From contig JADGAR010000022.1 of the NCBI GenBank assembly GCA_015231915.1, positions 824 through 59,422 of the forward strand: a stretch of DNA of 58,599 nt, read 5' to 3'. The stretch comes from Magnetococcales bacterium. GTDB taxonomy: Bacteria > Pseudomonadota > Magnetococcia > Magnetococcales > Magnetaquicoccaceae. A program made the translations under genes and the position numbers. Shown one piece after another: positions 1 through 58,599 of the stretch (the first letter of the stretch is position 1; each line of letters opens with the position of its first letter). The notes under the pieces are model-generated. The model saw only the letters and a list, made by a program, of their open reading frames with translations, did not search any database and was not told where the DNA came from.

Positions 1-203
1 TCTGACCAACCCGCCAAACTCCATGACGACAACGGCCATGGCAACGATGCCGACGGCGTCGATGACAGCAATCCGGCATTGGCAAAAAAATCAGGCGACT
101 CCTCAGACACCACAGATGACTCTGACCAACCCGCCAAACTCCATGACGACAACGGCCATGGCAACGATGCCGACGGCGTCGATGACAGCAATCCGGCATT
201 GGC
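1..203. repeat. 120-bp in-frame tandem repeat (two copies visible)
   Basis: Bases 1-83 are identical to 121-203, giving a period of exactly 120 bases (40 codons). Bases 84-120 are the end of the first unit, and the second unit diverges after 203. The array very likely continues upstream of the window. Nucleotide-level identity points to recent duplication or unequal recombination. Confidence 0.9.
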
Positions 204-507
204 CAAAAGCGATGCCTCCTCTGCCGACATGGAGGAGAATTTTGCCAGCAACGACATGCTGTTTGGGAATGACTCTGAAAACGGTGCGTCAAGCCAGGCA
301 GGACACGATTGGTTGGATGCTACCGAAACTTCTTTTGCAGAGTACTCACCCCAAAATTTCAATCTTGGAAATTGGATGGATGCGGTTGATAGTGATTTTT
401 CTCAAGGCGACTCATCCTATTCCGGGCTGATGCAGGAATCCGGGCAGGAACAAGGCGGATCATCCTCCCTGCTTGAGTTCGAGGCTCTGGAAACGGTGGA
501 TGGGTAA
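1..507 (+). CDS. Acidic repeat protein, C-terminal part (probable type I secretion substrate)
   Basis: The frame is open from base 1 to the TAA at 505-507, so the start lies upstream of the window. The visible 168 residues are rich in Asp, Asn, Ser and Gly and hold almost no basic residues after the repeats. A 40-residue unit containing HDDNGHGNDADGVDDSNPA is repeated with a period of 120 bases. After the repeats comes a non-repetitive acidic tail ending in EFEALETVDG. The stop overlaps the start region of a TolC-family gene (TAATG), so the two are probably translated together. Low-complexity acidic repeats beside an outer-membrane efflux or secretion duct fit a large surface or secreted protein exported by a type I system. 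That role is inferred; no RTX nonapeptide or other named domain is visible in this fragment. Confidence 0.7.
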   Translation, partial: SDQPAKLHDDNGHGNDADGVDDSNPALAKKSGDSSDTTDDSDQPAKLHDDNGHGNDADGVDDSNPALAKSDASSADMEENFASNDMLFGNDSENGASSQAGHDWLDATETSFAEYSPQNFNLGNWMDAVDSDFSQGDSSYSGLMQESGQEQGGSSSLLEFEALETVDG

Positions 508-1847
508 TGTTGCCAATTTTCATGAAAGACCAACAGGACGTTGCAAGGATGAGAATCATGGTGCGATGGCTGATGATTGTGGCAGCAATTGGCTGGTTCG
601 TTCTCCCGGCGTGTGCCGAGGAACCAACGGTCTCCTTTCGGGATCTGTTGCAGCAGGCCGCTGCTCACAATCCCGCCTACCAGGAGGCATTGGCCCGCTG
701 GCGGGCGGTGCGAGAAAAAGAGAATCAAACCTTGGGCCGTTTGCTGCCAGAAGCCAACGTCAACTGGAGCCATCGTGAACTGGAAGACAGATGGAAAGGT
801 GGATCCAATCACAACAGCATCGACACCTCTAAACTGGAAGCCAGGCAAACCATTTTTGACCTGGCCCGGTTGCGAGAGCATCAACAGTCACGCCCCCTGG
901 TCCGCGCCGCCGAGCAGGATTCCATCCTGGCCAAGCAGACCCTGCATTTTCAAGTGGCAGAGTCATCCTTGCAGGTTCTGCAAGCCAGGGAACTGCTGGA
1001 AATCGCACGCAAGAAATCGACCATCTCCGTGCAACACCTCGAAAACACCCGCACGCGCCAACAGAGCGGAGAACTGACGCGCACCGATCTCAGTCAGGCC
1101 GATTCCCGCCAGGCAAACGCGGAAGCGGAAAGGATCGAGGCGGAAAAAAACCTGCATTTGGCCGAGCAACAATTTCAAGAACTGGTAACCGTTCCACCGC
1201 CTCTGCGGCTCGATGCACCACCTGCATTAAAACTGCCCCCAGAGGTTACCCATCCCCCCGCAGGCAAAGATCTCGACCTGGAATCTTTGGTCGCCCAGAG
1301 GCCCGATATTCGGGCAGCGGATCTTCGTCTTCAGGAAGGGTCACTCAAAATCGGTGCTGCCAGCGCCGAACATTGGCCCACCGCAAATGTCACCGCAGGG
1401 TGGCAAAAGGTCCGAGACAAGGATCTGGCGACAAAAAATTACGTCTACGATGATGCCTATGTTTTAATGGAGATCAACCTGCCACTCTTCAACGGTGGTC
1501 AAACCGTTTCCCGAGAACGCCAGGCACGGGCCGAACAGGAGGCACTGGCCCATAACCTGGAAAAAATGCGTCGCAATGCCGTCAAGGAACTCCAAAAAGC
1601 CAAAGAAAACCGAAGCGCTGCTGACAATACTGTCAAAGCATATCGGCGGGCCGTCCAACAGGCCAACGAGGCCATGTCCGGCATGGAAGAGGAATTTCGG
1701 GTTGGCACCCGTTCTTCCCAGGACGTGCTCAATGCCCAGAACGATTATTTCACTGCCCAGGCCAACCTGTGCCGCAGTCGTTATCAATTACTGTTGACAG
1801 AATACGAACTCGCCCGGGTAATTGGCTTGCTCGATTTACCAAACTGA
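507..1847 (+). CDS. TolC-family outer-membrane protein
   Basis: Outer-membrane channel of the TolC/OEP superfamily, the trimeric duct of type I secretion or RND/MFS efflux. The length (432-446 residues) is normal for the family. Two long, heptad-rich alpha-helical halves are visible, each with Gln, Ala and Glu-rich coiled-coil segments; the second half has the typical FRVGTRSSQDVLNAQNDYF element. ATG at 507 overlaps the upstream stop. An in-frame ATG at 549 gives a better signal peptide (MRIMVRWLMIVAAIGWFVLP then ACAEE) and is preceded by an AAGG, so translation may really start there. The neighbour upstream is an acidic repeat protein, suggesting a substrate and exporter pair. No membrane-fusion or ABC gene is seen here; these would have to lie upstream. 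Confidence 0.88.
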   Translation: MLPIFMKDQQDVARMRIMVRWLMIVAAIGWFVLPACAEEPTVSFRDLLQQAAAHNPAYQEALARWRAVREKENQTLGRLLPEANVNWSHRELEDRWKGGSNHNSIDTSKLEARQTIFDLARLREHQQSRPLVRAAEQDSILAKQTLHFQVAESSLQVLQARELLEIARKKSTISVQHLENTRTRQQSGELTRTDLSQADSRQANAEAERIEAEKNLHLAEQQFQELVTVPPPLRLDAPPALKLPPEVTHPPAGKDLDLESLVAQRPDIRAADLRLQEGSLKIGAASAEHWPTANVTAGWQKVRDKDLATKNYVYDDAYVLMEINLPLFNGGQTVSRERQARAEQEALAHNLEKMRRNAVKELQKAKENRSAADNTVKAYRRAVQQANEAMSGMEEEFRVGTRSSQDVLNAQNDYFTAQANLCRSRYQLLLTEYELARVIGLLDLPN

Positions 1848-1848
1848 T

Positions 1849-1866
1849 TGCAGGATCATGCCTGCA
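1849..1866. terminator. Short hairpin between convergent genes
   Basis: TGCAGG (1849-1854) pairs with CCTGCA (1861-1866) across a 6-base loop. It sits in the 23-base gap between the convergent tolC-like and porin genes. There is no strong T run on either side, so it is at best a weak bidirectional terminator. Confidence 0.3.
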
Positions 1867-1870
1867 CCTG

Positions 1871-3256
1871 CTAGAAATCGAACTGCAACCGGGTCTGGAA
1901 CAGCTTCGGATCCTCGGCCACCGTGGTGTCCACCAGAACGTAATTGGCCATGATCCGCAAACGGGGATTGAGATACCAGTTGAGGCCGAAGGTGAGATTG
2001 CGCTCCTCGCCGCCCCGAACGTTCTCGTCGTTCAAATCCAGCACGCTGTAACGAACCGCCACCTCCCACGCCCCGCGGCCACCCTGCTTCCAGTCGAAAT
2101 TCCGGAACGGCGCGACCCTGCCGAACGAACCGGATTTGACCTCGTAATTGCGTGACTCCCCGGTCAAAAACCAGCTCAAGGCGCCATAATACCCGCCAAA
2201 CCCGAGATCGGGCTGTCCGCCGGAAGAGCGGGCCACCCACGTTCGCATCGTCTCCCCCTCCATGGCAACCGGTCCCCATACACCCGCCATCTCCAGCCCG
2301 ACGGTATGGATGGCATCCACGTTGAAGATCGCCCCGGTATCCACCAAACGGCCCATGTTGACATGCGCCTCGGGACGGGAACGGAAGCGTGAGGTGCGCA
2401 CGTTCTCGTTGCGGATCCCGTTGCCGTTGCGGTCGTTGTTCCCCTCGTTGACGCTCTCCGGGGTAAGATGGACCAGCGACCCGCCCAGATGCAACACGCG
2501 GGTCTTGTCCAACACCGGCGCCCAGGTGGCGCGAACCGCCGCCCCATGGGATTCGTCATCCACCCCGTTGGCCGCCGCGTTCTCGCCGAACAGCGCCAAT
2601 TGCGCCGACCACCTCTCCCCCCAGGTCTCCATCCCCAGGCCGATGCGCTCGTCCAGCTTGAAAGCGCTCACGATCATCGGCTCCTCCATGAAGATCCCGT
2701 ACAGGGAACCGGTCGCCTCGCTCAAACCCAGCGGCATGCCGTACAAACCCGCCTTGATCGACCAGCCCTGCCATCCCTCGTAACCGATGTAAGCCGACTT
2801 GTCCTCCACCCCGTTGTCCGCGAAATCATACGCAAACTTGAATTTCCAATCCTTCTCGAACCGCCCGCTCACATCCAGGCGCGCCCGACGCAATTCGGTG
2901 CCGCTGGCATTGTCCGTCACATCGCTGCCGTACAACCCCGTATCCACCTGCAACCGGCCACCCACCTTGACCTCCAGCCCGCCGTCCGCAGAGGTCATCT
3001 GCAGCCCCTTCCCGGATGGGGCCTGCACCGGGGCGACCGGCGTCGGAGGCGCAGGCTTTTCTCCGCTTGCGGCCACGGGTTGCGGCGCCGCCGACTCCTG
3101 CGCGGCCCCGACCAGCATCCGGTACTCCTCCTGATTCAAGGTCCCCTTCTTGTGCAAAATCTCGATCAGTTGCATCAACCGGCTATTGTCCGCGCCAGCC
3201 GGCGCGCTCCAGGTCAACAGCAGGCCAATCCACAGCAGCCGGAAACGCCATTTCAT
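1871..3256 (-). CDS. Phosphate-selective-type porin (OprP/OprO family)
   Basis: Outer-membrane beta-barrel porin of the OprO/OprP family, 461 residues, normal for the family. It has a signal peptide (MKWRFRLLWIGLLLTWSAPAGA), then a short helix with the LIEILHKKGTLNQEEYRMLV pattern that precedes these porins. A Pro/Ala linker leads into a barrel with many alternating Gly and aromatic strands and a terminal LFQTRLQFDF ending in Phe, the BAM recognition signature. The ATG at 3256 was chosen because GAGGAGGGGG precedes it and the signal peptide follows; a longer open frame upstream lies inside the kinase gene. It overlaps the kinase stop as ATGA, so it is probably the last cistron of the long operon. 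A phosphate or polyanion substrate is family knowledge, not proven here. Confidence 0.88.
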   Translation of the reverse strand: MKWRFRLLWIGLLLTWSAPAGADNSRLMQLIEILHKKGTLNQEEYRMLVGAAQESAAPQPVAASGEKPAPPTPVAPVQAPSGKGLQMTSADGGLEVKVGGRLQVDTGLYGSDVTDNASGTELRRARLDVSGRFEKDWKFKFAYDFADNGVEDKSAYIGYEGWQGWSIKAGLYGMPLGLSEATGSLYGIFMEEPMIVSAFKLDERIGLGMETWGERWSAQLALFGENAAANGVDDESHGAAVRATWAPVLDKTRVLHLGGSLVHLTPESVNEGNNDRNGNGIRNENVRTSRFRSRPEAHVNMGRLVDTGAIFNVDAIHTVGLEMAGVWGPVAMEGETMRTWVARSSGGQPDLGFGGYYGALSWFLTGESRNYEVKSGSFGRVAPFRNFDWKQGGRGAWEVAVRYSVLDLNDENVRGGEERNLTFGLNWYLNPRLRIMANYVLVDTTVAEDPKLFQTRLQFDF

Positions 3257-6200
3257 CTTCCCACCCCCTCCTCGTTCTCTGCATGCCAGGGAATCCCCAA
3301 ACCTGCGGCGCATGCCGTCAGCAGACGCAGTGCGTCCTCGTATTCCAGTTGGTCCAGACAATCGCCCATGGCACGCACGGCGTCCGGATCCCTCCCCTCC
3401 AGCAATGGCCCGAGTTGCGCGAAAACCTCCGAGGCATCGAAATCCCGCTTCTCCAACAGATGTTTGAAATGCCGCATCAGTGGCGCAACCTTGCCAACGT
3501 CGATGGCTGCCGGGGCTGCCGGGGCTGCCGGCGCACCATCGTCCACCCTCCCCTCCCCGAGCCACTCCCGAATGGAGGCCAGGGCCTGGTTCATGGCCTC
3601 CCGGAACCCGGCGAACAAGGCGGGCCACTCCTCACGCCGATTCCCGCGCAGCGCCGCCTCCAGAACGCGCGCCTCATCGTACAAGACCACGGCGGCAAGA
3701 TTCCCCGCCACCCCCTTCACGGTATGCACCAACCGCACGGCCTCTTCCAGGTCGTCCTTGCGCCGACCCTGCAACCTCTGCCAGATCCGGTCGGCGGTAT
3801 CGGCGTGGCTCCTGACAAAATCGACCATCAGGGTGCGCAGCAGGGCGAGATTCCCGTTCAGGCGCTCCATGGCCTCATGGATGTCGAATCCCGGCAGATT
3901 CGGCAACGGCAAGCCCCCGGTCGTCCCTGCCTCCCGCACCGGAGCACCGTCTGCCGACCGTGGACGAATCCAGCTCAGCATGGCATCGAACAAAAGATGT
4001 TGTTCGATGGGCTTGGTGACATGACCGTTCATGCCCGCCTCCCGGCTCTTGACATGATCCTCCTGCATGGCATGGGCGGTCATGGCCAGAATCGGCAACT
4101 CCCGCAAGCGCTCCTCGGCGCGCAACAGGCGCGTCGCGGTATAACCATCCATTTCCGGCATCTGCAGGTCCATCAGCACCAGGTCATAGCTCCCCTCCAG
4201 CGCCATGCGAACCGCCTGTTTGCCATCCCCGGCGATATCCACTGCCACACCGACCCCCTTGAGAATCTCCCGCGCCACCTGCTGATTAATGGGGTTGTCT
4301 TCTGCCAGCAGCACCCGGGCGCCGCCCAGAGCGCGCGCGATCTCCCGCCGGTCCAGCTGCGACATGCCGGCGAATCCCCCGGCCCGGTTGATCCCCTGCC
4401 CGTGCAACTCCAGAATGGTGTCCAGCAGATGGGAGGAGGTCACGGGCTTGAACAGACACGCATCCAGCCCCAACTGGGAGGCCTCTTGTTCCGTCTCCTC
4501 CTTGCCGAAGGCGGTGACCAGAATCCGCTTCACGCCCCGCAGGACGGGTTCGCCGCCGATGACGCGCAATGCCTCCAACCCATCCATCCCCGGCATGCGC
4601 CAATCCATGAAGACCATATGAAACGGATCGCTCACATTCACTGCGGCGCGCAACGCCTCGATTCCTTCCTCGGCGCAGGCGGCCACGGTGACGGAGATGC
4701 CGAAATGACGCAGAATTTCCGCATGGATTTCCCGCACCGTGGCATTGTCGTCCACCACCAGGGCGCGCAACGCCCGCAGCGCCCGCGGCATCACCGGGGC
4801 GCGGCTCTCCTCCGGGCGATGGCCCAGCGACACGGTGAAGAAAAAGGTGCTGCCCCGTCCCGCCTCGCTCGCCAGACCGATCTCGCCACCCATCAACTCC
4901 ACCAGCCGTTTGCAGATGGTCAAGCCCAACCCGGTGCCGCCGTATTTCCGCGTGATGGTCCCGTCCGCCTGGGTGAACGAGGAAAACAATCTCTCCTGCT
5001 GCTCCGGCGAAATCCCGATCCCGGAATCCCGTACCGAAAACCGGATTTTGGCCCGCTCGTCCGTCACCTCCACCGGCTCGACGGTCAGGATGATCTCCCC
5101 GGCCTCCGTGAATTTGAAGGCGTTGCCGATCAGGTTGAGCAACACCTGTTGCAGACGCAACGGATCGCCGATCAGCACCCCGAAACGACCGTGGGGGGCC
5201 ACCACGATCCATTCGATCCCCTTGCCCGCCCCCCCTTGCCGGAACACCCCGACCACATCGTCCAGCAACTCCTCGAGGTGAAACTCGACCGGTTCCAGGG
5301 TCAGCTTGCCCGCCTCGATCTTGGAGAAATCGAGGATGTCGTTGATCACCATCAGCAGGGTGCGGGAGGATTTGCGCGCCTGCGTGAGATAATCCCGCGT
5401 CTTGTGGGAAAGGTCGGTATTCAATGCCAGATCGATCATGCCCGTCACGCCGTTCAGGGGGGTGCGGATCTCATGGCTCATATTGGCCAGAAACATCCCC
5501 TTCGCCGACGCGGCGGCCTCGGCCACGGCCACCTGCTTGTCCATGGCGGCCATTTGCAGTTTGCCGACCAGAAGCGCCTCGTTCTGGCGCCGGATCTCCT
5601 CGTAGGAGGCGATGATGTTGTCGCGCATATGGTCCAGGGTGGTGGACAACATCCCCAACTCGTCCTTGCGGTGCAGTTGCACCGCCTCGCGCCAATCCCC
5701 GTCCCGCCACTTCCGGGTGGCATGGATCATGTGCAGGATGGGACGGGTCAGATGTCTTCCCGCCAGGATGGCCAGGGCGATCCCGCCGCACAGCAGCCAC
5801 AGCACGACCCAGCCGAAAAACAACAAGTGCTGGCGTGCCGCCTCTGCGGCGCTCACCTGGATCCGTTGCCGCGACTCCTCCGCGATTTTTTCGATATCCT
5901 GGTTGGAGACCAGCAGATGCACCCCGCCCTGCACGTCATTTCCCAGATACAGGGGCAGGAGGATCGCAAGGCCGCGGGGATGCGCCCGCAAGGTGGCCGA
6001 TCGTCGCGCCAGCGACTTCACCCATTCCGGATCGACGCTCTCCACCTGGCAGACGATCTCTGCCGGAGGACCGCCGCAGACACGCTGGCCATCGGGCATG
6101 AACAGATTGGCCTCCAGCACCTCCTCTTCGCTTTGCAGCGCCTCCAGGGTGGCGCGGATTTCGCGCATATCCAACTGATAGAGGGGATTGATGATATGAT

Positions 6201-6396
6201 TGCCCACCATGCTGGCCAGGGTACGCGCGTGGGCTTCCAGTTCTCGGGTCATCAGACTGGTGACCACCTCCCCATTGGCCCGAGTCACATCAATCATCAT
6301 CTGCCGAAAGGTGAACCGGGTCACGACAATAAAAATAATCGCTACAGTAATAATCAAAGAAATAATTATCAGGGTATAATGCGCTCGCAGTTTCAT
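3253..6396 (-). CDS. Hybrid sensor histidine kinase (HAMP-HisKA-HATPase-REC-REC-HPt)
   Basis: Membrane hybrid kinase of 1047 residues. Transmembrane segments lie at about 8-27 and 190-213 and enclose a periplasmic sensor of about 160 residues. HAMP is at about 214-266 and HisKA has phospho-acceptor H308 in [12 protein letters not shown]. HATPase spans about 410-525 with GGTGLGL. The first receiver has D598 (FMDWRMPGMDG), the second D743 (LMDLQMPEMDG), and the HPt domain has H891 (VHTVKGVAGNL). A C-terminal helical module follows (about 960-1047). The start overlaps the stop of the PhnD-like gene as ATGA, and its own stop overlaps the porin start. A binding protein made immediately before a kinase with a periplasmic sensor suggests a TorT/TorS-like pair; this is inference. 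All catalytic residues look intact. Confidence 0.93.
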   Translation of the reverse strand: MKLRAHYTLIIISLIITVAIIFIVVTRFTFRQMMIDVTRANGEVVTSLMTRELEAHARTLASMVGNHIINPLYQLDMREIRATLEALQSEEEVLEANLFMPDGQRVCGGPPAEIVCQVESVDPEWVKSLARRSATLRAHPRGLAILLPLYLGNDVQGGVHLLVSNQDIEKIAEESRQRIQVSAAEAARQHLLFFGWVVLWLLCGGIALAILAGRHLTRPILHMIHATRKWRDGDWREAVQLHRKDELGMLSTTLDHMRDNIIASYEEIRRQNEALLVGKLQMAAMDKQVAVAEAAASAKGMFLANMSHEIRTPLNGVTGMIDLALNTDLSHKTRDYLTQARKSSRTLLMVINDILDFSKIEAGKLTLEPVEFHLEELLDDVVGVFRQGGAGKGIEWIVVAPHGRFGVLIGDPLRLQQVLLNLIGNAFKFTEAGEIILTVEPVEVTDERAKIRFSVRDSGIGISPEQQERLFSSFTQADGTITRKYGGTGLGLTICKRLVELMGGEIGLASEAGRGSTFFFTVSLGHRPEESRAPVMPRALRALRALVVDDNATVREIHAEILRHFGISVTVAACAEEGIEALRAAVNVSDPFHMVFMDWRMPGMDGLEALRVIGGEPVLRGVKRILVTAFGKEETEQEASQLGLDACLFKPVTSSHLLDTILELHGQGINRAGGFAGMSQLDRREIARALGGARVLLAEDNPINQQVAREILKGVGVAVDIAGDGKQAVRMALEGSYDLVLMDLQMPEMDGYTATRLLRAEERLRELPILAMTAHAMQEDHVKSREAGMNGHVTKPIEQHLLFDAMLSWIRPRSADGAPVREAGTTGGLPLPNLPGFDIHEAMERLNGNLALLRTLMVDFVRSHADTADRIWQRLQGRRKDDLEEAVRLVHTVKGVAGNLAAVVLYDEARVLEAALRGNRREEWPALFAGFREAMNQALASIREWLGEGRVDDGAPAAPAAPAAIDVGKVAPLMRHFKHLLEKRDFDASEVFAQLGPLLEGRDPDAVRAMGDCLDQLEYEDALRLLTACAAGLGIPWHAENEEGVGR

Positions 6397-7301
6397 GGCG
6401 CGCCATAACCCTTGACGCGCCGCATGACTCCATCCGCCTGTTCCAACTCCTGCAAGGTCTGCTCCGGAATCGAATCGAAACGGGTCGTGTTGTCGAAGGC
6501 GCGCAGGATGCGTTCCCCTGCCGGATTCTCATGGGCGTGCCGAAGAATCTCCAGCAGATGTTCCCGCAACGGGGCGGGCAATCCCGGTCGCGTCACCTCG
6601 ATGGCCCTTGGATACGTTCCCGTCTGGTGAAAAACACGCAATTTTTTCCTGATCAACTCAGGCAACTCGTTGTCATTCCTCCAGTCCTGATCACTCACGG
6701 CCCCCGCCTCCACATCCCCCGCCGCCACCCTGGCCGCCGTGGCGTGAGCGGAACCCGACAACCAGTAACCGGTCTTCCCGGATGGCACCGGATCGCTCCA
6801 TCCCTCCAGGTGGACCATTTCCAGGGGATGCCGCAACAGCATGGCCATGGGCATCATGAATCCCGAAGTGGAGTCCGCGCTCTCCATGACGATCCTGCCC
6901 CCGCGCAGGTCGTCCAAGGTGCGCACGGCTCCCTCCTTGCGGGTGATGAAGCAGGTACGGTACTCGGTGACCCCGTTCTTCCACCGTCTGGCCAGCCAGC
7001 GCGTCCCGGCCTGCCGGTTCAGCTGCAAAACGGTATAGGGGGTCCCGGTGACCCAGTCCACCTCACCCGCACGCACCCACTCGACCAGTTGTCCGAGATC
7101 CTTGGCCAAGCGGACTTCCCCCTTTGCGATCCCGTCCGCTCCCAGACGGGCGGCGACATACTCCACCATACGTTCGATCGGCGAATAGTCCTGCTTTGGA
7201 TTGACGCTGATCCTGGCATAAATTAAAGTATTTCTAGAATCCCCATATACGTCAAAACATCCCAGCATAAATATGCATATTATCAAAATAATGCGATTCA
7301 T
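6393..7301 (-). CDS. PhnD-like periplasmic binding protein
   Basis: Type 2 periplasmic binding protein of the phosphate/phosphonate (PhnD) group, 302 residues. The N-terminus is a hydrophobic export signal; the MLG-C junction near residue 15 resembles a lipobox, so it may be membrane-anchored. Family signatures are the early YSPIERMVEYVAARLG stretch (normally Y-P.....PL..YL...LG), EVDWVTGTPYTVLQLNRQAG, and LRGGRIVMESADSTSGFMMP, which matches the F.D..S.SG..P loop that holds the ligand. No ABC permease or ATPase gene is nearby. It sits between a PP2C phosphatase and a hybrid kinase, overlapping both by 4 bases. It is therefore more likely a sensor subunit than a transport subunit. The ligand is unknown. 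Confidence 0.82.
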   Translation of the reverse strand: MNRIILIICIFMLGCFDVYGDSRNTLIYARISVNPKQDYSPIERMVEYVAARLGADGIAKGEVRLAKDLGQLVEWVRAGEVDWVTGTPYTVLQLNRQAGTRWLARRWKNGVTEYRTCFITRKEGAVRTLDDLRGGRIVMESADSTSGFMMPMAMLLRHPLEMVHLEGWSDPVPSGKTGYWLSGSAHATAARVAAGDVEAGAVSDQDWRNDNELPELIRKKLRVFHQTGTYPRAIEVTRPGLPAPLREHLLEILRHAHENPAGERILRAFDNTTRFDSIPEQTLQELEQADGVMRRVKGYGAP

Positions 7302-8428
7302 ATCATCACATCGATCATGGTCACATCATCCGCGTTCCGGCTGGAACCGACGTGCCGCGCCAACACGGCCAGAAGATCATCCAATGCCCCGTCCCGGGCC
7401 ACCATGTCGGACAGGAATGTCTCCAGTCCGGTCACCCCGAACATCTCCCCCTCCGGGTTGAGCGCCTCGATGATGCCATCCGAGTAACAGATCAAACGAT
7501 CGCCGGCATCGAGGTCAAGCCGGATGGGATCGCCATACCGCGCATCGCCGACAATCCCCAGGGGGAGCGCAAACGACGCCAGGGAAGCATGCCTCACCCC
7601 GCCGCGCCACCAGAGCACATCGGGAATCCCCGCGTTCCAAAGGCGGCCCCGGGTGCGCTCCGGATTGACCTCCAGCAGGGCGGCGGCGCAGAACATGCCC
7701 AGGGGCAGACGCCGATGCAGTTGACGGTTGAGTTCCAGCAGGAGTTCCCCGGCATCGGCGCCGTTGCGGGCCATCTGATGAAAAATGCAGGCGACCAGCG
7801 GCCCGCCGATGGCGGCGGTAAGACCATGACCGGTGAAATCCCCCAGCATCACCCACTGCCTGCCATCGGCGGTGAAGGCAGCCAGCAGGATGTCCCCCGC
7901 AGTCGCTTCCACCGACGAGAACAGATGGCGGATATGGCGGGGGTCGAGCAGGTCCGCGTCCCGCATCTTGAGGAGGATGTTTTCGATCACCTCCCGTTCC
8001 TCGAGCAGCAAATGATTTTGTTCCGCGAGCCTTTGCCTGGCCTCCCGCAGGGCGAGATGGGTCTCGATGCGGGCCAGGACGATGGGAATCAGGAAGGGCT
8101 TGGTGATGTAATCCACCGCACCGAGGCGCAAACCTTCCAGTTCGCTGTCCATCTCGGTTCTGGCGGTGACGAAGATGATCGGGATCTCGCGGGTCGCCGG
8201 ATCCTCCTGCAGCCTGCGGCACACCTCGTAGCCATCCATGTCCGGCATCATGATGTCCAGCAGGATGATGTCTGGCATGGGCTGCACCTTGACCGCGCGC
8301 AGGGCGACCTGGCCGTTGGGGGCGGGCCGCACCACATAATCGGCGACCAGGGCGCCCTTGAGGACATCGATGTTTTCGGGGATATCGTCCACGACCAGGA
8401 TGATGGGTTTGCGCGCATCCCGTGTCAT
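7298..8428 (-). CDS. Response regulator with PP2C/SpoIIE phosphatase output
   Basis: Cytoplasmic response regulator of 376 residues, RsbU-like in design. The N-terminal receiver (about 8-124) carries D58 in LLDIMMPDMDG. A coiled linker (about 125-160) leads to a SpoIIE/PP2C-type Ser/Thr phosphatase domain. Metal-binding motifs are visible: GDFTGHG and, near the end, YSDGIIEA. The usual GGDFYD entry motif is degenerate (TAGDILLA). Such proteins dephosphorylate anti-sigma-factor antagonists of the STAS family; no STAS or anti-sigma gene lies in the window, so the target is unknown. It overlaps the HD-GYP gene upstream and the PhnD-like gene downstream as ATGA junctions. Its receiver closely resembles those of the two genes before it. 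Confidence 0.9.
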   Translation of the reverse strand: MTRDARKPIILVVDDIPENIDVLKGALVADYVVRPAPNGQVALRAVKVQPMPDIILLDIMMPDMDGYEVCRRLQEDPATREIPIIFVTARTEMDSELEGLRLGAVDYITKPFLIPIVLARIETHLALREARQRLAEQNHLLLEEREVIENILLKMRDADLLDPRHIRHLFSSVEATAGDILLAAFTADGRQWVMLGDFTGHGLTAAIGGPLVACIFHQMARNGADAGELLLELNRQLHRRLPLGMFCAAALLEVNPERTRGRLWNAGIPDVLWWRGGVRHASLASFALPLGIVGDARYGDPIRLDLDAGDRLICYSDGIIEALNPEGEMFGVTGLETFLSDMVARDGALDDLLAVLARHVGSSRNADDVTMIDVMI

Positions 8429-9495
8429 GATTCGTGATCCTGGTAGCGTTCCATGATGGCAACAATTTCGGGACGCAAACCAACGAACAGGGAGGCCAAC
8501 CGGGGATCGAAGTGTTCCCCGGTCTCCCTGGCGATCAACCCCAGTGCGTCATCCACGCTCCAGGATTTCTTGTAGGGCCGCACGGAGGTCAAGGCGTCGA
8601 ACACATCGCCGATGGCGCTCAGACGACCGGCAAGGGGGATCTCCTCGCCGACCAGTCGGCGGGGATAGCCGCTGCCATTCCATTTCTCGTGGTGGGTCAG
8701 GGCGATCAGCGCCCCGAGATTGAGCAGATCGGAGTGCTGCGCGCCGATGATATCGAACCCCATCTGGCAGTGGGTGCGGATCACGGCGAACTCCTCTTCC
8801 GTGAGTTTGCCGGGCTTGAGCAGGATGTGATCCGGGATGCCGATCTTGCCCACATCGTGCATCGGGGCGGCGATCATCAGTTGTTCGGCCTCCTCCTGCC
8901 CCACCCCGGCGCGCAGGGCCAGCAGGTGGACATAGCGGCTCATGCGCATGACATGCATGCCGGTCTCGTTGTCCCGGTATTCGGCGGCGCGCCCCAGTTG
9001 ACGAATGACCTCCTGCCGGGTCTCTTCCAGTTCCAGGTTGCGGATCATGAGTTCGGCGGTGCGTACCTGGACCAGATCGGCCAGATTGCGCCGATGGGCG
9101 AGCATGGCCAGATGGGTCCTCACCCTGGCCAGGACGATGGGCGGGCTGACCGGCTTGACCAGATAGTCCGCCGCTCCCAACTCGAACCCCCGGATCTCGT
9201 CCTCTGTTTCGGATCGGGCGGTGACGAACAGGATCGGGATGTCACGGGTGAGATCCCCCTCCTTGAGCAGGCGGCAGACCTCGTAGCCATCCATGCCCGG
9301 CATCATCACGTCGAGCAGGATCAGATCCGGCGGGTTGGCCGATTGCGCGATCTTGAGGGCCACCCGACCGTTGGTCGCCACCTGCACCCGGAAATGGGGC
9401 AACAGGATGCCCTTCAGGACATCCAGATTTTCCGGGGTATCGTCCACGATCAGAATGGTCTTTTCTCCCGTCCATTCCGCGAGATTACTGGTCAT
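8425..9495 (-). CDS. Response regulator with HD-GYP phosphodiesterase output
   Basis: RpfG-like response regulator of 356 residues predicted to hydrolyse cyclic di-GMP. The receiver (about 12-130) has D62 in [11 protein letters not shown]. After a coiled-coil linker the HD-GYP domain shows the metal-binding HD at H213-D214 (MHDVGKIGIPDH), the HHEKWNGSGYP motif at about 268-278, and GDVFDALTSVRPYKK. All signature residues expected for activity appear present. The ATG at 9495 was chosen because GGAGG lies at the right distance and the receiver starts at once; open sequence further upstream belongs to the kinase gene, with which it overlaps by 11 bases. No GGDEF cyclase is in this window, so the cyclic di-GMP source is elsewhere. 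Confidence 0.92.
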   Translation of the reverse strand: MTSNLAEWTGEKTILIVDDTPENLDVLKGILLPHFRVQVATNGRVALKIAQSANPPDLILLDVMMPGMDGYEVCRLLKEGDLTRDIPILFVTARSETEDEIRGFELGAADYLVKPVSPPIVLARVRTHLAMLAHRRNLADLVQVRTAELMIRNLELEETRQEVIRQLGRAAEYRDNETGMHVMRMSRYVHLLALRAGVGQEEAEQLMIAAPMHDVGKIGIPDHILLKPGKLTEEEFAVIRTHCQMGFDIIGAQHSDLLNLGALIALTHHEKWNGSGYPRRLVGEEIPLAGRLSAIGDVFDALTSVRPYKKSWSVDDALGLIARETGEHFDPRLASLFVGLRPEIVAIMERYQDHES

Positions 9496-11893
9496 CGAGA
9501 TCCTCCATCGCGATCCCCTCTTCCATGGCCCATACCCGCAGCCGCTCCAGGCCGGTCTCGAAATCATACACGGCCAAGGCGGCACGCAGGCCCTCTGCCC
9601 TTTGCCGTCGCGCGCCGCAAGGACACGAGGCGACCAACTCGTCCACCACCCGCTCCACTGCCGAATCGTACACCCCCAACAGCCTGACCGCATCCCGGAA
9701 CAGCCCCGCCAACCGCTCCGGCGAGAGTTCCTTGCACAAGGCATCCTCTTCCCGGATCGCCGGCACCATCTCCGGTTCCACCTCTTCCCGCGCCGCCGGT
9801 TCCATCTCCCCGACCGGACCCTGGTGCTTGAGAAACGACAGGGTGAAATAAAAACGGCTGCCCACTCCCGGATGGCTCTCCACGCCGATGCGGCCTCCCA
9901 TCATCTCCACCAGCCGCTTGGAGATCACCAGACCCAGGCCGGTCCCGCCATACTTGCGGGTGATGGAGCTGTCCCCCTGGGTGAATTCCCGAAACAGGCC
10001 CCGCAACTGTTCCTGGCTCATGCCGATACCGGTATCTTGCACCGTGAACCGCAGACTCACCCGTTCCGGGTTCTCCTCCTCCACCTCGATGCTCAGGTGA
10101 ACCGACCCTTTTTCCGTGAACTTGATGGCATTGCCGGCCAGATTGGCCAGCACCTGTCCCAGCCGAAATGCATCTCCTTGTAACAGATACGTTACTTTTT
10201 TACAAGTGTCGAGAACCAACTGCAACCCTTTCTGCCGGCTGGAGACGCTCAACAGGGCCTCCACCCGGCCCAGGACCTCCTCCAGGGCGAAGGGGAAATT
10301 CTCCATGGTCAGCCTGCCGGCCTCGAGCCTGGAAAAATCCAGAATGTCGTTGACCAGATGGAGCAGGGTCTTGGAGGCGAGCTGGACCTTGAGCAAATAA
10401 TCCCGCTGCTGAACGGTCAGGGTGGTTTGCAGGCAGAGGTGGGTCAGACCGATCACCGCGTTGAGCGGCGTGCGGATTTCATGGCTCATGTTGGCCAGGA
10501 AATCCCCCTTGGCGCGGCTGGCCGCCTCGGCCTGCTGCCTGGCGTCCACCAGACGGGCATGGATGGCCTTCTGCTCCGTGATGTCCACCAGGACGCCGAT
10601 CATGGCGGGCAAATCCTGATCCGTGCGCCGGAATTTGCTCAACAGGAGATCCATGGCGCACGGACGCTCCTCCCCGCAGGCCCGCAGTTCCGCCTCCATG
10701 TGGAGCCGTTCCCTCTGCGGGTCGGTCAGCAGGGTGGTCACCATGCCCACGATCTTGTCGCGATCCTCCTGGTGGAACATCTCGTGCAGTTCCAACCCCT
10801 CCGTATCGCCATCCTCCCGACCGATGAAGCGGCGAAACGGGACATTGGAAAAGATCAACCGGCCATCGTTGCCGAGAAAGAAGATCGGCAACGGCACAGC
10901 GTCGATCAACCAGCGCAGGAGCTTGCGCTCCTCCATGAAGGCCTGCTGCGCCTTCTGACGCTCGGTGACATCCCGGATCACCCCCACGGTGCCGATGTAC
11001 TGACGGGTGCGGTAGGCAGTGGCGTTGCCCACCTCGCCGTACAGGCCGGTGCTGTTGACCTCCACGTTGACCAGGCGGTCGTCGATGTTTTTGAGTTCGA
11101 ACACCCCGTCCGTCATCCCCTTGCGGGTCTTCAGGCGAATCTCCAGGCCAACGGTCATGCGCATACCGGAACGCCGCTCATCGAAGAGCTTCTGTTCCGG
11201 ATTGGCATTCCCGCTGCCGATCCGCTCCAGCACCTTGTTCAGGGTGACGTCCGGGATGTCCGCGCTGTGGATGATCTCGGTGAAATGCCTGCCGATCAGA
11301 TCGGATTGATGATAGCCGAGCCGTTCGATGGATTTGTTCAGAAACGTGAATTTTCCCTCCGTATCGATCTTGTAGACGATGTCCGGGATGGTCTGCACCA
11401 GGCCGCGAAACCGGTCCTCGGAGGCAGACAACTGCTCCATGCTGTCGGTGAGGCGTTCGTTGATCTCGTACATCCGCCGGTTCTTCTCTTCCAGTTCCTG
11501 GCTGGCGCGGCGCAGGGCCAGGTGGGTGCGCACCCGGGCATGCAGGATGTGCGGCGAGACCGGCTTGGTCAGATAATCCACCGCGCCGAGTTGCAGCCCC
11601 TCCAGTTCGTCCTGGATCTCGCCCCTTGCGGTGACGAAGATGACCGGGATCTCCCGCGTGATCTCGCTGGCCTTGAGCCGGCGGCAGACTTCGAAACCGT
11701 CCATGCCCGGCATCATCACGTCCAACAGGATCAGGTCCGGCTGCGGGTCCAGCCCTGCCAGCCGCAAGGCCACCTGACCGTTGATGGCGGGACGCACCAT
11801 GTACTCCTCCATCAGGGCGGTCTTGAGCACATCCAGATTTTCCGGGGCGTCATCCACGATCAGAATGGATGGCCTGGCCGCATTTTCAGGCAT
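9485..11893 (-). CDS. REC-PAS-PAS histidine kinase without HPt domain
   Basis: Soluble kinase of 802 residues with no obvious membrane segment. Order: receiver with D58 (about 8-125), coiled coil (about 126-160), PAS (about 160-315, with a long insertion), second PAS (about 325-445), HisKA with H471 in [12 protein letters not shown], and HATPase with GGTGLGL. A C-terminal helical module (about 735-802) is the same kind as in the neighbouring hybrid kinases. Unlike them it has neither a C-terminal receiver nor an HPt domain, so phosphate from H471 must go to another protein or to its own N-terminal receiver. The ATG at 11893 has GGAGGAGG upstream and follows the previous kinase with an 8-base overlap. 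It could phosphorylate the HD-GYP and PP2C regulators encoded next; this is inferred from order. Confidence 0.9.
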
Positions 11894-14800
11894 GGTGGAC
11901 CTCCTCCTGACTCCGCAAAATGTGCACCGCCGCCTCGAAATCGTAGCGACCAACCAGTTGTTCCATCTCCCTCAGCCACTCCGGCGCCTGATTGGCCGCA
12001 AAGGTGGTGCGCAACTGAGCCAGGGTTTTTTCGATGGAGGCATCGTAAATCTGCAACTGCTCACCGGCCAACCGCAACAGCTCCCGGCGCCGGACGAGCA
12101 GTTCTCCGGTCTCCTCCACAACACCCGGCGCCTGCTCCGGTTGCGGGGGGACAAGCATCTCGTCGAGCATGGCGCACAACTCGGCCAGCGACCTGCCGGC
12201 GGCAGTCAGCAACGGCTCCAGGCGCGCCCCATCCTCGCCGGCCCGAATGGCCTGCTCCAGGACATGCGCCCTGTCCGACAACTCCCTGGCGCCAATGGAG
12301 GCCCCCACGCCCTTCAGGGTGTGGACCATCCGCTCCGCCGTGGCCATATCCCCTTCCGCCAGCGCCCGGCGGATGGCGCCCTCGGCCTCGCCCTGATTGA
12401 CGCGAAACTTCGCCAGCAGGTTCAGATAGCCCCGCACGTTGCCCCCCATGCGACGCAGACCGTCCCTGGCATCCAGGCCGGGCAGGTCGGGCAGGGTGTC
12501 GCCGGCCTCGGGCATCGGCTTGTCCGTGGCGCTGGCCGGGAACGGCGCCGGGGAGGCCGGCTTGATCCAGCGCGCCATGGTCGCGAACATGGCGCGCGGC
12601 TCCACCGGCTTGGCGATGTGATCCTGCATCCCGGCCTCCAGGCAGAGATCCCGGTCCCCGGCCATGGCGTTGGCCGTCATGGCGATGATGGGCAGCCCCG
12701 CGAAACGGGAATCCTGACGGATCCGGCGCGTGGCGGTCAGGCCATCCATGACCGGCATCTGCATGTCCATCAACACCCCGTCCAGGGTTTCCTGCTCCAC
12801 CATGACGACCGCCTCCTGGCCGTTGACGGCCAGCAGCACGGTGATGTTGGCCTGTTCCAGGAGTTCCCTGGCCACCTGCTGGTTGATCTCGTTGTCCTCC
12901 ACCAACAAAATCCGCGCCCCGGACAGCACGGCCATGAAATCCCGCTCCCCGACCAGGCTCGCGCCGCTCTCGCGACTGCTCCCCGCAAAGCGACCGAAAG
13001 CCTCCATGACCGCCTCGAACAGGAGATTCTGACTGATGGGCTTGACCAGAAAGCCGTTCACCTCGGCCTCCTCCACGGCGCGACGGACCACATGTTCCTC
13101 GCCGTAGGCCGTGGCCATGATCACCACCGGCTGCCGCGTCAACCCCAGATCGTGACGCATTTTGGCGGTCACGGTGATGCCGTCCATCAGGGGCATCATG
13201 TAATCCATCACCACCAGGTCGAAGGGGGTTCCCACCATCTCCGCCTCCTGGACGGCGATGATCGCCTCCGCCGCGCCGTTCGCCTTGCTCACCTTGAAGG
13301 TGAACGAGGCCAGGTAATCCGCGATCACGTTGCGGGCGCTTTCGTTGTCGTCCACGACCAGCGCCTTCAGGCCGCGCAGGTCCACCGCCGGCAGCAGGGA
13401 TTTTTCCACTTCCTGGGGCACGTAGCCCATACAGACGTTGAAGATGAAACGGGTGCCAACCCCCGGTTCGCTCTCCACCCGGATGGAACCGGCCATCATC
13501 TCGATCAACCGCTTGGCGATGGTCAGCCCCAGCCCGGTGCCGCCATACTTGCGGGTGATGGAGGTGTCGGCCTGGGAGAAGGCGCGAAACAGTCCTTTGC
13601 ACTGCGCCTCGGTCATGCCGATGCCGGTATCCCGCACGGTGAATTGCAGACAGAGCAGGGATTCGTCCTTGTCCAGCAATTCGGTGACCACCGCCACCTC
13701 CCCCTGTTCGGTGAACTTGATGGCGTTGTTGGCGAGGTTGACGAGAATCTGACCCAGGCGCAACGGGTCTCCCCGCAGCACGGGCGGGATGTTGGGCGCG
13801 GTCTCCATGAGGAACTCCAACTGTTTCTCCTGCGCCTTCAGGGAAATCATCGAGGCGAGGTTCCCCAGCACCTCCTCCAGGGTGAAGTCGATGGTCTCCA
13901 TGGCCAGCCGCCCGGCCTCGATCTTGGAAAAATCGAGGATGTCGTTGATGATGCGCAGCAACGAGGTGGCCGAATTGTGGACCTTGCGCAGGTAATCCTT
14001 CTGACGCGCGCTGAGCTGGGTTTGCAGGCACAGATGGCTCAAGCCGATGATGGCGTTCATCGGGGTGCGGATCTCATGGCTCATGTTGGCCAAAAAGTCG
14101 CTCTTGGCCCGCGCCGCCGCCACGGCCTGCTCCTTGGCCACCCGCAGGCTGGACTCCAGTTCCTTCATGGCCGTGATGTCCGTGCGGATGGAGACGTATT
14201 GAAACGGTTTTCCCTGTTCGTCCAGCATGGGGACGATGGTGGCCCGCACCCAATAATACGAACCGTCCCGCGCCTGGTTCTTCACTTCCCCGTGCCAGCT
14301 CCTGCCGCTGACGATGGTGCGCCACATCTGACGGTAGAACTCCGGGCCGTGCTCGTCGGACTTGACCAGGCGGTGATTGCTGCCCAACAACTCCTCACGG
14401 GTATAACCACTGATGGCGACAAAATTGTCATTTACGTAAATAATAATTCCACGAGCATCCGTGGTGGAGACGATGGCATGTTCGTCCAGGGCACGCTTCT
14501 GAAACAGCAGTTCCCGTCGCGCCTCGGTCTCCGCCTGTTCGGAAACACGGCGGGCGACCAGGAACAGGGCCACGATCCAGGCGATCGCCAGGCTCATCAG
14601 CAATCCGCCCAACAGCAGCATGGAGGTGATGGGGCGGTCCAACAGATAGCCCCAGTTCCAACGAGACTCCCCAATCTGGAACAGGATCGTCCAGGAGGGC
14701 CGCTCCCCCTGGCCGGCGACCGTCAACCGCCGGAAGAGAAACTGCCGATGGGCGGTCTGAAACTCCCCGGCGGGACGCTGGCCCACGAATGCCCAAATGG

Positions 14801-16292
14801 CGGACGAACGCGCACCGAAATCCGCGAACCGCTTCAGGAGAAAACGGCCATCCTCGTCGATCAGGTCGATGGCGGTGTGGAGACGACGGGCCAGGCCTTG
14901 CAACGTTTCCAGCATCTCCGAGGCCCGGTAGTCCAGAATCACGCTCCCGCGCCAATCGCCCCGGGAATCGAACACCGGCGCCGCGAAGCGCAACACGGCC
15001 CACTCCCCTTCCCATTCCAGGCGCGACACCCGGATCCCCTTGGCCCCAGGATCCACCTCCAGGCCACTGCGCAGCGCGGACGTCGGGACCACCGAGGCCG
15101 TGCCGTCCGCGTCCGCCACCACCGCCACCCTTTCCTCGCCCCGGGTATCGACCAGTCGGATCCGGTCATACATCCGGCGTTCCCGCGCCATGAGCAGCAA
15201 CTGGCCTGTCAGCCGCATCAAATGGTTATGGCTTCCCTTGTCGAGAAAATCGAGCAGATTCACTCCCTCCACGATGGTGCGCAAATCGTACTGGATGTCG
15301 CGAAAGTCATCTTCCAGGCCCAGAACGACCCGATTCATCTCCTCGGTACGGTCGTGTTTGTTCAGGAATTGCTCGGTGAATTCATGCACGAATACGGCAA
15401 TCCAGGCAAAAAGCAGGAACACCCCCAGCACAGAGGCCAGGGATTTCAGAAAAATCACCCGGTGTTCCCGCGCCCGCATGCGCAGGGTGAGGACAGGACT
15501 CCCTGGCACCCCCCGTTCCCGGTGACCCAGATAGACCGCGAACAAAAAAGAGACGATCAGAGTGAACATGACGATGGCCAGCCCCAGGCCCATCACCAGG
15601 GGATCGATGCGCCAGCCCTTCCCCTCGGCCTCGCAAAGCCCCGGCAGGAAAATCGTGGCGCTCATGGCCGTATAGTGCATGCCCGCAATCGCCATGGACA
15701 TCAGAATGGGAGCCGCGTGACGCCCGATGCCCCCATCCGGATCCCATCTCAGCCAGGCGATCACGGCCCGTGCCCGAATGGCCGCCATCGCCAACAGCAT
15801 CGCCAGCAGAATCGACCCCCAGAACCACACAGGATCGAAACGCATGACGGCCTCCAACCGCATCGCCATCATGCCGGTGAAATGCATCGCCCCGATCCCG
15901 GCCCCGACAACCACCCCGCCCAGCCAATGGGAACGTGCATCCCGGTCTTTGCGACTCGCCAGCCGCAACAGCCACCAGGCGGACAAAAACCCCGGCAGGC
16001 TGGAAACAAGAGTCGTCACCACATCGTAGGCAACCGAAACCGGCAGCCGAAAGGCGAGCATGCCCAGGAAATGCATGATGAAGATCCCGCAGCCCAAGGC
16101 AAAGGTGCCGAAGGCCAGCCAGATGCGTCTCGACCATGCGCAGGCCTCCCCGGCGAGGGGACGGATCACCGACAGTCCGGCAAAGCTCCCCAGATAGGCC
16201 GCAAGCAAAGACAACAGCACCAGATGCGGCTCATAAAAACCGGCCAGCGCCGTGCCCGGATCCTCGCCGGGTTGCAGAAACAAGGCGTTCAT
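11886..16292 (-). CDS. MHYT-domain hybrid histidine kinase (PAS, two REC, HPt)
   Basis: Very large membrane hybrid kinase, 1468 residues. The N-terminal 250 residues are a multi-pass MHYT domain. Its repeats at about 73 (IMHFLGM), 136 (AMHFTGM) and 205 (GMHYTAM) supply the His and Met residues thought to bind a metal and sense O2, CO or NO. Then come a helix at about 283-303, a periplasmic Cache/CHASE-like region (about 305-550), another helix (about 556-580) and PAS (about 598-712). HisKA has H739; HATPase has GGTGLGL. The first receiver has D1030, the second D1176 and the HPt has H1324. A C-terminal helical module closes the protein. The start overlaps the previous kinase stop by 4 bases. 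The combination of MHYT with an extracytoplasmic sensor and PAS gives three possible input modules. Confidence 0.92.
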
Positions 16293-19015
16293 GGGGGGAT
16301 CCCCTCTTCTGCTGCCGAAGGCAGTTGCAGCGCCGCGCCCCAGGCCTGCAACCGTGCCAGGGCGGCATCGTACTCATACGCGGCCAGGTGGTGCATGATC
16401 GCCTGGGTCTCCGCCCGATCCGCCGCGCTCATCGGCAGGGCGGCGATCCTCTCCAGAGTGGTCTCCACCGCCGAGTCGAACAGGAACAACTGCCTGAGCG
16501 CCTGATGATACAAGGGAACGAATCGCCCCATGTCCAGGGCTGCGGCATCGACCACGGGCCTCTCTTCGGCAACGGGCACGCTGGCGCGGATGGCGTCGAT
16601 CAAGGCGAGCAGTTGCCGGCCTGCCGGGGCCATGAATGGCCGCAACGCCTCCGGAGCGGCGCCCATGTCGAGGTCCCCCTCCATGCGGGCGGCCAGGTCG
16701 GCGATCTCTTCGGCGCCCAGGGTCGCTGCCACCCCCTTGAGGGTATGGACGATCCGCGTCGCCTCCTCCCGGTTGCCGGCGGCCAGGGCCGCCTCGCAAC
16801 GGCACACGGCATCCGCCTGGTTGCGCATGAATTTTATGAGCAAGTGACGATAAAGCGCCACATTGCCGCCCAGGTTCTTCAGTCCGCGCTGCACATTCAC
16901 ACCCACCAGTGCCGGCAAGGTATTCCCGGTGGTGTCGGCATTGCCGACGGGCGGGGCAGCGATCCCGACCCATCTGGCCAGCACGACATGCAGCACGTCC
17001 GGATCGAGGGGCTTGGTGATGTAGTCGTTCATCCCGGCCTCCAGGCACCGTTCCCGATCCCCTTCCATGGCGTTGGCGGTCATGGCGATGATGGGCAGAT
17101 CCGGCGACGCCGCTCCCTGGCGGATGGCGCGGGTGGCCGCCAGACCATCCATGCCCGGCATCCGCACGTCCATGAGCACCCCGTCGAAACGCCCCTCCGC
17201 CACGGCGCGCACCGCCGCCGCACCGTCGTCCACCACGGTCAGCCGCACGCCAATCCGTGCGAGAAGTTCGCGGGCCACCTGTTGATTGATCTCGTTGTCC
17301 TCGGCCAGCAACAGATGCACCCCCGTCAACCCTGGCTTTGCCAGCTTTCGGCTGGAAAAGGGGCGCTCCTTGTCGCCATCCCGGCGGAAGGCACGCATCA
17401 GGGCATCGAACAAGGCGCTCTGGTTGACCGGCTTGACCAGAAAACCCGCCAGCGCATCCTCCCCGCTCACCCCCACCTCGTCATGCCCATGCGAGGTGAC
17501 CATGATCACCAAAGGCCGGTCGGCGCCGGCCCCCGGATCTTCCCGGATCCGTCTGGCCGCCTCCAGGCCACTCATGCCCGGCATCCGCAAATCCATGAAA
17601 ACCACATCGTAAGGAGACCCCGATTCTTGCGCGCGCCGGGTCTCCTCCACGGCCCCGGCCCCATCCACCGCCTCGCTCACCAGGTAATGCATGGATTCCA
17701 GATAGGCGCGCATGACCAACCGGGCGCTCGCGTTGTCGTCCACCACCAGTACGCGCAGGCCACGCAGGTCGGCAATCGGCATGACGCGCGACAGCGATAC
17801 CCCCTCGGAGGCCTTGCCCAGGCGCACCGTGCAATGAAAACGGCTCCCCTCCCCTGGCGCGCTCTCCACCCAGATCGCCCCACCCATCAACTCCACCAAA
17901 CGCCGGGTGATGACCAGGCCCAAACCGGTGCCGCCATACTTGCGCGTGGTGGAGGCCTCCGCCTGACCGAACTCCCGGAACAGCCGGGCGGTCTGCTCGG
18001 AGGTCATGCCGATCCCGGTATCCCGCACCACGAACAGCAGCCAGACCTCCCCGGCCTCCTCCCGCAGCCGTTCCGTGACGATGGCCACCTCGCCCCGCTC
18101 GGTGAACTTGACGGCATTGGTGGCCAGATTGGTCAGCACCTGCCCAAGGCGCAGAGGATCCCCCACCAGGCGCGGCGGAACATCCACGCCGGTTTCCAGC
18201 AGAAACTCCAACCCCTTTTCCGCGCTCTTCATGCCGATGAGCGTCGCCACCTGGCCAAGCACCTCCTCCAGGACAAACTCCACCCGCTCCAGTTCCATCC
18301 TCCCCGCATCGATCTTGGAGAGGTCCAGGATGTCGTTGATCAGAACCAGCAGGGCATTGGCAGAAGCGTGGACCTTGAACAGATAATCCCTCTGCCGGTG
18401 GGTCAGGTCGGTTTGCAGGCACAGATGGCTCAGCCCGATGATGGCGTTCATCGGGGTGCGGATTTCATGGCTCATGTTGGCCAGAAAGGCCCCCTTGGCC
18501 CGATTCGCCGCTTCCGCCGCCTCGCGCGCGGCATGCAGTTTCGCCTCCATCTCCTTGCGCGCCGTGATGTCCCGCACCACGATCTGCAAGGCCGGCTCCC
18601 CCTCCAGGCCCAGGGCGTTCAACAACACCTCGGCGGGGAACTCCCCGCTGCCGTCGGCGCGACGGTAGGTCCACTCGAAGGCCACCGACCCCTCCTCGAA
18701 GGCCAGATTGCGCCAATATTCTGAAAGTTGTACAGATTCCCTGCCGTCGGCTTGCCGTTCCGGCCAGAAGTCGCTCATGGCGTGGCGCAACAGGTCGGCA
18801 TGATCCCGGCAGCCGAAGAGTTCCACGGCCTTTTCGTTGCAGTCGAGCAACCCCTCCCTGCCCAACAGCACCACCCCCTCGCCGATGGCCTCGAACAGGG
18901 TGCGAAACCGCTCTTCTGCGGCACGCAGAGCCTTGTCCCGCCCTGCGATGATGCGTCGCGCCCAATACGCGCCGATCACCAGCAGTCCAACCAACAAAAA
19001 AACCAAGACCTCCAT
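16289..19015 (-). CDS. PAS hybrid histidine kinase (two REC, HPt)
   Basis: Hybrid kinase of 908 residues anchored by one N-terminal helix (about 2-18) with no periplasmic sensor. One PAS domain (about 33-155) precedes HisKA with H183 in [12 protein letters not shown] and HATPase with GGTGLGL at about 361. Receiver 1 has D475 ([11 protein letters not shown]), receiver 2 has D616 ([11 protein letters not shown]) and HPt has H757 ([11 protein letters not shown]). A C-terminal helical module ends the protein. It starts 2 bases after the stop of the hemerythrin gene and overlaps the MHYT kinase by 4 bases, so the genes are surely co-transcribed. A PAS-only input with a hemerythrin made just before it suggests redox or oxygen input, but no cofactor ligand can be assigned from sequence. 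Confidence 0.92.
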
Positions 19016-19017
19016 GT

Positions 19018-19437
19018 CTAAAAAATGCCTTTTGAATTCAAAAACTCTCCCATTTTTTTATCCAGGCCGAGAATATGCCCGATCAACCAATCCCGCAACG
19101 TGGATTCCATTTCCTCTTTCAAACAACCGACCTTGCCGGCGAGCAGCCTGACCCGAAACCCGCCGACCGCTTCCAGCAAATGCCGGTGCTCCTGCAGATG
19201 CTCCTGATGGAAGGGACAGCCAAGACGCTGCATGTACGCCTCTTCCCGCTCGAAATGAAAGATCACATAATGGGTCAATTCGTCGAGCACCCCCTCCAGG
19301 ACCCGTTGCGGTTCCGAGGAGAGGGCGGCTCCGAACAAACGGTTGATCATCTTGATCAGCTTCTTGTGATCCTCGTCCACATCGGCCACACCGACGCTCA
19401 AATGGTTCTTCCAGAGGATGATGGAAGGTGAGGCCAT
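19018..19437 (-). CDS. Bacteriohemerythrin
   Basis: Single-domain hemerythrin of 139 residues that binds O2 at a non-haem di-iron site. All seven expected ligands can be placed: H24, H61 and E65 (HFEREE), H80 and H84 (HLQEH), H121 and D126 (HILGLD). The ATG at 19437 has AAGGAG at the correct spacing. It begins 19 bases after the caspase stop and ends 2 bases before the PAS kinase start, so it belongs to the same operon. Such proteins act in O2 storage, delivery to respiratory or metabolic enzymes, or aerotaxis, and are common in microaerophiles. Here it may act as an O2 carrier or sensor for the kinases; this is inference from position. Confidence 0.95.
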
Positions 19438-19456
19438 GGAATGTGCTCCTTGGCGT

Positions 19457-21181
19457 TTAAGGACCGGTATAGACCCCGTGGATGCCGATCTGATGATTGG
19501 CGCCCTTGAGATGACGATCCAGGCTGGCCTCCAGTTGGGTGACCAGTTTTTTGCCGTTCATCCCCTGCAGGTCGGCATGCAGCCCGGTGAGGGGCTTTTC
19601 GCTCAGGATGACGACGAAGTGATCGGCCCCGAAGGGAGGTTCCACATTGAGATCCAGGGTGTGGGGCTGATTGACCGGAATCTGCAAGGGGTCCTTGATC
19701 TTGCCGTCGTCGATGGGATAAAGGTAATTGATGACCCCGTCCGAGGCGATGTTGAACAGGGTGAGGAAGGGATGATGCTGCCCACTGGTCTCCAGGGTGA
19801 CCCGCTCGCCGTTGCGATGGATCTTGTCGTTGGGTTTCAGGGCCATGGTGGGACTCTTGGCGGCGCTGCGCTGCTTGATGCGCTCCACCACCAGCAACTT
19901 GTCGAAAACCTGGTTGGCATAGGAGATGTCCACCGTGGGCACAGCCGAGGTCCCGGCCCGCTTGAAGGCGCGGGTGGCGGCAATCTGGGGCTGCTTGCCG
20001 TTGTAGAGTTCATCCCCCAGTTGGGAGACGATCCGCTCTTCGGTCATGTTCCAGATCACCTGGGCCTGCTGCGGGGAATCGACCACCTGGATCCCGGGAG
20101 TCAGGTGGGGACGCCACTGATCCTCGGGCAGTCCGGCAGGGATCCCGGTGACATGCAACTTGAGCAGGGCGGGCGCGGCGGTCTCCTTGGCCGGGGATTT
20201 TTGCTTCTCCTCCGGTTTGGCAGCCGTCTCCCCCCCCTTCTTGCCGCTGATGGGCAGGGAGAAATCGTCCCCGCCGCCAGAGAACTGGGGATGCTGCTGA
20301 CCATCCACCAGCATGCGGACGTTCTCCTTGACGTAATGTTCCAGTTCCCCCTTGGAGAGATTGCCGTCCTTGTTGGTGTCGGCAGCGCCGCGAAAGGCCT
20401 TGGCGACGGCGACGCTCAGGGCGCCACGCGGCTTGTCATCCGTCATGATCTCCGGGTCCAGTTCGTGATCCGCCACCGCGCTGATGCCGAAGACCGTGGG
20501 GGGCAAGGCGTCCGGCGAGGCGTCGCCGCGCATGCCGGCTGGCGCGGGCAGCGGCTTGGAAATGACATCGCCGGCGCGGGAGGTGTACAACTGCTTGAGG
20601 GCATCGTCCTTGAAGATGATGGGCGGCACGAAGCGATGCTTGGTCTTTTTCGGCGCACTGGAAAAGGAACGGGTCATGGTGCCGGAGTGACAGGAATCGG
20701 CCACGAAGAGCACCTTGAGATGGGCGGCGTCCTCCCGGAGCATCACGCCGATCTCGTCGTCCACGATGCGCTGGTAGGTGCTCTTGCCCTCCACGTTGAA
20801 ATCGGCCAGCAGGAAATTCTCGTCGCGACCGTCGGTTTCGCTCCCCTTGACGTGTTCCGGCTCCTGGGCGCCGTGCCCGGCATAGGTGAAGACCAGCACG
20901 TCCCCCTTCTTGGTGTGGGAGATCAACTCCTTCCACTTGGCGAACACCGTGTCACGGTCGGCCTTGCGGTCGAGCAGCTCGACCACCTCCTTGGCCCCGG
21001 CCTGGCGCAGGGCGGCGGCGATATCCCTGGCGTCATTGATGGCGCCGTCCAGCTTGGTCTGATGTTGATAGTCGTTGACGCCGATAACAAAACCGTACAG
21101 ATCGGCGGCCAGCGCCGCGTCGGGCAGGCTCGCCCCCGCCAGGAAAAGGCTCAGCGCCAGTGCGGAAAGTGGTTTGTTCAT
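19457..21181 (-). CDS. Secreted caspase-fold protein with EF-hand and DUF4384-like domain
   Basis: Caspase-like (peptidase C14) protein of 574 residues with a signal peptide (MNKPLSALALSLFLAGASLP, cleavage near AALAAD), so it should act in the periplasm or outside. The catalytic dyad is H103 (FTYAGHGAQ) and C164 (VADSCHSG). Residues 268-279 (DTNKDGNLSKGE) form a canonical EF-hand loop, suggesting Ca2+ control as in metacaspases. After a Lys/Glu/Pro linker (about 310-340) a C-terminal domain (about 340-574) contains NDKIHRNGERVTLE and LFNIASDGVINYLYP, typical of DUF4384. The start has GAGG upstream and lies 10 bases after the WD40-caspase gene. Substrate unknown; caspase-fold proteins of this class normally cleave after basic residues, but that is family knowledge. 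Confidence 0.88.
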   Translation of the reverse strand: MNKPLSALALSLFLAGASLPDAALAADLYGFVIGVNDYQHQTKLDGAINDARDIAAALRQAGAKEVVELLDRKADRDTVFAKWKELISHTKKGDVLVFTYAGHGAQEPEHVKGSETDGRDENFLLADFNVEGKSTYQRIVDDEIGVMLREDAAHLKVLFVADSCHSGTMTRSFSSAPKKTKHRFVPPIIFKDDALKQLYTSRAGDVISKPLPAPAGMRGDASPDALPPTVFGISAVADHELDPEIMTDDKPRGALSVAVAKAFRGAADTNKDGNLSKGELEHYVKENVRMLVDGQQHPQFSGGGDDFSLPISGKKGGETAAKPEEKQKSPAKETAAPALLKLHVTGIPAGLPEDQWRPHLTPGIQVVDSPQQAQVIWNMTEERIVSQLGDELYNGKQPQIAATRAFKRAGTSAVPTVDISYANQVFDKLLVVERIKQRSAAKSPTMALKPNDKIHRNGERVTLETSGQHHPFLTLFNIASDGVINYLYPIDDGKIKDPLQIPVNQPHTLDLNVEPPFGADHFVVILSEKPLTGLHADLQGMNGKKLVTQLEASLDRHLKGANHQIGIHGVYTGP

Positions 21182-21191
21182 GCATGCCTCA

Positions 21192-24100
21192 TCATGGTTG
21201 CACCTTGGTCAAGGCGAAGTTCAGGTCATTGAGATTGCTGCTCCGGGTCACGCCCACCGGGCGCTGGGTGTACTGGGGCTGCTCCTTGCTGATCTTTTGC
21301 ATGGCGCGGTCCACGAAGATGGAGATCTGACTGGCAACCACCTCCGTGTCGGCGCGACCTGCAGCATCCCCCTTCAGGCCGGTCAGGACGGCATGGGCAA
21401 AAAGCCCATGGTCCGTGCCCTTGCCGTTCTTGTCGATGTACTCGTCGGCGGACTCCTGGCGGGGACCGGAGGCGGCCACCAGCAAAAGATCGCCGGTACG
21501 CTCCCGCACCTTGCTGATCCCCTCGCTCTCCTGGTCGAGGTCCAGGGTCCCCCCCTTCACCCGGAAGGCGCCGGAGTGGCAGGAATCGAGAAACAGGACC
21601 ATCTTGGCCGACTTTTCCGCCAGGGCCGCCAGTTTCTCCCCCAGCAGGGACTGGGAAAGGGCGGTCTTTTCCCAATTATCGGTCGTGCGGGCGTTCTGGG
21701 TGATGAAATAATAGGTATTGTCCTGATTGGTGCCGTGCCCGGCCAGATAGATCACCACCGTATCCCGCGATCCGACCCGCGCGGCCAGCCGGTCGAAGGC
21801 GGCAAGCACGTTGTCGCGGGAGGCCTTTTCATCATACAGGGCTTCAACCGCCACCTTGCCGTATTCGTCGCTGTGCTGTTTTTCCATCAACCCGGCCACG
21901 GCCCTGGCATCCTTGACCGCAAAACGCAATCTGGCTTCGGGTTCGGCATAGTTGTCCACCCCGATGGCCAGGACGTGCATGGTGGGCTTGTCGCCACGGG
22001 AGGCCGCAGTCTGGACGGGCGGGACGATCAGGTTGACCACCCCGCTTTGCCCATGGACGGCGTTGGCGGCATCGAAGGCGCGAATCCGGATGCGGTTCTC
22101 GTCGGGCAGGAGTTCCAGGTCCCGTTCCAGGAGGAGCGGCTCCTCCTTGGCCGGGGCGGCGGTCGGGGCGCGGGCGAAACCACGGGTGCGGGCATTGGCG
22201 TTCTCCACCACCACGCCGTTGCGCAGCAGATGGATCTCGCTCACCCCTCCCTCGCGCTCCTTGAGCTTGAACTTGAGCCGCACGTACCGCTTGCCTTCCG
22301 GCAATTGATGGGTATGCAGCACCGGTTCCTGGTCCACAGGGGCGCGGGAGAAACCACGGGTGGTCCCGCCCTTGCCCACCGGGAAGCAGTTCTCCTTGCC
22401 CGCCTCCGGGGAGTCGGCGCGCCGGAAACCGCGCGTCCCGCCGAGGGTGTCGAGCAAACAATATTCCACCACCTCCACCTCCGGGACCGGGGCGGCGAAC
22501 AACCGCCCCACCGCCGCATCGGCCTGGGCGAGCCGGGCGGTCAGTTCGGCGTCGTTGCCGTCCCCCTTCATCTTGCGGCCCAGCAAAGAGGGCGAAAAGA
22601 AACTCTGGTAGAGCTGACCGAAGTCGATCCAATCCGGCGCCTTGCTCCCGCCCCGGTTGAGGTGGAAACCGGCCAGCCCCTTGCCGCCCTCTTGCGAGTG
22701 GGCGAAAATCCCCTCGCGACTCCAGGCGATCCACTGGCGGCTATCCGCATGGATGAAAAAGGTGGCGTACTCCTCCAGGAGCAGGGGCGCGGCAGCGCGG
22801 GGACGATACCAGTGCATGGTGCCGTCCGCCAGGGCCGCGACCAGATAACGGCCATCCCTGGAGAGATTCACGCCGTACACCGCCGCCGGGACATCGGTTT
22901 TGGCCATCTCCTTGCCTGCGGCGTCGTACCAGCGCAGATAGAAATCGGTGCCCAGGACGAACCCCTTGCCGTCCGGGGCGATGGCCAGGGCGCGAGCCAC
23001 CTCGCCGCGCGCCAGGGCGAGGGTGGCACCGTTCTTCAGACGCGGGGCGGGGCTGTTTTCCCACTGGGTGATCCCCAGGGTGGCATCCTCGGTTTTTGGA
23101 GGGGTCAACCCGGCGTCCGCCGGGGGGTTGACCGCCAGGGTCTGCCGGGCGATGTCGAAGCGGGCCGCGTCCTTGATGCCGGGGCGCAAACGCCACTCCA
23201 CCACCAGACCATCGGCGGAGAGCAGAAAACGCTGCTTGAAGACGCCACGAAAATCGGTGATGGGACTCTTTTTCCGCAACCCCGGCTTGCCGTCCTTGCC
23301 GAGCACGCCCCAGGCGGGTTCGGCGCTGGCATAGATCACGGAGCCGTCCGGGGTCCGTTCCAGGGAGGTGATGGTGTTGTCGGCCACGGGCAGGTCCACC
23401 GGCTTGCCGTTCCCCTTTGGCCAGCGCCTGAGGATGCGCTTTTCCCCCTTGACCGCGCCGCCGGCGGCCAGCAACTCCCCGCCGGACCAGGCCACCACCG
23501 AGAGATTGCCGCCGCTCAAACCGCTGGCGTCGGGCTGCCCGGTCACCTGACCGGAAGCCGGATCGACGAGATCCACCCGCGCCTGATCCAGATACCCCAC
23601 GGCCAGCCGCCCGCCATCTTCGGAGAAGGCCAGACCGTAAGGCTGTTTGCCCCCCTTGCCCTTCACCTCGCGCAGGCGGCGCAACTGGCCGTCGTACAGG
23701 CGGACGATCCCGTCGTCGGCGCTGACGGCCAGGCGGCCATCCGGGGCAAAGGCGAGCCAGTTGGCGGAGACCGTGCCATACTCCCGGTCCTCGGCCATTT
23801 TTTTGCCATTCGCGGCATCCCAGAGCGCCACCCCCTTGCCGTCCCCGAAGGCGGCGGCGAAACGGGTGCCGTCGGGAGAATAGGCCATATGGAGAATCGT
23901 GGCGGGCAGTTTGGCGAGCCGTCCCTTCATCTTCAGGGTGGCGGTGTCGAAGAGGTAGAGCGCGTAGCTCCCCTCGCCGCCGGTGACCGCCCCGGCCACC
24001 AGGGCGGTACGGCCATCGGGCGAAAGGGCGCCCGCATAGAGCGCCCCTTCCACCCCCTCGCCGATGGGTACGCGCAGCACCCCTTTCAGGCCCCCTTCCG

Positions 24101-24305
24101 GCAGGTTCCACAGACGCGCGCTCTTGTCGTCCGAGACGGTCAGCAGGAGTCTCCCCTCGCGATCCGAGGCGATGCGGTTGATGATGGCCACATGCTGACC
24201 CGCGTCGATGCGCAGATAGGGGAGTTCCCTGGTCCCGGTCGCGCCGACAGGCGGCGCCCACACAAGCCAGGCAACCACCGCGACGACCCACCGGAGCCGG
24301 GTCAT
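21192..24305 (-). CDS. WD40-repeat protein with C-terminal caspase domain
   Basis: Exported 1037-residue protein. A signal peptide (cleavage near residue 22) is followed by a WD40 propeller (about 35-500) with several recognisable blades, such as SDDKSARLWNLPEG and SADDGIVRLYDGQL. A linker and Ig-like region (about 580-760) holds three copies of a TRGFxRA peptide. The C-terminal caspase domain (about 785-1030) has dyad H857 (YLAGHGTNQ) and C909 (FLDSCHSG). Its start overlaps the lipoprotein stop (ATGA). Propeller plus caspase is a known bacterial combination in which the propeller presumably binds a partner and controls the protease. Export makes an intracellular defence role unlikely. The target is unknown. 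Confidence 0.88.
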   Translation of the reverse strand: MTRLRWVVAVVAWLVWAPPVGATGTRELPYLRIDAGQHVAIINRIASDREGRLLLTVSDDKSARLWNLPEGGLKGVLRVPIGEGVEGALYAGALSPDGRTALVAGAVTGGEGSYALYLFDTATLKMKGRLAKLPATILHMAYSPDGTRFAAAFGDGKGVALWDAANGKKMAEDREYGTVSANWLAFAPDGRLAVSADDGIVRLYDGQLRRLREVKGKGGKQPYGLAFSEDGGRLAVGYLDQARVDLVDPASGQVTGQPDASGLSGGNLSVVAWSGGELLAAGGAVKGEKRILRRWPKGNGKPVDLPVADNTITSLERTPDGSVIYASAEPAWGVLGKDGKPGLRKKSPITDFRGVFKQRFLLSADGLVVEWRLRPGIKDAARFDIARQTLAVNPPADAGLTPPKTEDATLGITQWENSPAPRLKNGATLALARGEVARALAIAPDGKGFVLGTDFYLRWYDAAGKEMAKTDVPAAVYGVNLSRDGRYLVAALADGTMHWYRPRAAAPLLLEEYATFFIHADSRQWIAWSREGIFAHSQEGGKGLAGFHLNRGGSKAPDWIDFGQLYQSFFSPSLLGRKMKGDGNDAELTARLAQADAAVGRLFAAPVPEVEVVEYCLLDTLGGTRGFRRADSPEAGKENCFPVGKGGTTRGFSRAPVDQEPVLHTHQLPEGKRYVRLKFKLKEREGGVSEIHLLRNGVVVENANARTRGFARAPTAAPAKEEPLLLERDLELLPDENRIRIRAFDAANAVHGQSGVVNLIVPPVQTAASRGDKPTMHVLAIGVDNYAEPEARLRFAVKDARAVAGLMEKQHSDEYGKVAVEALYDEKASRDNVLAAFDRLAARVGSRDTVVIYLAGHGTNQDNTYYFITQNARTTDNWEKTALSQSLLGEKLAALAEKSAKMVLFLDSCHSGAFRVKGGTLDLDQESEGISKVRERTGDLLLVAASGPRQESADEYIDKNGKGTDHGLFAHAVLTGLKGDAAGRADTEVVASQISIFVDRAMQKISKEQPQYTQRPVGVTRSSNLNDLNFALTKVQP
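22165..22440. repeat. Three short direct repeats encoding TRGFxRA
   Basis: Bases 22165-22188 and 22339-22362 match at 23 of 24 positions. A third, more diverged copy lies at about 22414-22440. On the coding (-) strand they encode TRGFARA, TRGFSRA and TRGFRRA. Confidence 0.7.
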
Positions 24306-25462
24306 GACTGCGTCACCGGGAGACGATCCAGCCAGTGGTTCCAGCCCAGATCGACCCGCCCCTCACCGCCCAGGGGACACACCCCACGCCAGGCCATGAA
24401 ACCGTCGGCGGGCATGGGATAGAGGGAAATCTTCTCGAAGCCGCCATCCTCCACGGCGAGATTCTTGGCGAACTCCTGCTCATGGACCTTGATGCTCTCC
24501 TTCTTGGCCTGATTGGCGGAGAGTGCGGAGGTGTTGGCGGCCATCTGGGTATTGCCTCCGGTCTTTTCGTTGATACTCTTCTTCTGTTCGGCGGCCTTTT
24601 TCGCGGCGGCGATACGCTCCTTGCGCTCCTGGTCCAGGGTGGCGACCTGTTTGGCATCCTTTTTCTTGCCGGAACTGGTCGCCTGCTTCTTCCTGGCAAT
24701 CTCCTGATCGATGCGGGCGACCTCCTGCCTGTGTTCCTGCTCGATGGTCTGGTTGTTGGCGGCGATTTTGGCCTTGACCTTCTGCTGCTCCGCCGGCGGC
24801 AACTTGGAGATGTCGAACTCGGCGGCCATCTGCTCGTTGGCGTACTTGTACTCGTCGTAACGCTTGCCGATGTTTTCGGTCACCAGCCGCATCAACTCCT
24901 TGTCCTTGCCCACCTGCTGCTGCAATATCGCCCACTGGGCCTGGGCCTGCTCGCGGGTGATCCGCTTGGCGGCATAATCGGCACGGATTTTGTCCCGCTG
25001 CCGGATGCGGCAGGCCATCAACTCCTTGATGGCGAGATCGGCCTTGTCCAGTTGCGCGCCTTCCTTTTCCAGATCCTGGTTGATGGCGAGAATCGCCTGG
25101 TCGCGACCTTTCTGCATCTGGTTCTTGTAGTAGCCTCCCAGGGCGCCAGCCATGCCCCCGACCGCCGCGCCCACCAGGGCGCCCTTGCCCACGTCCTTCT
25201 TCTTGCCCTGCATTGCGGCCAACAGCCCGCCGGCCACCGCGCCCGCCGCCGCCCCGACCAGGGCGCCCTGCAGCAAGTCCTCGCCAAAGAAATTGCCCGT
25301 GGAGTCCAAGGCCACCACATTGTTGCGGCAGGGGTCCGACCCGTCGTCCGCGCCGATCCGCTCCTGGCGCGTGGAAACACAACTACTGACCACCATACTG
25401 CAAGCCACCAGGGCAGCGGTATACCGATAAGGATGGTTGGGATATTGTCGGTTACAAGTCAT
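24302..25462 (-). CDS. Glycine-zipper lipoprotein with long coiled coil
   Basis: 386-residue envelope protein. After a basic N-terminus a hydrophobic stretch ends in VVSS-C (about residues 24-28), a usable lipobox, so it is probably a lipoprotein. Residues about 63-113 hold two glycine-zipper helices, GALVGAAAGAVAGGLL and GALVGAAVGGMAGALGG, able to pack in a membrane. The rest (about 115-330) is highly charged, Lys/Gln/Glu-rich coiled coil, followed by a short globular tail. An AAAGGA precedes the ATG. It is the first gene of the long - strand run and overlaps the WD40-caspase by 4 bases, so it is likely the membrane anchor or pore partner of the two caspase proteins. I do not recognise a specific family beyond the glycine zipper. 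Confidence 0.75.
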   Translation of the reverse strand: MTCNRQYPNHPYRYTAALVACSMVVSSCVSTRQERIGADDGSDPCRNNVVALDSTGNFFGEDLLQGALVGAAAGAVAGGLLAAMQGKKKDVGKGALVGAAVGGMAGALGGYYKNQMQKGRDQAILAINQDLEKEGAQLDKADLAIKELMACRIRQRDKIRADYAAKRITREQAQAQWAILQQQVGKDKELMRLVTENIGKRYDEYKYANEQMAAEFDISKLPPAEQQKVKAKIAANNQTIEQEHRQEVARIDQEIARKKQATSSGKKKDAKQVATLDQERKERIAAAKKAAEQKKSINEKTGGNTQMAANTSALSANQAKKESIKVHEQEFAKNLAVEDGGFEKISLYPMPADGFMAWRGVCPLGGEGRVDLGWNHWLDRLPVTQS

Positions 25463-25520
25463 TTACAAAGCGTCCTTTCCAATTAAGAGGTTATTTGATT
25501 TAAAATAATGATACATTGAT

Positions 25521-25550
25521 AGTTTAGGGACAATCCACGCCCTTCGTCAA
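25521..25550 (-). promoter_or_regulatory. Candidate promoter of the long - strand operon
   Basis: Read on the - strand: TTGACG (25545-25550), 18-base spacer, TAAACT (25521-25526). It lies about 60 bases upstream of the lipoprotein start in an AT-rich, otherwise empty divergent gap (25463-25634). Confidence 0.42.
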
Positions 25551-25566
25551 GATCAAAAAGGGAACC

Positions 25567-25595
25567 TTGACATTCGATGCTGCCAGCATTCATGT
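25567..25595 (+). promoter_or_regulatory. Candidate promoter of the receiver-kinase operon
   Basis: A perfect TTGACA (25567-25572) is followed after 17 bases by TCATGT (25590-25595), a poor -10. It would serve the + strand operon and is divergent from the promoter at 25521-25550. Confidence 0.3.
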
Positions 25596-25634
25596 TTGTC
25601 AAATGCACGCCATTCATTTTGTCAGCAAGAGCAA

Positions 25635-26024
25635 ATGCACATGCCTGAAGCGACAATTCTGATCGTGGACGATCAGCCCATCACCATCCAGATCCTCGAC
25701 GAAATCCTCCACAAGGAATATCGTCTGCTGTTCGCCGGCAACGGCATGGAGGCCCTGGACTCGGTGGAAGACCACAGGCCCGATCTGATCCTGCTGGACG
25801 TGGTGATGCCAGGAGTGGACGGCCATCAGGTCTGCTCCATTCTCAAGTCCGATCCGGCCACCCGGACCATACCCATCCTCTTCCTCACCTCGATGAACGA
25901 TGAACGGGCCGCCGCAACCGGTATGCAACTGGGCGCAGCGGACTACATCGTCAAACCCTTCGACCCCGCCACGGTGCTGACCAAGGTGCACCGCATCCTC
26001 GCCCGGGCCACCCCCGATGCATGA
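25635..26024 (+). CDS. Stand-alone receiver domain protein
   Basis: Single-domain response regulator of 129 residues, CheY-like in size, with D55 in LLDVVMPGVDG, the acidic pair VDD near the N-terminus, the T/S (FLTS) and K (VKPFD) switch residues. No output domain. It could serve as a diffusible phosphate carrier or sink for the surrounding kinases. The start is uncertain: ATG at 25635 or 25641 (AAGAG at 25627) is preferred over a TTG at 25596. It overlaps the next gene by 8 bases. Confidence 0.85.
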   Translation: MHMPEATILIVDDQPITIQILDEILHKEYRLLFAGNGMEALDSVEDHRPDLILLDVVMPGVDGHQVCSILKSDPATRTIPILFLTSMNDERAAATGMQLGAADYIVKPFDPATVLTKVHRILARATPDA

Positions 26025-27183
26025 ACCGCCCCCCCACCAACGGGTCGTCCTGCTCGTGGACGACGTGGAAACCAACATCCTGATGCTCAACGAGGTGTTG
26101 CGCGACGAATACCGCACCCTCTTCGCCACGAACGGCGAGGAGGCCCTGCGCATGGCCCGCGAAAAACTGCCGGACCTGATCCTCCTGGACATCCAGATGC
26201 CGGGCATGGATGGCGTGGAGGTGTGCAAACGGCTCAAGGAGGATCCGCTCACCAAACGCATTCCGGTGATCTTCATCACGGCCATCTCGGCATCGGCCAC
26301 GGAAACCGAAGGGCTGGAAGCCGGGGCCGTGGATTACATCACCAAACCGATCCGTCCCGACATCGTGCGCTTGCGCGTCCGCAACCACCTGGCCCTGAAA
26401 AACTATCAGGACCACCTGGAGGAACTGGTCAGGGAGCGGACCCGCGAAATCGAGGCGGCCAAGGAGGCCGTGGAGGCGAGCGATCGGGCCAAGACCCGGT
26501 ACTTCATGATTCTGGGCCACGAACTGCGCACCCCGTTGAACGTCATCATCGGCTTTGCCGACCTGCTGATCCACACCCTGCACGAAGAGGAGACGATCGG
26601 CAGCGCGCAACGCATCCTTTTGGCCGGCGAACGACTGCACGCCATCATCGAAAACATCATCGACCTGGTCAAACTGGAGACCGGCATCGTCTCCCCAGGC
26701 CGGCACCCGTTCCACCTGCGCGAAGTGGTCGAGTCGATCAGCCATTCGATCAGCGGGCGTCACGCGGAAAAAGAGATTGCCTTGCAGATCGAAATCGCGC
26801 AAGATGTCCCCTCGGCCCCCACGGGAGACGGGCCAAGGGTCCAGCAGGTGTTGCGTCACCTTCTGGACAACGCCTTCAAGTTCACCCCCGCCGGGGGGAC
26901 GGTACGGCTGACGGTCTCGCAGGGGAATGCAACCGAAGGAGCGGGTACGCAGCTGACATTTTCGATTCGGGACACGGGACCGGGCATCCCGCCGGAGAAA
27001 CGCCAGGAGATCTTCAACGCCTTCACCAGCGGCAGCGACGACCCGTACACCCAGCACAAAGGGGGAGTGGGAGTCGGCCTGACCATCGGTTACCATCTCG
27101 CGCGACTGATGCAAGGTCAACTGACACTTCAAGAGAGCGGTCCGGCAGGGAGTGAATTCCTCTTTTCCGTGCCGTGCGGTTGA
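26017..27183 (+). CDS. Receiver-histidine kinase
   Basis: Soluble 388-residue protein: receiver (about 10-125, D58), short coiled coil (about 128-158), HisKA with H168 in LGHELRTPLNVI, and HATPase (about 270-388) with DTGPGIPPEK and GVGVGLTI. There is no PAS, membrane segment, HPt or C-terminal receiver, so it is regulated by phosphorylation of its own receiver and must pass phosphate on in trans. This is the hybrid type in which a receiver controls a kinase. It sits between a lone receiver and a PstS-like binding protein, all on one transcript with small gaps or overlaps. Confidence 0.9.
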   Translation: MHEPPPHQRVVLLVDDVETNILMLNEVLRDEYRTLFATNGEEALRMAREKLPDLILLDIQMPGMDGVEVCKRLKEDPLTKRIPVIFITAISASATETEGLEAGAVDYITKPIRPDIVRLRVRNHLALKNYQDHLEELVRERTREIEAAKEAVEASDRAKTRYFMILGHELRTPLNVIIGFADLLIHTLHEEETIGSAQRILLAGERLHAIIENIIDLVKLETGIVSPGRHPFHLREVVESISHSISGRHAEKEIALQIEIAQDVPSAPTGDGPRVQQVLRHLLDNAFKFTPAGGTVRLTVSQGNATEGAGTQLTFSIRDTGPGIPPEKRQEIFNAFTSGSDDPYTQHKGGVGVGLTIGYHLARLMQGQLTLQESGPAGSEFLFSVPCG

Positions 27184-27202
27184 GCGAGGGGAAACCAACG
27201 TG

Positions 27203-28216
27203 ATGTCGAGACTCTTCTGGAACACGCTCCTGGCCGGAGTGCTTTGGCTGTGCGTTCACGCACCCGCCATCGCCGGCGAAGCCAACCTCATCGGACCCGC
27301 CTTTTCGGATCCGAACCAGCTCGTCCCCATGCCGCAGGCATGGATCCAACGCGGGATCGAATACGACGCGGAGGCCAAGAAGGCCAAGGCGGACATCGCC
27401 ATCACCCTCGACCAGCAGATCTACCTGATGCTGGGCAAACAAATCGCCGAATACGGCAGACGCCAGGGGATCAACATCGTCAACCAGGAGGGGACCTGCG
27501 GCATCTCGGACGGCTTCGTCGCCCGGAAACAGGTGGATCTGGCCGGCTATTGCTGCGCGCCCGACGCCAAGCAGCGCCTGCCGGGCCTCAAGCACTACAC
27601 CCTGGGGATCGCGGCCAAGGTGTTCATCACCCACCCCGACAACCCGGTGGACAATCTCACCCTGGAACAGATCCGCAAGATCTATCTCGGGGATTACACC
27701 CGCTGGTCGGAGATCCCCGGCTTGCAGGCCGCCCCCAACCGCCCGATCCATGTGGTGGGACGCCTGCACTGCAAGGCGCGTCCCGGCCATTGGCGGCTGC
27801 TGCTGGACACCGACAACCTCTTTACCCCGCGCATGAAAGAAGTCTCCAGCATCCCGGACATGGTCACCGAGGTGATGGAGAAACGCGACGCGATCGGTTA
27901 CGAAACTTTTACCAATATCCTCCATTACCAAAAAAATCCCGGCCCCAAATTCCTGCGCGTGGAAGGCCACGACCCCCATGACCAGGCGGCCATCGCCACC
28001 CTGCGCTATCCCATCTACCGCACCTTCGCCATGACCATCTGGGAGGATCGCACGCTGCGCAACCCCCATGTGGACGGTCTGGTGGCATTCATGCTGCAGG
28101 AAGTGGAAAAACTGGGACCGGAACACGGCTTCGTGCCGGTTTCCCGGCTGCGGGAGGCCGGATGGGTCTTTGCCGGGGAGGAAGTGGTAGCCCATCCCCC
28201 GCCATCGCCGCGCTGA
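27203..28216 (+). CDS. PstS-like periplasmic binding protein
   Basis: Exported binding protein of 337 residues with a signal peptide (MSRLFWNTLLAGVLWLCV..., cleavage after AIAG). Features of PBP-like/PstS proteins are the GTCGISDGFVARKQVDLAG region and NLTLEQIRKIYLGDYTRWSEI, which matches the conserved L...QL..I..G....W..I motif; a later MEKRDAIGYETF resembles the V...GAIGY element. The ATG at 27203 follows GAGGGGAA; a GTG lies just before it. No ABC transporter genes are adjacent. The 1135-residue hybrid kinase starts 15 bases after its stop, so it probably feeds ligand information to that kinase. Phosphate is only one possible ligand. Confidence 0.8.
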   Translation: MSRLFWNTLLAGVLWLCVHAPAIAGEANLIGPAFSDPNQLVPMPQAWIQRGIEYDAEAKKAKADIAITLDQQIYLMLGKQIAEYGRRQGINIVNQEGTCGISDGFVARKQVDLAGYCCAPDAKQRLPGLKHYTLGIAAKVFITHPDNPVDNLTLEQIRKIYLGDYTRWSEIPGLQAAPNRPIHVVGRLHCKARPGHWRLLLDTDNLFTPRMKEVSSIPDMVTEVMEKRDAIGYETFTNILHYQKNPGPKFLRVEGHDPHDQAAIATLRYPIYRTFAMTIWEDRTLRNPHVDGLVAFMLQEVEKLGPEHGFVPVSRLREAGWVFAGEEVVAHPPPSPR

Positions 28217-28231
28217 CCCGCAGGCCATCCC

Positions 28232-31200
28232 ATGCTGCCCGATCTCCTGGGTCGCCTGTTCGGACAACGCTCCCTCTTTGCGAAGATGATGCTGATCAAC
28301 GCCCTGGTGGGCAGCGTCATCTTCACGACCATCTTCTGGTACCAGTTCCATCACCTGCACGACTACTTCAGCACGCATCAAACCGAACTGCTGGAAAACC
28401 GGATCCGCAGCCACCGCCACGAATTCGACCAGCGGATCCAGGCGTTGATTCAGGTCACCGCCATCCACGCCACCCACATGAACCTGCTGCACTACCTGGA
28501 AACCCGGCCTCTCGTCGCCCCGGCCCCGGAGGAACCGCTCATGCATCGCCGGCTCCCCCCCTGGATGCCCCCCGCATCCATGGTACGGGCCATGCCGCAG
28601 GCGAACTATCTGCTGCTGCTCGACCCGGAACAAAACCTGCGGGAGGTCTACGACAACGCCCGATCACGCACCACGCTCCCCGATTTCCCTGGCCTGCTGG
28701 CCGGTCCCCTGCCCCTGGACCACTATCAGGACGGACGCCGGATCATGCTGGAGGATCAGGCCGCGCTGGTGATCGCCAAGGTGATCCAGGACCCGACCAA
28801 CCGGATCCTGGGTCATCTGCTCTCCGTGACCTTTCTGGACGAGGCCTTCCTGCAAGAGACGCTGACCATTGCGGATCCCACAATCATCACCCTCATGTGG
28901 GCCAACGAAAACCGCACCGTACTGGCCAGCACCAATCCGGAAGCGATCCCGCGAGGCACTGCCGTCGATCTGCTCGCGGAACGATTTCATATCGTCAAGA
29001 AGGATTTCTTCGATGATGGCAGCTCGGAACTGCTGGTCACGTTCGCCACCAGCATGTCCAGGGATGCGGAAGATGCGATGATCCACGGCCTGATCTGGGA
29101 TTTCAGCCGGTTCAGCTTTTTTCTGGGTCTGGCGTTCGTCATCGTGGCCCTGCTGGTGACCCTGTCGATCGCGCAGGGGATCCGCCGTTTGACCCGCCAC
29201 GTGACCCACTTCGCGCAAACCCCCACCGAGGATCCGCTGCCGGAGGGGCAAATCGATGTGGCCATGGTGCGGGGCTGGCAGGAATTGACGGAATTGGCCA
29301 ACGGGTTCAATCACCTGGCCGACGGACTGCGCAGCAAGCACAAGGCGCAGAAACACCTGATGGGGGAGTTGCTGCAGGCCAAGGGGCAGGCCGATACCGC
29401 CAATCAGGCCAAGTCGGATTTTCTGGCCAACATGAGCCACGAAATCCGCACGCCGATGAATGCCATCATCGGCCTGGGCCATTTGATGGGCATGACCCCC
29501 CTGACCCGGCAACAGGCCGATTATCTGGCCAAGATCAATGGCGCGGCCCACGGCTTGCTGGGGATCATCAACGACATCCTGGACTTCTCCAAGATCGAGG
29601 CGGGGAAACTCTCCCTGGAGGCCATCGAGATGAATCTGGACGCGGTGTTGGCGCAGTTGTCCAACATCATCCAGGCGCGGGCGGAGGAGAAGGGATTGGA
29701 GTTGCTGTTCGAGGTGCGCGGCGATCTCCCTCGCGTTTTGATCGGCGACCCGTTGCGGCTGGGTCAGGTGCTGCTCAATCTGCTCTCCAACGCGGTCAAG
29801 TTCACGGCCAGCGGGGAGATTCACCTCGTCATCGAGCGGCGGGAGCAGACCGACGAACGGATCGTTTTGTCGTTTTCGGTGCGGGATACCGGCATCGGGA
29901 TGACCCCGGAACAACAGGAGGAGCTGTTCCAGCCGTTTCGGCAGGCCGATGCCTCCACCGCGCGTCAGTTCGGGGGGACCGGCCTGGGTCTGGCCATCTG
30001 CCGCCATCTGGTGGAGCGGATGGGTGGCGAGATCCGGGTGGAGAGTCAACGCCATCACGGGTCGCTTTTCACCTTCACCGCCGGCTTCGGTCGTGCTCGG
30101 GAGGAGACGAGTTTTTTCGTTCCCCCGCCGCAACGCTATCATGGCAAACGGATTCTGGTGGTGGACGACAATGCCACGGCCCGGGAAGTGCTGACCAATT
30201 ACCTGGAGACCATGTCGTTTCACGTGGAGAGCAGTACCTCCGGCCAGGAGGCCATGCGGATCCTGCAGCGGGCCAAACAGGCCGGGGAATGGTTCGATGT
30301 CCTGTGCATCGACTGGAAGATGCCGGAGTTGGATGGCCTGGAGACCCTCCGGCTGATGCGGGGTCACCCCGGCATCGTCATGCCCAAGGCCACGATCATG
30401 ATTTCGGCCTTCGGTCGGGAAGAGATGAACCGGGAGACCGGGGAGCTCGGCATCCAGGCATATCTGGTCAAGCCGGTCACCCCTTCGCAACTGCTGGATG
30501 CGTTGCAGACCGCCCTGAACGGCCACGACGGGCATCATCCGGCCAGCGCGCCCCCGCTTTCCAGGCATGCCAAGCCGGACCCCTATCGCTTCCAGGGGGT
30601 GCGGGTGCTGGTGGCCGAGGACAACCCGATCAATCAGCAGGTGGCCATGGAGCTGTTGCAAAAGGTGGGCATTCACGTGGACGTGGTGGAAAACGGCCAG
30701 GCGGCGGTGGATCGGGTGCTCGGCAGCCGGGATCTCCCATACGATGCCATTCTGATGGACATTCAGATGCCGGTGCTGGACGGCTACGGGGCGACACGAG
30801 CGATTTTGAGTCACTGCCCGGATCTGCCCACCCCCATCATCGCCATGACCGCCAACGCCATGCCGCGGGATCTGGAGGCCTGCAAGGCGGTGGGCATGCG
30901 CGACCATGTGATCAAGCCGATCGACGTGGCGCATCTCTTTTCCGTGCTGAAGCGGCACATTCCCGCGAAGATGCCGCCTGTCAAACCCGCCGTTGCAGGA
31001 CCGCGCGCAAGCAAGAATGCGATCCTCTCCCGTCTTCCGCCGGATTCTTTTCCCGGCCTGCGGGTCGAGGAGGGGCTGGCACGCATCCAGGGCGACGAAG
31101 CCCTTTACACCCGTTTCGTGCGCCTGTTTCTCGACGAACAGGCCCCCACCCTTACGGGTGTGACCGAGGCCATGGCGCACGGCCAATTCCCGGAGGCCGC

Positions 31201-31639
31201 CAGGCTGGTGCATGCCCTCAAGGGGGTGGCGGGCAATCTTGGGGCCATGGAGTTGCATCGATGCGCCGCCCGCCTGGAGGAGGCGCTGGTTTCCCCCGCG
31301 CCGGAGGAGGCGCTGCCTCTGCTTCCCGAGTTGCTGGCCGCCTTCGAGACGGTTGTGGCCAGCATGCAGGCGGTGCTCGAACACATGGCGAGCGCCTCCC
31401 CTGCCGCGACCACGCCGCCCGCCGATCCGGTCGCGCCATTGGACCAAACCGCCCTTTTGGAACTGCACGAACTCCTGCTCAACCGGGATTTGCACGCCGG
31501 GCGCCTGCTGGAAAAACTGGCGCCGGGATTGCGGAACGCGGGTCTGTCTGAGGAGGCGGACGAACTGGAAACCCTGGTGGGCCGCCTGCGCTATGACGAC
31601 GCGGCCCGGCTCATCGACCGGATGGTGCGGCGGGCATGA
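28232..31639 (+). CDS. Hybrid sensor histidine kinase (periplasmic sensor, two REC, HPt)
   Basis: Membrane hybrid kinase of 1135 residues. Helices at about 15-38 and 292-315 enclose a periplasmic sensor of about 250 residues, followed by HAMP-like sequence (about 316-370). HisKA has H403 in [12 protein letters not shown] and HATPase has GGTGLGL at about 581. Receiver 1 has D694 ([11 protein letters not shown]), receiver 2 has D843 ([11 protein letters not shown]) and HPt has H994 ([11 protein letters not shown]). A C-terminal helical module (about 1065-1135) closes it. It resembles the 1047-residue kinase across the divergent gap in domain order and in the D-W-x-M-P receiver. It is the last gene of the + operon, 15 bases after the PstS-like gene. 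Confidence 0.93.
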
Positions 31640-31703
31640 GGTCCAACGCCGCATATAGATTATCAGAACACAGAAGAAAATACATCTCCGCGACATTTTG
31701 TAA

Positions 31704-31732
31704 TTGACAATTCCGGCTTGCGGCGCTATGAT
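31704..31732 (+). promoter_or_regulatory. Strong sigma70-type promoter
   Basis: TTGACA (31704-31709), a 17-base spacer and TATGAT (31727-31732) are almost consensus. It is followed by AT-rich sequence and the 75-residue gene about 115 bases downstream. The gap 31640-31852 holds nothing else that I can identify. Confidence 0.65.
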
Positions 31733-31852
31733 ATATGAATATTTTTTAGTTATTTTATACCCATAAATTATAACAAGCCCCAATAGGCGCTCAGCATCCA
31801 TTTGCCTTTCAGAACAATTTCAACTACAAAAACAAACAACGAAAGGCGAACA

Positions 31853-32080
31853 ATGACCCAAGACCCCATTTTGCCGGAATTGACCCAAGATGATTTCTTT
31901 CGCATTGCACGCGATCTGAGGCACTGGACTCAGACGGACGCTTTCATTGAAGATGTCAAAACAAGTCAACGAGGGCGAAAAAAGGCGTTCGAGGAAGAGA
32001 TGAGACGCAGCCGGATGAGTGACGAGGAGTTATCCAGGACCGTGGACTGGGTCGAACCGGATTACGTATCGGCACCATGA
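31853..32080 (+). CDS. Small charged protein of unknown function
   Basis: 75 residues, highly charged, no signal peptide or membrane segment; I do not recognise it. The N-terminus is acidic (LPELTQDDFF), the middle basic (SQRGRKKAFEEEMRRSR). ATG at 31853 has AAAGG about 9 bases upstream, whereas an in-frame TTG at 31802 lacks a site. It has its own near-consensus promoter and is followed by hairpins. Size and charge would suit an antitoxin or small regulator, but nothing in the sequence proves this. Confidence 0.6.
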   Translation: MTQDPILPELTQDDFFRIARDLRHWTQTDAFIEDVKTSQRGRKKAFEEEMRRSRMSDEELSRTVDWVEPDYVSAP

Positions 32081-32085
32081 GCCAG

Positions 32086-32105
32086 CCGCCGGGTCTGTCC
32101 GGCGG
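32086..32105 (+). terminator. GC-rich hairpin after the small gene
   Basis: CCGCCGG (32086-32092) pairs with CCGGCGG (32099-32105). It starts 6 bases after the stop of the small gene and is followed by GGGGTTTTC, a weak T tract. Confidence 0.4.
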
Positions 32106-32199
32106 ACCAAGGGGTTTTCAAAGCAGCACATCGAATCACCAGTGCCGCCATGCAACTGGATCAGGGCTGGTTTCGTTTTTGGCATTGATCCCCACACGC

Positions 32200-32220
32200 A
32201 ACGCCCCCGGACGGGGCGTT
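32200..32220 (+). terminator. Intrinsic terminator-like hairpin
   Basis: AACGCCCC (32200-32207) pairs perfectly with GGGGCGTT (32213-32220) around a 5-base loop, followed by CTTG. It lies 102 bases before the 1052-residue gene, just after a possible 12-codon leader (32150-32188). The rest of the gap 32081-32321 holds no other gene that I can support. Confidence 0.5.
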
Positions 32221-32265
32221 CTTGCCTGTGCCACCGAAAACAACTTTGTCAATTAATACACATGA

Positions 32266-32294
32266 TTGACTTCAGGTCGGCTTGCACATACAGA
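32266..32294 (+). promoter_or_regulatory. Weak candidate promoter for the 1052-residue gene
   Basis: TTGACT (32266-32271), 17-base spacer, TACAGA (32289-32294). The -10 is poor, but it lies after the terminator-like hairpin and 28 bases before the start codon. Confidence 0.25.
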
Positions 32295-32321
32295 GCAAGA
32301 AGAAGAAAATAAATTCAAGCC

Positions 32322-35300
32322 ATGCAGGCATCTATAATTATTGCCTGCTTTAACCTGTTATTGGATGACACCATGGGTAGAACCGCATTGAAAACGGATT
32401 TTCAGGTTGTTCCTTACAACTACAGCAGTCTATGTCATGTCATAGCCACCCATATTCAACAACCGATCAGAGAGATTGCCGAAAAATCGCAACTCAAGGC
32501 GATCCATCGTGCCCTGTGCGCCTTGAGACCTCCACAGATCAAAGGAAACTTGCAAGTCCATCCAATCACCATGATAATCGAGATGGAATATGTTGATCGA
32601 TCCCATTTGCAAGACTATGCAACATTCGAAGTGTATTCCTTCCATGGTTACGAGAGGTATTGCCTGCGCATACACATCGTTCTGGACGCCTATCCCGCCG
32701 GAGCGGTGGCGCGCACCCTGACCGGCGAGCAGCATCTGGAGGAGTTCACAGCACAACTACAAAAGGACTATGCCGCCTTCCTGGTGATTCGCAAACAGCC
32801 CCGTACTTTTCTGGCGAAAGTGGTCATGCGATTCCCTTGGAAACACCTGAAAGACGACTTCAATCTCTCCTTGTTGCGCTCCTACCGGGTCGGTTTGTTC
32901 GGGCTTTCCATGGAAGTGCATGACTCCTTGACCTGGGCGGAACAGGACCGCGTGGTGTCCGCCTGCGCGGCCAGTGCATTGACGGTGCAGTTCCATTCCA
33001 TGGGACTGGACCGTTACAATCCCCGCTACCCCTCACCAGCCCAGATCACCCAGGCCGCCCATACCGGCACGCCCACGGCCAAACCGATCTTTCCCAACGA
33101 TGGCCTGACCACGACCATGATGTCCATGGCAATCCGGGAGCTTGGACTGGAACCTTACCATCAGCGACTCTTCCCGCAGTGCACGCCTGACGCCAGTTCG
33201 GCAGAGACATACCGTTTGGACGCACCTCATGCGATCAACCGGGTCATGCGGATCGTGCATGCCTACGCGCGACGGAAAGTGACTGCCCCCATTCTTGGCG
33301 TCGCCCTGTTCGAACAGACGGACAATCAATCGCAGCCACATAGAGCCTACCGATATCAAGCCCTGCACGCCGTCACCCTGTTCGGAGGGGAAGAATGGCA
33401 GCCGGAATCCCATGACTGGGCAACCGATTACAACACGGTTGCCCAATCTGGCGCCCGTGACACCATTCGCTCCGTGGCCGATTCATTGAATTACCTGTTT
33501 GGTCACGACGATCAGGCAGGTCCTTTCACCCTGTGCGCCCGTCACAAAACCACAGAGACCGTGCAAACCGACCTGCCGGACCGCACACAACTTACCCGGA
33601 CCACGATCTCGGAGTATCTGGATCACGTCGATCCGAAAAATTATAGCAAAAACGAAGCCATCCAAACTCACACAAACCTTCCGGACAGATTTCGCCTTCC
33701 CAACCATGTCCTGCTTGCCATGGATCATCAGATTCGCGTGCATCTGACATCCGTGGAGGATCTGGCCTGGCATATCACCAACGACCTCCGCCTTCTGTTC
33801 AAGCACGCCACAAAAACCGTGCAAAACAAAAACAAAAGATTGCTGACAATATTTTGTCCTTGGCCAGACGGCCATGAGCCAGACCAAAAATACCTGACAC
33901 AAAACAATGAAAATTATTTTCCAGGATACCTCTGGAATATTAAACTGTATCATGTCAATATCCTCAAAGACGAATTGCGCAAGCAATTCCGCCAGGCCGA
34001 TCAGCAACCTGCCGACAACTCGGCATCAAGATTCCTGGTCAAAAGCTTGCCCCTGTACCTGTGGCGGGCCACGGCATGGAGTGGCGGAAATCGAATCATG
34101 GACATCCTGATCGATGCCACGGATGCCCGTCCTTGCAACATGGTCCTGCAGGTCATGGTCTATTGGCCCGACCTGCACAATTACGCCATGCAGGTCTTTC
34201 CGGCAGGCATCCAGTCGTCCCGCACACCGCACGCATCCTTCCTGAAAGATCATGCAATCTTGACCCGTTGGCGGGAGCAGATCGTGGATCAAGCCCCCAC
34301 CCAGGCCCCCACGTATAACGACTGGTACGGCGGAAGCTACTATCCCAGCCAAATCAAACCGCATGAGAAAAAATGTTATTACATGCCAAAATCCAAAGGG
34401 CCTTGCCAGGAGTGCGAAGGCGTTCTCCAATTACTGATCTCTCCATCAGACATTCCGCAAACCACTGACTCCGATGACTCAAAACCAGAAATCCTGATAA
34501 TCACCCCAAGGGAATACAGCAAACTTCATCTGGAGAAAACCAGACAGCGCATCGATACTTTGAGATGGAAGTGGAGTGAAGGCACTTCCTATCTTTGGCT
34601 TATTGACCATGAAGGCACCCTGGTGATCGGACAAGAATTGCCAATCCGAGGCAGCAAACAAACACTGGGACACCCGAATCTCACGGGAGGTGGACCGGCA
34701 CGTATCGCGGGAGAACTCAAATGGTTTGACAATCCCAAAAGATTTTCACTCAACAATAAATCCGGTCGCTATACAAAAAGAATCAGCGGAAGACTCACAG
34801 AACACATCAAACACGCTTCTGAACTATTTCAATTAATATTTGATATTCCAGCAGAATATCAGTTCCATAAAGAATATGGAGAAGGAGAAATCAACTCTCC
34901 GGACGACCTTGTACGCGAACTGAACGATACCTGCAAAAGAGAGGGCAACGATCAAGAACCCTCCTGCAAGGAACTGAAGGCTGCCGGACGCAACCTGGGT
35001 ATGGCTCTATTCTGGTCATGGGAAATCCTCAAAGAAGAGGGTGCCACTTTCCTTTCGGCTGCCTCCTGCTGGACCACCGCAACCCGGATGCACACCGAAA
35101 CCAACAAACAACAACACCATTTGATGATCTGGTCTTTGTCCACATGGTGGAAACATATCGCGGAACAGACCCCAGACACGAAACAGTCCATACAAAATTT
35201 TGATCACAAGCAACTCATCCCGCTTCTCGTGGTTCGCCCCGGACAGAACACATCGCCACAGGAGGCTGCCAAAGCCAGGATGATAAAAGCTGCGACAGCC

Positions 35301-35480
35301 CTGGCCCTGGCACGCCTTGCAAAACTTAGAGACAACATAGACGATGAGTTGATTTCTCACATCCGCACATTCATGAACGATATGTTACAATATCGCCATA
35401 ACCAATTAAACCTTACCCGCGCCGAATGGGAAGAAATACACGAGGTGATCCTGCTCCCGCCCTCTCCTCCGGGCGGATAA
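32322..35480 (+). CDS. Large protein of unknown function in an AT-richer island
   Basis: 1052-residue, apparently cytoplasmic protein with no signal peptide or membrane helix; I do not recognise it as a whole. Two local patterns stand out. Around 256-275 (NDGLTTTMMSMAIRELGL) and 348-358 (LHAVTLFGGEEW) the layout recalls papain/C39-like folds, with a His before A-V-T but no Cys at the expected nucleophile site. Around 786-816, LTGGGPARIAGELKW and LNNKSGRY resemble a motif seen in bacterial toxin-like proteins. There is also a CQEC pair at about 694-697. Codon use is AT-richer than the neighbours, suggesting transfer. Start is ATG 32322 or 32373; neither has a good ribosome site. It could be a defence or toxin-type protein, but this is conjecture. 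Confidence 0.75.
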   Translation: MQASIIIACFNLLLDDTMGRTALKTDFQVVPYNYSSLCHVIATHIQQPIREIAEKSQLKAIHRALCALRPPQIKGNLQVHPITMIIEMEYVDRSHLQDYATFEVYSFHGYERYCLRIHIVLDAYPAGAVARTLTGEQHLEEFTAQLQKDYAAFLVIRKQPRTFLAKVVMRFPWKHLKDDFNLSLLRSYRVGLFGLSMEVHDSLTWAEQDRVVSACAASALTVQFHSMGLDRYNPRYPSPAQITQAAHTGTPTAKPIFPNDGLTTTMMSMAIRELGLEPYHQRLFPQCTPDASSAETYRLDAPHAINRVMRIVHAYARRKVTAPILGVALFEQTDNQSQPHRAYRYQALHAVTLFGGEEWQPESHDWATDYNTVAQSGARDTIRSVADSLNYLFGHDDQAGPFTLCARHKTTETVQTDLPDRTQLTRTTISEYLDHVDPKNYSKNEAIQTHTNLPDRFRLPNHVLLAMDHQIRVHLTSVEDLAWHITNDLRLLFKHATKTVQNKNKRLLTIFCPWPDGHEPDQKYLTQNNENYFPGYLWNIKLYHVNILKDELRKQFRQADQQPADNSASRFLVKSLPLYLWRATAWSGGNRIMDILIDATDARPCNMVLQVMVYWPDLHNYAMQVFPAGIQSSRTPHASFLKDHAILTRWREQIVDQAPTQAPTYNDWYGGSYYPSQIKPHEKKCYYMPKSKGPCQECEGVLQLLISPSDIPQTTDSDDSKPEILIITPREYSKLHLEKTRQRIDTLRWKWSEGTSYLWLIDHEGTLVIGQELPIRGSKQTLGHPNLTGGGPARIAGELKWFDNPKRFSLNNKSGRYTKRISGRLTEHIKHASELFQLIFDIPAEYQFHKEYGEGEINSPDDLVRELNDTCKREGNDQEPSCKELKAAGRNLGMALFWSWEILKEEGATFLSAASCWTTATRMHTETNKQQHHLMIWSLSTWWKHIAEQTPDTKQSIQNFDHKQLIPLLVVRPGQNTSPQEAAKARMIKAATALALARLAKLRDNIDDELISHIRTFMNDMLQYRHNQLNLTRAEWEEIHEVILLPPSPPGG

Positions 35481-35511
35481 AAACGACACGCGCAGGAAAC
35501 AGAAGAGGGAT

Positions 35512-35540
35512 TTGTGCACGAGACGATTTTGTGGTATCGT
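35512..35540 (+). promoter_or_regulatory. Candidate promoter of the glucan synthase operon
   Basis: TTGTGC (35512-35517), 17-base spacer, TATCGT (35535-35540), about 85 bases upstream of the GH17-GT2 start in a 145-base gap with no other visible feature. Confidence 0.33.
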
Positions 35541-35625
35541 GGTCAATCCGTATCTCGCCAACCAGGTGAAAGACGGCAGGCAGCTTCGTGTCACCACACT
35601 TTCGCAGGATCGTGGATCGCATTTT

Positions 35626-38241
35626 ATGAAACCAAGCCATTGGATGGTTGTTGGAGCCGTTTCCCTGATAACATTCAGTTTATGGGCGTGGTTCAATCAG
35701 CCCCTGGAGGAACCCCTCTGGCCCGACCGGGTGATGGGGTTCGCCTTCTCCCCCTACCGGGCCGACCAGGACCCGCAGAAAAACATCCACCCCACGGTGG
35801 AACAAATCGACGAAGACCTCGCACTGCTCGCCGGCAAGACCTACGCAGTCCGCAGCTATACCGTCGAAGGGGTGCTGGCCGAAATCCCCAGACTGGCCCA
35901 CAAGCACGGCATCAACGTCATGGTCGGCGGCTGGATCGATACCGACGAAGCCCGCAACAACGCCGAAATCGAACGCCTCATCAAAACGGTCAACGCCAAT
36001 GCCCAAAACGTGGTGCGCGTGATCGTGGGCAACGAAAGTCTCCTGCACGACCGCCTCCCCATCGAAAAATTGATGAAATACCTCGACCGGGTCCGCGAGG
36101 CGGTCAACGCACCCGTCAGCACCGCCGAACCCTGGCACATCTGGCTGAAACACCCGGAATTGCTCAAACACGTCGATTTCATCACCGTCCACATGCTGCC
36201 CTACTGGGAAGGCATCGAACAGGAAAAGGCCGTAGACTACATCCTCTACCGGATGCATGAATTAAAGGAAGCCTACCCCAACAAACCGATCATCATCGGT
36301 GAGGTGGGCTGGCCCAGCGAAGGCCGCACCCGCATGAACGCCAAAACCGGCCTCGCGGAACAGGCCACCTTCCTGCGCCGCTTCCTGGCACGGGCCATCA
36401 AGGAAAAATACGTCTACTACGTCATCGAGGCCTTCGACCAACCCTGGAAAAGCAACTCCCTGGAAAGGGGCGTCGGCTCCTACTGGGGGGTCTACAACGC
36501 CGACCGGGAACCCAAATTCCCCTTCCATGCCCCCATCGTCAACATCCCCCAATGGTACGTCCTGGCCGGGGCCTCCGTCATCGTGGGACTGCTCACCCTC
36601 ACCCTCCTCTTCCTCGACAGCAAAAGCCTGCGCAAACGGGGACGCTTCTTTCTGGCCATCCTCGCCTATGCCGTCGCATCCCTGGCCGTGTGGGTGGTCT
36701 ACAACTACAGTCAACAATACCTGAGCAGAGGCGCCGTCGTATTCGGATTCCTGCTCGCCATAGGCATGATCGGGGTGATCATGGTGCTCTTCGCCGAGGC
36801 CCACGAATGGGCGGAAGCCGCCTGGGTACATGCCCGCCGCCGCACCCTGGAACCCATGGCCTCGGTCCCGGACGAACAACTCCCCTGGGTGTCGGTCCAC
36901 GTCCCGGCCTACAACGAACCCCCGGACATGATGATCCTCACCCTGGACGCCCTCGCCAAACTCGACTATCCCCGCTTCGAGGTGCTGGTGATCGACAACA
37001 ACACCAGGGACCCCGCCATCTGGGAACCCGTGCGCGACCACTGCGCCAAACTGGGAGAACGGTTCCGCTTCTTTCACGTCGATCCGCTGGCCGGATTCAA
37101 GGCAGGCGCCCTCAATTACGCCCTGAACCATACCGACCCCCGCGCCGAGGTGATCGCGGTGATCGACAGCGACTATCTGGTCGAACGTACCTGGCTGCGC
37201 GACCTCACCCCCCAGTTCCTCAAACCGGAAATCGCCATCGTCCAGGCCCCGCAAGACTACTACGACCAGAACGAAAGCCTGTTCAAATCCATGTGCTATG
37301 CCGAATACCGCGGCTTCTTCTACATCGGCATGATCACCCGCAACGAACGCAATGCCATCATCCAACACGGCACCATGACCATGGTACGCCGCAAGGCGCT
37401 GGAAGAGGTCAACGGCTGGGCCGAATGGTGCATCACCGAGGACGCGGAACTGGGCCTGCGCATCTTCGAAAAAGGCTATCAGGCCACCTACATCCCCCGC
37501 AGCTATGGCCGCGGCCTGATGCCCGACACCTTCATCGACTACAAAAAACAACGCCTGCGCTGGGCCTACGGCGCGGTACGCATCATGCGCGCCCATCTGG
37601 CGGAACTGTTCGGCTGGCGCCCCTCCAAACTCACCTGGGGACAGCGTTATCACTTCCTGGCCGGCTGGATGCCCTGGCTGGGCGACGGCCTCAACCTCCT
37701 GTTCAACATCATCGCCCTGGGCTGGTCCCTGGCCATGATCGCCGCCCCCCAGTACGCCGATGCCCCCTCCGTGGTGTTCAGCATCCTCCCCTTGATCCTG
37801 TTCGGCTTCAAGATCCTCAAACACCTGCATCTCTATTACACCAACGTGGGAATCAAACCCCTGCACTCCCTGGCCGCCGCCATTGCCGGCCTCTCCCTGA
37901 CCCACACCATCTCTTTGGCCATGATGCAGGGGTTTTTCGGCGGCGACAAACCCTTCTTCCGCACCCCGAAACAGGCGCAAGGCCACCGCTTTCTCCACGC
38001 CCTGGGCGCCGCCCGCGAGGAGACCCTCCTCATGCTCGCCTTCTGGGTCGCGGCATGGGGGGTCAAGACCCGGGTCGGCTTCGACTTCTTCGACACCCGT
38101 GTCTGGGTGATGGTCCTGCTCGTGCAATCCATGCCCTATGCCATCAGCCTGCTGATGGCAGGCATCAGCGGCCTGCCGGAGGCGCGCAAGGTCACCCCCC
38201 TGCCCGCACCCAACGAAGTTGCCGCGCACCCTGGAGGCTAA
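35626..38241 (+). CDS. Membrane beta-glucan synthase (GH17-GT2 fusion, NdvB-type)
   Basis: 871-residue membrane enzyme. An N-terminal helix (about 6-22) is followed by a glycoside-hydrolase family 17 domain (about 35-310) with acid/base VIVGNES and nucleophile IIIGEVGWPSEG. Three helices (about 315-390) lead to a GT2 domain with the full processive set: SVHVPAYNEPP, DSDY, TED and QRLRW. More helices follow. This architecture matches the Bradyrhizobium NdvB beta-(1,3)-glucan synthase, where GT2 polymerises UDP-glucose and the GH17-like part remodels or cyclises. ATG at 35626 gives the expected membrane start. The next gene encodes an LTA-synthase-type transferase 7 bases downstream, suggesting a substituted periplasmic glucan. 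Product linkage is inferred. Confidence 0.9.
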   Translation: MKPSHWMVVGAVSLITFSLWAWFNQPLEEPLWPDRVMGFAFSPYRADQDPQKNIHPTVEQIDEDLALLAGKTYAVRSYTVEGVLAEIPRLAHKHGINVMVGGWIDTDEARNNAEIERLIKTVNANAQNVVRVIVGNESLLHDRLPIEKLMKYLDRVREAVNAPVSTAEPWHIWLKHPELLKHVDFITVHMLPYWEGIEQEKAVDYILYRMHELKEAYPNKPIIIGEVGWPSEGRTRMNAKTGLAEQATFLRRFLARAIKEKYVYYVIEAFDQPWKSNSLERGVGSYWGVYNADREPKFPFHAPIVNIPQWYVLAGASVIVGLLTLTLLFLDSKSLRKRGRFFLAILAYAVASLAVWVVYNYSQQYLSRGAVVFGFLLAIGMIGVIMVLFAEAHEWAEAAWVHARRRTLEPMASVPDEQLPWVSVHVPAYNEPPDMMILTLDALAKLDYPRFEVLVIDNNTRDPAIWEPVRDHCAKLGERFRFFHVDPLAGFKAGALNYALNHTDPRAEVIAVIDSDYLVERTWLRDLTPQFLKPEIAIVQAPQDYYDQNESLFKSMCYAEYRGFFYIGMITRNERNAIIQHGTMTMVRRKALEEVNGWAEWCITEDAELGLRIFEKGYQATYIPRSYGRGLMPDTFIDYKKQRLRWAYGAVRIMRAHLAELFGWRPSKLTWGQRYHFLAGWMPWLGDGLNLLFNIIALGWSLAMIAAPQYADAPSVVFSILPLILFGFKILKHLHLYYTNVGIKPLHSLAAAIAGLSLTHTISLAMMQGFFGGDKPFFRTPKQAQGHRFLHALGAAREETLLMLAFWVAAWGVKTRVGFDFFDTRVWVMVLLVQSMPYAISLLMAGISGLPEARKVTPLPAPNEVAAHPGG

Positions 38242-38248
38242 ACCAACC

Positions 38249-39919
38249 ATGACGCCGCTCGCCCTCCTCGGAGGCATCCTGTTCAACCGCTATACCCTGT
38301 TTTTGGCCGGTCTCGGTCTCTATCTGCTGGCCACCCATCCGATCATCGAGGTGACCCACGGCATCGAGCGCATGGAGATCCCACTGCTGCTCTATCTCTA
38401 CTACTGCCTCAACGCCTTTGCCCGAGAGTCGAAATGGCAGCCCGTCACCGCCGCCTTTCCGCTGCTCCTGCTCTACCTGATCCACGATTACTACTTCCTG
38501 CGCTTTTTCCGCATCCCCAAGATCAACGATCTGACCCAGGTCCCGGAACTGTTCAGCGTCACCGGCTGGGAAGTCAACCTGACCCTCGCCTGCGTGGCCC
38601 TGCTGCTGGTCTACCTGCTCGTCACCCGGTTTCACATCACCAAAAAGGGCATGGTCCTGGCGATCCCCGCCGTGCTCGTGCTGGCCGGCCCGCTTCTCCG
38701 TCCGGCCCTCTTCATCCAACTCTATTCCCACCTCTCCCGCGAGGTGATCCACTACGCCACGGTCGTCAACGTGGAATACAACGGTCGCCTGGTCACTGCC
38801 CTCTACAACGAGGCCAGGCGCCGGGATACCATGTCCCACATCGCCCAATACCGCGACATCGAAAAACTGGCCCTCCGCCTTCCCGACGAGATGGAAAGAC
38901 CGGAAAAGGCCAATGGCCGCAACGTCCACATGATCGTTCTGGAAGGGTTCCTCGACCCCACCCTGCTGGCCAATCTCCCCGCCCGGCTCCAGCCGCTCCA
39001 CCAGGATTTCCTCAAGACCCTCTCCGGACACCTGGGTTTTTCCATCTCTCCAGTCTTCGGCGGCTACACCGCCCAGGCGGAATTCGAGCTCCTGTGCGGC
39101 GTCCCCGCCTTCCAGGAGTTCGACGAGATCGAGTTCAACGTCTTTTCCGGCTCGCCCACCTACTGCCTGCCTGCCGTCCTGCGCCGCCTCGGCTACCGGA
39201 CCGCCGCCTCCAACGCCTTCAAACCCGACTTCTTCAACGCCATGCCCGCCTATCGCGGCCTGGGCTTCGAGGCGACCTATTTTGCCAAGGAATACACCCC
39301 TTCCATGGAAACCTACCTGACCAAAGGAGAGGATCAGGAAAACAAATATTTCTATGACAACGAACTGTTCGCCCAGAATCTGGCCTTCGTCGAGCGAATG
39401 CTGGCCGAAAAAAAACCGTTCTTCAATTATCTCCTGACCGTCTACGGCCATTTCCCCTTCGAGTACGGCAGCCGGATGGGGCCGCCACGCTATCCTGCAT
39501 CCGAGTTGCCCTGGGATCTGGAACGGATCATCAACCAGCTCCATTACCGATCCAAGGCCGTGAGCGACTATGTGCAAAAACTCCTAACCCTGGACCCGGA
39601 GGCACTGATCATCCTGGTCAGCGATCACCTCCCCCCCCTGGAAGGCGGCGTCAACGTCTACGGCAAATACGGCTATCTGCGGGAGGGGCTGGAAGAACGC
39701 TTCTATCGCAACCGCCTGCTGATCTTCCGTAACGGCAAGCCGGAGCGAAAAGAAAATTTTTATCATTTCAATATTTACCGGCTGATCCTCGATTATGTCA
39801 CCGCCGGAGAATACTGCAAAAACAAATCATGCGACTTCCGCTTTCCCTTCGACAAGGAGACCTTGCGGGACGATTATCACATCATCATGGGACTGGCATC
39901 CAAGGGGCTGAACCTGTGA
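38249..39919 (+). CDS. LTA synthase/OpgB-family sulfatase-fold transferase
   Basis: 556-residue inner-membrane protein: four to five N-terminal helices (to about 165) and a periplasmic sulfatase-fold domain. Metal and catalytic motifs are visible: MIVLEGFLDP, the nucleophile Thr in SPVFGGYTAQAEFELLCG, and VSDHLPP. The family transfers phosphoglycerol (LtaS, OpgB, CgmA) or phosphoethanolamine. Here, directly after a glucan synthase gene, phosphoglycerol decoration of a periplasmic glucan is the simplest guess. GGAGG at 38233 fits ATG 38249; a TTG at 38219 would overlap the synthase and has no site. Confidence 0.85.
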   Translation: MTPLALLGGILFNRYTLFLAGLGLYLLATHPIIEVTHGIERMEIPLLLYLYYCLNAFARESKWQPVTAAFPLLLLYLIHDYYFLRFFRIPKINDLTQVPELFSVTGWEVNLTLACVALLLVYLLVTRFHITKKGMVLAIPAVLVLAGPLLRPALFIQLYSHLSREVIHYATVVNVEYNGRLVTALYNEARRRDTMSHIAQYRDIEKLALRLPDEMERPEKANGRNVHMIVLEGFLDPTLLANLPARLQPLHQDFLKTLSGHLGFSISPVFGGYTAQAEFELLCGVPAFQEFDEIEFNVFSGSPTYCLPAVLRRLGYRTAASNAFKPDFFNAMPAYRGLGFEATYFAKEYTPSMETYLTKGEDQENKYFYDNELFAQNLAFVERMLAEKKPFFNYLLTVYGHFPFEYGSRMGPPRYPASELPWDLERIINQLHYRSKAVSDYVQKLLTLDPEALIILVSDHLPPLEGGVNVYGKYGYLREGLEERFYRNRLLIFRNGKPERKENFYHFNIYRLILDYVTAGEYCKNKSCDFRFPFDKETLRDDYHIIMGLASKGLNL

Positions 39920-39938
39920 AGTAACGCTTGACACCGCT

Positions 39939-40112
39939 ATGAAAATCATTTACATTCTGTTAAATCTGTCGCTGTTGTCAGGATGCACGGCCAGGGAGAT
40001 CGGCAACACGGTCTATCAGGGATTGAAAAACAAACAGTGCATGGCCGAGCAAGGCGCTCCCATCCGATGTGCCCACCAATCTGCCGACCTTGGGGGAGGA
40101 CGCAATGAATGA
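39939..40112 (+). CDS. Small lipoprotein (57 residues)
   Basis: Short reading frame with a clear lipoprotein signal: [16 protein letters not shown], lipobox LSG-C at residues 14-16. The mature part is about 42 residues with two further Cys (KNKQCMAEQ and IRCAHQ) that could form a disulfide. Its stop overlaps the start of the chemoreceptor gene by 8 bases, which supports real translation by coupling. No family recognised; it could be an envelope partner of the glucan enzymes or of the receptor. Confidence 0.65.
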
Positions 40113-41598
40113 TATGAAAATAGGTACAAGACTTGCTTCAGGGTTTTTATTTATACTGTTAATTATTTCAGGAGCATTCGGACTGGTATTGTTTGAAACC
40201 CTGGAAATCCGCAAAGAGTCCAGACAAATCCGCGACGAGGCCGTGCCGTTCGCCCTGCTGGCGGAAAAAATGTCCGGGGACGTCAACGCCGTGCAGCAGT
40301 TCCTGACGGATGCCTCCCTCACCCACGAACGGGAGGCGGTTCGGGAGGCGATGGAATTCGCCGGGAAGGTCCGTGAAGGCAGCGACCGTTTCTTGAAGAT
40401 GTTCAGCGACGAACACAACCAGGACGAGATGCGCCGGGTGGACACCATCCGCAAGAATTTCGAGAAATTCCTGCTGACCGGCCAAAAGATGGTGGAGGCC
40501 TACATCGAACGGGGCAAGGAAGAGGGCGATACCCTCATGGAGACGTTCGACAAGGACGCCGAGGAGCTGCGCAAAGCCCTGGAACCATTGCGGGAAAGCC
40601 AGCTCACCGAGGTGCAGGCCAAGTTGGTCCATGCGGTGGAAACCACGGAAACGCTGGAATCCTGGCTCAGCGGCATCGCCGGGTTCACGCTGATTGCCAC
40701 CCTGATCATCGCCCTGCTCCTCACCCGCAGCATCACCAAACCCTTGCACGGCTGCCTGAACCAGTTGGAGCGCTTCGCGGAAGGGGATCTGACCATTCAT
40801 TGTCGCCTGATGCGCAAGGACGAACTGGGACACCTCGCCCGCACCATCGCCACCACCGCAGAGAGATTGCGCGGGGTGATGAAGGATATCCACAACGCCG
40901 CAAGCCAGGTGACCTCCGGCAGTCAGGAAATCTCCGACGCGGCGCAGGATCTCTCCCAGGGGACTGCCGAGCAGGCGGCCTCCATCGAGGAGACCTCTGC
41001 CGCCATGGAGGAGATGACAAAAAACATTCAACAAAATACCGACCACGCCCACACGACCCACACCCTGGCGCAAAAGACCGCCAGGGAGGCAGCCGAAGGG
41101 GGCGAGGCGGTGACAAAGGCGGTCCACGCCATGCGGGAAATCGCCTCCCGGATCGGCATCATCGAGGAGATCGCCAGACAGACCAACCTGCTGGCCCTGA
41201 ACGCGGCCATCGAGGCGGCACGGGCCGGGGAGCACGGCAAGGGGTTCGCGGTGGTGGCCGCCGAAGTGAGAAAACTGGCGGAGCGCAGCCAAACCGCCGC
41301 CGGCGAGATCGGCCAGCTTTCCAGCACCAGCGTGTCGGTGGCGGAACGGGCCGGGGCGATCATTCAGGAACTGGTGCCCGACATCCTCAAAAGCTCGGAG
41401 CTGATTCAGGAGATCAACGCCGCGAGCCAGGAACAGAGCCAGAAGGCCGTGGAGATCAATCAGACGATCCAGCGCTTGGACGAGGTGATCCAGCAGAATG
41501 CCGGGGCCTCCGAGGAGCTGGCCGCCACCTCCGAGGAGCTGAACGCCCAGGCGGAATTGATGCGACAATCCATCGCCTTCTTCAATCTGGGGGAATGA
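40105..41598 (+). CDS. Methyl-accepting chemotaxis protein
   Basis: Transmembrane chemoreceptor of 497 residues. Helices at about 9-30 and 193-212 enclose a four-helix-bundle periplasmic sensor (about 31-192) of the MCP_4HB type. HAMP (about 213-265) is followed by the coiled-coil signalling domain with the highly conserved hairpin tip [20 protein letters not shown]. Glu/Gln/Ala-rich methylation helices flank it. There is no C-terminal CheR-binding pentapeptide. The ATG at 40105 follows GGGGGAGGA. No che genes are nearby, so it feeds a pathway encoded elsewhere. Confidence 0.95.
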
Positions 41599-41614
41599 AA
41601 CGCCGCACCGGGTG

Positions 41615-42097
41615 CTACCGGCACTCCTCCGCCAGACAGATCAATTCGATCCCGGCATAATCGGCGATCAATCGGGACCGTTCGTCGGGATAGGGACCGC
41701 CGAAGATCACCCGCTTGATCCCCACGTTGGCCAGCATCCCCATGCAGGAGGCGCAGGGCTGACAGGTGACATAGACCACCGATCCCTCCAGGGAGACCCC
41801 GTGGCGGGCGGCATTGGCCACCCCGTTGGCCTCGGCGTGGGCGCAGACGCACAGATCCAGCCCCTGCCCGCTGGGCAACCCCGCCACCCGCCGCGCACAG
41901 ACATCCGGATGGGGATAACCGCTCGGCACCCCATTGAACCCCGTGGCCAACAGCCGCTTGTCCCGCACGAATACCGCACCCACCTTGCGGCCCGATGCGC
42001 AGGTGCTCATCTGGGCGGCCAGATGGGCGGCATCCATCCAGTGACGATCCCAGGCCGGTCGGCCCGCATGGACGGGGACGGAAGATTCCATCGTCAT
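41615..42097 (-). CDS. dCMP deaminase-like zinc enzyme
   Basis: 160-residue cytidine/deoxycytidylate deaminase family member (ComEB-type), which converts dCMP to dUMP for dTMP synthesis. Zinc ligands and the catalytic Glu are present in CAHAEANGVANAA (HAE) and TCQPCASCMGML (PCxxC). GRKVGAVFV and GFNGVPSGYPHPD are also typical of the family. ATG at 42097 overlaps the lnt stop (ATGA); another ATG lies two codons in. Last gene of the coaD-lnt run. Confidence 0.9.
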   Translation of the reverse strand: MTMESSVPVHAGRPAWDRHWMDAAHLAAQMSTCASGRKVGAVFVRDKRLLATGFNGVPSGYPHPDVCARRVAGLPSGQGLDLCVCAHAEANGVANAARHGVSLEGSVVYVTCQPCASCMGMLANVGIKRVIFGGPYPDERSRLIADYAGIELICLAEECR

Positions 42098-43668
42098 GGT
42101 TCCACGCTCCCAGGTTGCCTGCGGGTCAATACAAAAGCGACCACACAGAGACCAAACCACAGCCAGATCCAGTAGCGCCCGGTGCGCACCCAGACGCTCT
42201 GTCCGGTGCCACGGGTCACGGTTCGCTCCAACACCCCCTTCTGGTTGGGGTCGATACGCCCCAATTCTTGACCCAGATGGTCGAACATCGCCGAAATCCC
42301 GGTGTTGGCCACCCGGATCATGGGCAGCCGGTTTTCCACGGCCCGCATGCGTGCCATGGCCAGATGCTGCGGCTTGGCCGACTCGCCGAACCAGGCGTCG
42401 TTGGTGACGTTGATCAGCCAACGCGCCCCCCGCCCCGCCAACAGACGCACCTCGTCGGGAAAAATCACCTCGTAGCAAATCAATGCCCCGATGGCCCCAT
42501 GCACCCACGCCATCGGCTCCGGCTGCCCGCCACGGGAAAAATCCTTGGTGCCATGCGTCAATTTCTGCAAATGACCGGGCAGCAATGCCCGAAACGGGAT
42601 ATACTCTCCAAACGGCACCAGGTGATCCTTGTCGTAGCGATGCCGGAACTCCCCCTTCTCATCGGCATCGATCAAGACCATGCTATTGAAATACAACCAC
42701 TCCTTGCTCCCCTCGGACGCCCGGTCGGCCATGGGCGCTCCGGTGAGGATCGGCGCGCCCAGCCCCCGGCTCGCATCCGCGATCCGCCGCAACTCGCGCG
42801 GTGCGGCCTGCAGGAAAAAGGCCGCCGCCGTCTCCGGCCAGACCACCAGATCCACCGGATTGGCCAGATCGGCCAACAGATCCAGATAACGCCGCAACCC
42901 CTCCTCCTGATGGGCCGGGTCCCATTTCATCTTCTGGGGGATGTTGCCCTGCACGATGGCCATGCGCACCGGAGCGGTCCAGATGTCCCGTTCCATGCCC
43001 TCCCGCAGCCCGGCCAACCGCCACTGGCCATACAACCAGCCCCCCCCCAGCGTCCCGGCGACCAAGCCGATCACCACGAACCAGGAAAAACGCAGCCGCC
43101 ACTCCCCTGGCCGTGCCAAGACCGCCGCCAGGGCCGCACAAAACAGGGTGAGCCACGACAACAGATAGACCCCCCCCAGATCGGCCACCTGGAGCATGGT
43201 CAACGACCCATCCCACGCATACCCGACCAGATTCCAGGGAAACCCGCTCAGCAGATGGGCGCGCAGCCATTCGGTGACCACCCACAACGCCGGAGCGGCC
43301 AACGGCAACAGCCAGGGCCGACCGGCCAGACGCGGCAACACCGCCCCGAACAGGGCTGGATAAACGGCCAGAATCGCAGCCAGACCCAGCATCAGAAAAA
43401 TCGCCAGCGGCGCGGGCAATCCGCCGAAGGTGTGCAGGCTGGTCCACAGCCACACCTGTCCCAAACCGAAATGCCCCAGCCCGAAACAAAACCCCAACCA
43501 CGCCCCCCGGCGCGGGGCAGCGGTCTCCACCAGTCGCATCAGCACCGCCAGTCCGGCGATCATCGGCAGGGGATCGGGATCCGGGGGCAGTCCCCACACC
43601 GCCACCATCCCGGCCAGCAGCGCCCCCAAAGACTCCCGGTCCCGCCAGAATGCGACCCGCTCAGCCAT
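42094..43668 (-). CDS. lnt: Apolipoprotein N-acyltransferase
   Basis: Inner-membrane enzyme of 524 residues that adds the third acyl chain to lipoproteins. N-terminal helices (about 10-190) are followed by a periplasmic nitrilase-like domain with the Glu-Lys-Cys triad in WPETA, YDKDHLVPFGEY and ICYEVIFPD. A final helix lies at the C-terminus. The ATG at 43668 (MAERVAFW) is chosen; sequence before it belongs to ybeY, which it overlaps by 8 bases. The ybeZ-ybeY-lnt order is conserved in proteobacteria; the usual CorC gene between ybeY and lnt is absent here. Confidence 0.95.
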   Translation of the reverse strand: MAERVAFWRDRESLGALLAGMVAVWGLPPDPDPLPMIAGLAVLMRLVETAAPRRGAWLGFCFGLGHFGLGQVWLWTSLHTFGGLPAPLAIFLMLGLAAILAVYPALFGAVLPRLAGRPWLLPLAAPALWVVTEWLRAHLLSGFPWNLVGYAWDGSLTMLQVADLGGVYLLSWLTLFCAALAAVLARPGEWRLRFSWFVVIGLVAGTLGGGWLYGQWRLAGLREGMERDIWTAPVRMAIVQGNIPQKMKWDPAHQEEGLRRYLDLLADLANPVDLVVWPETAAAFFLQAAPRELRRIADASRGLGAPILTGAPMADRASEGSKEWLYFNSMVLIDADEKGEFRHRYDKDHLVPFGEYIPFRALLPGHLQKLTHGTKDFSRGGQPEPMAWVHGAIGALICYEVIFPDEVRLLAGRGARWLINVTNDAWFGESAKPQHLAMARMRAVENRLPMIRVANTGISAMFDHLGQELGRIDPNQKGVLERTVTRGTGQSVWVRTGRYWIWLWFGLCVVAFVLTRRQPGSVEP

Positions 43669-44137
43669 AGGGATCCGCAATCCCGAGACCGGCCAAAATG
43701 GCGATCTCCCGTGCTTCCTGGCGCTCGGCCTCGGCCTCGGACCGTTCGTGATCATACCCCAGCAGGTGCAACACCCCATGCACCGCCAGATGGACCAGCC
43801 GCGCCTCCAGGGTGACGCCCGCCTCCCCGGCCTCGGCCAGGGTGGTCTCGTAGGGAATCACCACATCCCCCAGCAACACCGGCCCCTCGTCCGGCTCCGG
43901 CAGGGCATCCCCGTCCTCCATGGCAAACGACAGCACATTGGCCGGACGATCCAGGCCGCGATGTCTCCGGTTGAGTTCCCGGGAGTGCTCGTCATTGGTC
44001 AAGAGGATGCCCACTTCCACCTCCTCGCCCACCCCTCTGCCCTCGGACTCCAGGGTGGCACGCACCGCGCGGGCGACCTGTTCCTCAACCTCTCCCCAGC
44101 GGGGAGAGAAGAGATTTACCAGAACTGTTGCCGGCAT
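43661..44137 (-). CDS. ybeY: Endoribonuclease YbeY (rRNA maturation)
   Basis: 158-residue zinc-dependent RNase needed for 16S rRNA 3-prime maturation and ribosome quality control. The signature H-G-x-L-H-L-x-G-Y-D-H is present as HGVLHLLGYDHE, giving the three zinc-ligand His. NRRHRGLDRPANVLSFA and GDVVIPYE are also family hallmarks. ATG at 44137 is preceded by GGAAGGAG. It overlaps the end of the 7TM-HD gene by 53 bases, an unusually long overlap. Confidence 0.95.
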   Translation of the reverse strand: MPATVLVNLFSPRWGEVEEQVARAVRATLESEGRGVGEEVEVGILLTNDEHSRELNRRHRGLDRPANVLSFAMEDGDALPEPDEGPVLLGDVVIPYETTLAEAGEAGVTLEARLVHLAVHGVLHLLGYDHERSEAEAERQEAREIAILAGLGIADPYG

Positions 44138-46418
44138 GACGCACTCCTTCCGCACGTTTCTTGACCTGATCCGGATACTCGATCCGGCGATGATAGAAAC
44201 CCAACGTCAACACGCGGGTAAAGGCCTCCTCGATGCGCGCGATCTCCTGGAGGGTCAGACGGCACTCCTGGAGTTGCCCGTCGCGGATCTTGGCAGCGAC
44301 GATGCGCTCCACCAGGGCCTGAATCTGCGCGGGGGATGGGGTTTTCAGGGTACGCGCCGCCGCCTCCACCGAGTCGGCCAGCATCAGGATGCCCCCTTCG
44401 CGGGACTGGGGTTTGGGACCCGGATAGCGGAAATCGGCCTCCGCGATCTGTTCGCCGCGCTTGGCGGCCTGATTCACCGCCCGGTTGTGAAAGAACTGCA
44501 ACAACGACGTGCCATGATGGGTGGTGACCGCCTCCATGATCGGCCCCCCCAGCTTGTACTGCCGCACCAGGTCCACCCCGTCCTTGACATGCCCCTGGAT
44601 CACCTTGACCGACATGGAAGGCGACAGGTGGTCATGGCGGTTCTCCCCAGACTGGTTCTCAACGAAATAATGGGGTTTCGTCATCTTGCCGATGTCGTGA
44701 TAGAGCGCCATCACGCGGGCCATCAGGGGATTGGCGCCGATGCTCTCGGCAGCGGTCTCCGCCAGATTGCCCATCATGACCGAATGGTGATAGGTGCCGG
44801 GCGAACGCAGCGAAAGATTCTTGAGCAGGGGATGATCCCCGGAGGCCAACTCCAGCAACCGGGAGTCGGTGTTGATATTGAAAAGGAATTCGAACAGGGG
44901 AATCACGGCCAGGGTCCACAGACCGGTCATCAGACCGCTGCCGAACGCCATACTCCCCCCCAGGATCCACTCCCAGGACGGGGGACGATCCGACAACAAC
45001 TCCACGGCGGGCATGGCCAGCATCTGGGCCAGCCCCACCCAGAACCCGGCGACCAGCACGTCGTAGCGGCGACGGCAGACCCGCAACACGGCCCCTCCGA
45101 CCAGGGAACCGAGCATGAAATAAAGAAAGAACGGCAATCCGCCGCTGGTTTCCAGGGCGCAAAGAAAAGAGAGGATGACCCCCATGATCAGCGCGCTCCC
45201 CGGAATTCCCGCACGCGCGCCGATGGTCATGGCGGCCATGGCCGACCCCATGGCCGCCAGGGGCAGATACGAGGCCATCCGGGTCGGCCAGGAAAAGATC
45301 TCCGCCAGGCCCTGACCGATGGTGAAGGTGAGACTCGACAACAGGGAAGTCACCAGCAGGATGGTTCCCAGGATATAGAAGGTCTGACGCTCCCGGGGAA
45401 ACTCGCTGGAGGTGACCAGCAGAAACTTGCGCCCCAGCCACAGGCAGAGCAGCAACGCCATGAACAGCCCAAGGATGTTCATGGCCATCTTGCCGGTCCA
45501 GCGGTTCTGGTTCAGGGCATCGATTTTCAGTCGGGCGACATCGGTGACCTCCGCCCCTTCCTGGATGATCAACTGCCCGCGCCGCAACTGATAGAACACC
45601 GGATCGACCGTCGCCGCCGCCTGCTCGCGACGCGCCTTGGTCTCGGCCAGATTCAGCACCAGGGTTGGCCGGACATAGATGCCCACCTGGTCCAACACCC
45701 ATTTGCGCACCGCCTCCGGTATGATGGAAAGCTTCTGGGGCGCCGATTTTTCCAGCAGACGGCGCAATCCGGCCAGATCCATCAGGTCCTTGGCCCCGGT
45801 TCCGGCGGTGGTACGGCTCACGTCCTCGCCGACCGCATGCACCACGTAGGGGGTATGCGCCAGATCGTTGAGCACCTCCGGTCCGCTCACCACACGAATC
45901 TGGCTGTGCCCTTCCAGCCAGGTGGAGATCTCCGTGGCCAACAGGGAAAGATCCTTGATCCCCATCAGGGTATTGAAGGCCGCCGGATCCACCTCGTCCT
46001 CGATGCGCTGGGAGAAGAGGTCGCGAATCCGCTCCTTTTCGTCGCGCATGGGGGTCAGGCGCACCTCTTCCAGCCATTTCAGGTGTTCCCAGATCCGATG
46101 ACCGACGGCTTCCATCATGCCGGGATCCCAGTCGTACACCGGCACGGTCGCGGCGGCGGCCTCCCAACGCCGCTTTTTGGTGGTCTCCTTGTCCTCGACC
46201 AGCAGGTCGCGATCCGCCTTGATGTCCCGTGTGGCGATATCCCCGACCTGCGGCAGATAGAGTGGCCGCAACACCACCGGCGAGAAGATCAGGGTCAACA
46301 TCCCGACCAGCAACAGAAACAGCAGCGCATCCACCAGCACGGAGACCTTCCAGAATCCGTTGCCATCCAGGGAGCGCCCCCGCAAGCGGGCGGCCACTTT
46401 TTCGCGATCAACGGCCAT
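44085..46418 (-). CDS. 7TM-HD domain phosphohydrolase (PgpH/YqfF family)
   Basis: 777-residue membrane protein: an N-terminal helix (about 27-47), a large extracytoplasmic 7TMR-HDED domain (about 50-300), seven helices (about 310-500) and a cytoplasmic HD domain (about 515-740). Metal-binding motifs are visible: PGTYHHSVMMGNLAE, LYHDIGKM and THHGTS. In Listeria the homologue PgpH degrades cyclic di-AMP. No diadenylate cyclase is in this window, so that role is only a suggestion here. It overlaps phoH by 11 bases and ybeY by 53. The last residues (SLLSPLGRG) come from a palindromic repeat at 44090-44108 and look like a late C-terminal extension. Confidence 0.9.
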   Translation of the reverse strand: MAVDREKVAARLRGRSLDGNGFWKVSVLVDALLFLLLVGMLTLIFSPVVLRPLYLPQVGDIATRDIKADRDLLVEDKETTKKRRWEAAAATVPVYDWDPGMMEAVGHRIWEHLKWLEEVRLTPMRDEKERIRDLFSQRIEDEVDPAAFNTLMGIKDLSLLATEISTWLEGHSQIRVVSGPEVLNDLAHTPYVVHAVGEDVSRTTAGTGAKDLMDLAGLRRLLEKSAPQKLSIIPEAVRKWVLDQVGIYVRPTLVLNLAETKARREQAAATVDPVFYQLRRGQLIIQEGAEVTDVARLKIDALNQNRWTGKMAMNILGLFMALLLCLWLGRKFLLVTSSEFPRERQTFYILGTILLVTSLLSSLTFTIGQGLAEIFSWPTRMASYLPLAAMGSAMAAMTIGARAGIPGSALIMGVILSFLCALETSGGLPFFLYFMLGSLVGGAVLRVCRRRYDVLVAGFWVGLAQMLAMPAVELLSDRPPSWEWILGGSMAFGSGLMTGLWTLAVIPLFEFLFNINTDSRLLELASGDHPLLKNLSLRSPGTYHHSVMMGNLAETAAESIGANPLMARVMALYHDIGKMTKPHYFVENQSGENRHDHLSPSMSVKVIQGHVKDGVDLVRQYKLGGPIMEAVTTHHGTSLLQFFHNRAVNQAAKRGEQIAEADFRYPGPKPQSREGGILMLADSVEAAARTLKTPSPAQIQALVERIVAAKIRDGQLQECRLTLQEIARIEEAFTRVLTLGFYHRRIEYPDQVKKRAEGVRHAGNSSGKSLLSPLGRG
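44090..44108. repeat. CTCTCCCC-AGC-GGGGAGAG palindrome
   Basis: Perfect 8-bp inverted repeat with a 3-base loop. It lies inside the overlap of the 7TM-HD gene tail and the ybeY 5-prime end, 29 bases from the ybeY start codon. It looks like a short palindromic repeat element; it could also form an mRNA hairpin. Confidence 0.7.
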
Positions 46419-47433
46419 GCCCCCCCCGCGTGGACCGTCGCACGGCGGCCTCCTCGTAAGCCCTCACGATGCGCCCCACCAGGGGATGACGCACCACGTC
46501 CCGATGGGTGAAGCGGGCCACGGCGATCCCTTCCACGCCGTGCAGGATCTCCACGGCATGGGCCAGCCCCGACTGCTGATGCGAGGGCAGGTCCACCTGG
46601 GTGACATCGCCGCACGCCACCACCCTGGACCCCTCCCCGAATCGGGTCAAGAACATCTTCATCTGCTCCACCGTGGCATTTTGAGCCTCGTCCAGAATGA
46701 TGAACGCCTCAGACAGGGTGCGTCCCCGCATATAGGCCAACGGAGCGATTTCCAGCAGATTGCGCCCCAACATCCGCTCCACTTTCTCGTAACCGAGCAT
46801 ATCGTACAATGCATCATACAGGGGACGCAGATACGGGTCCACCTTGTCCTGCAAATCCCCGGGAAGAAAGCCCAACCGCTCCCCCGCCTCCACTGCCGGG
46901 CGGGTCAGGATGATGCGTGCCACCCTTCCTTCGCTCAGGGCGGCCACCGCCGCCGCCACCGCCAGATAGGTCTTGCCCGTCCCCGCCGGACCCAGGGCGA
47001 ACACCAGACCGGTACTGGCGATCTGCCGCAGGTACTCCGCCTGACGCGGGGTGCGGGGATGGATCTCCCTGAGCGGGGTGCGCAACGCCCATTTGCCCAG
47101 CAAAAGTTCCTCTGCCGCTTCGTCCTTTTCCAGGGCGAGCAGACCCGCCTCCACCCGCTGGAGATCCACTGTCTGCCCCTGTTCCAGGGCGGCATAGAGC
47201 ATCTCCAGGAGACGGTGCGCCTTCTCCACCCGGTCGGGCGAGGCGGTCAAGGTGATGCTGTTGCCATTGGGATGGAGCGCCACGCCCATCCGCTCCTCCA
47301 CCAGACGCAGATGCTGATCCAGCGCCCCGCACAGATGCGCCACCAGGCGGTTGTCGGGAAACGCCAGGGTCGCGGTCGCGGTCTCGCCGGACGCGACCTC
47401 ATCCGATGTGGTGAATACGGGTCTCATGGACAT
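46408..47433 (-). CDS. ybeZ: PhoH-like ATPase (YbeZ)
   Basis: 341-residue P-loop ATPase with an N-terminal KH-like segment (about 20-90). Walker A is GPAGTGKTYLAVA and Walker B is FIILDEAQNAT; LTRPAVEAGERLGFLPGDL is also a family mark. YbeZ works with YbeY in ribosome and RNA metabolism. ATG at 47433 or 47427; both follow a moderate site. It overlaps the 7TM-HD gene by 11 bases and starts 46 bases after miaB. Confidence 0.95.
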   Translation of the reverse strand: MSMRPVFTTSDEVASGETATATLAFPDNRLVAHLCGALDQHLRLVEERMGVALHPNGNSITLTASPDRVEKAHRLLEMLYAALEQGQTVDLQRVEAGLLALEKDEAAEELLLGKWALRTPLREIHPRTPRQAEYLRQIASTGLVFALGPAGTGKTYLAVAAAVAALSEGRVARIILTRPAVEAGERLGFLPGDLQDKVDPYLRPLYDALYDMLGYEKVERMLGRNLLEIAPLAYMRGRTLSEAFIILDEAQNATVEQMKMFLTRFGEGSRVVACGDVTQVDLPSHQQSGLAHAVEILHGVEGIAVARFTHRDVVRHPLVGRIVRAYEEAAVRRSTRGGHGR

Positions 47434-47479
47434 CTATTACGGCAGATCCGGGCAGATTCTGAAATGAATTCGACATGGT

Positions 47480-48799
47480 TCAGGCCAGCCTCCCGCGCAG
47501 GGAGTTGGGCAATCCTTCGGTAATGCGCACCTCCAGGATGCGACCGACCAGGGAGGGATCGCCGGGAAAATTCACGGTACGGCCCTGGGGGGTCTTGCCG
47601 GTCACCTCGCCGCCGTCGCCCCGTTTGGCCACGCCCTCGACCAGGACCTTCTCCAGGCGTCCGACGCGGGCGATGTTTTTGGCCAGTTGCACGGCGTTCA
47701 ACCGTTCCTGAAGCACGGCCAGGCGGCGCGCGCCGACCTCCGGGGGGACGGGATCCGCCATGGTGGCGGCCAGGGTGCCGGGCCGGGGGGAAAAGACGAA
47801 CGAATAGGCATGATCGAACGCCACCCGCCGGGCCAGTTCCAGGGTCTGTGCGAAGTCGTCCTCGGTTTCGCCCGGAAACCCGACGATGAAATCCGATGCC
47901 AGGGCGATGTCGGGCACGGCGGCGCGCAGGCGCTCGATCCAGGTCAGGTAATCCGCCACGGAATGGCCCCGCTCCATGCGCGCCAGCACATGATCGGAAC
48001 CGCTTTGAATCGGCAGATGGAGGTAGGGACACAGTTGCGGCACGTCCCGGAACACCTGCACCAGGTCGTCGTTCATGTCGGCGGGATGGGAGGTGACGAA
48101 ACGGATCCGCGCAAGCCCTGGGAGCAGGGCGACCCGCTGCATGAGCAGGGCCAGATCGTGGGGGATCCCTTCCCGATCGACGCCCTGGTAGGCATTGACG
48201 TTCTGGCCGAGCAGTTGGATCTCCCGCGCCCCTTTTTGCAGCAGGCCTGCGGCCTCCTCCAGGATCGCCTCCACCGGACGGCTCCACTCCCGGCCCCTGG
48301 TGAAGGGGACCACGCAGTAGGTGCAAAAGCGGTTGCACCCTTCCTGGACCACCACCGAGGCCACCGGTCCACCCACGGAGACGGCAGGCAGGGCATCGAA
48401 CTTGGAGTCGGGCGGCTCCTCGTTGGCGAGGATCCGCCCCCCTTCCCGCTCCAGACGACGCAGCATGGCGGGCAGATGGTGATAGTTCTGCGGCCCGAAG
48501 ACCAGGGAGACGAAGGGGGCACGGCGGAAGATGAGTTCTCCCTCGGCCTGGCCGACGCAGCCGCCCACCGCGAAGATCACCGGATGTCCGGCCACGATCT
48601 TGCGCAGGCGTCCGAGTTCCGAGAAGAGCTTTTCGGCGGCCTTTTCCCGGATGTGACAGGTATTGAGGATGATCAGGTCGGCCTGGGCCGGCTCCTCCAC
48701 CTGACGGTAGCCCAGTGCGTCCTGCAGCAACGCCGCCATGCGGGAGGCGTCGTAGACGTTCATTTGACAGCCGAAGTTCTTGATGAACAGGTTGTTCAA
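47480..48799 (-). CDS. miaB: tRNA-2-methylthio-N6-dimethylallyladenosine synthase
   Basis: 439-residue radical-SAM methylthiotransferase that makes ms2i6A37 in tRNAs reading UNN codons. The N-terminal UPF0004 domain starts with IKNFGCQMNVYDASRM and holds the auxiliary-cluster Cys residues. The radical-SAM CxxxCxxC motif is in EGCNRFCTYCVVPFTRG. A C-terminal TRAM domain (about 375-437) is present. It overlaps coaD as ATGA. The gene order miaB-ybeZ-ybeY-lnt is the standard proteobacterial one. Confidence 0.96.
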   Translation of the reverse strand: MNNLFIKNFGCQMNVYDASRMAALLQDALGYRQVEEPAQADLIILNTCHIREKAAEKLFSELGRLRKIVAGHPVIFAVGGCVGQAEGELIFRRAPFVSLVFGPQNYHHLPAMLRRLEREGGRILANEEPPDSKFDALPAVSVGGPVASVVVQEGCNRFCTYCVVPFTRGREWSRPVEAILEEAAGLLQKGAREIQLLGQNVNAYQGVDREGIPHDLALLMQRVALLPGLARIRFVTSHPADMNDDLVQVFRDVPQLCPYLHLPIQSGSDHVLARMERGHSVADYLTWIERLRAAVPDIALASDFIVGFPGETEDDFAQTLELARRVAFDHAYSFVFSPRPGTLAATMADPVPPEVGARRLAVLQERLNAVQLAKNIARVGRLEKVLVEGVAKRGDGGEVTGKTPQGRTVNFPGDPSLVGRILEVRITEGLPNSLRGRLA

Positions 48800-49299
48800 C
48801 CCGGACCTCGTTCCAGGCGCGCCATCATGCGGAGGCGCAATTCGGGGAGGACGGCTGGCGGGGTGAAGCGGCTCACGTCACCGCCCATGCCGGCAATCTC
48901 CTTGACCAGCCGGGAGGAAAGAAATTGAAACTCCTCGCCGGCGACCAGAAAGACGGTTTCCAGACCGGGATGCAATATGCGGTTCATGCCGGCCATCTGG
49001 AACTCGTACTCGAAGTCGGAGACGGTGCGCAGGCCGCGCAGCACGACTCGGGCATTGCGCGCGCGCAGGAAATCCACCAGAAGCCCGTCCATCCGGCACA
49101 CTTCCACCCCTGGAAGGCCGGCCACCCCCTCTTCCAGGAAGCGAATCCGTTCCTCGCTGGTGAACAGGGAGTTCTTTTCGGTATTGACCGCCACCGCCAC
49201 GATCAGGCGATCCACCAGCGCCGTGCCGCGGCGGATGATGTCGAGGTGGCCGAAAGTCACGGGGTCGAACATCCCCGGATAGACCGCGATTCTGTTCAT
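48796..49299 (-). CDS. coaD: Phosphopantetheine adenylyltransferase
   Basis: 167-residue nucleotidyltransferase of coenzyme A synthesis (4-phosphopantetheine to dephospho-CoA). The nucleotide-binding GxxH of the first motif is intact in VTFGHLDII, and VLRGLRTVSDFEYEFQMAGMNR and FLSSRLVKEIAGMGGDVS match the family. The normal YPG-T/S-FDP start is YPG-M-FDP here. ATG at 49299 follows GAAGGAG. It opens the operon that runs through miaB to the dCMP deaminase. In many bacteria rsmD lies directly upstream; here an ankyrin gene intervenes. Confidence 0.95.
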   Translation of the reverse strand: MNRIAVYPGMFDPVTFGHLDIIRRGTALVDRLIVAVAVNTEKNSLFTSEERIRFLEEGVAGLPGVEVCRMDGLLVDFLRARNARVVLRGLRTVSDFEYEFQMAGMNRILHPGLETVFLVAGEEFQFLSSRLVKEIAGMGGDVSRFTPPAVLPELRLRMMARLERGPG

Positions 49300-49344
49300 G
49301 TGCTCCTTCGTATGGGTCGTGCCTCGTCCTTTTGCAAAAGCGGA

Positions 49345-49374
49345 ATTTTAATCCTGCATGCGGGGAATGTGCAA
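49345..49374 (-). promoter_or_regulatory. Candidate promoter of the coaD-miaB-lnt operon
   Basis: Read on the - strand: TTGCAC (49369-49374), 18-base spacer, TAAAAT (49345-49350), about 45 bases upstream of coaD in the 143-base gap 49300-49442. A perfect palindrome CTTTTGCAAAAG (49329-49340) lies across the expected transcription start. Confidence 0.42.
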
Positions 49375-49442
49375 TGGGCGTCGGCCAACTGCGACCGTTT
49401 TATGCCCTGGATGACCGCCAAAGGCCACACCGGCTTCCGCCA

Positions 49443-51815
49443 TCACTCACGAAACACACACTTGACCCCATCAATCGTTGGATCCCACGGCATATCATCG
49501 CCAGAAAAGAGGCTTAACACATCATTTTCCAGATCGATATCCTCTTCAAGAGCAGGATGAATAACTTTGAGTGATTGATCGTTTGAGGATTTGATCGTCC
49601 AAGTAATATTTGCAGGGTCGATTTTCTCCTCAGCACGATGCAACAGGTAGATGCGTTTGTTTGGCACAGCTCTGTTCTTGCCACCATAAAACAAAAACAT
49701 TCTCGCTCGTTGACAAACATGAGGATCAGACGCATCAAAAAAACTTTTTATCTTGTCGATCCTCTCCCTTGTGGGTTCCAGACGCAAGGAGCGCAAAAAT
49801 GGATCGATAATATTATAATCACAATAACTTTTATCGTAAATAAACCTACGACGGAGGCCCTGCCCTTCCGGGACCCATCTGGCTTCTTCCCGCTCGCAAA
49901 TCAGTCCGAGATGGAACCACGCCGAGGCCGCCAATGACGGCTCTTTGAGCGTGGCAATGGCCTTTTCGGCTGCCTTGATGGCTGGTCCAATATGCCCTGC
50001 CTTCAGGGCAACCAGAGGAAAATCCGACACGGCCTGCTGATCATCAGGCACCGCTGCAATGGCACTCTGCAAGGCCCGATAGGCGGATTCGAATTTTCCT
50101 TGCGCAAACTCCTTTTTTGCATACAACACTTCAGATGAGGCAATGCGCTGCCGTTCGTTGTCGTCGTGAACCTGCAATATGGCAATTGCCTCGGTCACAT
50201 CACTTGCAGAAAAATAACGATTCCTCCTGGTGCCAGCCTCCGGGCTGGTGAAGCTGCGCAGCCAGTTGACCGGATATCCGGTACGCATTTTATCATTTAT
50301 TCTATTATTGGAATATACGAAAATGCTGGCGCCACTACCGATCAAGAGCTTGACAAGGGGCAATGACCCGTATCGGACGGCATAATGCAACGCCGTCATC
50401 TGCGAAGTGGCAAGCCTGTAATTACAATCATCATCAGGTATTATCGTAGCAGCATTAGGATTGGCTCCAGCCTCCAGCAAGAGTTTGGCAGACTCGACCT
50501 GATTGTATTGCGCGGCATACATCAACGGCGTCTTCCCGAATTCGTTTGCCGCTTCGGGGTCGGCGCCTTTCTTCAAGAGATAATCAATGGCATCAGGATA
50601 ACTGATCGCTACATTTAGGATGTTTTCAGTTTTGGAAAAATCCTTCAAGTTACCATCCATTATGATCGCTTTGATTTCGGCCAGCGGTCGATGACCGAGC
50701 AGTGCAGCACGCAACTGTTCTTCGGCAGGAGACGCAACCGGAGGATCAAAAAGAAAACCCTGCCTGATCGCATCTCTGACCGCCTTGTTGGCAACATACG
50801 CGGATCGTGTTGCCGTCCATCCGAACTGCTTTTGGTAGAAATCCGTGAGTTCCCTGACTGCCTTTGCCAAAGATGTTTGATACTCCTGGTAGTCATGATG
50901 CTCTCCAAGACCACCCAGAGACCATTGATAAAGACGCTTCTCTGTAAGAGAAAAATCATTACTATTACCCATGTCACTCCTTCCAAAAACGAATGGAGCC
51001 ATATTCCAAGGACGATAAAGGGTTTTGTACAAGGCAGTACGCATCGCATGCCGCTTCAAGTCAGCCAAACTCATGGTTCCGCAATTCCCGGACTGAGGAG
51101 TCAACTTTTCCGCCTTGTCAATCAGTTCTTGAATGGTATGGAATGCGGTCTGCAACTCTGATTCTGGCGCCTGAGGTGGCATTTTTGGTTCAAGCGGAAT
51201 TTCGCACGACAACTTCCAATTCTTCGGCGATACCAGTCTGTAAAGCTGAAGATTTCGCTCAACCTGTCCTTCGAAAAAAAATTCGCCTTCATCATCCTGT
51301 ACAATACTCCACGTTTCAGAAAGAGGAGTTGACACAACCGATGATGTTGGTAAATTCTTCCATACTGTTTGGTCAAATGGAGATTCAGAAAGATAATAGC
51401 TCCGTCTTTCACACGCCCCTCCACATCCACCGGCATTTGAATTATATCCAAAAAGTTTTTCACCCCGTGCAGTCAACACGCTAAACGAGTTTTGATCATT
51501 GGGTAAAAAGTGAAAATTTAAATTTTTAAAATGACCCGTTTTGAATTCATTGTGTCGATATTTAAAAATTTCAATCATACTGTAATCCGAATCCTCGGAA
51601 ACATATTTGGCCCGCACGCCATCAAGAAAACGGGAACAAATCGGGTCTTCGTTAACGGTCAGTATGGGTTTGAACCACGCCTTGCCGATATCCACCAAAG
51701 CCTCGGACCCGGAACGACCGTGCTCTTCTTCGCCCCAGGCGCCAAATCCAAACCCGACCAGAACGCATAATCCAACGGCAACGATAAGGTATCTCTCCCG
51801 CAAAATCCTTGACAT
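49443..51815 (-). CDS. Exported ankyrin-repeat protein
   Basis: 790-residue protein with a signal peptide (MSRILRERYLIVAVGLCVLV, cleavage near FGAWG). A Cys-rich N-terminal region (about 25-220) of unknown fold is followed by a helical part and then ankyrin repeats at about 395-520, including EFGKTPLMYAAQYNQVESAKLLLEAG (split here only by the reader) and TALHYAVRYGSLPLVKLLI. A TPR-like helical region (about 565-650) follows. The gene is visibly AT-richer than its neighbours and lies between rsmD and coaD. The ATG at 51815 was chosen because the signal peptide begins there; an earlier in-frame start lacks this. Function unknown; ankyrin repeats bind proteins. Confidence 0.8.
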   Translation of the reverse strand: MSRILRERYLIVAVGLCVLVGFGFGAWGEEEHGRSGSEALVDIGKAWFKPILTVNEDPICSRFLDGVRAKYVSEDSDYSMIEIFKYRHNEFKTGHFKNLNFHFLPNDQNSFSVLTARGEKLFGYNSNAGGCGGACERRSYYLSESPFDQTVWKNLPTSSVVSTPLSETWSIVQDDEGEFFFEGQVERNLQLYRLVSPKNWKLSCEIPLEPKMPPQAPESELQTAFHTIQELIDKAEKLTPQSGNCGTMSLADLKRHAMRTALYKTLYRPWNMAPFVFGRSDMGNSNDFSLTEKRLYQWSLGGLGEHHDYQEYQTSLAKAVRELTDFYQKQFGWTATRSAYVANKAVRDAIRQGFLFDPPVASPAEEQLRAALLGHRPLAEIKAIIMDGNLKDFSKTENILNVAISYPDAIDYLLKKGADPEAANEFGKTPLMYAAQYNQVESAKLLLEAGANPNAATIIPDDDCNYRLATSQMTALHYAVRYGSLPLVKLLIGSGASIFVYSNNRINDKMRTGYPVNWLRSFTSPEAGTRRNRYFSASDVTEAIAILQVHDDNERQRIASSEVLYAKKEFAQGKFESAYRALQSAIAAVPDDQQAVSDFPLVALKAGHIGPAIKAAEKAIATLKEPSLAASAWFHLGLICEREEARWVPEGQGLRRRFIYDKSYCDYNIIDPFLRSLRLEPTRERIDKIKSFFDASDPHVCQRARMFLFYGGKNRAVPNKRIYLLHRAEEKIDPANITWTIKSSNDQSLKVIHPALEEDIDLENDVLSLFSGDDMPWDPTIDGVKCVFRE

Positions 51816-51867
51816 AGCCCCCCCCAAAAAAACGGTCCGAGAGCACAATCATGGCAGCATTGACGCA

Positions 51868-52461
51868 TCAGGCCTGCATCTGCCAGCGCCAAATGGCAAT
51901 CCGGGTATCACCATGACGGCGCTGTTGCACAGGATGCCACCCTTGCGCCGTCACCCGCCCCTCGCCGCCGGGTTCGTGCTCGGCCACGACCAGGGCGTCG
52001 GCGGCCAGCAACCCCGGAGCACGGGACAAGGCGTCCAGAGTGGCCGGAATCAAACCCCGACCATAGGGCGGATCCATGAACAGCAGATCGAACGGCGCCC
52101 ACTCGCCAAAACGACGCCCAAAGGCGCGCCGCACCACCCCCTCCAGATCCGCCGCCAGTACGGATACATGCACCACCTCGCCACGGGCCTCCATGCGACA
52201 ATCGCTTAAGTTGTTGCGCAAGCGCTCCGCCACCCTCCCCTCCCGCTCGACGAACAACGCACCCCTGGCACCCCGACTGAGCGCCTCCAACCCCATCACC
52301 CCACTCCCGGCAAACAGGTCCATCACCCAGGCGCCGCGCACCCGCTCGCCCAGCATGGAAAAAACCGCCTCCCGCACCCGGCCCGTGGTGGGGCGCACCC
52401 CCTGGTCCGGGACATTCCGCAGCAAACGACCGCGCAACTCCCCGCCGGTGATCCGCACCAT
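51868..52461 (-). CDS. rsmD: 16S rRNA (guanine966-N2)-methyltransferase
   Basis: 197-residue SAM-dependent methyltransferase. The first motif VRITGGELRGRLL, the RPTTGRVREAVFSML stretch, the SAM-binding DLFAGSGVMGLEALSRGA and the catalytic DPPYG are all characteristic of RsmD. ATG at 52461 follows GGAGGAGGAGG; a TTG five codons earlier is less likely. It starts 21 bases after the lytic transglycosylase and ends 52 bases before the ankyrin gene. Confidence 0.95.
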   Translation of the reverse strand: MVRITGGELRGRLLRNVPDQGVRPTTGRVREAVFSMLGERVRGAWVMDLFAGSGVMGLEALSRGARGALFVEREGRVAERLRNNLSDCRMEARGEVVHVSVLAADLEGVVRRAFGRRFGEWAPFDLLFMDPPYGRGLIPATLDALSRAPGLLAADALVVAEHEPGGEGRVTAQGWHPVQQRRHGDTRIAIWRWQMQA

Positions 52462-52482
52462 GGCCTCCTCCTCCAACCCTCG

Positions 52483-54435
52483 CTAGGGCGCCGGCCCGGA
52501 ACGCAACGCCTCCAGACCCGGACCACCCTGGGCCACATACTCCCGCATCGACACCTTGCCGTCCAACTGCAAACGATAAATCCCCACCCCCGTCAGCACC
52601 CGCTTGACGTAGGTGCGGGTTTCGGTGAACGGGATGTTCTCGATGAAGGTCATGGGATCCTCCTTCCGGCGCCGCTCCTGCCACTCCCTGGCCCGACCGG
52701 GTCCGGCGTTGTAGGCGCACAACGCCAGCACCAGATCCCCGTTGAACGCCTTGAGCATGCGCTCCAGATAGGCCTGACCAAGCGCCAGATTATAATGGGG
52801 AATCTGCAACCTGAAACGGGTGGCGGGCGGGAAGTTCGACTGCCTGGCCTCCATGCTCGCGGTGTCGGGTATCAGTTGCATCACCCCGAGCGCCTTGGCC
52901 GAAGATTCGGCGCGGGGATAAAACTGACTCTCCTGACGGGTGGTCCCCCAGACCAGGGCCGGAGCCAACCGCCATCCCCCATCCGGAACCCAGTTCGGCA
53001 CCGGAAACAGCCCACGCCAGACCACCCGATCCTTCTTCTGCACCTCGGCGCCCAGCTTGAGCGCCAGTTCAGCCGCCCCGTAACGGATCGCCAGGCAGAG
53101 CTTCTCCTCCGGGGTCAAGTGATGCCGCTCCCCCAGTTTCTGGATCTCCGGGCCATTGTACCAATCCCGCCCCACCTCCTGGAGCAGACGCAACCCGCCG
53201 GCCTCCTCCGGCGAAATCCTGCCATGATCGTCCGGACAGGAGCCGGTATCCTCGCTCTTGAGGGAAGGCAGAAAACCATCCGCCTCCTCCTTGGCCAGCA
53301 GGCCGTGCAGATTGTCCAGGTTCTTGGCCGCCTGACGCAGCCAAAAGAGCTTCCGCTCCCCTTCGGAGGCCAGACGGGCCGCCCAATAGGCCCCCTGGCT
53401 GCGCCCCTGGGCAGAGACGCCATCCTTGGCCAGTTGCATGAACAATCCCTCGGCCTGGGCGCGGTCGCCACTCTGCAGGGCGCTCCAGCCGGCCAGCCAG
53501 AGCGAATCCTCCAACGCCCCCCCCTTGTCGCGGACATTCTCCATCAACAAACGCAGGGCGCCCTGGTAATCCCGATCGAGGAACACCTTGGCGCGGCCAT
53601 AATGATAACGCAAGCGGTGGCGCTCCTCCGGGGCCAACTGCTGCCCTTCCGGACCCTGCAACAGGGTCAGGAGTTGCGTCTTCGCCCCGCTGCGGTGCAG
53701 ATGATCGAAACGCTCCCGCCACAACTCCCGCGTCTCGGGTTCGGTGAACGACACCTTCTTGAGCATGGCGCCCAAACCCGCATCGCCCCGGCGGGCCGCA
53801 TCCAGCGCCAGGAAAAAATCCCGCCGATGCGCCGGCAGGTAACGCAACACCGGGTCCAGGGCCGCGCTGCCCCTGCCCAGCATGGCCCGCGCGCGGCTCT
53901 CGTGGTCGGAGACCGACAGCCGGGTCCAGAAGATGTGCTCGTCATCGATGGCCTTGACCACCACCGCCGCCCCCTCCCGGTAGAGATCACGCCAGGGGCC
54001 GAAGGCCTCGCCGAGACGGTTCTGCTTCGCCAGGATCTCCACATGCTGCAGGCGGGCCAGTTGCAGCTTCGGCGGATGTTTGGCGTACCACGGCTCCGCA
54101 ATGGCCGGATCCATCTCCACCATGCGCTTTTCCATGAGCCGTACCAGCCGGTCGGCCTGGGCATGCTGCGGCCAACTGGTGAAAAAGGCCTCCAGGCGTT
54201 GCGTGGTCAACTCCTGGCTGGGGTGTTGCATCAACTCCAATTCCAGATAAGAGTTGAGAAAATCGTTCGCCGGCCAGCGGGAGCGCTCCAGCAGCGGATC
54301 GAGCTTGCCCTCCCGCTCCAGCAGTTCGAAACGCAGGCGATACTCCCGCACCAGATCCTCCCCGGCCAGTGCCCCGGACACGGGGGCCAGGAGCAAAGAG
54401 ATCACCAGGCAAACCAGGATTCCGATTCCTTTCAC
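52483..54435 (-). CDS. Soluble lytic murein transglycosylase (Slt70-like)
   Basis: About 650-residue periplasmic peptidoglycan-cleaving enzyme, the same size as Slt70. A signal peptide (VKGIGILVCLVISLLLAP) is followed by a long superhelical U-domain (about 25-450). The C-terminal SLT domain has the catalytic Glu in TTRQESQFYP, then ALGVMQLIPDTA and LCAYNAGPGRARE. The start is not ATG: GTG at 54435 or TTG at 54441 (AGGGGGAG upstream fits the TTG best). It lies directly after ftsY. Confidence 0.92.
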   Translation of the reverse strand: MKGIGILVCLVISLLLAPVSGALAGEDLVREYRLRFELLEREGKLDPLLERSRWPANDFLNSYLELELMQHPSQELTTQRLEAFFTSWPQHAQADRLVRLMEKRMVEMDPAIAEPWYAKHPPKLQLARLQHVEILAKQNRLGEAFGPWRDLYREGAAVVVKAIDDEHIFWTRLSVSDHESRARAMLGRGSAALDPVLRYLPAHRRDFFLALDAARRGDAGLGAMLKKVSFTEPETRELWRERFDHLHRSGAKTQLLTLLQGPEGQQLAPEERHRLRYHYGRAKVFLDRDYQGALRLLMENVRDKGGALEDSLWLAGWSALQSGDRAQAEGLFMQLAKDGVSAQGRSQGAYWAARLASEGERKLFWLRQAAKNLDNLHGLLAKEEADGFLPSLKSEDTGSCPDDHGRISPEEAGGLRLLQEVGRDWYNGPEIQKLGERHHLTPEEKLCLAIRYGAAELALKLGAEVQKKDRVVWRGLFPVPNWVPDGGWRLAPALVWGTTRQESQFYPRAESSAKALGVMQLIPDTASMEARQSNFPPATRFRLQIPHYNLALGQAYLERMLKAFNGDLVLALCAYNAGPGRAREWQERRRKEDPMTFIENIPFTETRTYVKRVLTGVGIYRLQLDGKVSMREYVAQGGPGLEALRSGPAP

Positions 54436-54452
54436 GGCCAACAACGCTCCCC

Positions 54453-55367
54453 CTACGGGTCGAACAAGGCATCCACGAACTGGCGTGCGTCGAAGGGCCG
54501 CAGATCCTCCACCCCCTCCCCCACGCCGACATACCGCACCGGCAACTGAAACTTCTCGCTCAGGCCCACCACCACGCCCCCCTTGGCCGTGCCGTCCAGC
54601 TTGGTCACCACCAGGCCGGTGATGCCGATCGCCTCGTGAAACGTCTTCACCTGGCTGATGGCGTTCTGACCGGTGGTGCCATCCAGCACCAGCAGGGTTT
54701 CGTGGGGCGCCTCGGGATCGAGTCGCCCCAACACCCGTTTGATCTTCTTCAACTCCTCCATGAGATTGCTCTTGGTGTGCAGACGACCGGCGGTATCGGC
54801 GATCAACACATCCACCTTCCTGGACCGGGCCGCAGCCAAGGCATCGTACACCACCGAAGCGGCATCCGCGTCCTGTCCCTGGGAGATCACCTGACAGCCG
54901 CAGCGCGTCCCCCACTGCTGCAACTGGGCCACGGCGGCAGCCCGATAGGTATCCCCGGCGGCCAGCAGCACCTGCTCGCCAGCGCCCTTGAGATAGGCCG
55001 CCAACTTGCCGATGGTGGTGGTCTTGCCCACGCCGTTCACCCCCACCACCAGAATCACCCAGGGGGTACGACGCGGCGGCAGCGGATGGGCGTTGCCGAT
55101 CGCCTCCAGCCGTTCGCGGATCGTCTCCCGCAACACGGCACGCATGGCGCCGGCATCTTTTTTTTGTCTGCGGTTCAGACGTTCACCCGCCTCGCTCACG
55201 ATCCGACTGGCGGTCTCGACGCCGAAATCGGCCATCACCAGATGATCTTCCAGCTCCTCCAGCAGCGCCGCATCGACCTTGCCCCCGACAAAGAGTTCCT
55301 CCAGCGGGGTGTTGAGGATCTCCTTGGTCTTGGAGAGTCCCTCCTTGAGACGCGCGAAAAATGACAT
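54453..55367 (-). CDS. ftsY: Signal recognition particle receptor FtsY
   Basis: 304-residue SRP-GTPase that docks the signal recognition particle at the membrane. It has the NG domain only; the acidic A domain of E. coli FtsY is missing, as in many bacteria. GTPase motifs are GVNGVGKTTTIGKLA, DTAGR and TKLDGTAKGG. ATG at 55367 (MSFFARLKEGL) follows AAGGAG. The usual ftsE/ftsX partners are not adjacent. Confidence 0.96.
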   Translation of the reverse strand: MSFFARLKEGLSKTKEILNTPLEELFVGGKVDAALLEELEDHLVMADFGVETASRIVSEAGERLNRRQKKDAGAMRAVLRETIRERLEAIGNAHPLPPRRTPWVILVVGVNGVGKTTTIGKLAAYLKGAGEQVLLAAGDTYRAAAVAQLQQWGTRCGCQVISQGQDADAASVVYDALAAARSRKVDVLIADTAGRLHTKSNLMEELKKIKRVLGRLDPEAPHETLLVLDGTTGQNAISQVKTFHEAIGITGLVVTKLDGTAKGGVVVGLSEKFQLPVRYVGVGEGVEDLRPFDARQFVDALFDP

Positions 55368-55390
55368 GCCCCGTTGCTCCTTTCCAACGC

Positions 55391-55786
55391 CTAGCGGCTG
55401 TCGGGAATCCGGGAGGCGATCCCCTCCAGTTCGCTCCAGAAAAACTCCTCCCCTCGGTAGCCACGAAACTGCCCTCTGGCCTTGCCGTGCCCATCCACCA
55501 CCAGAAAGGTGGGATAAAAACGAATCTGCCACGCCATCTCCTCCCACTCCTTGGGAGGCGAAAAATTGTCCACCATGGTCATGGGAAACCGTTTGCCAAG
55601 GTCGGTCTTGGGATAAGCCGGTGCCACGTTATCCATGAATTCCTTGCAGTAGGGGCAAAAATCGGTGGTGAAGACCACCAGGCGACCACCGCTTTCGGCC
55701 AGCAACGGGGAGACCCACGCCATCACCCACCCCATCAATACCAAACCGCCAAGAAAACGTTTCACGTCCTTCACCTCGCCCGACAT
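55391..55786 (-). CDS. Exported thioredoxin-like protein
   Basis: 131-residue thioredoxin-fold protein with an N-terminal signal or anchor helix (KRFLGGLVLMGWVMAWVS). The redox motif is C-P-Y-C in TTDFCPYCKEF, and the cis-Pro element is RFYPTFLVVDG. It resembles SoxW/DsbE-like periplasmic reductases. Start uncertain: ATG 55786, or GTGs shortly inside. The open frame continues far upstream across the opposite glycosyltransferase gene, which is not credible as coding. It begins the ftsY operon. Confidence 0.78.
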   Translation of the reverse strand: MSGEVKDVKRFLGGLVLMGWVMAWVSPLLAESGGRLVVFTTDFCPYCKEFMDNVAPAYPKTDLGKRFPMTMVDNFSPPKEWEEMAWQIRFYPTFLVVDGHGKARGQFRGYRGEEFFWSELEGIASRIPDSR

Positions 55787-55810
55787 CCACGCCCTGCCCA
55801 CACTCTTGCC

Positions 55811-55839
55811 ACAATACATGGTTTCGGAACGTTTTGCAA
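55811..55839 (-). promoter_or_regulatory. Candidate promoter of the thioredoxin-ftsY operon
   Basis: On the - strand: TTGCAA (55834-55839), 17-base spacer, TATTGT (55811-55816). The -35 hexamer is the centre of GTTTTGCAAAAC and is shared with the divergent promoter. Confidence 0.4.
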
Positions 55840-55863
55840 AACACCCCGCGTTGCCTGTATCGT
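55834..55863 (+). promoter_or_regulatory. Candidate promoter of the glycosyltransferase gene
   Basis: TTGCAA (55834-55839), 18-base spacer, TATCGT (55858-55863), about 40 bases upstream of the start codon; divergent from the promoter of the thioredoxin gene. Confidence 0.4.
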
Positions 55864-55903
55864 ATCCCCACCGCCACCCCTGCCCAAAAGAGGCACCCTG
55901 ACC

Positions 55904-56920
55904 ATGCCCCCCCGCATCGACCTGTCGGTGATCATCCCCACCCGGAACGAAAACCACCACCTCCCCGCGCTCCTGGAACAACTGGGCCAACAACGGCAGG
56001 TGACGCTGGAAATCCTGGTGGCCGACGGCGGCTCGCAAGACGGCACCCGGACCACCGCCCTGGCGGCGGGAGCGCGCCTGATCGATGCCCCCGCCGGACG
56101 CGGCGTCCAGATGAATGCCGCAGCCAGGATCGCTACGGGCGAGGATCTCCTGTTTCTGCACGCCGACTCCGGTCTGACGGATCCGTATCTGCTGCATGGG
56201 GCGTTGCAGGCCATGCGACAGGCGCGCCTCCGGCACGGCGTGCGCTGCGCGGGTCATTTTCCGTTGCGCTTTGTCGATCGCCCCCCAGGTCACGAACGCA
56301 TTTTCCATTTCTTCGAAACCAAAAGCGGCCTCAATCGACCGGGTTGTTTCAATGGGGATCAGGGCCTGTTGCTGGCGCGCGCCTACTTTCTGGAACTGGG
56401 AGGCTTCGCGGAGGATCTGCCGTTTCTGGAGGACCAGCGACTCTCCCCCCGCATCGCCGCAACGGGACACTGGCTGACCCTCCCTGGCACCCTTGCCACC
56501 TCGGCGCGCCGCTTCCGCCAGGAGGGGGTCATGGAACGCATGGTACTCAACGCCCTGATCCTGATCGCCCTGCGGGCCGAACTCCTGGAATTTCTCAGGC
56601 GCGCCCCGGCCATTTATCGCAACCAGGAACAGACTGGCCCACAGCGCATCTCCCCCTTTTTCCGGCTGTTCCGGGAGTTGTGCCGGGAAGGCGGAAGCAG
56701 GGCCGCCTTGCGGCGCTGGCTGACCATCGGTCGCTTCGCGCGGCAATCGTTCTGGCAACTGATGCTGCTGCTCGATCTGCTGGCCTGGCACGACCGCATG
56801 GCTGCCCGCATCAACCGCTGCGCCGACTGCTTTGATCTCTTCTGGATGGGATTGTCTTGGCTGGGATTCCACCTGACCTGGCTGTGGCTGGTCAGGCGGG
56901 AAAAAAAGCAGCAACCTTAA
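55904..56920 (+). CDS. GT2 family glycosyltransferase
   Basis: 338-residue glycosyltransferase of the TIGR04283-like GT-A type. SVIIPTRNENHHLPALLEQL and LVADGGSQDGT bind the nucleotide-sugar; LLFLHADS gives the DxD-like metal site. The C-terminal helix (about 315-333) may anchor it to the membrane. AGAGG precedes ATG 55904; a longer frame upstream crosses the promoter region. Acceptor unknown. Its TAA overlaps the fabD stop on the other strand. Confidence 0.87.
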   Translation: MPPRIDLSVIIPTRNENHHLPALLEQLGQQRQVTLEILVADGGSQDGTRTTALAAGARLIDAPAGRGVQMNAAARIATGEDLLFLHADSGLTDPYLLHGALQAMRQARLRHGVRCAGHFPLRFVDRPPGHERIFHFFETKSGLNRPGCFNGDQGLLLARAYFLELGGFAEDLPFLEDQRLSPRIAATGHWLTLPGTLATSARRFRQEGVMERMVLNALILIALRAELLEFLRRAPAIYRNQEQTGPQRISPFFRLFRELCREGGSRAALRRWLTIGRFARQSFWQLMLLLDLLAWHDRMAARINRCADCFDLFWMGLSWLGFHLTWLWLVRREKKQQP

Positions 56921-57846
56921 AACACAAGCTTGTCCAGATCCGCTGGTCCGTTCACCGCCACGGCCCGCACCTCCTGGCCGATGCGCTTCAGCATGCCGGT
57001 CAACACCTGACCGGTGCCCAACTCCACGAAGGTGTCCACGCCCAGTTCGAGCAGACGCCGCATCGAAGCCTCCCAACGTACCGGGGCGGTCACCTGCTCC
57101 ACGAGTTGCGCACGGATGGTTGCGCCCTGTTGCGTCTCCCTGGCCGTGACATTGGCCACCAGGGGCACCTGCAAGTCGTCGATCCCCTGCCCGGCCAACA
57201 CCTCGGCCATGGTCTGCGCGGCCTTGACCATCAACGCGCAATGAAAAGGGGCCGACACCGGCAGCATGACGCAACGCGCCCGTTTCGCCTTTGCCAGGGC
57301 CATGGCACGCTCCACGGCACCGAGATGGCCGGAGATGACAATCTGCGCCGAGGTGTTGAAGTTGGCCGGGGCACACACCTGTCCGGTGGATTCAGCCGCC
57401 TCGCGGCAGACATTTTCCACCTCGGCTGGATCGAGATTGAGCACCGCCGCCATCCCCCCCTCCCCCGGAGGGCAGGCCGCACGCATGGCCTCGCCCCGAA
57501 TCCGCACCAGGCGAATGGCATCCATGGGCGAAAACCCGCCAGCCGCCGCAACGGCTGCGTATTCCCCCAAAGAATGGCCTGCCACGAAGTCCGGACGCAG
57601 GGTGGTACGGCTCGTCACCAGTTGGAAGGCGGCCAGACCCGTCAACACCAGGGCGGGCTGGGTATTTTCCGTCTGACGCAGCAGCTCCTCCGGCCCCTGG
57701 AACATCCATTCACTCAAGGGAATGCCCAGGGCGGCATCGGCCTGGTGGAACAACCCGGCGATATCGTCCCCGCCGGCGAACAGGTCACGCCCCATGCCTA
57801 CGGCCTGGGACCCCTGTCCGGGAAAGAGAAAGGCGACCTTACCCAT
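56917..57846 (-). CDS. fabD: Malonyl-CoA:ACP transacylase
   Basis: 309-residue enzyme that loads malonate onto acyl carrier protein for fatty-acid synthesis. FLFPGQGSQAVGMG at the start, the nucleophile Ser in GHSLGEYAAV, an active-site His in SAPFHCALM, and the late VELGTGQVLTGMLKR are all conserved. It follows the NYN gene by 4 bases. The usual fabH, fabG and acpP neighbours are not in the window. Confidence 0.96.
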   Translation of the reverse strand: MGKVAFLFPGQGSQAVGMGRDLFAGGDDIAGLFHQADAALGIPLSEWMFQGPEELLRQTENTQPALVLTGLAAFQLVTSRTTLRPDFVAGHSLGEYAAVAAAGGFSPMDAIRLVRIRGEAMRAACPPGEGGMAAVLNLDPAEVENVCREAAESTGQVCAPANFNTSAQIVISGHLGAVERAMALAKAKRARCVMLPVSAPFHCALMVKAAQTMAEVLAGQGIDDLQVPLVANVTARETQQGATIRAQLVEQVTAPVRWEASMRRLLELGVDTFVELGTGQVLTGMLKRIGQEVRAVAVNGPADLDKLVF

Positions 57847-57850
57847 GGTT

Positions 57851-58456
57851 TCAGTTTGCGGATGGCTGAGCAGGTTCCGCCTGCGGAATGACGGAGGGGC
57901 ACGCGTTGTGCTGGGAGTGGGGATTGCGCATCAACTCGGGTTTGAGGGTATTGAGTTCGATGAACTCGTCCGCCTGACGGCGGAGTTCATCGGCGATCAT
58001 CGGGGGTTGCGTCAACAGGGAACTGACCACCGAGACGAACTTGCCCTGATTCTGGATCGCCTCCACCACGCTACGGAAGTCGCCATCGCCGGAAAAGAGC
58101 ACCGCATGGTCGTAATGCTGGGCCATTTGCAGCATGCCGACCGCGATTTCGATATCCATGTTTCCCTTGATCCGTTTGTGACCGGTGACCGGATCGATGT
58201 ATTCCTTGATGGGCTTGGTGATGACCGCGTAGCCATTGTAGGCGAGCCAATCCACCAGGGGCCGGATGGGCGAATAATCCTGATCGTCACCCAGGGCGGT
58301 ATAGTAGTAGGCCCTCAGCAGACGGCTGTGGCTCTGGAAGTGCTGAAGCAATTTTTTGTAGTCGAAATCGAAACCGAGCGAGCGGATGGCCGCATAAAGA
58401 TTGGAGCCATCAATGAAGATGACCGTCCTCTCGTTGGGATGGAATGTGATCGGCAT
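57851..58456 (-). CDS. NYN-domain (LabA/DUF88) protein
   Basis: 201-residue NYN/PIN-fold protein, a predicted metal-dependent RNase. Acidic-site residues are visible in VIFIDGSNLYAAI, KGNMDIEIAVGM and LFSGDGDFRSVVEAI. A short Pro/Gln tail follows. ATG at 58456. Downstream fabD starts 4 bases after its stop, so they are co-transcribed. RNA substrate unknown. Confidence 0.9.
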   Translation of the reverse strand: MPITFHPNERTVIFIDGSNLYAAIRSLGFDFDYKKLLQHFQSHSRLLRAYYYTALGDDQDYSPIRPLVDWLAYNGYAVITKPIKEYIDPVTGHKRIKGNMDIEIAVGMLQMAQHYDHAVLFSGDGDFRSVVEAIQNQGKFVSVVSSLLTQPPMIADELRRQADEFIELNTLKPELMRNPHSQHNACPSVIPQAEPAQPSAN

Positions 58457-58494
58457 GCACTTATCCTAAAAAAAAGATAAAAAAAATAGATAAA

Positions 58495-58569
<75 letters not shown>

Positions 58570-58599
58570 ATTGCGGCCTTGATTTGGAGGCCGGGGTGG

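Follow-up and report, generated by a model that had tools for sequence, protein, structure and literature searches.

A predicted envelope triad of a distant TagQ homologue and two caspase-fold proteases in Magnetococcales, with a candidate processing motif shared by the proteases

The window, the whole stretch of 58,599 nucleotides that was analysed, is part of a 4.0-Mb Magnetococcales genome (G000) with a close relative, G097. Three minus-strand genes occupy positions 19457–25462, as an earlier note on this DNA had reported with exact coordinates and strand: LIP (lipoprotein), WDC (WD40-caspase) and CDU (caspase-DUF4384). LIP and WDC overlap by 4 nt, and WDC and CDU are separated by 10 nt. 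CDU is closely followed by a hemerythrin gene and then by a series of histidine-kinase genes. On the opposite side, sequence and domain matches identify a divergent, plus-strand pair of a response regulator and a response regulator (RR)-histidine kinase at 25596–27183.

LIP (24302–25462, minus strand) encodes a 386-amino-acid lipoprotein with a glycine zipper and a coiled coil. Its signal peptide and lipobox VSSC (25379–25462, minus strand; predicted lipidated Cys28) have counterparts in orthologues of differing sequence, where the tetrapeptide at this position is LTGC, LSGC, LEGC or LAGC. The glycine-zipper region, residues 65–113 (25124–25270, minus strand), matches PF13441 above its cut-off (E 2.4e-7). 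The NCBIfam TagQ model (NF041250) gives LIP 49 bits and its Azospirillum homologues 66–71 bits, scores that lie well below the equivalog cut-off of 300. Alignment of LIP profiles with TagQ profiles in hhalign nonetheless returns a probability of 99% (E 6.6e-18, 186 columns), and the best LIP matches outside the Magnetococcales are true, Pseudomonas-type TagQ proteins that exceed 500 bits on the TagQ model. The remote homology extends over the mature protein beyond the zipper, which weakens the case for a generic glycine-zipper, OmpA-like lipoprotein. On these profile comparisons, LIP and the outer-membrane sensor TagQ are distantly homologous. TagQ is a known outer-membrane lipoprotein, and by analogy LIP would be lipidated in the outer membrane and would anchor the other products there.

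WDC (21192–24305, minus strand) is a predicted exported protein of 1037 amino acids, in which sequence, Pfam matches and an AF2 model delimit WD40 propellers, a beta-sandwich and a caspase domain. The WD40 beta-propeller region spans approximately residues 30–560 (22626–24218, minus strand; Pfam WD40 E 1e-17; AF2 model), and a fold search with the WDC model returned WD40-propeller matches only. The beta-sandwich linker, approximately residues 609–761 (22023–22481, minus strand), is formed by modelled strands joined by loops of pLDDT < 50; it contains Cys616 and Cys640, and its loops bear the motif described below. The caspase domain, approximately residues 775–1020 (21246–21983, minus strand; PF00656 E 7e-16), carries His857 and Cys909 together with Asp799 and Asp907.

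CDU (19457–21181, minus strand), characterised by sequence, Pfam and structure comparisons, is a 574-amino-acid, predicted exported metacaspase-like protease with a C-terminal DUF4384 domain at residues 456–530 (19592–19816, minus strand; PF14326 E 7e-7). Its caspase domain, residues 27–299 (20285–21103, minus strand; PF00656 E 6e-15), carries His103 and Cys164 with Asp50 and Asp162, and the nearest PDB structures to its p20 region are GSU0716 and type I metacaspases (Mca1, with similarity to TbMCA2 too). The structure model of CDU is poor (pLDDT 55) and too weak for fold searching. The EF-hand attributed to this caspase is borne out in one respect: a single canonical loop, DTNKDGNLSKGE, at residues 268–279 (20345–20380, minus strand) is kept in 7/7 aligned CDU homologues, but the protein reaches only 14.7 bits on the Pfam EF-hand model against a cut-off of 25.9.

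The His/Cys dyads reported for both caspase-fold proteins are intact and are kept in aligned orthologues, and with PF00656 scores above the cut-off they place WDC and CDU in peptidase family C14. The acidic residues lie beside NDA and DSC motifs, as expected from sequence for subfamily C14B (D50/D162 in CDU, D799/D907 in WDC); from TbMCA2 and MALT1 we take them to have an S1-pocket role. CDU is accordingly predicted to be an Arg-specific, metacaspase-like periplasmic enzyme, and its activity is probably Ca2+-dependent. C14B enzymes cleave after Arg or Lys (PMC4357240, PMC5756287).

A rule-based sequence scan finds Sec-type N-termini on WDC and CDU and the lipobox on LIP, although the same scan is lax, flagging 44% of background genes as well. 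Orthologues retain the export signals even though the N-terminal sequence itself is not conserved there. An envelope location is predicted because of this conservation and because of the known location of TagQ, so that the earlier proposal of an exported, envelope-anchored caspase set is supported by sequence and by analogy.

The distribution of the three genes was surveyed in 48 Magnetococcales genomes (LIP E ≤ 1e-10, full-length WDC E ≤ 1e-150, CDU E ≤ 1e-60). LIP is present in five (G000, G097, G002, G053 and G049), full-length WDC in exactly the same five, and CDU in six, the additional genome being G153, where CDU occurs without WDC or LIP. All three genes are contiguous in G000 and G097, LIP-WDC in G002, and WDC-CDU in G053 and G049; in the last three genomes the set co-occurs but is split over contigs or loci, and LIP of G053 is found at the edge of its contig. 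The five genomes represent three genera in three families whose close relatives are without the genes, and the triad therefore appears to have been gained or lost as a unit. A search of plasmids identified all three genes on three Azospirillum plasmids, from A. oryzae, A. lipoferum 4B and A. ramasamyi. A plasmid search with P0001 at E ≤ 1e-10 gave no match, whereas direct comparison with the Azospirillum protein gave 2e-38, a discrepancy presumably due to filtering and database size. The three genes are thus conserved together, and LIP, WDC and CDU form a genuine gene set; that three envelope genes of separate function are merely adjacent, as their separation over loci in G002, G053 and G049 might suggest, is largely refuted by their restriction to the same 5/48 genomes, their contiguity in Azospirillum and the covarying motif shared by WDC and CDU.

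The Azospirillum triads lie inside type VI secretion system (T6SS) clusters. LIP-WDC directly precedes tssL-tssM-tagF-vgrG, tagH and a Ser/Thr kinase gene follow further downstream, and CDU is divergent and adjoins LIP. Identities between the window and Azospirillum proteins are 36% for LIP, 36% over 97% for WDC and approximately 40% for CDU. In Pseudoroseomonas cervicalis, LIP-WDC is found beside vgrG-tagH-tssK-tssL-tssM, with no CDU nearby. The LIP homologues of Azospirillum and Pseudoroseomonas are therefore encoded in T6SS clusters, as is TagQ, and the LIP of the window is not. A T6SS in the host organism was rejected, since a search of the 48 Magnetococcales genomes for TssC/VipB genes returned none. 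No paper on caspases in T6SS clusters was found among open papers.

The neighbours of the triad are signalling genes in both settings. In Azospirillum they belong to the T6SS FHA/Ser-Thr kinase pathway, and in Magnetococcales they encode hybrid histidine kinases, RR-HD-GYP and RR-SpoIIE proteins; two-component genes are very common in the Magnetococcales, and their adjacency to the triad is by itself weak evidence. The adjoining two-component cluster is itself conserved between genera (RR-HD-GYP, multidomain kinase and RR-histidine kinases). The RR-HD-GYP gene at 8425–9744 (minus strand) shares 65–68% identity with genes adjoining LIP in G002 and G053, and the multidomain histidine kinase at 9485–11953 (minus strand) shares 47–55% with the kinase adjoining LIP in G053 and G002.

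WDC and CDU share a short motif, TR[GA][FLR]xR. In WDC it occurs three times, always between propeller and caspase: TRGFRR at residues 624–629 (22419–22436, minus strand), TRGFSR at 649–654 (22344–22361, minus strand) and TRGFAR at 707–712 (22170–22187, minus strand), the first and third also being supported by the WDC alignment. In CDU a single copy, TRAFKR, lies between the caspase and DUF4384 domains at residues 403–408 (19958–19975, minus strand). Each of these copies overlaps a modelled segment of pLDDT < 50. Other caspases often have the related string TRGL directly behind their catalytic region. Because the bare TRG count (65 vs 12–25) mixes this string with the motif, the longer motif was relied on instead.

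Motif counts were made in 116 caspases from 31 genomes (36 from the five triad genomes, 80 from others). The 36 triad-genome caspases contain 23 copies against 0.19 expected by shuffling (maximum 2 in 300 shuffles), figures that describe an enrichment rather than a blind test, the motif having been defined after inspection of these proteins, and that rest on about four independent lineages. At least one copy is found in each triad-genome WDC (5/5) and CDU (6/6). Letter permutations of its first three positions give 0 copies each, and neighbouring non-caspase genes contain 1 copy in 79,491 residues. The 80 caspases of other genomes contain 2 copies, and the idea that the motif is a general caspase feature was rejected on this near-absence. 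Independent checks come from genome-wide DNA patterns and from the Azospirillum proteins. A DNA pattern for TRGFxRA has 4 matches in the whole G000 genome, all in caspase genes, and one for TRGR-R[V/D] has 5 in G049, again all in caspase genes, with background matches in two sister genomes of G049. A strict search of the 48 genomes gave 14 matches outside G000 and G097, none of which coincides with caspase places; these represent background. Synonymous codons vary between motif copies (for example Ser AGC and TCC in Azospirillum), which indicates selection on the protein; a DNA repeat as the source of the motif was rejected on the same grounds.

The fourth residue of the motif covaries between WDC and the adjacent CDU: F/F in G000 and G097, L/L in G053 and R/R in G049. 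It is also F/F in G002, where the two genes are unlinked, while G053 has a further CDU, unlinked, with F against the L of its WDC. Two motif columns of the WDC alignment are common to Magnetococcales and Azospirillum (SRAFAR twice); the G049 WDC is without motif 2 in the aligned column and has another copy nearby. The columns are missing in the Pseudoroseomonas WD40-caspases and in those of G149, G177, G169 and G109, genomes without a close CDU homologue. The CDU of G153 carries a variant, SRGFVR. In the Azospirillum CDUs the motif is absent outside the post-Cys loop, which counts against obligatory self-cutting.

A predicted Arg-specific caspase with an Arg motif in its own and its partner's flexible linkers suggests processing at the motif. 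We consider the triad, with a probability of about 0.5, to be a TagQ-type envelope sensor that relies on cleavage of one caspase by its Arg-specific partner at TR[GA][FLR]xR and feeds a phosphorelay or a T6SS kinase pathway. The caspases would substitute for TagR as the periplasmic partner. LIP would hold the module in the outer membrane and recruit the periplasmic propeller-caspase WDC, and upon an envelope signal CDU (and perhaps WDC, acting on itself) would cut after Arg in the motif. Because the motifs sit in flexible linkers, a cut would detach the caspase domain of WDC from the propeller and that of CDU from DUF4384; by cutting both itself and WDC, CDU would thus separate catalytic from sensory domains. 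Such processing fits the behaviour of MaOC1, whose activity requires release of p20 from the chain (PMC5756287). The altered complex would then signal across the inner membrane. Its target would be the T6SS Ser/Thr kinase-FHA pathway in Azospirillum; in Magnetococcales it would be hybrid histidine kinases and an RR-HD-GYP output. Cleavage at the motif, the triggering signal and the coupling to kinases are all three steps that we infer, as is the resulting arrangement, a single sensory front end that serves either of two outputs. More tentatively, and at rather less than even odds, the module may be a periplasmic caspase cascade that serves as a sensor, in which one caspase activates another (and itself) through a coevolving, lineage-specific linker motif and provides a plug-in front end to T6SS threonine phosphorylation or to a two-component phosphorelay.

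The motif could instead be a docking or inhibitory (pseudosubstrate) peptide, its Arg occupying an active-site pocket or the WD40 propeller and holding the caspases inactive in one complex. This is possible, if doubtful. Its confinement to the caspases themselves and its covariation per genome are what a binding peptide would show, and Arg peptides are ligands of propellers such as WDR5. A gingipain prodomain offers a precedent for an inhibitory loop bearing Arg (PMC4357240). WD40-only homologues and the WD40-caspases of genomes without CDU have no motif, however, which argues against the propeller as reader, and the G153 CDU, present without WDC or LIP and yet carrying SRGFVR, favours CDU as the reader, whose pocket might hold the motif without cleaving it.

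The earlier note had further proposed surface proteolysis, maturation or programmed lysis. Maturation is made plausible by the linker motif; surface proteolysis of other proteins found no support. That the caspases are executioners acting on envelope proteins or on the cell is unlikely, despite their active-type dyads, their export signals and the wide association of caspase-like proteases with cell death: no lysin, pore-former or toxin was found within the triad gene set, and signalling genes are the neighbours in two unrelated settings. These observations point to envelope signalling rather than lysis. A defence against phages or competitors in the envelope is similarly improbable. The PADLOC "caspase" model matches both proteases, the scattered occurrence of the genes hints at horizontal transfer or at repeated loss, and the Azospirillum triads are linked to a T6SS. 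Known defence caspases, however, act in the cytoplasm; the PADLOC match is generic, WDC having in addition a weak HEAT-ARM match, and no specific PADLOC defence system was matched by WDC or CDU, nor were defence genes found around the triad. With predicted export and no defence partners, neither protein corresponds to a defence caspase as PADLOC defines one.

The TagQ-type sensor reading invites comparison with TagQ-TagR(-TagST) of the Pseudomonas aeruginosa H1-type T6SS. TagQ is an outer-membrane glycine-zipper lipoprotein homologous to LIP, and the Azospirillum LIP-WDC has a comparable place in the T6SS (beside tssL, tssM, tagF, FHA and kinase genes). The triad has the caspases WDC and CDU where Pseudomonas has TagR, of FGE-sulfatase fold, and it differs further in the lack of a T6SS in the 48 Magnetococcales genomes and in the sub-threshold TagQ score of LIP. 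This suggests that a TagQ-type sensor exists apart from T6SS; in one built with caspases, the covarying motif, as a processing site, would be a possible new principle. Bacterial caspase homologues are mostly thought of in cytoplasmic death or defence, and to our knowledge hardly any of their natural substrates are known. The covarying motif within the proteases is a candidate cleavage site that is directly testable, and the TagQ/T6SS link gives the triad a testable role, namely control of a weapon or a phosphorelay through sensing in the envelope.

With the type I metacaspases and orthocaspases (Mca1, TbMCA2, GSU0716 and MaOC1; C14B), the triad caspases share the p20 His/Cys dyad and the acidic S1 residues, and they differ by their predicted export, their DUF4384 or propeller partner and their repeated linker motif. 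According to a review, cleavage sites are not conserved among type I metacaspases (PMC4357240). A 2012 survey describes WD40-metacaspases and FGE-sulfatase-metacaspases that combine the same domains and in some cases may carry signal peptides; its text makes no mention of type VI genes, and no TagQ-like partner or linker motif was found in the passages considered here (PMC3501461). Within the Magnetococcales, WD40-only proteins homologous to the WDC domains, with neither caspase nor motif, are present in most genomes. Homologous domains also make up WD40-caspases of 847 amino acids, of which the G002 and G049 forms carry the motif; an 843-amino-acid WD40-caspase of G049 has R at position 4, as do the WDC and CDU of the same genome.

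The triad is flanked on both sides by phosphonate-binding-like and PBP_like_2 periplasmic proteins (window positions 6393-7301 and 27152-28216). Hybrid histidine kinases adjoin these proteins, which could be their sensors. A small hemerythrin gene (19018-19437) lies between the caspase-DUF4384 gene of the triad (CDU) and a hybrid kinase; at its position there is no gene call in the close relative G097. The G+C content drops to 0.49-0.53 at 32001-36000 and 50001-52000, compared with approximately 0.62 in the remainder of the window, which suggests that these two parts are acquired DNA.

A WD40-only homologue of the propeller of the triad's WD40-caspase, approximately 600 aa in length, is found in nearly all Magnetococcales (L069-L083 and L099, 8173-9933), and is adjoined several times by response-regulator genes. 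Exported WD40-caspases of approximately 840 aa form a second family that is widespread in the order (L085, 4095-6638; L089, 6507-9038; L098, 6671-9478). At loci L102 (4876-12356) and L104 (4961-12432), whose genomes lack the TagQ-like lipoprotein of the triad, WD40-caspase lipoproteins are adjoined by caspase-FGE-sulfatase fusions and by FGE-sulfatase proteins; FGE-sulfatase is the fold family of TagR, the periplasmic partner of TagQ. The fusions start with ATRGIG directly after the signal peptide. Contig 49 of the window's own genome (L094, 5241-8230) carries two divergent exported caspase genes. The mature N-terminus of one product bears TRGFGR, and ATRGVGNTRGLAQ follows the catalytic region of this same protein.

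CDU homologues also occur in other gene settings. In Rhizobium etli p42e, a run of genes at L260 (7907-17692) encodes a CDU-like caspase of 30% identity together with a DUF4384 protein, a trypsin-like protease, a serpin and a Ser/Thr kinase; this may be a further cascade of exported proteases that comes with an inhibitor of its own. The homologue in Azospirillum sp. TSA2s p2 (L258, 5765-13138) is adjoined by two other caspases and by OmpA-like and DUF4384 proteins, and this group by type IV secretion genes. The Magnetococcales genome G053 encodes a second CDU (L087, 5133-9692). The gene divergent from it codes for a lipoprotein of 876 aa that combines TPR and CHAT domains; this CHAT protein likewise belongs to the caspase clan of proteases and carries an export signal.
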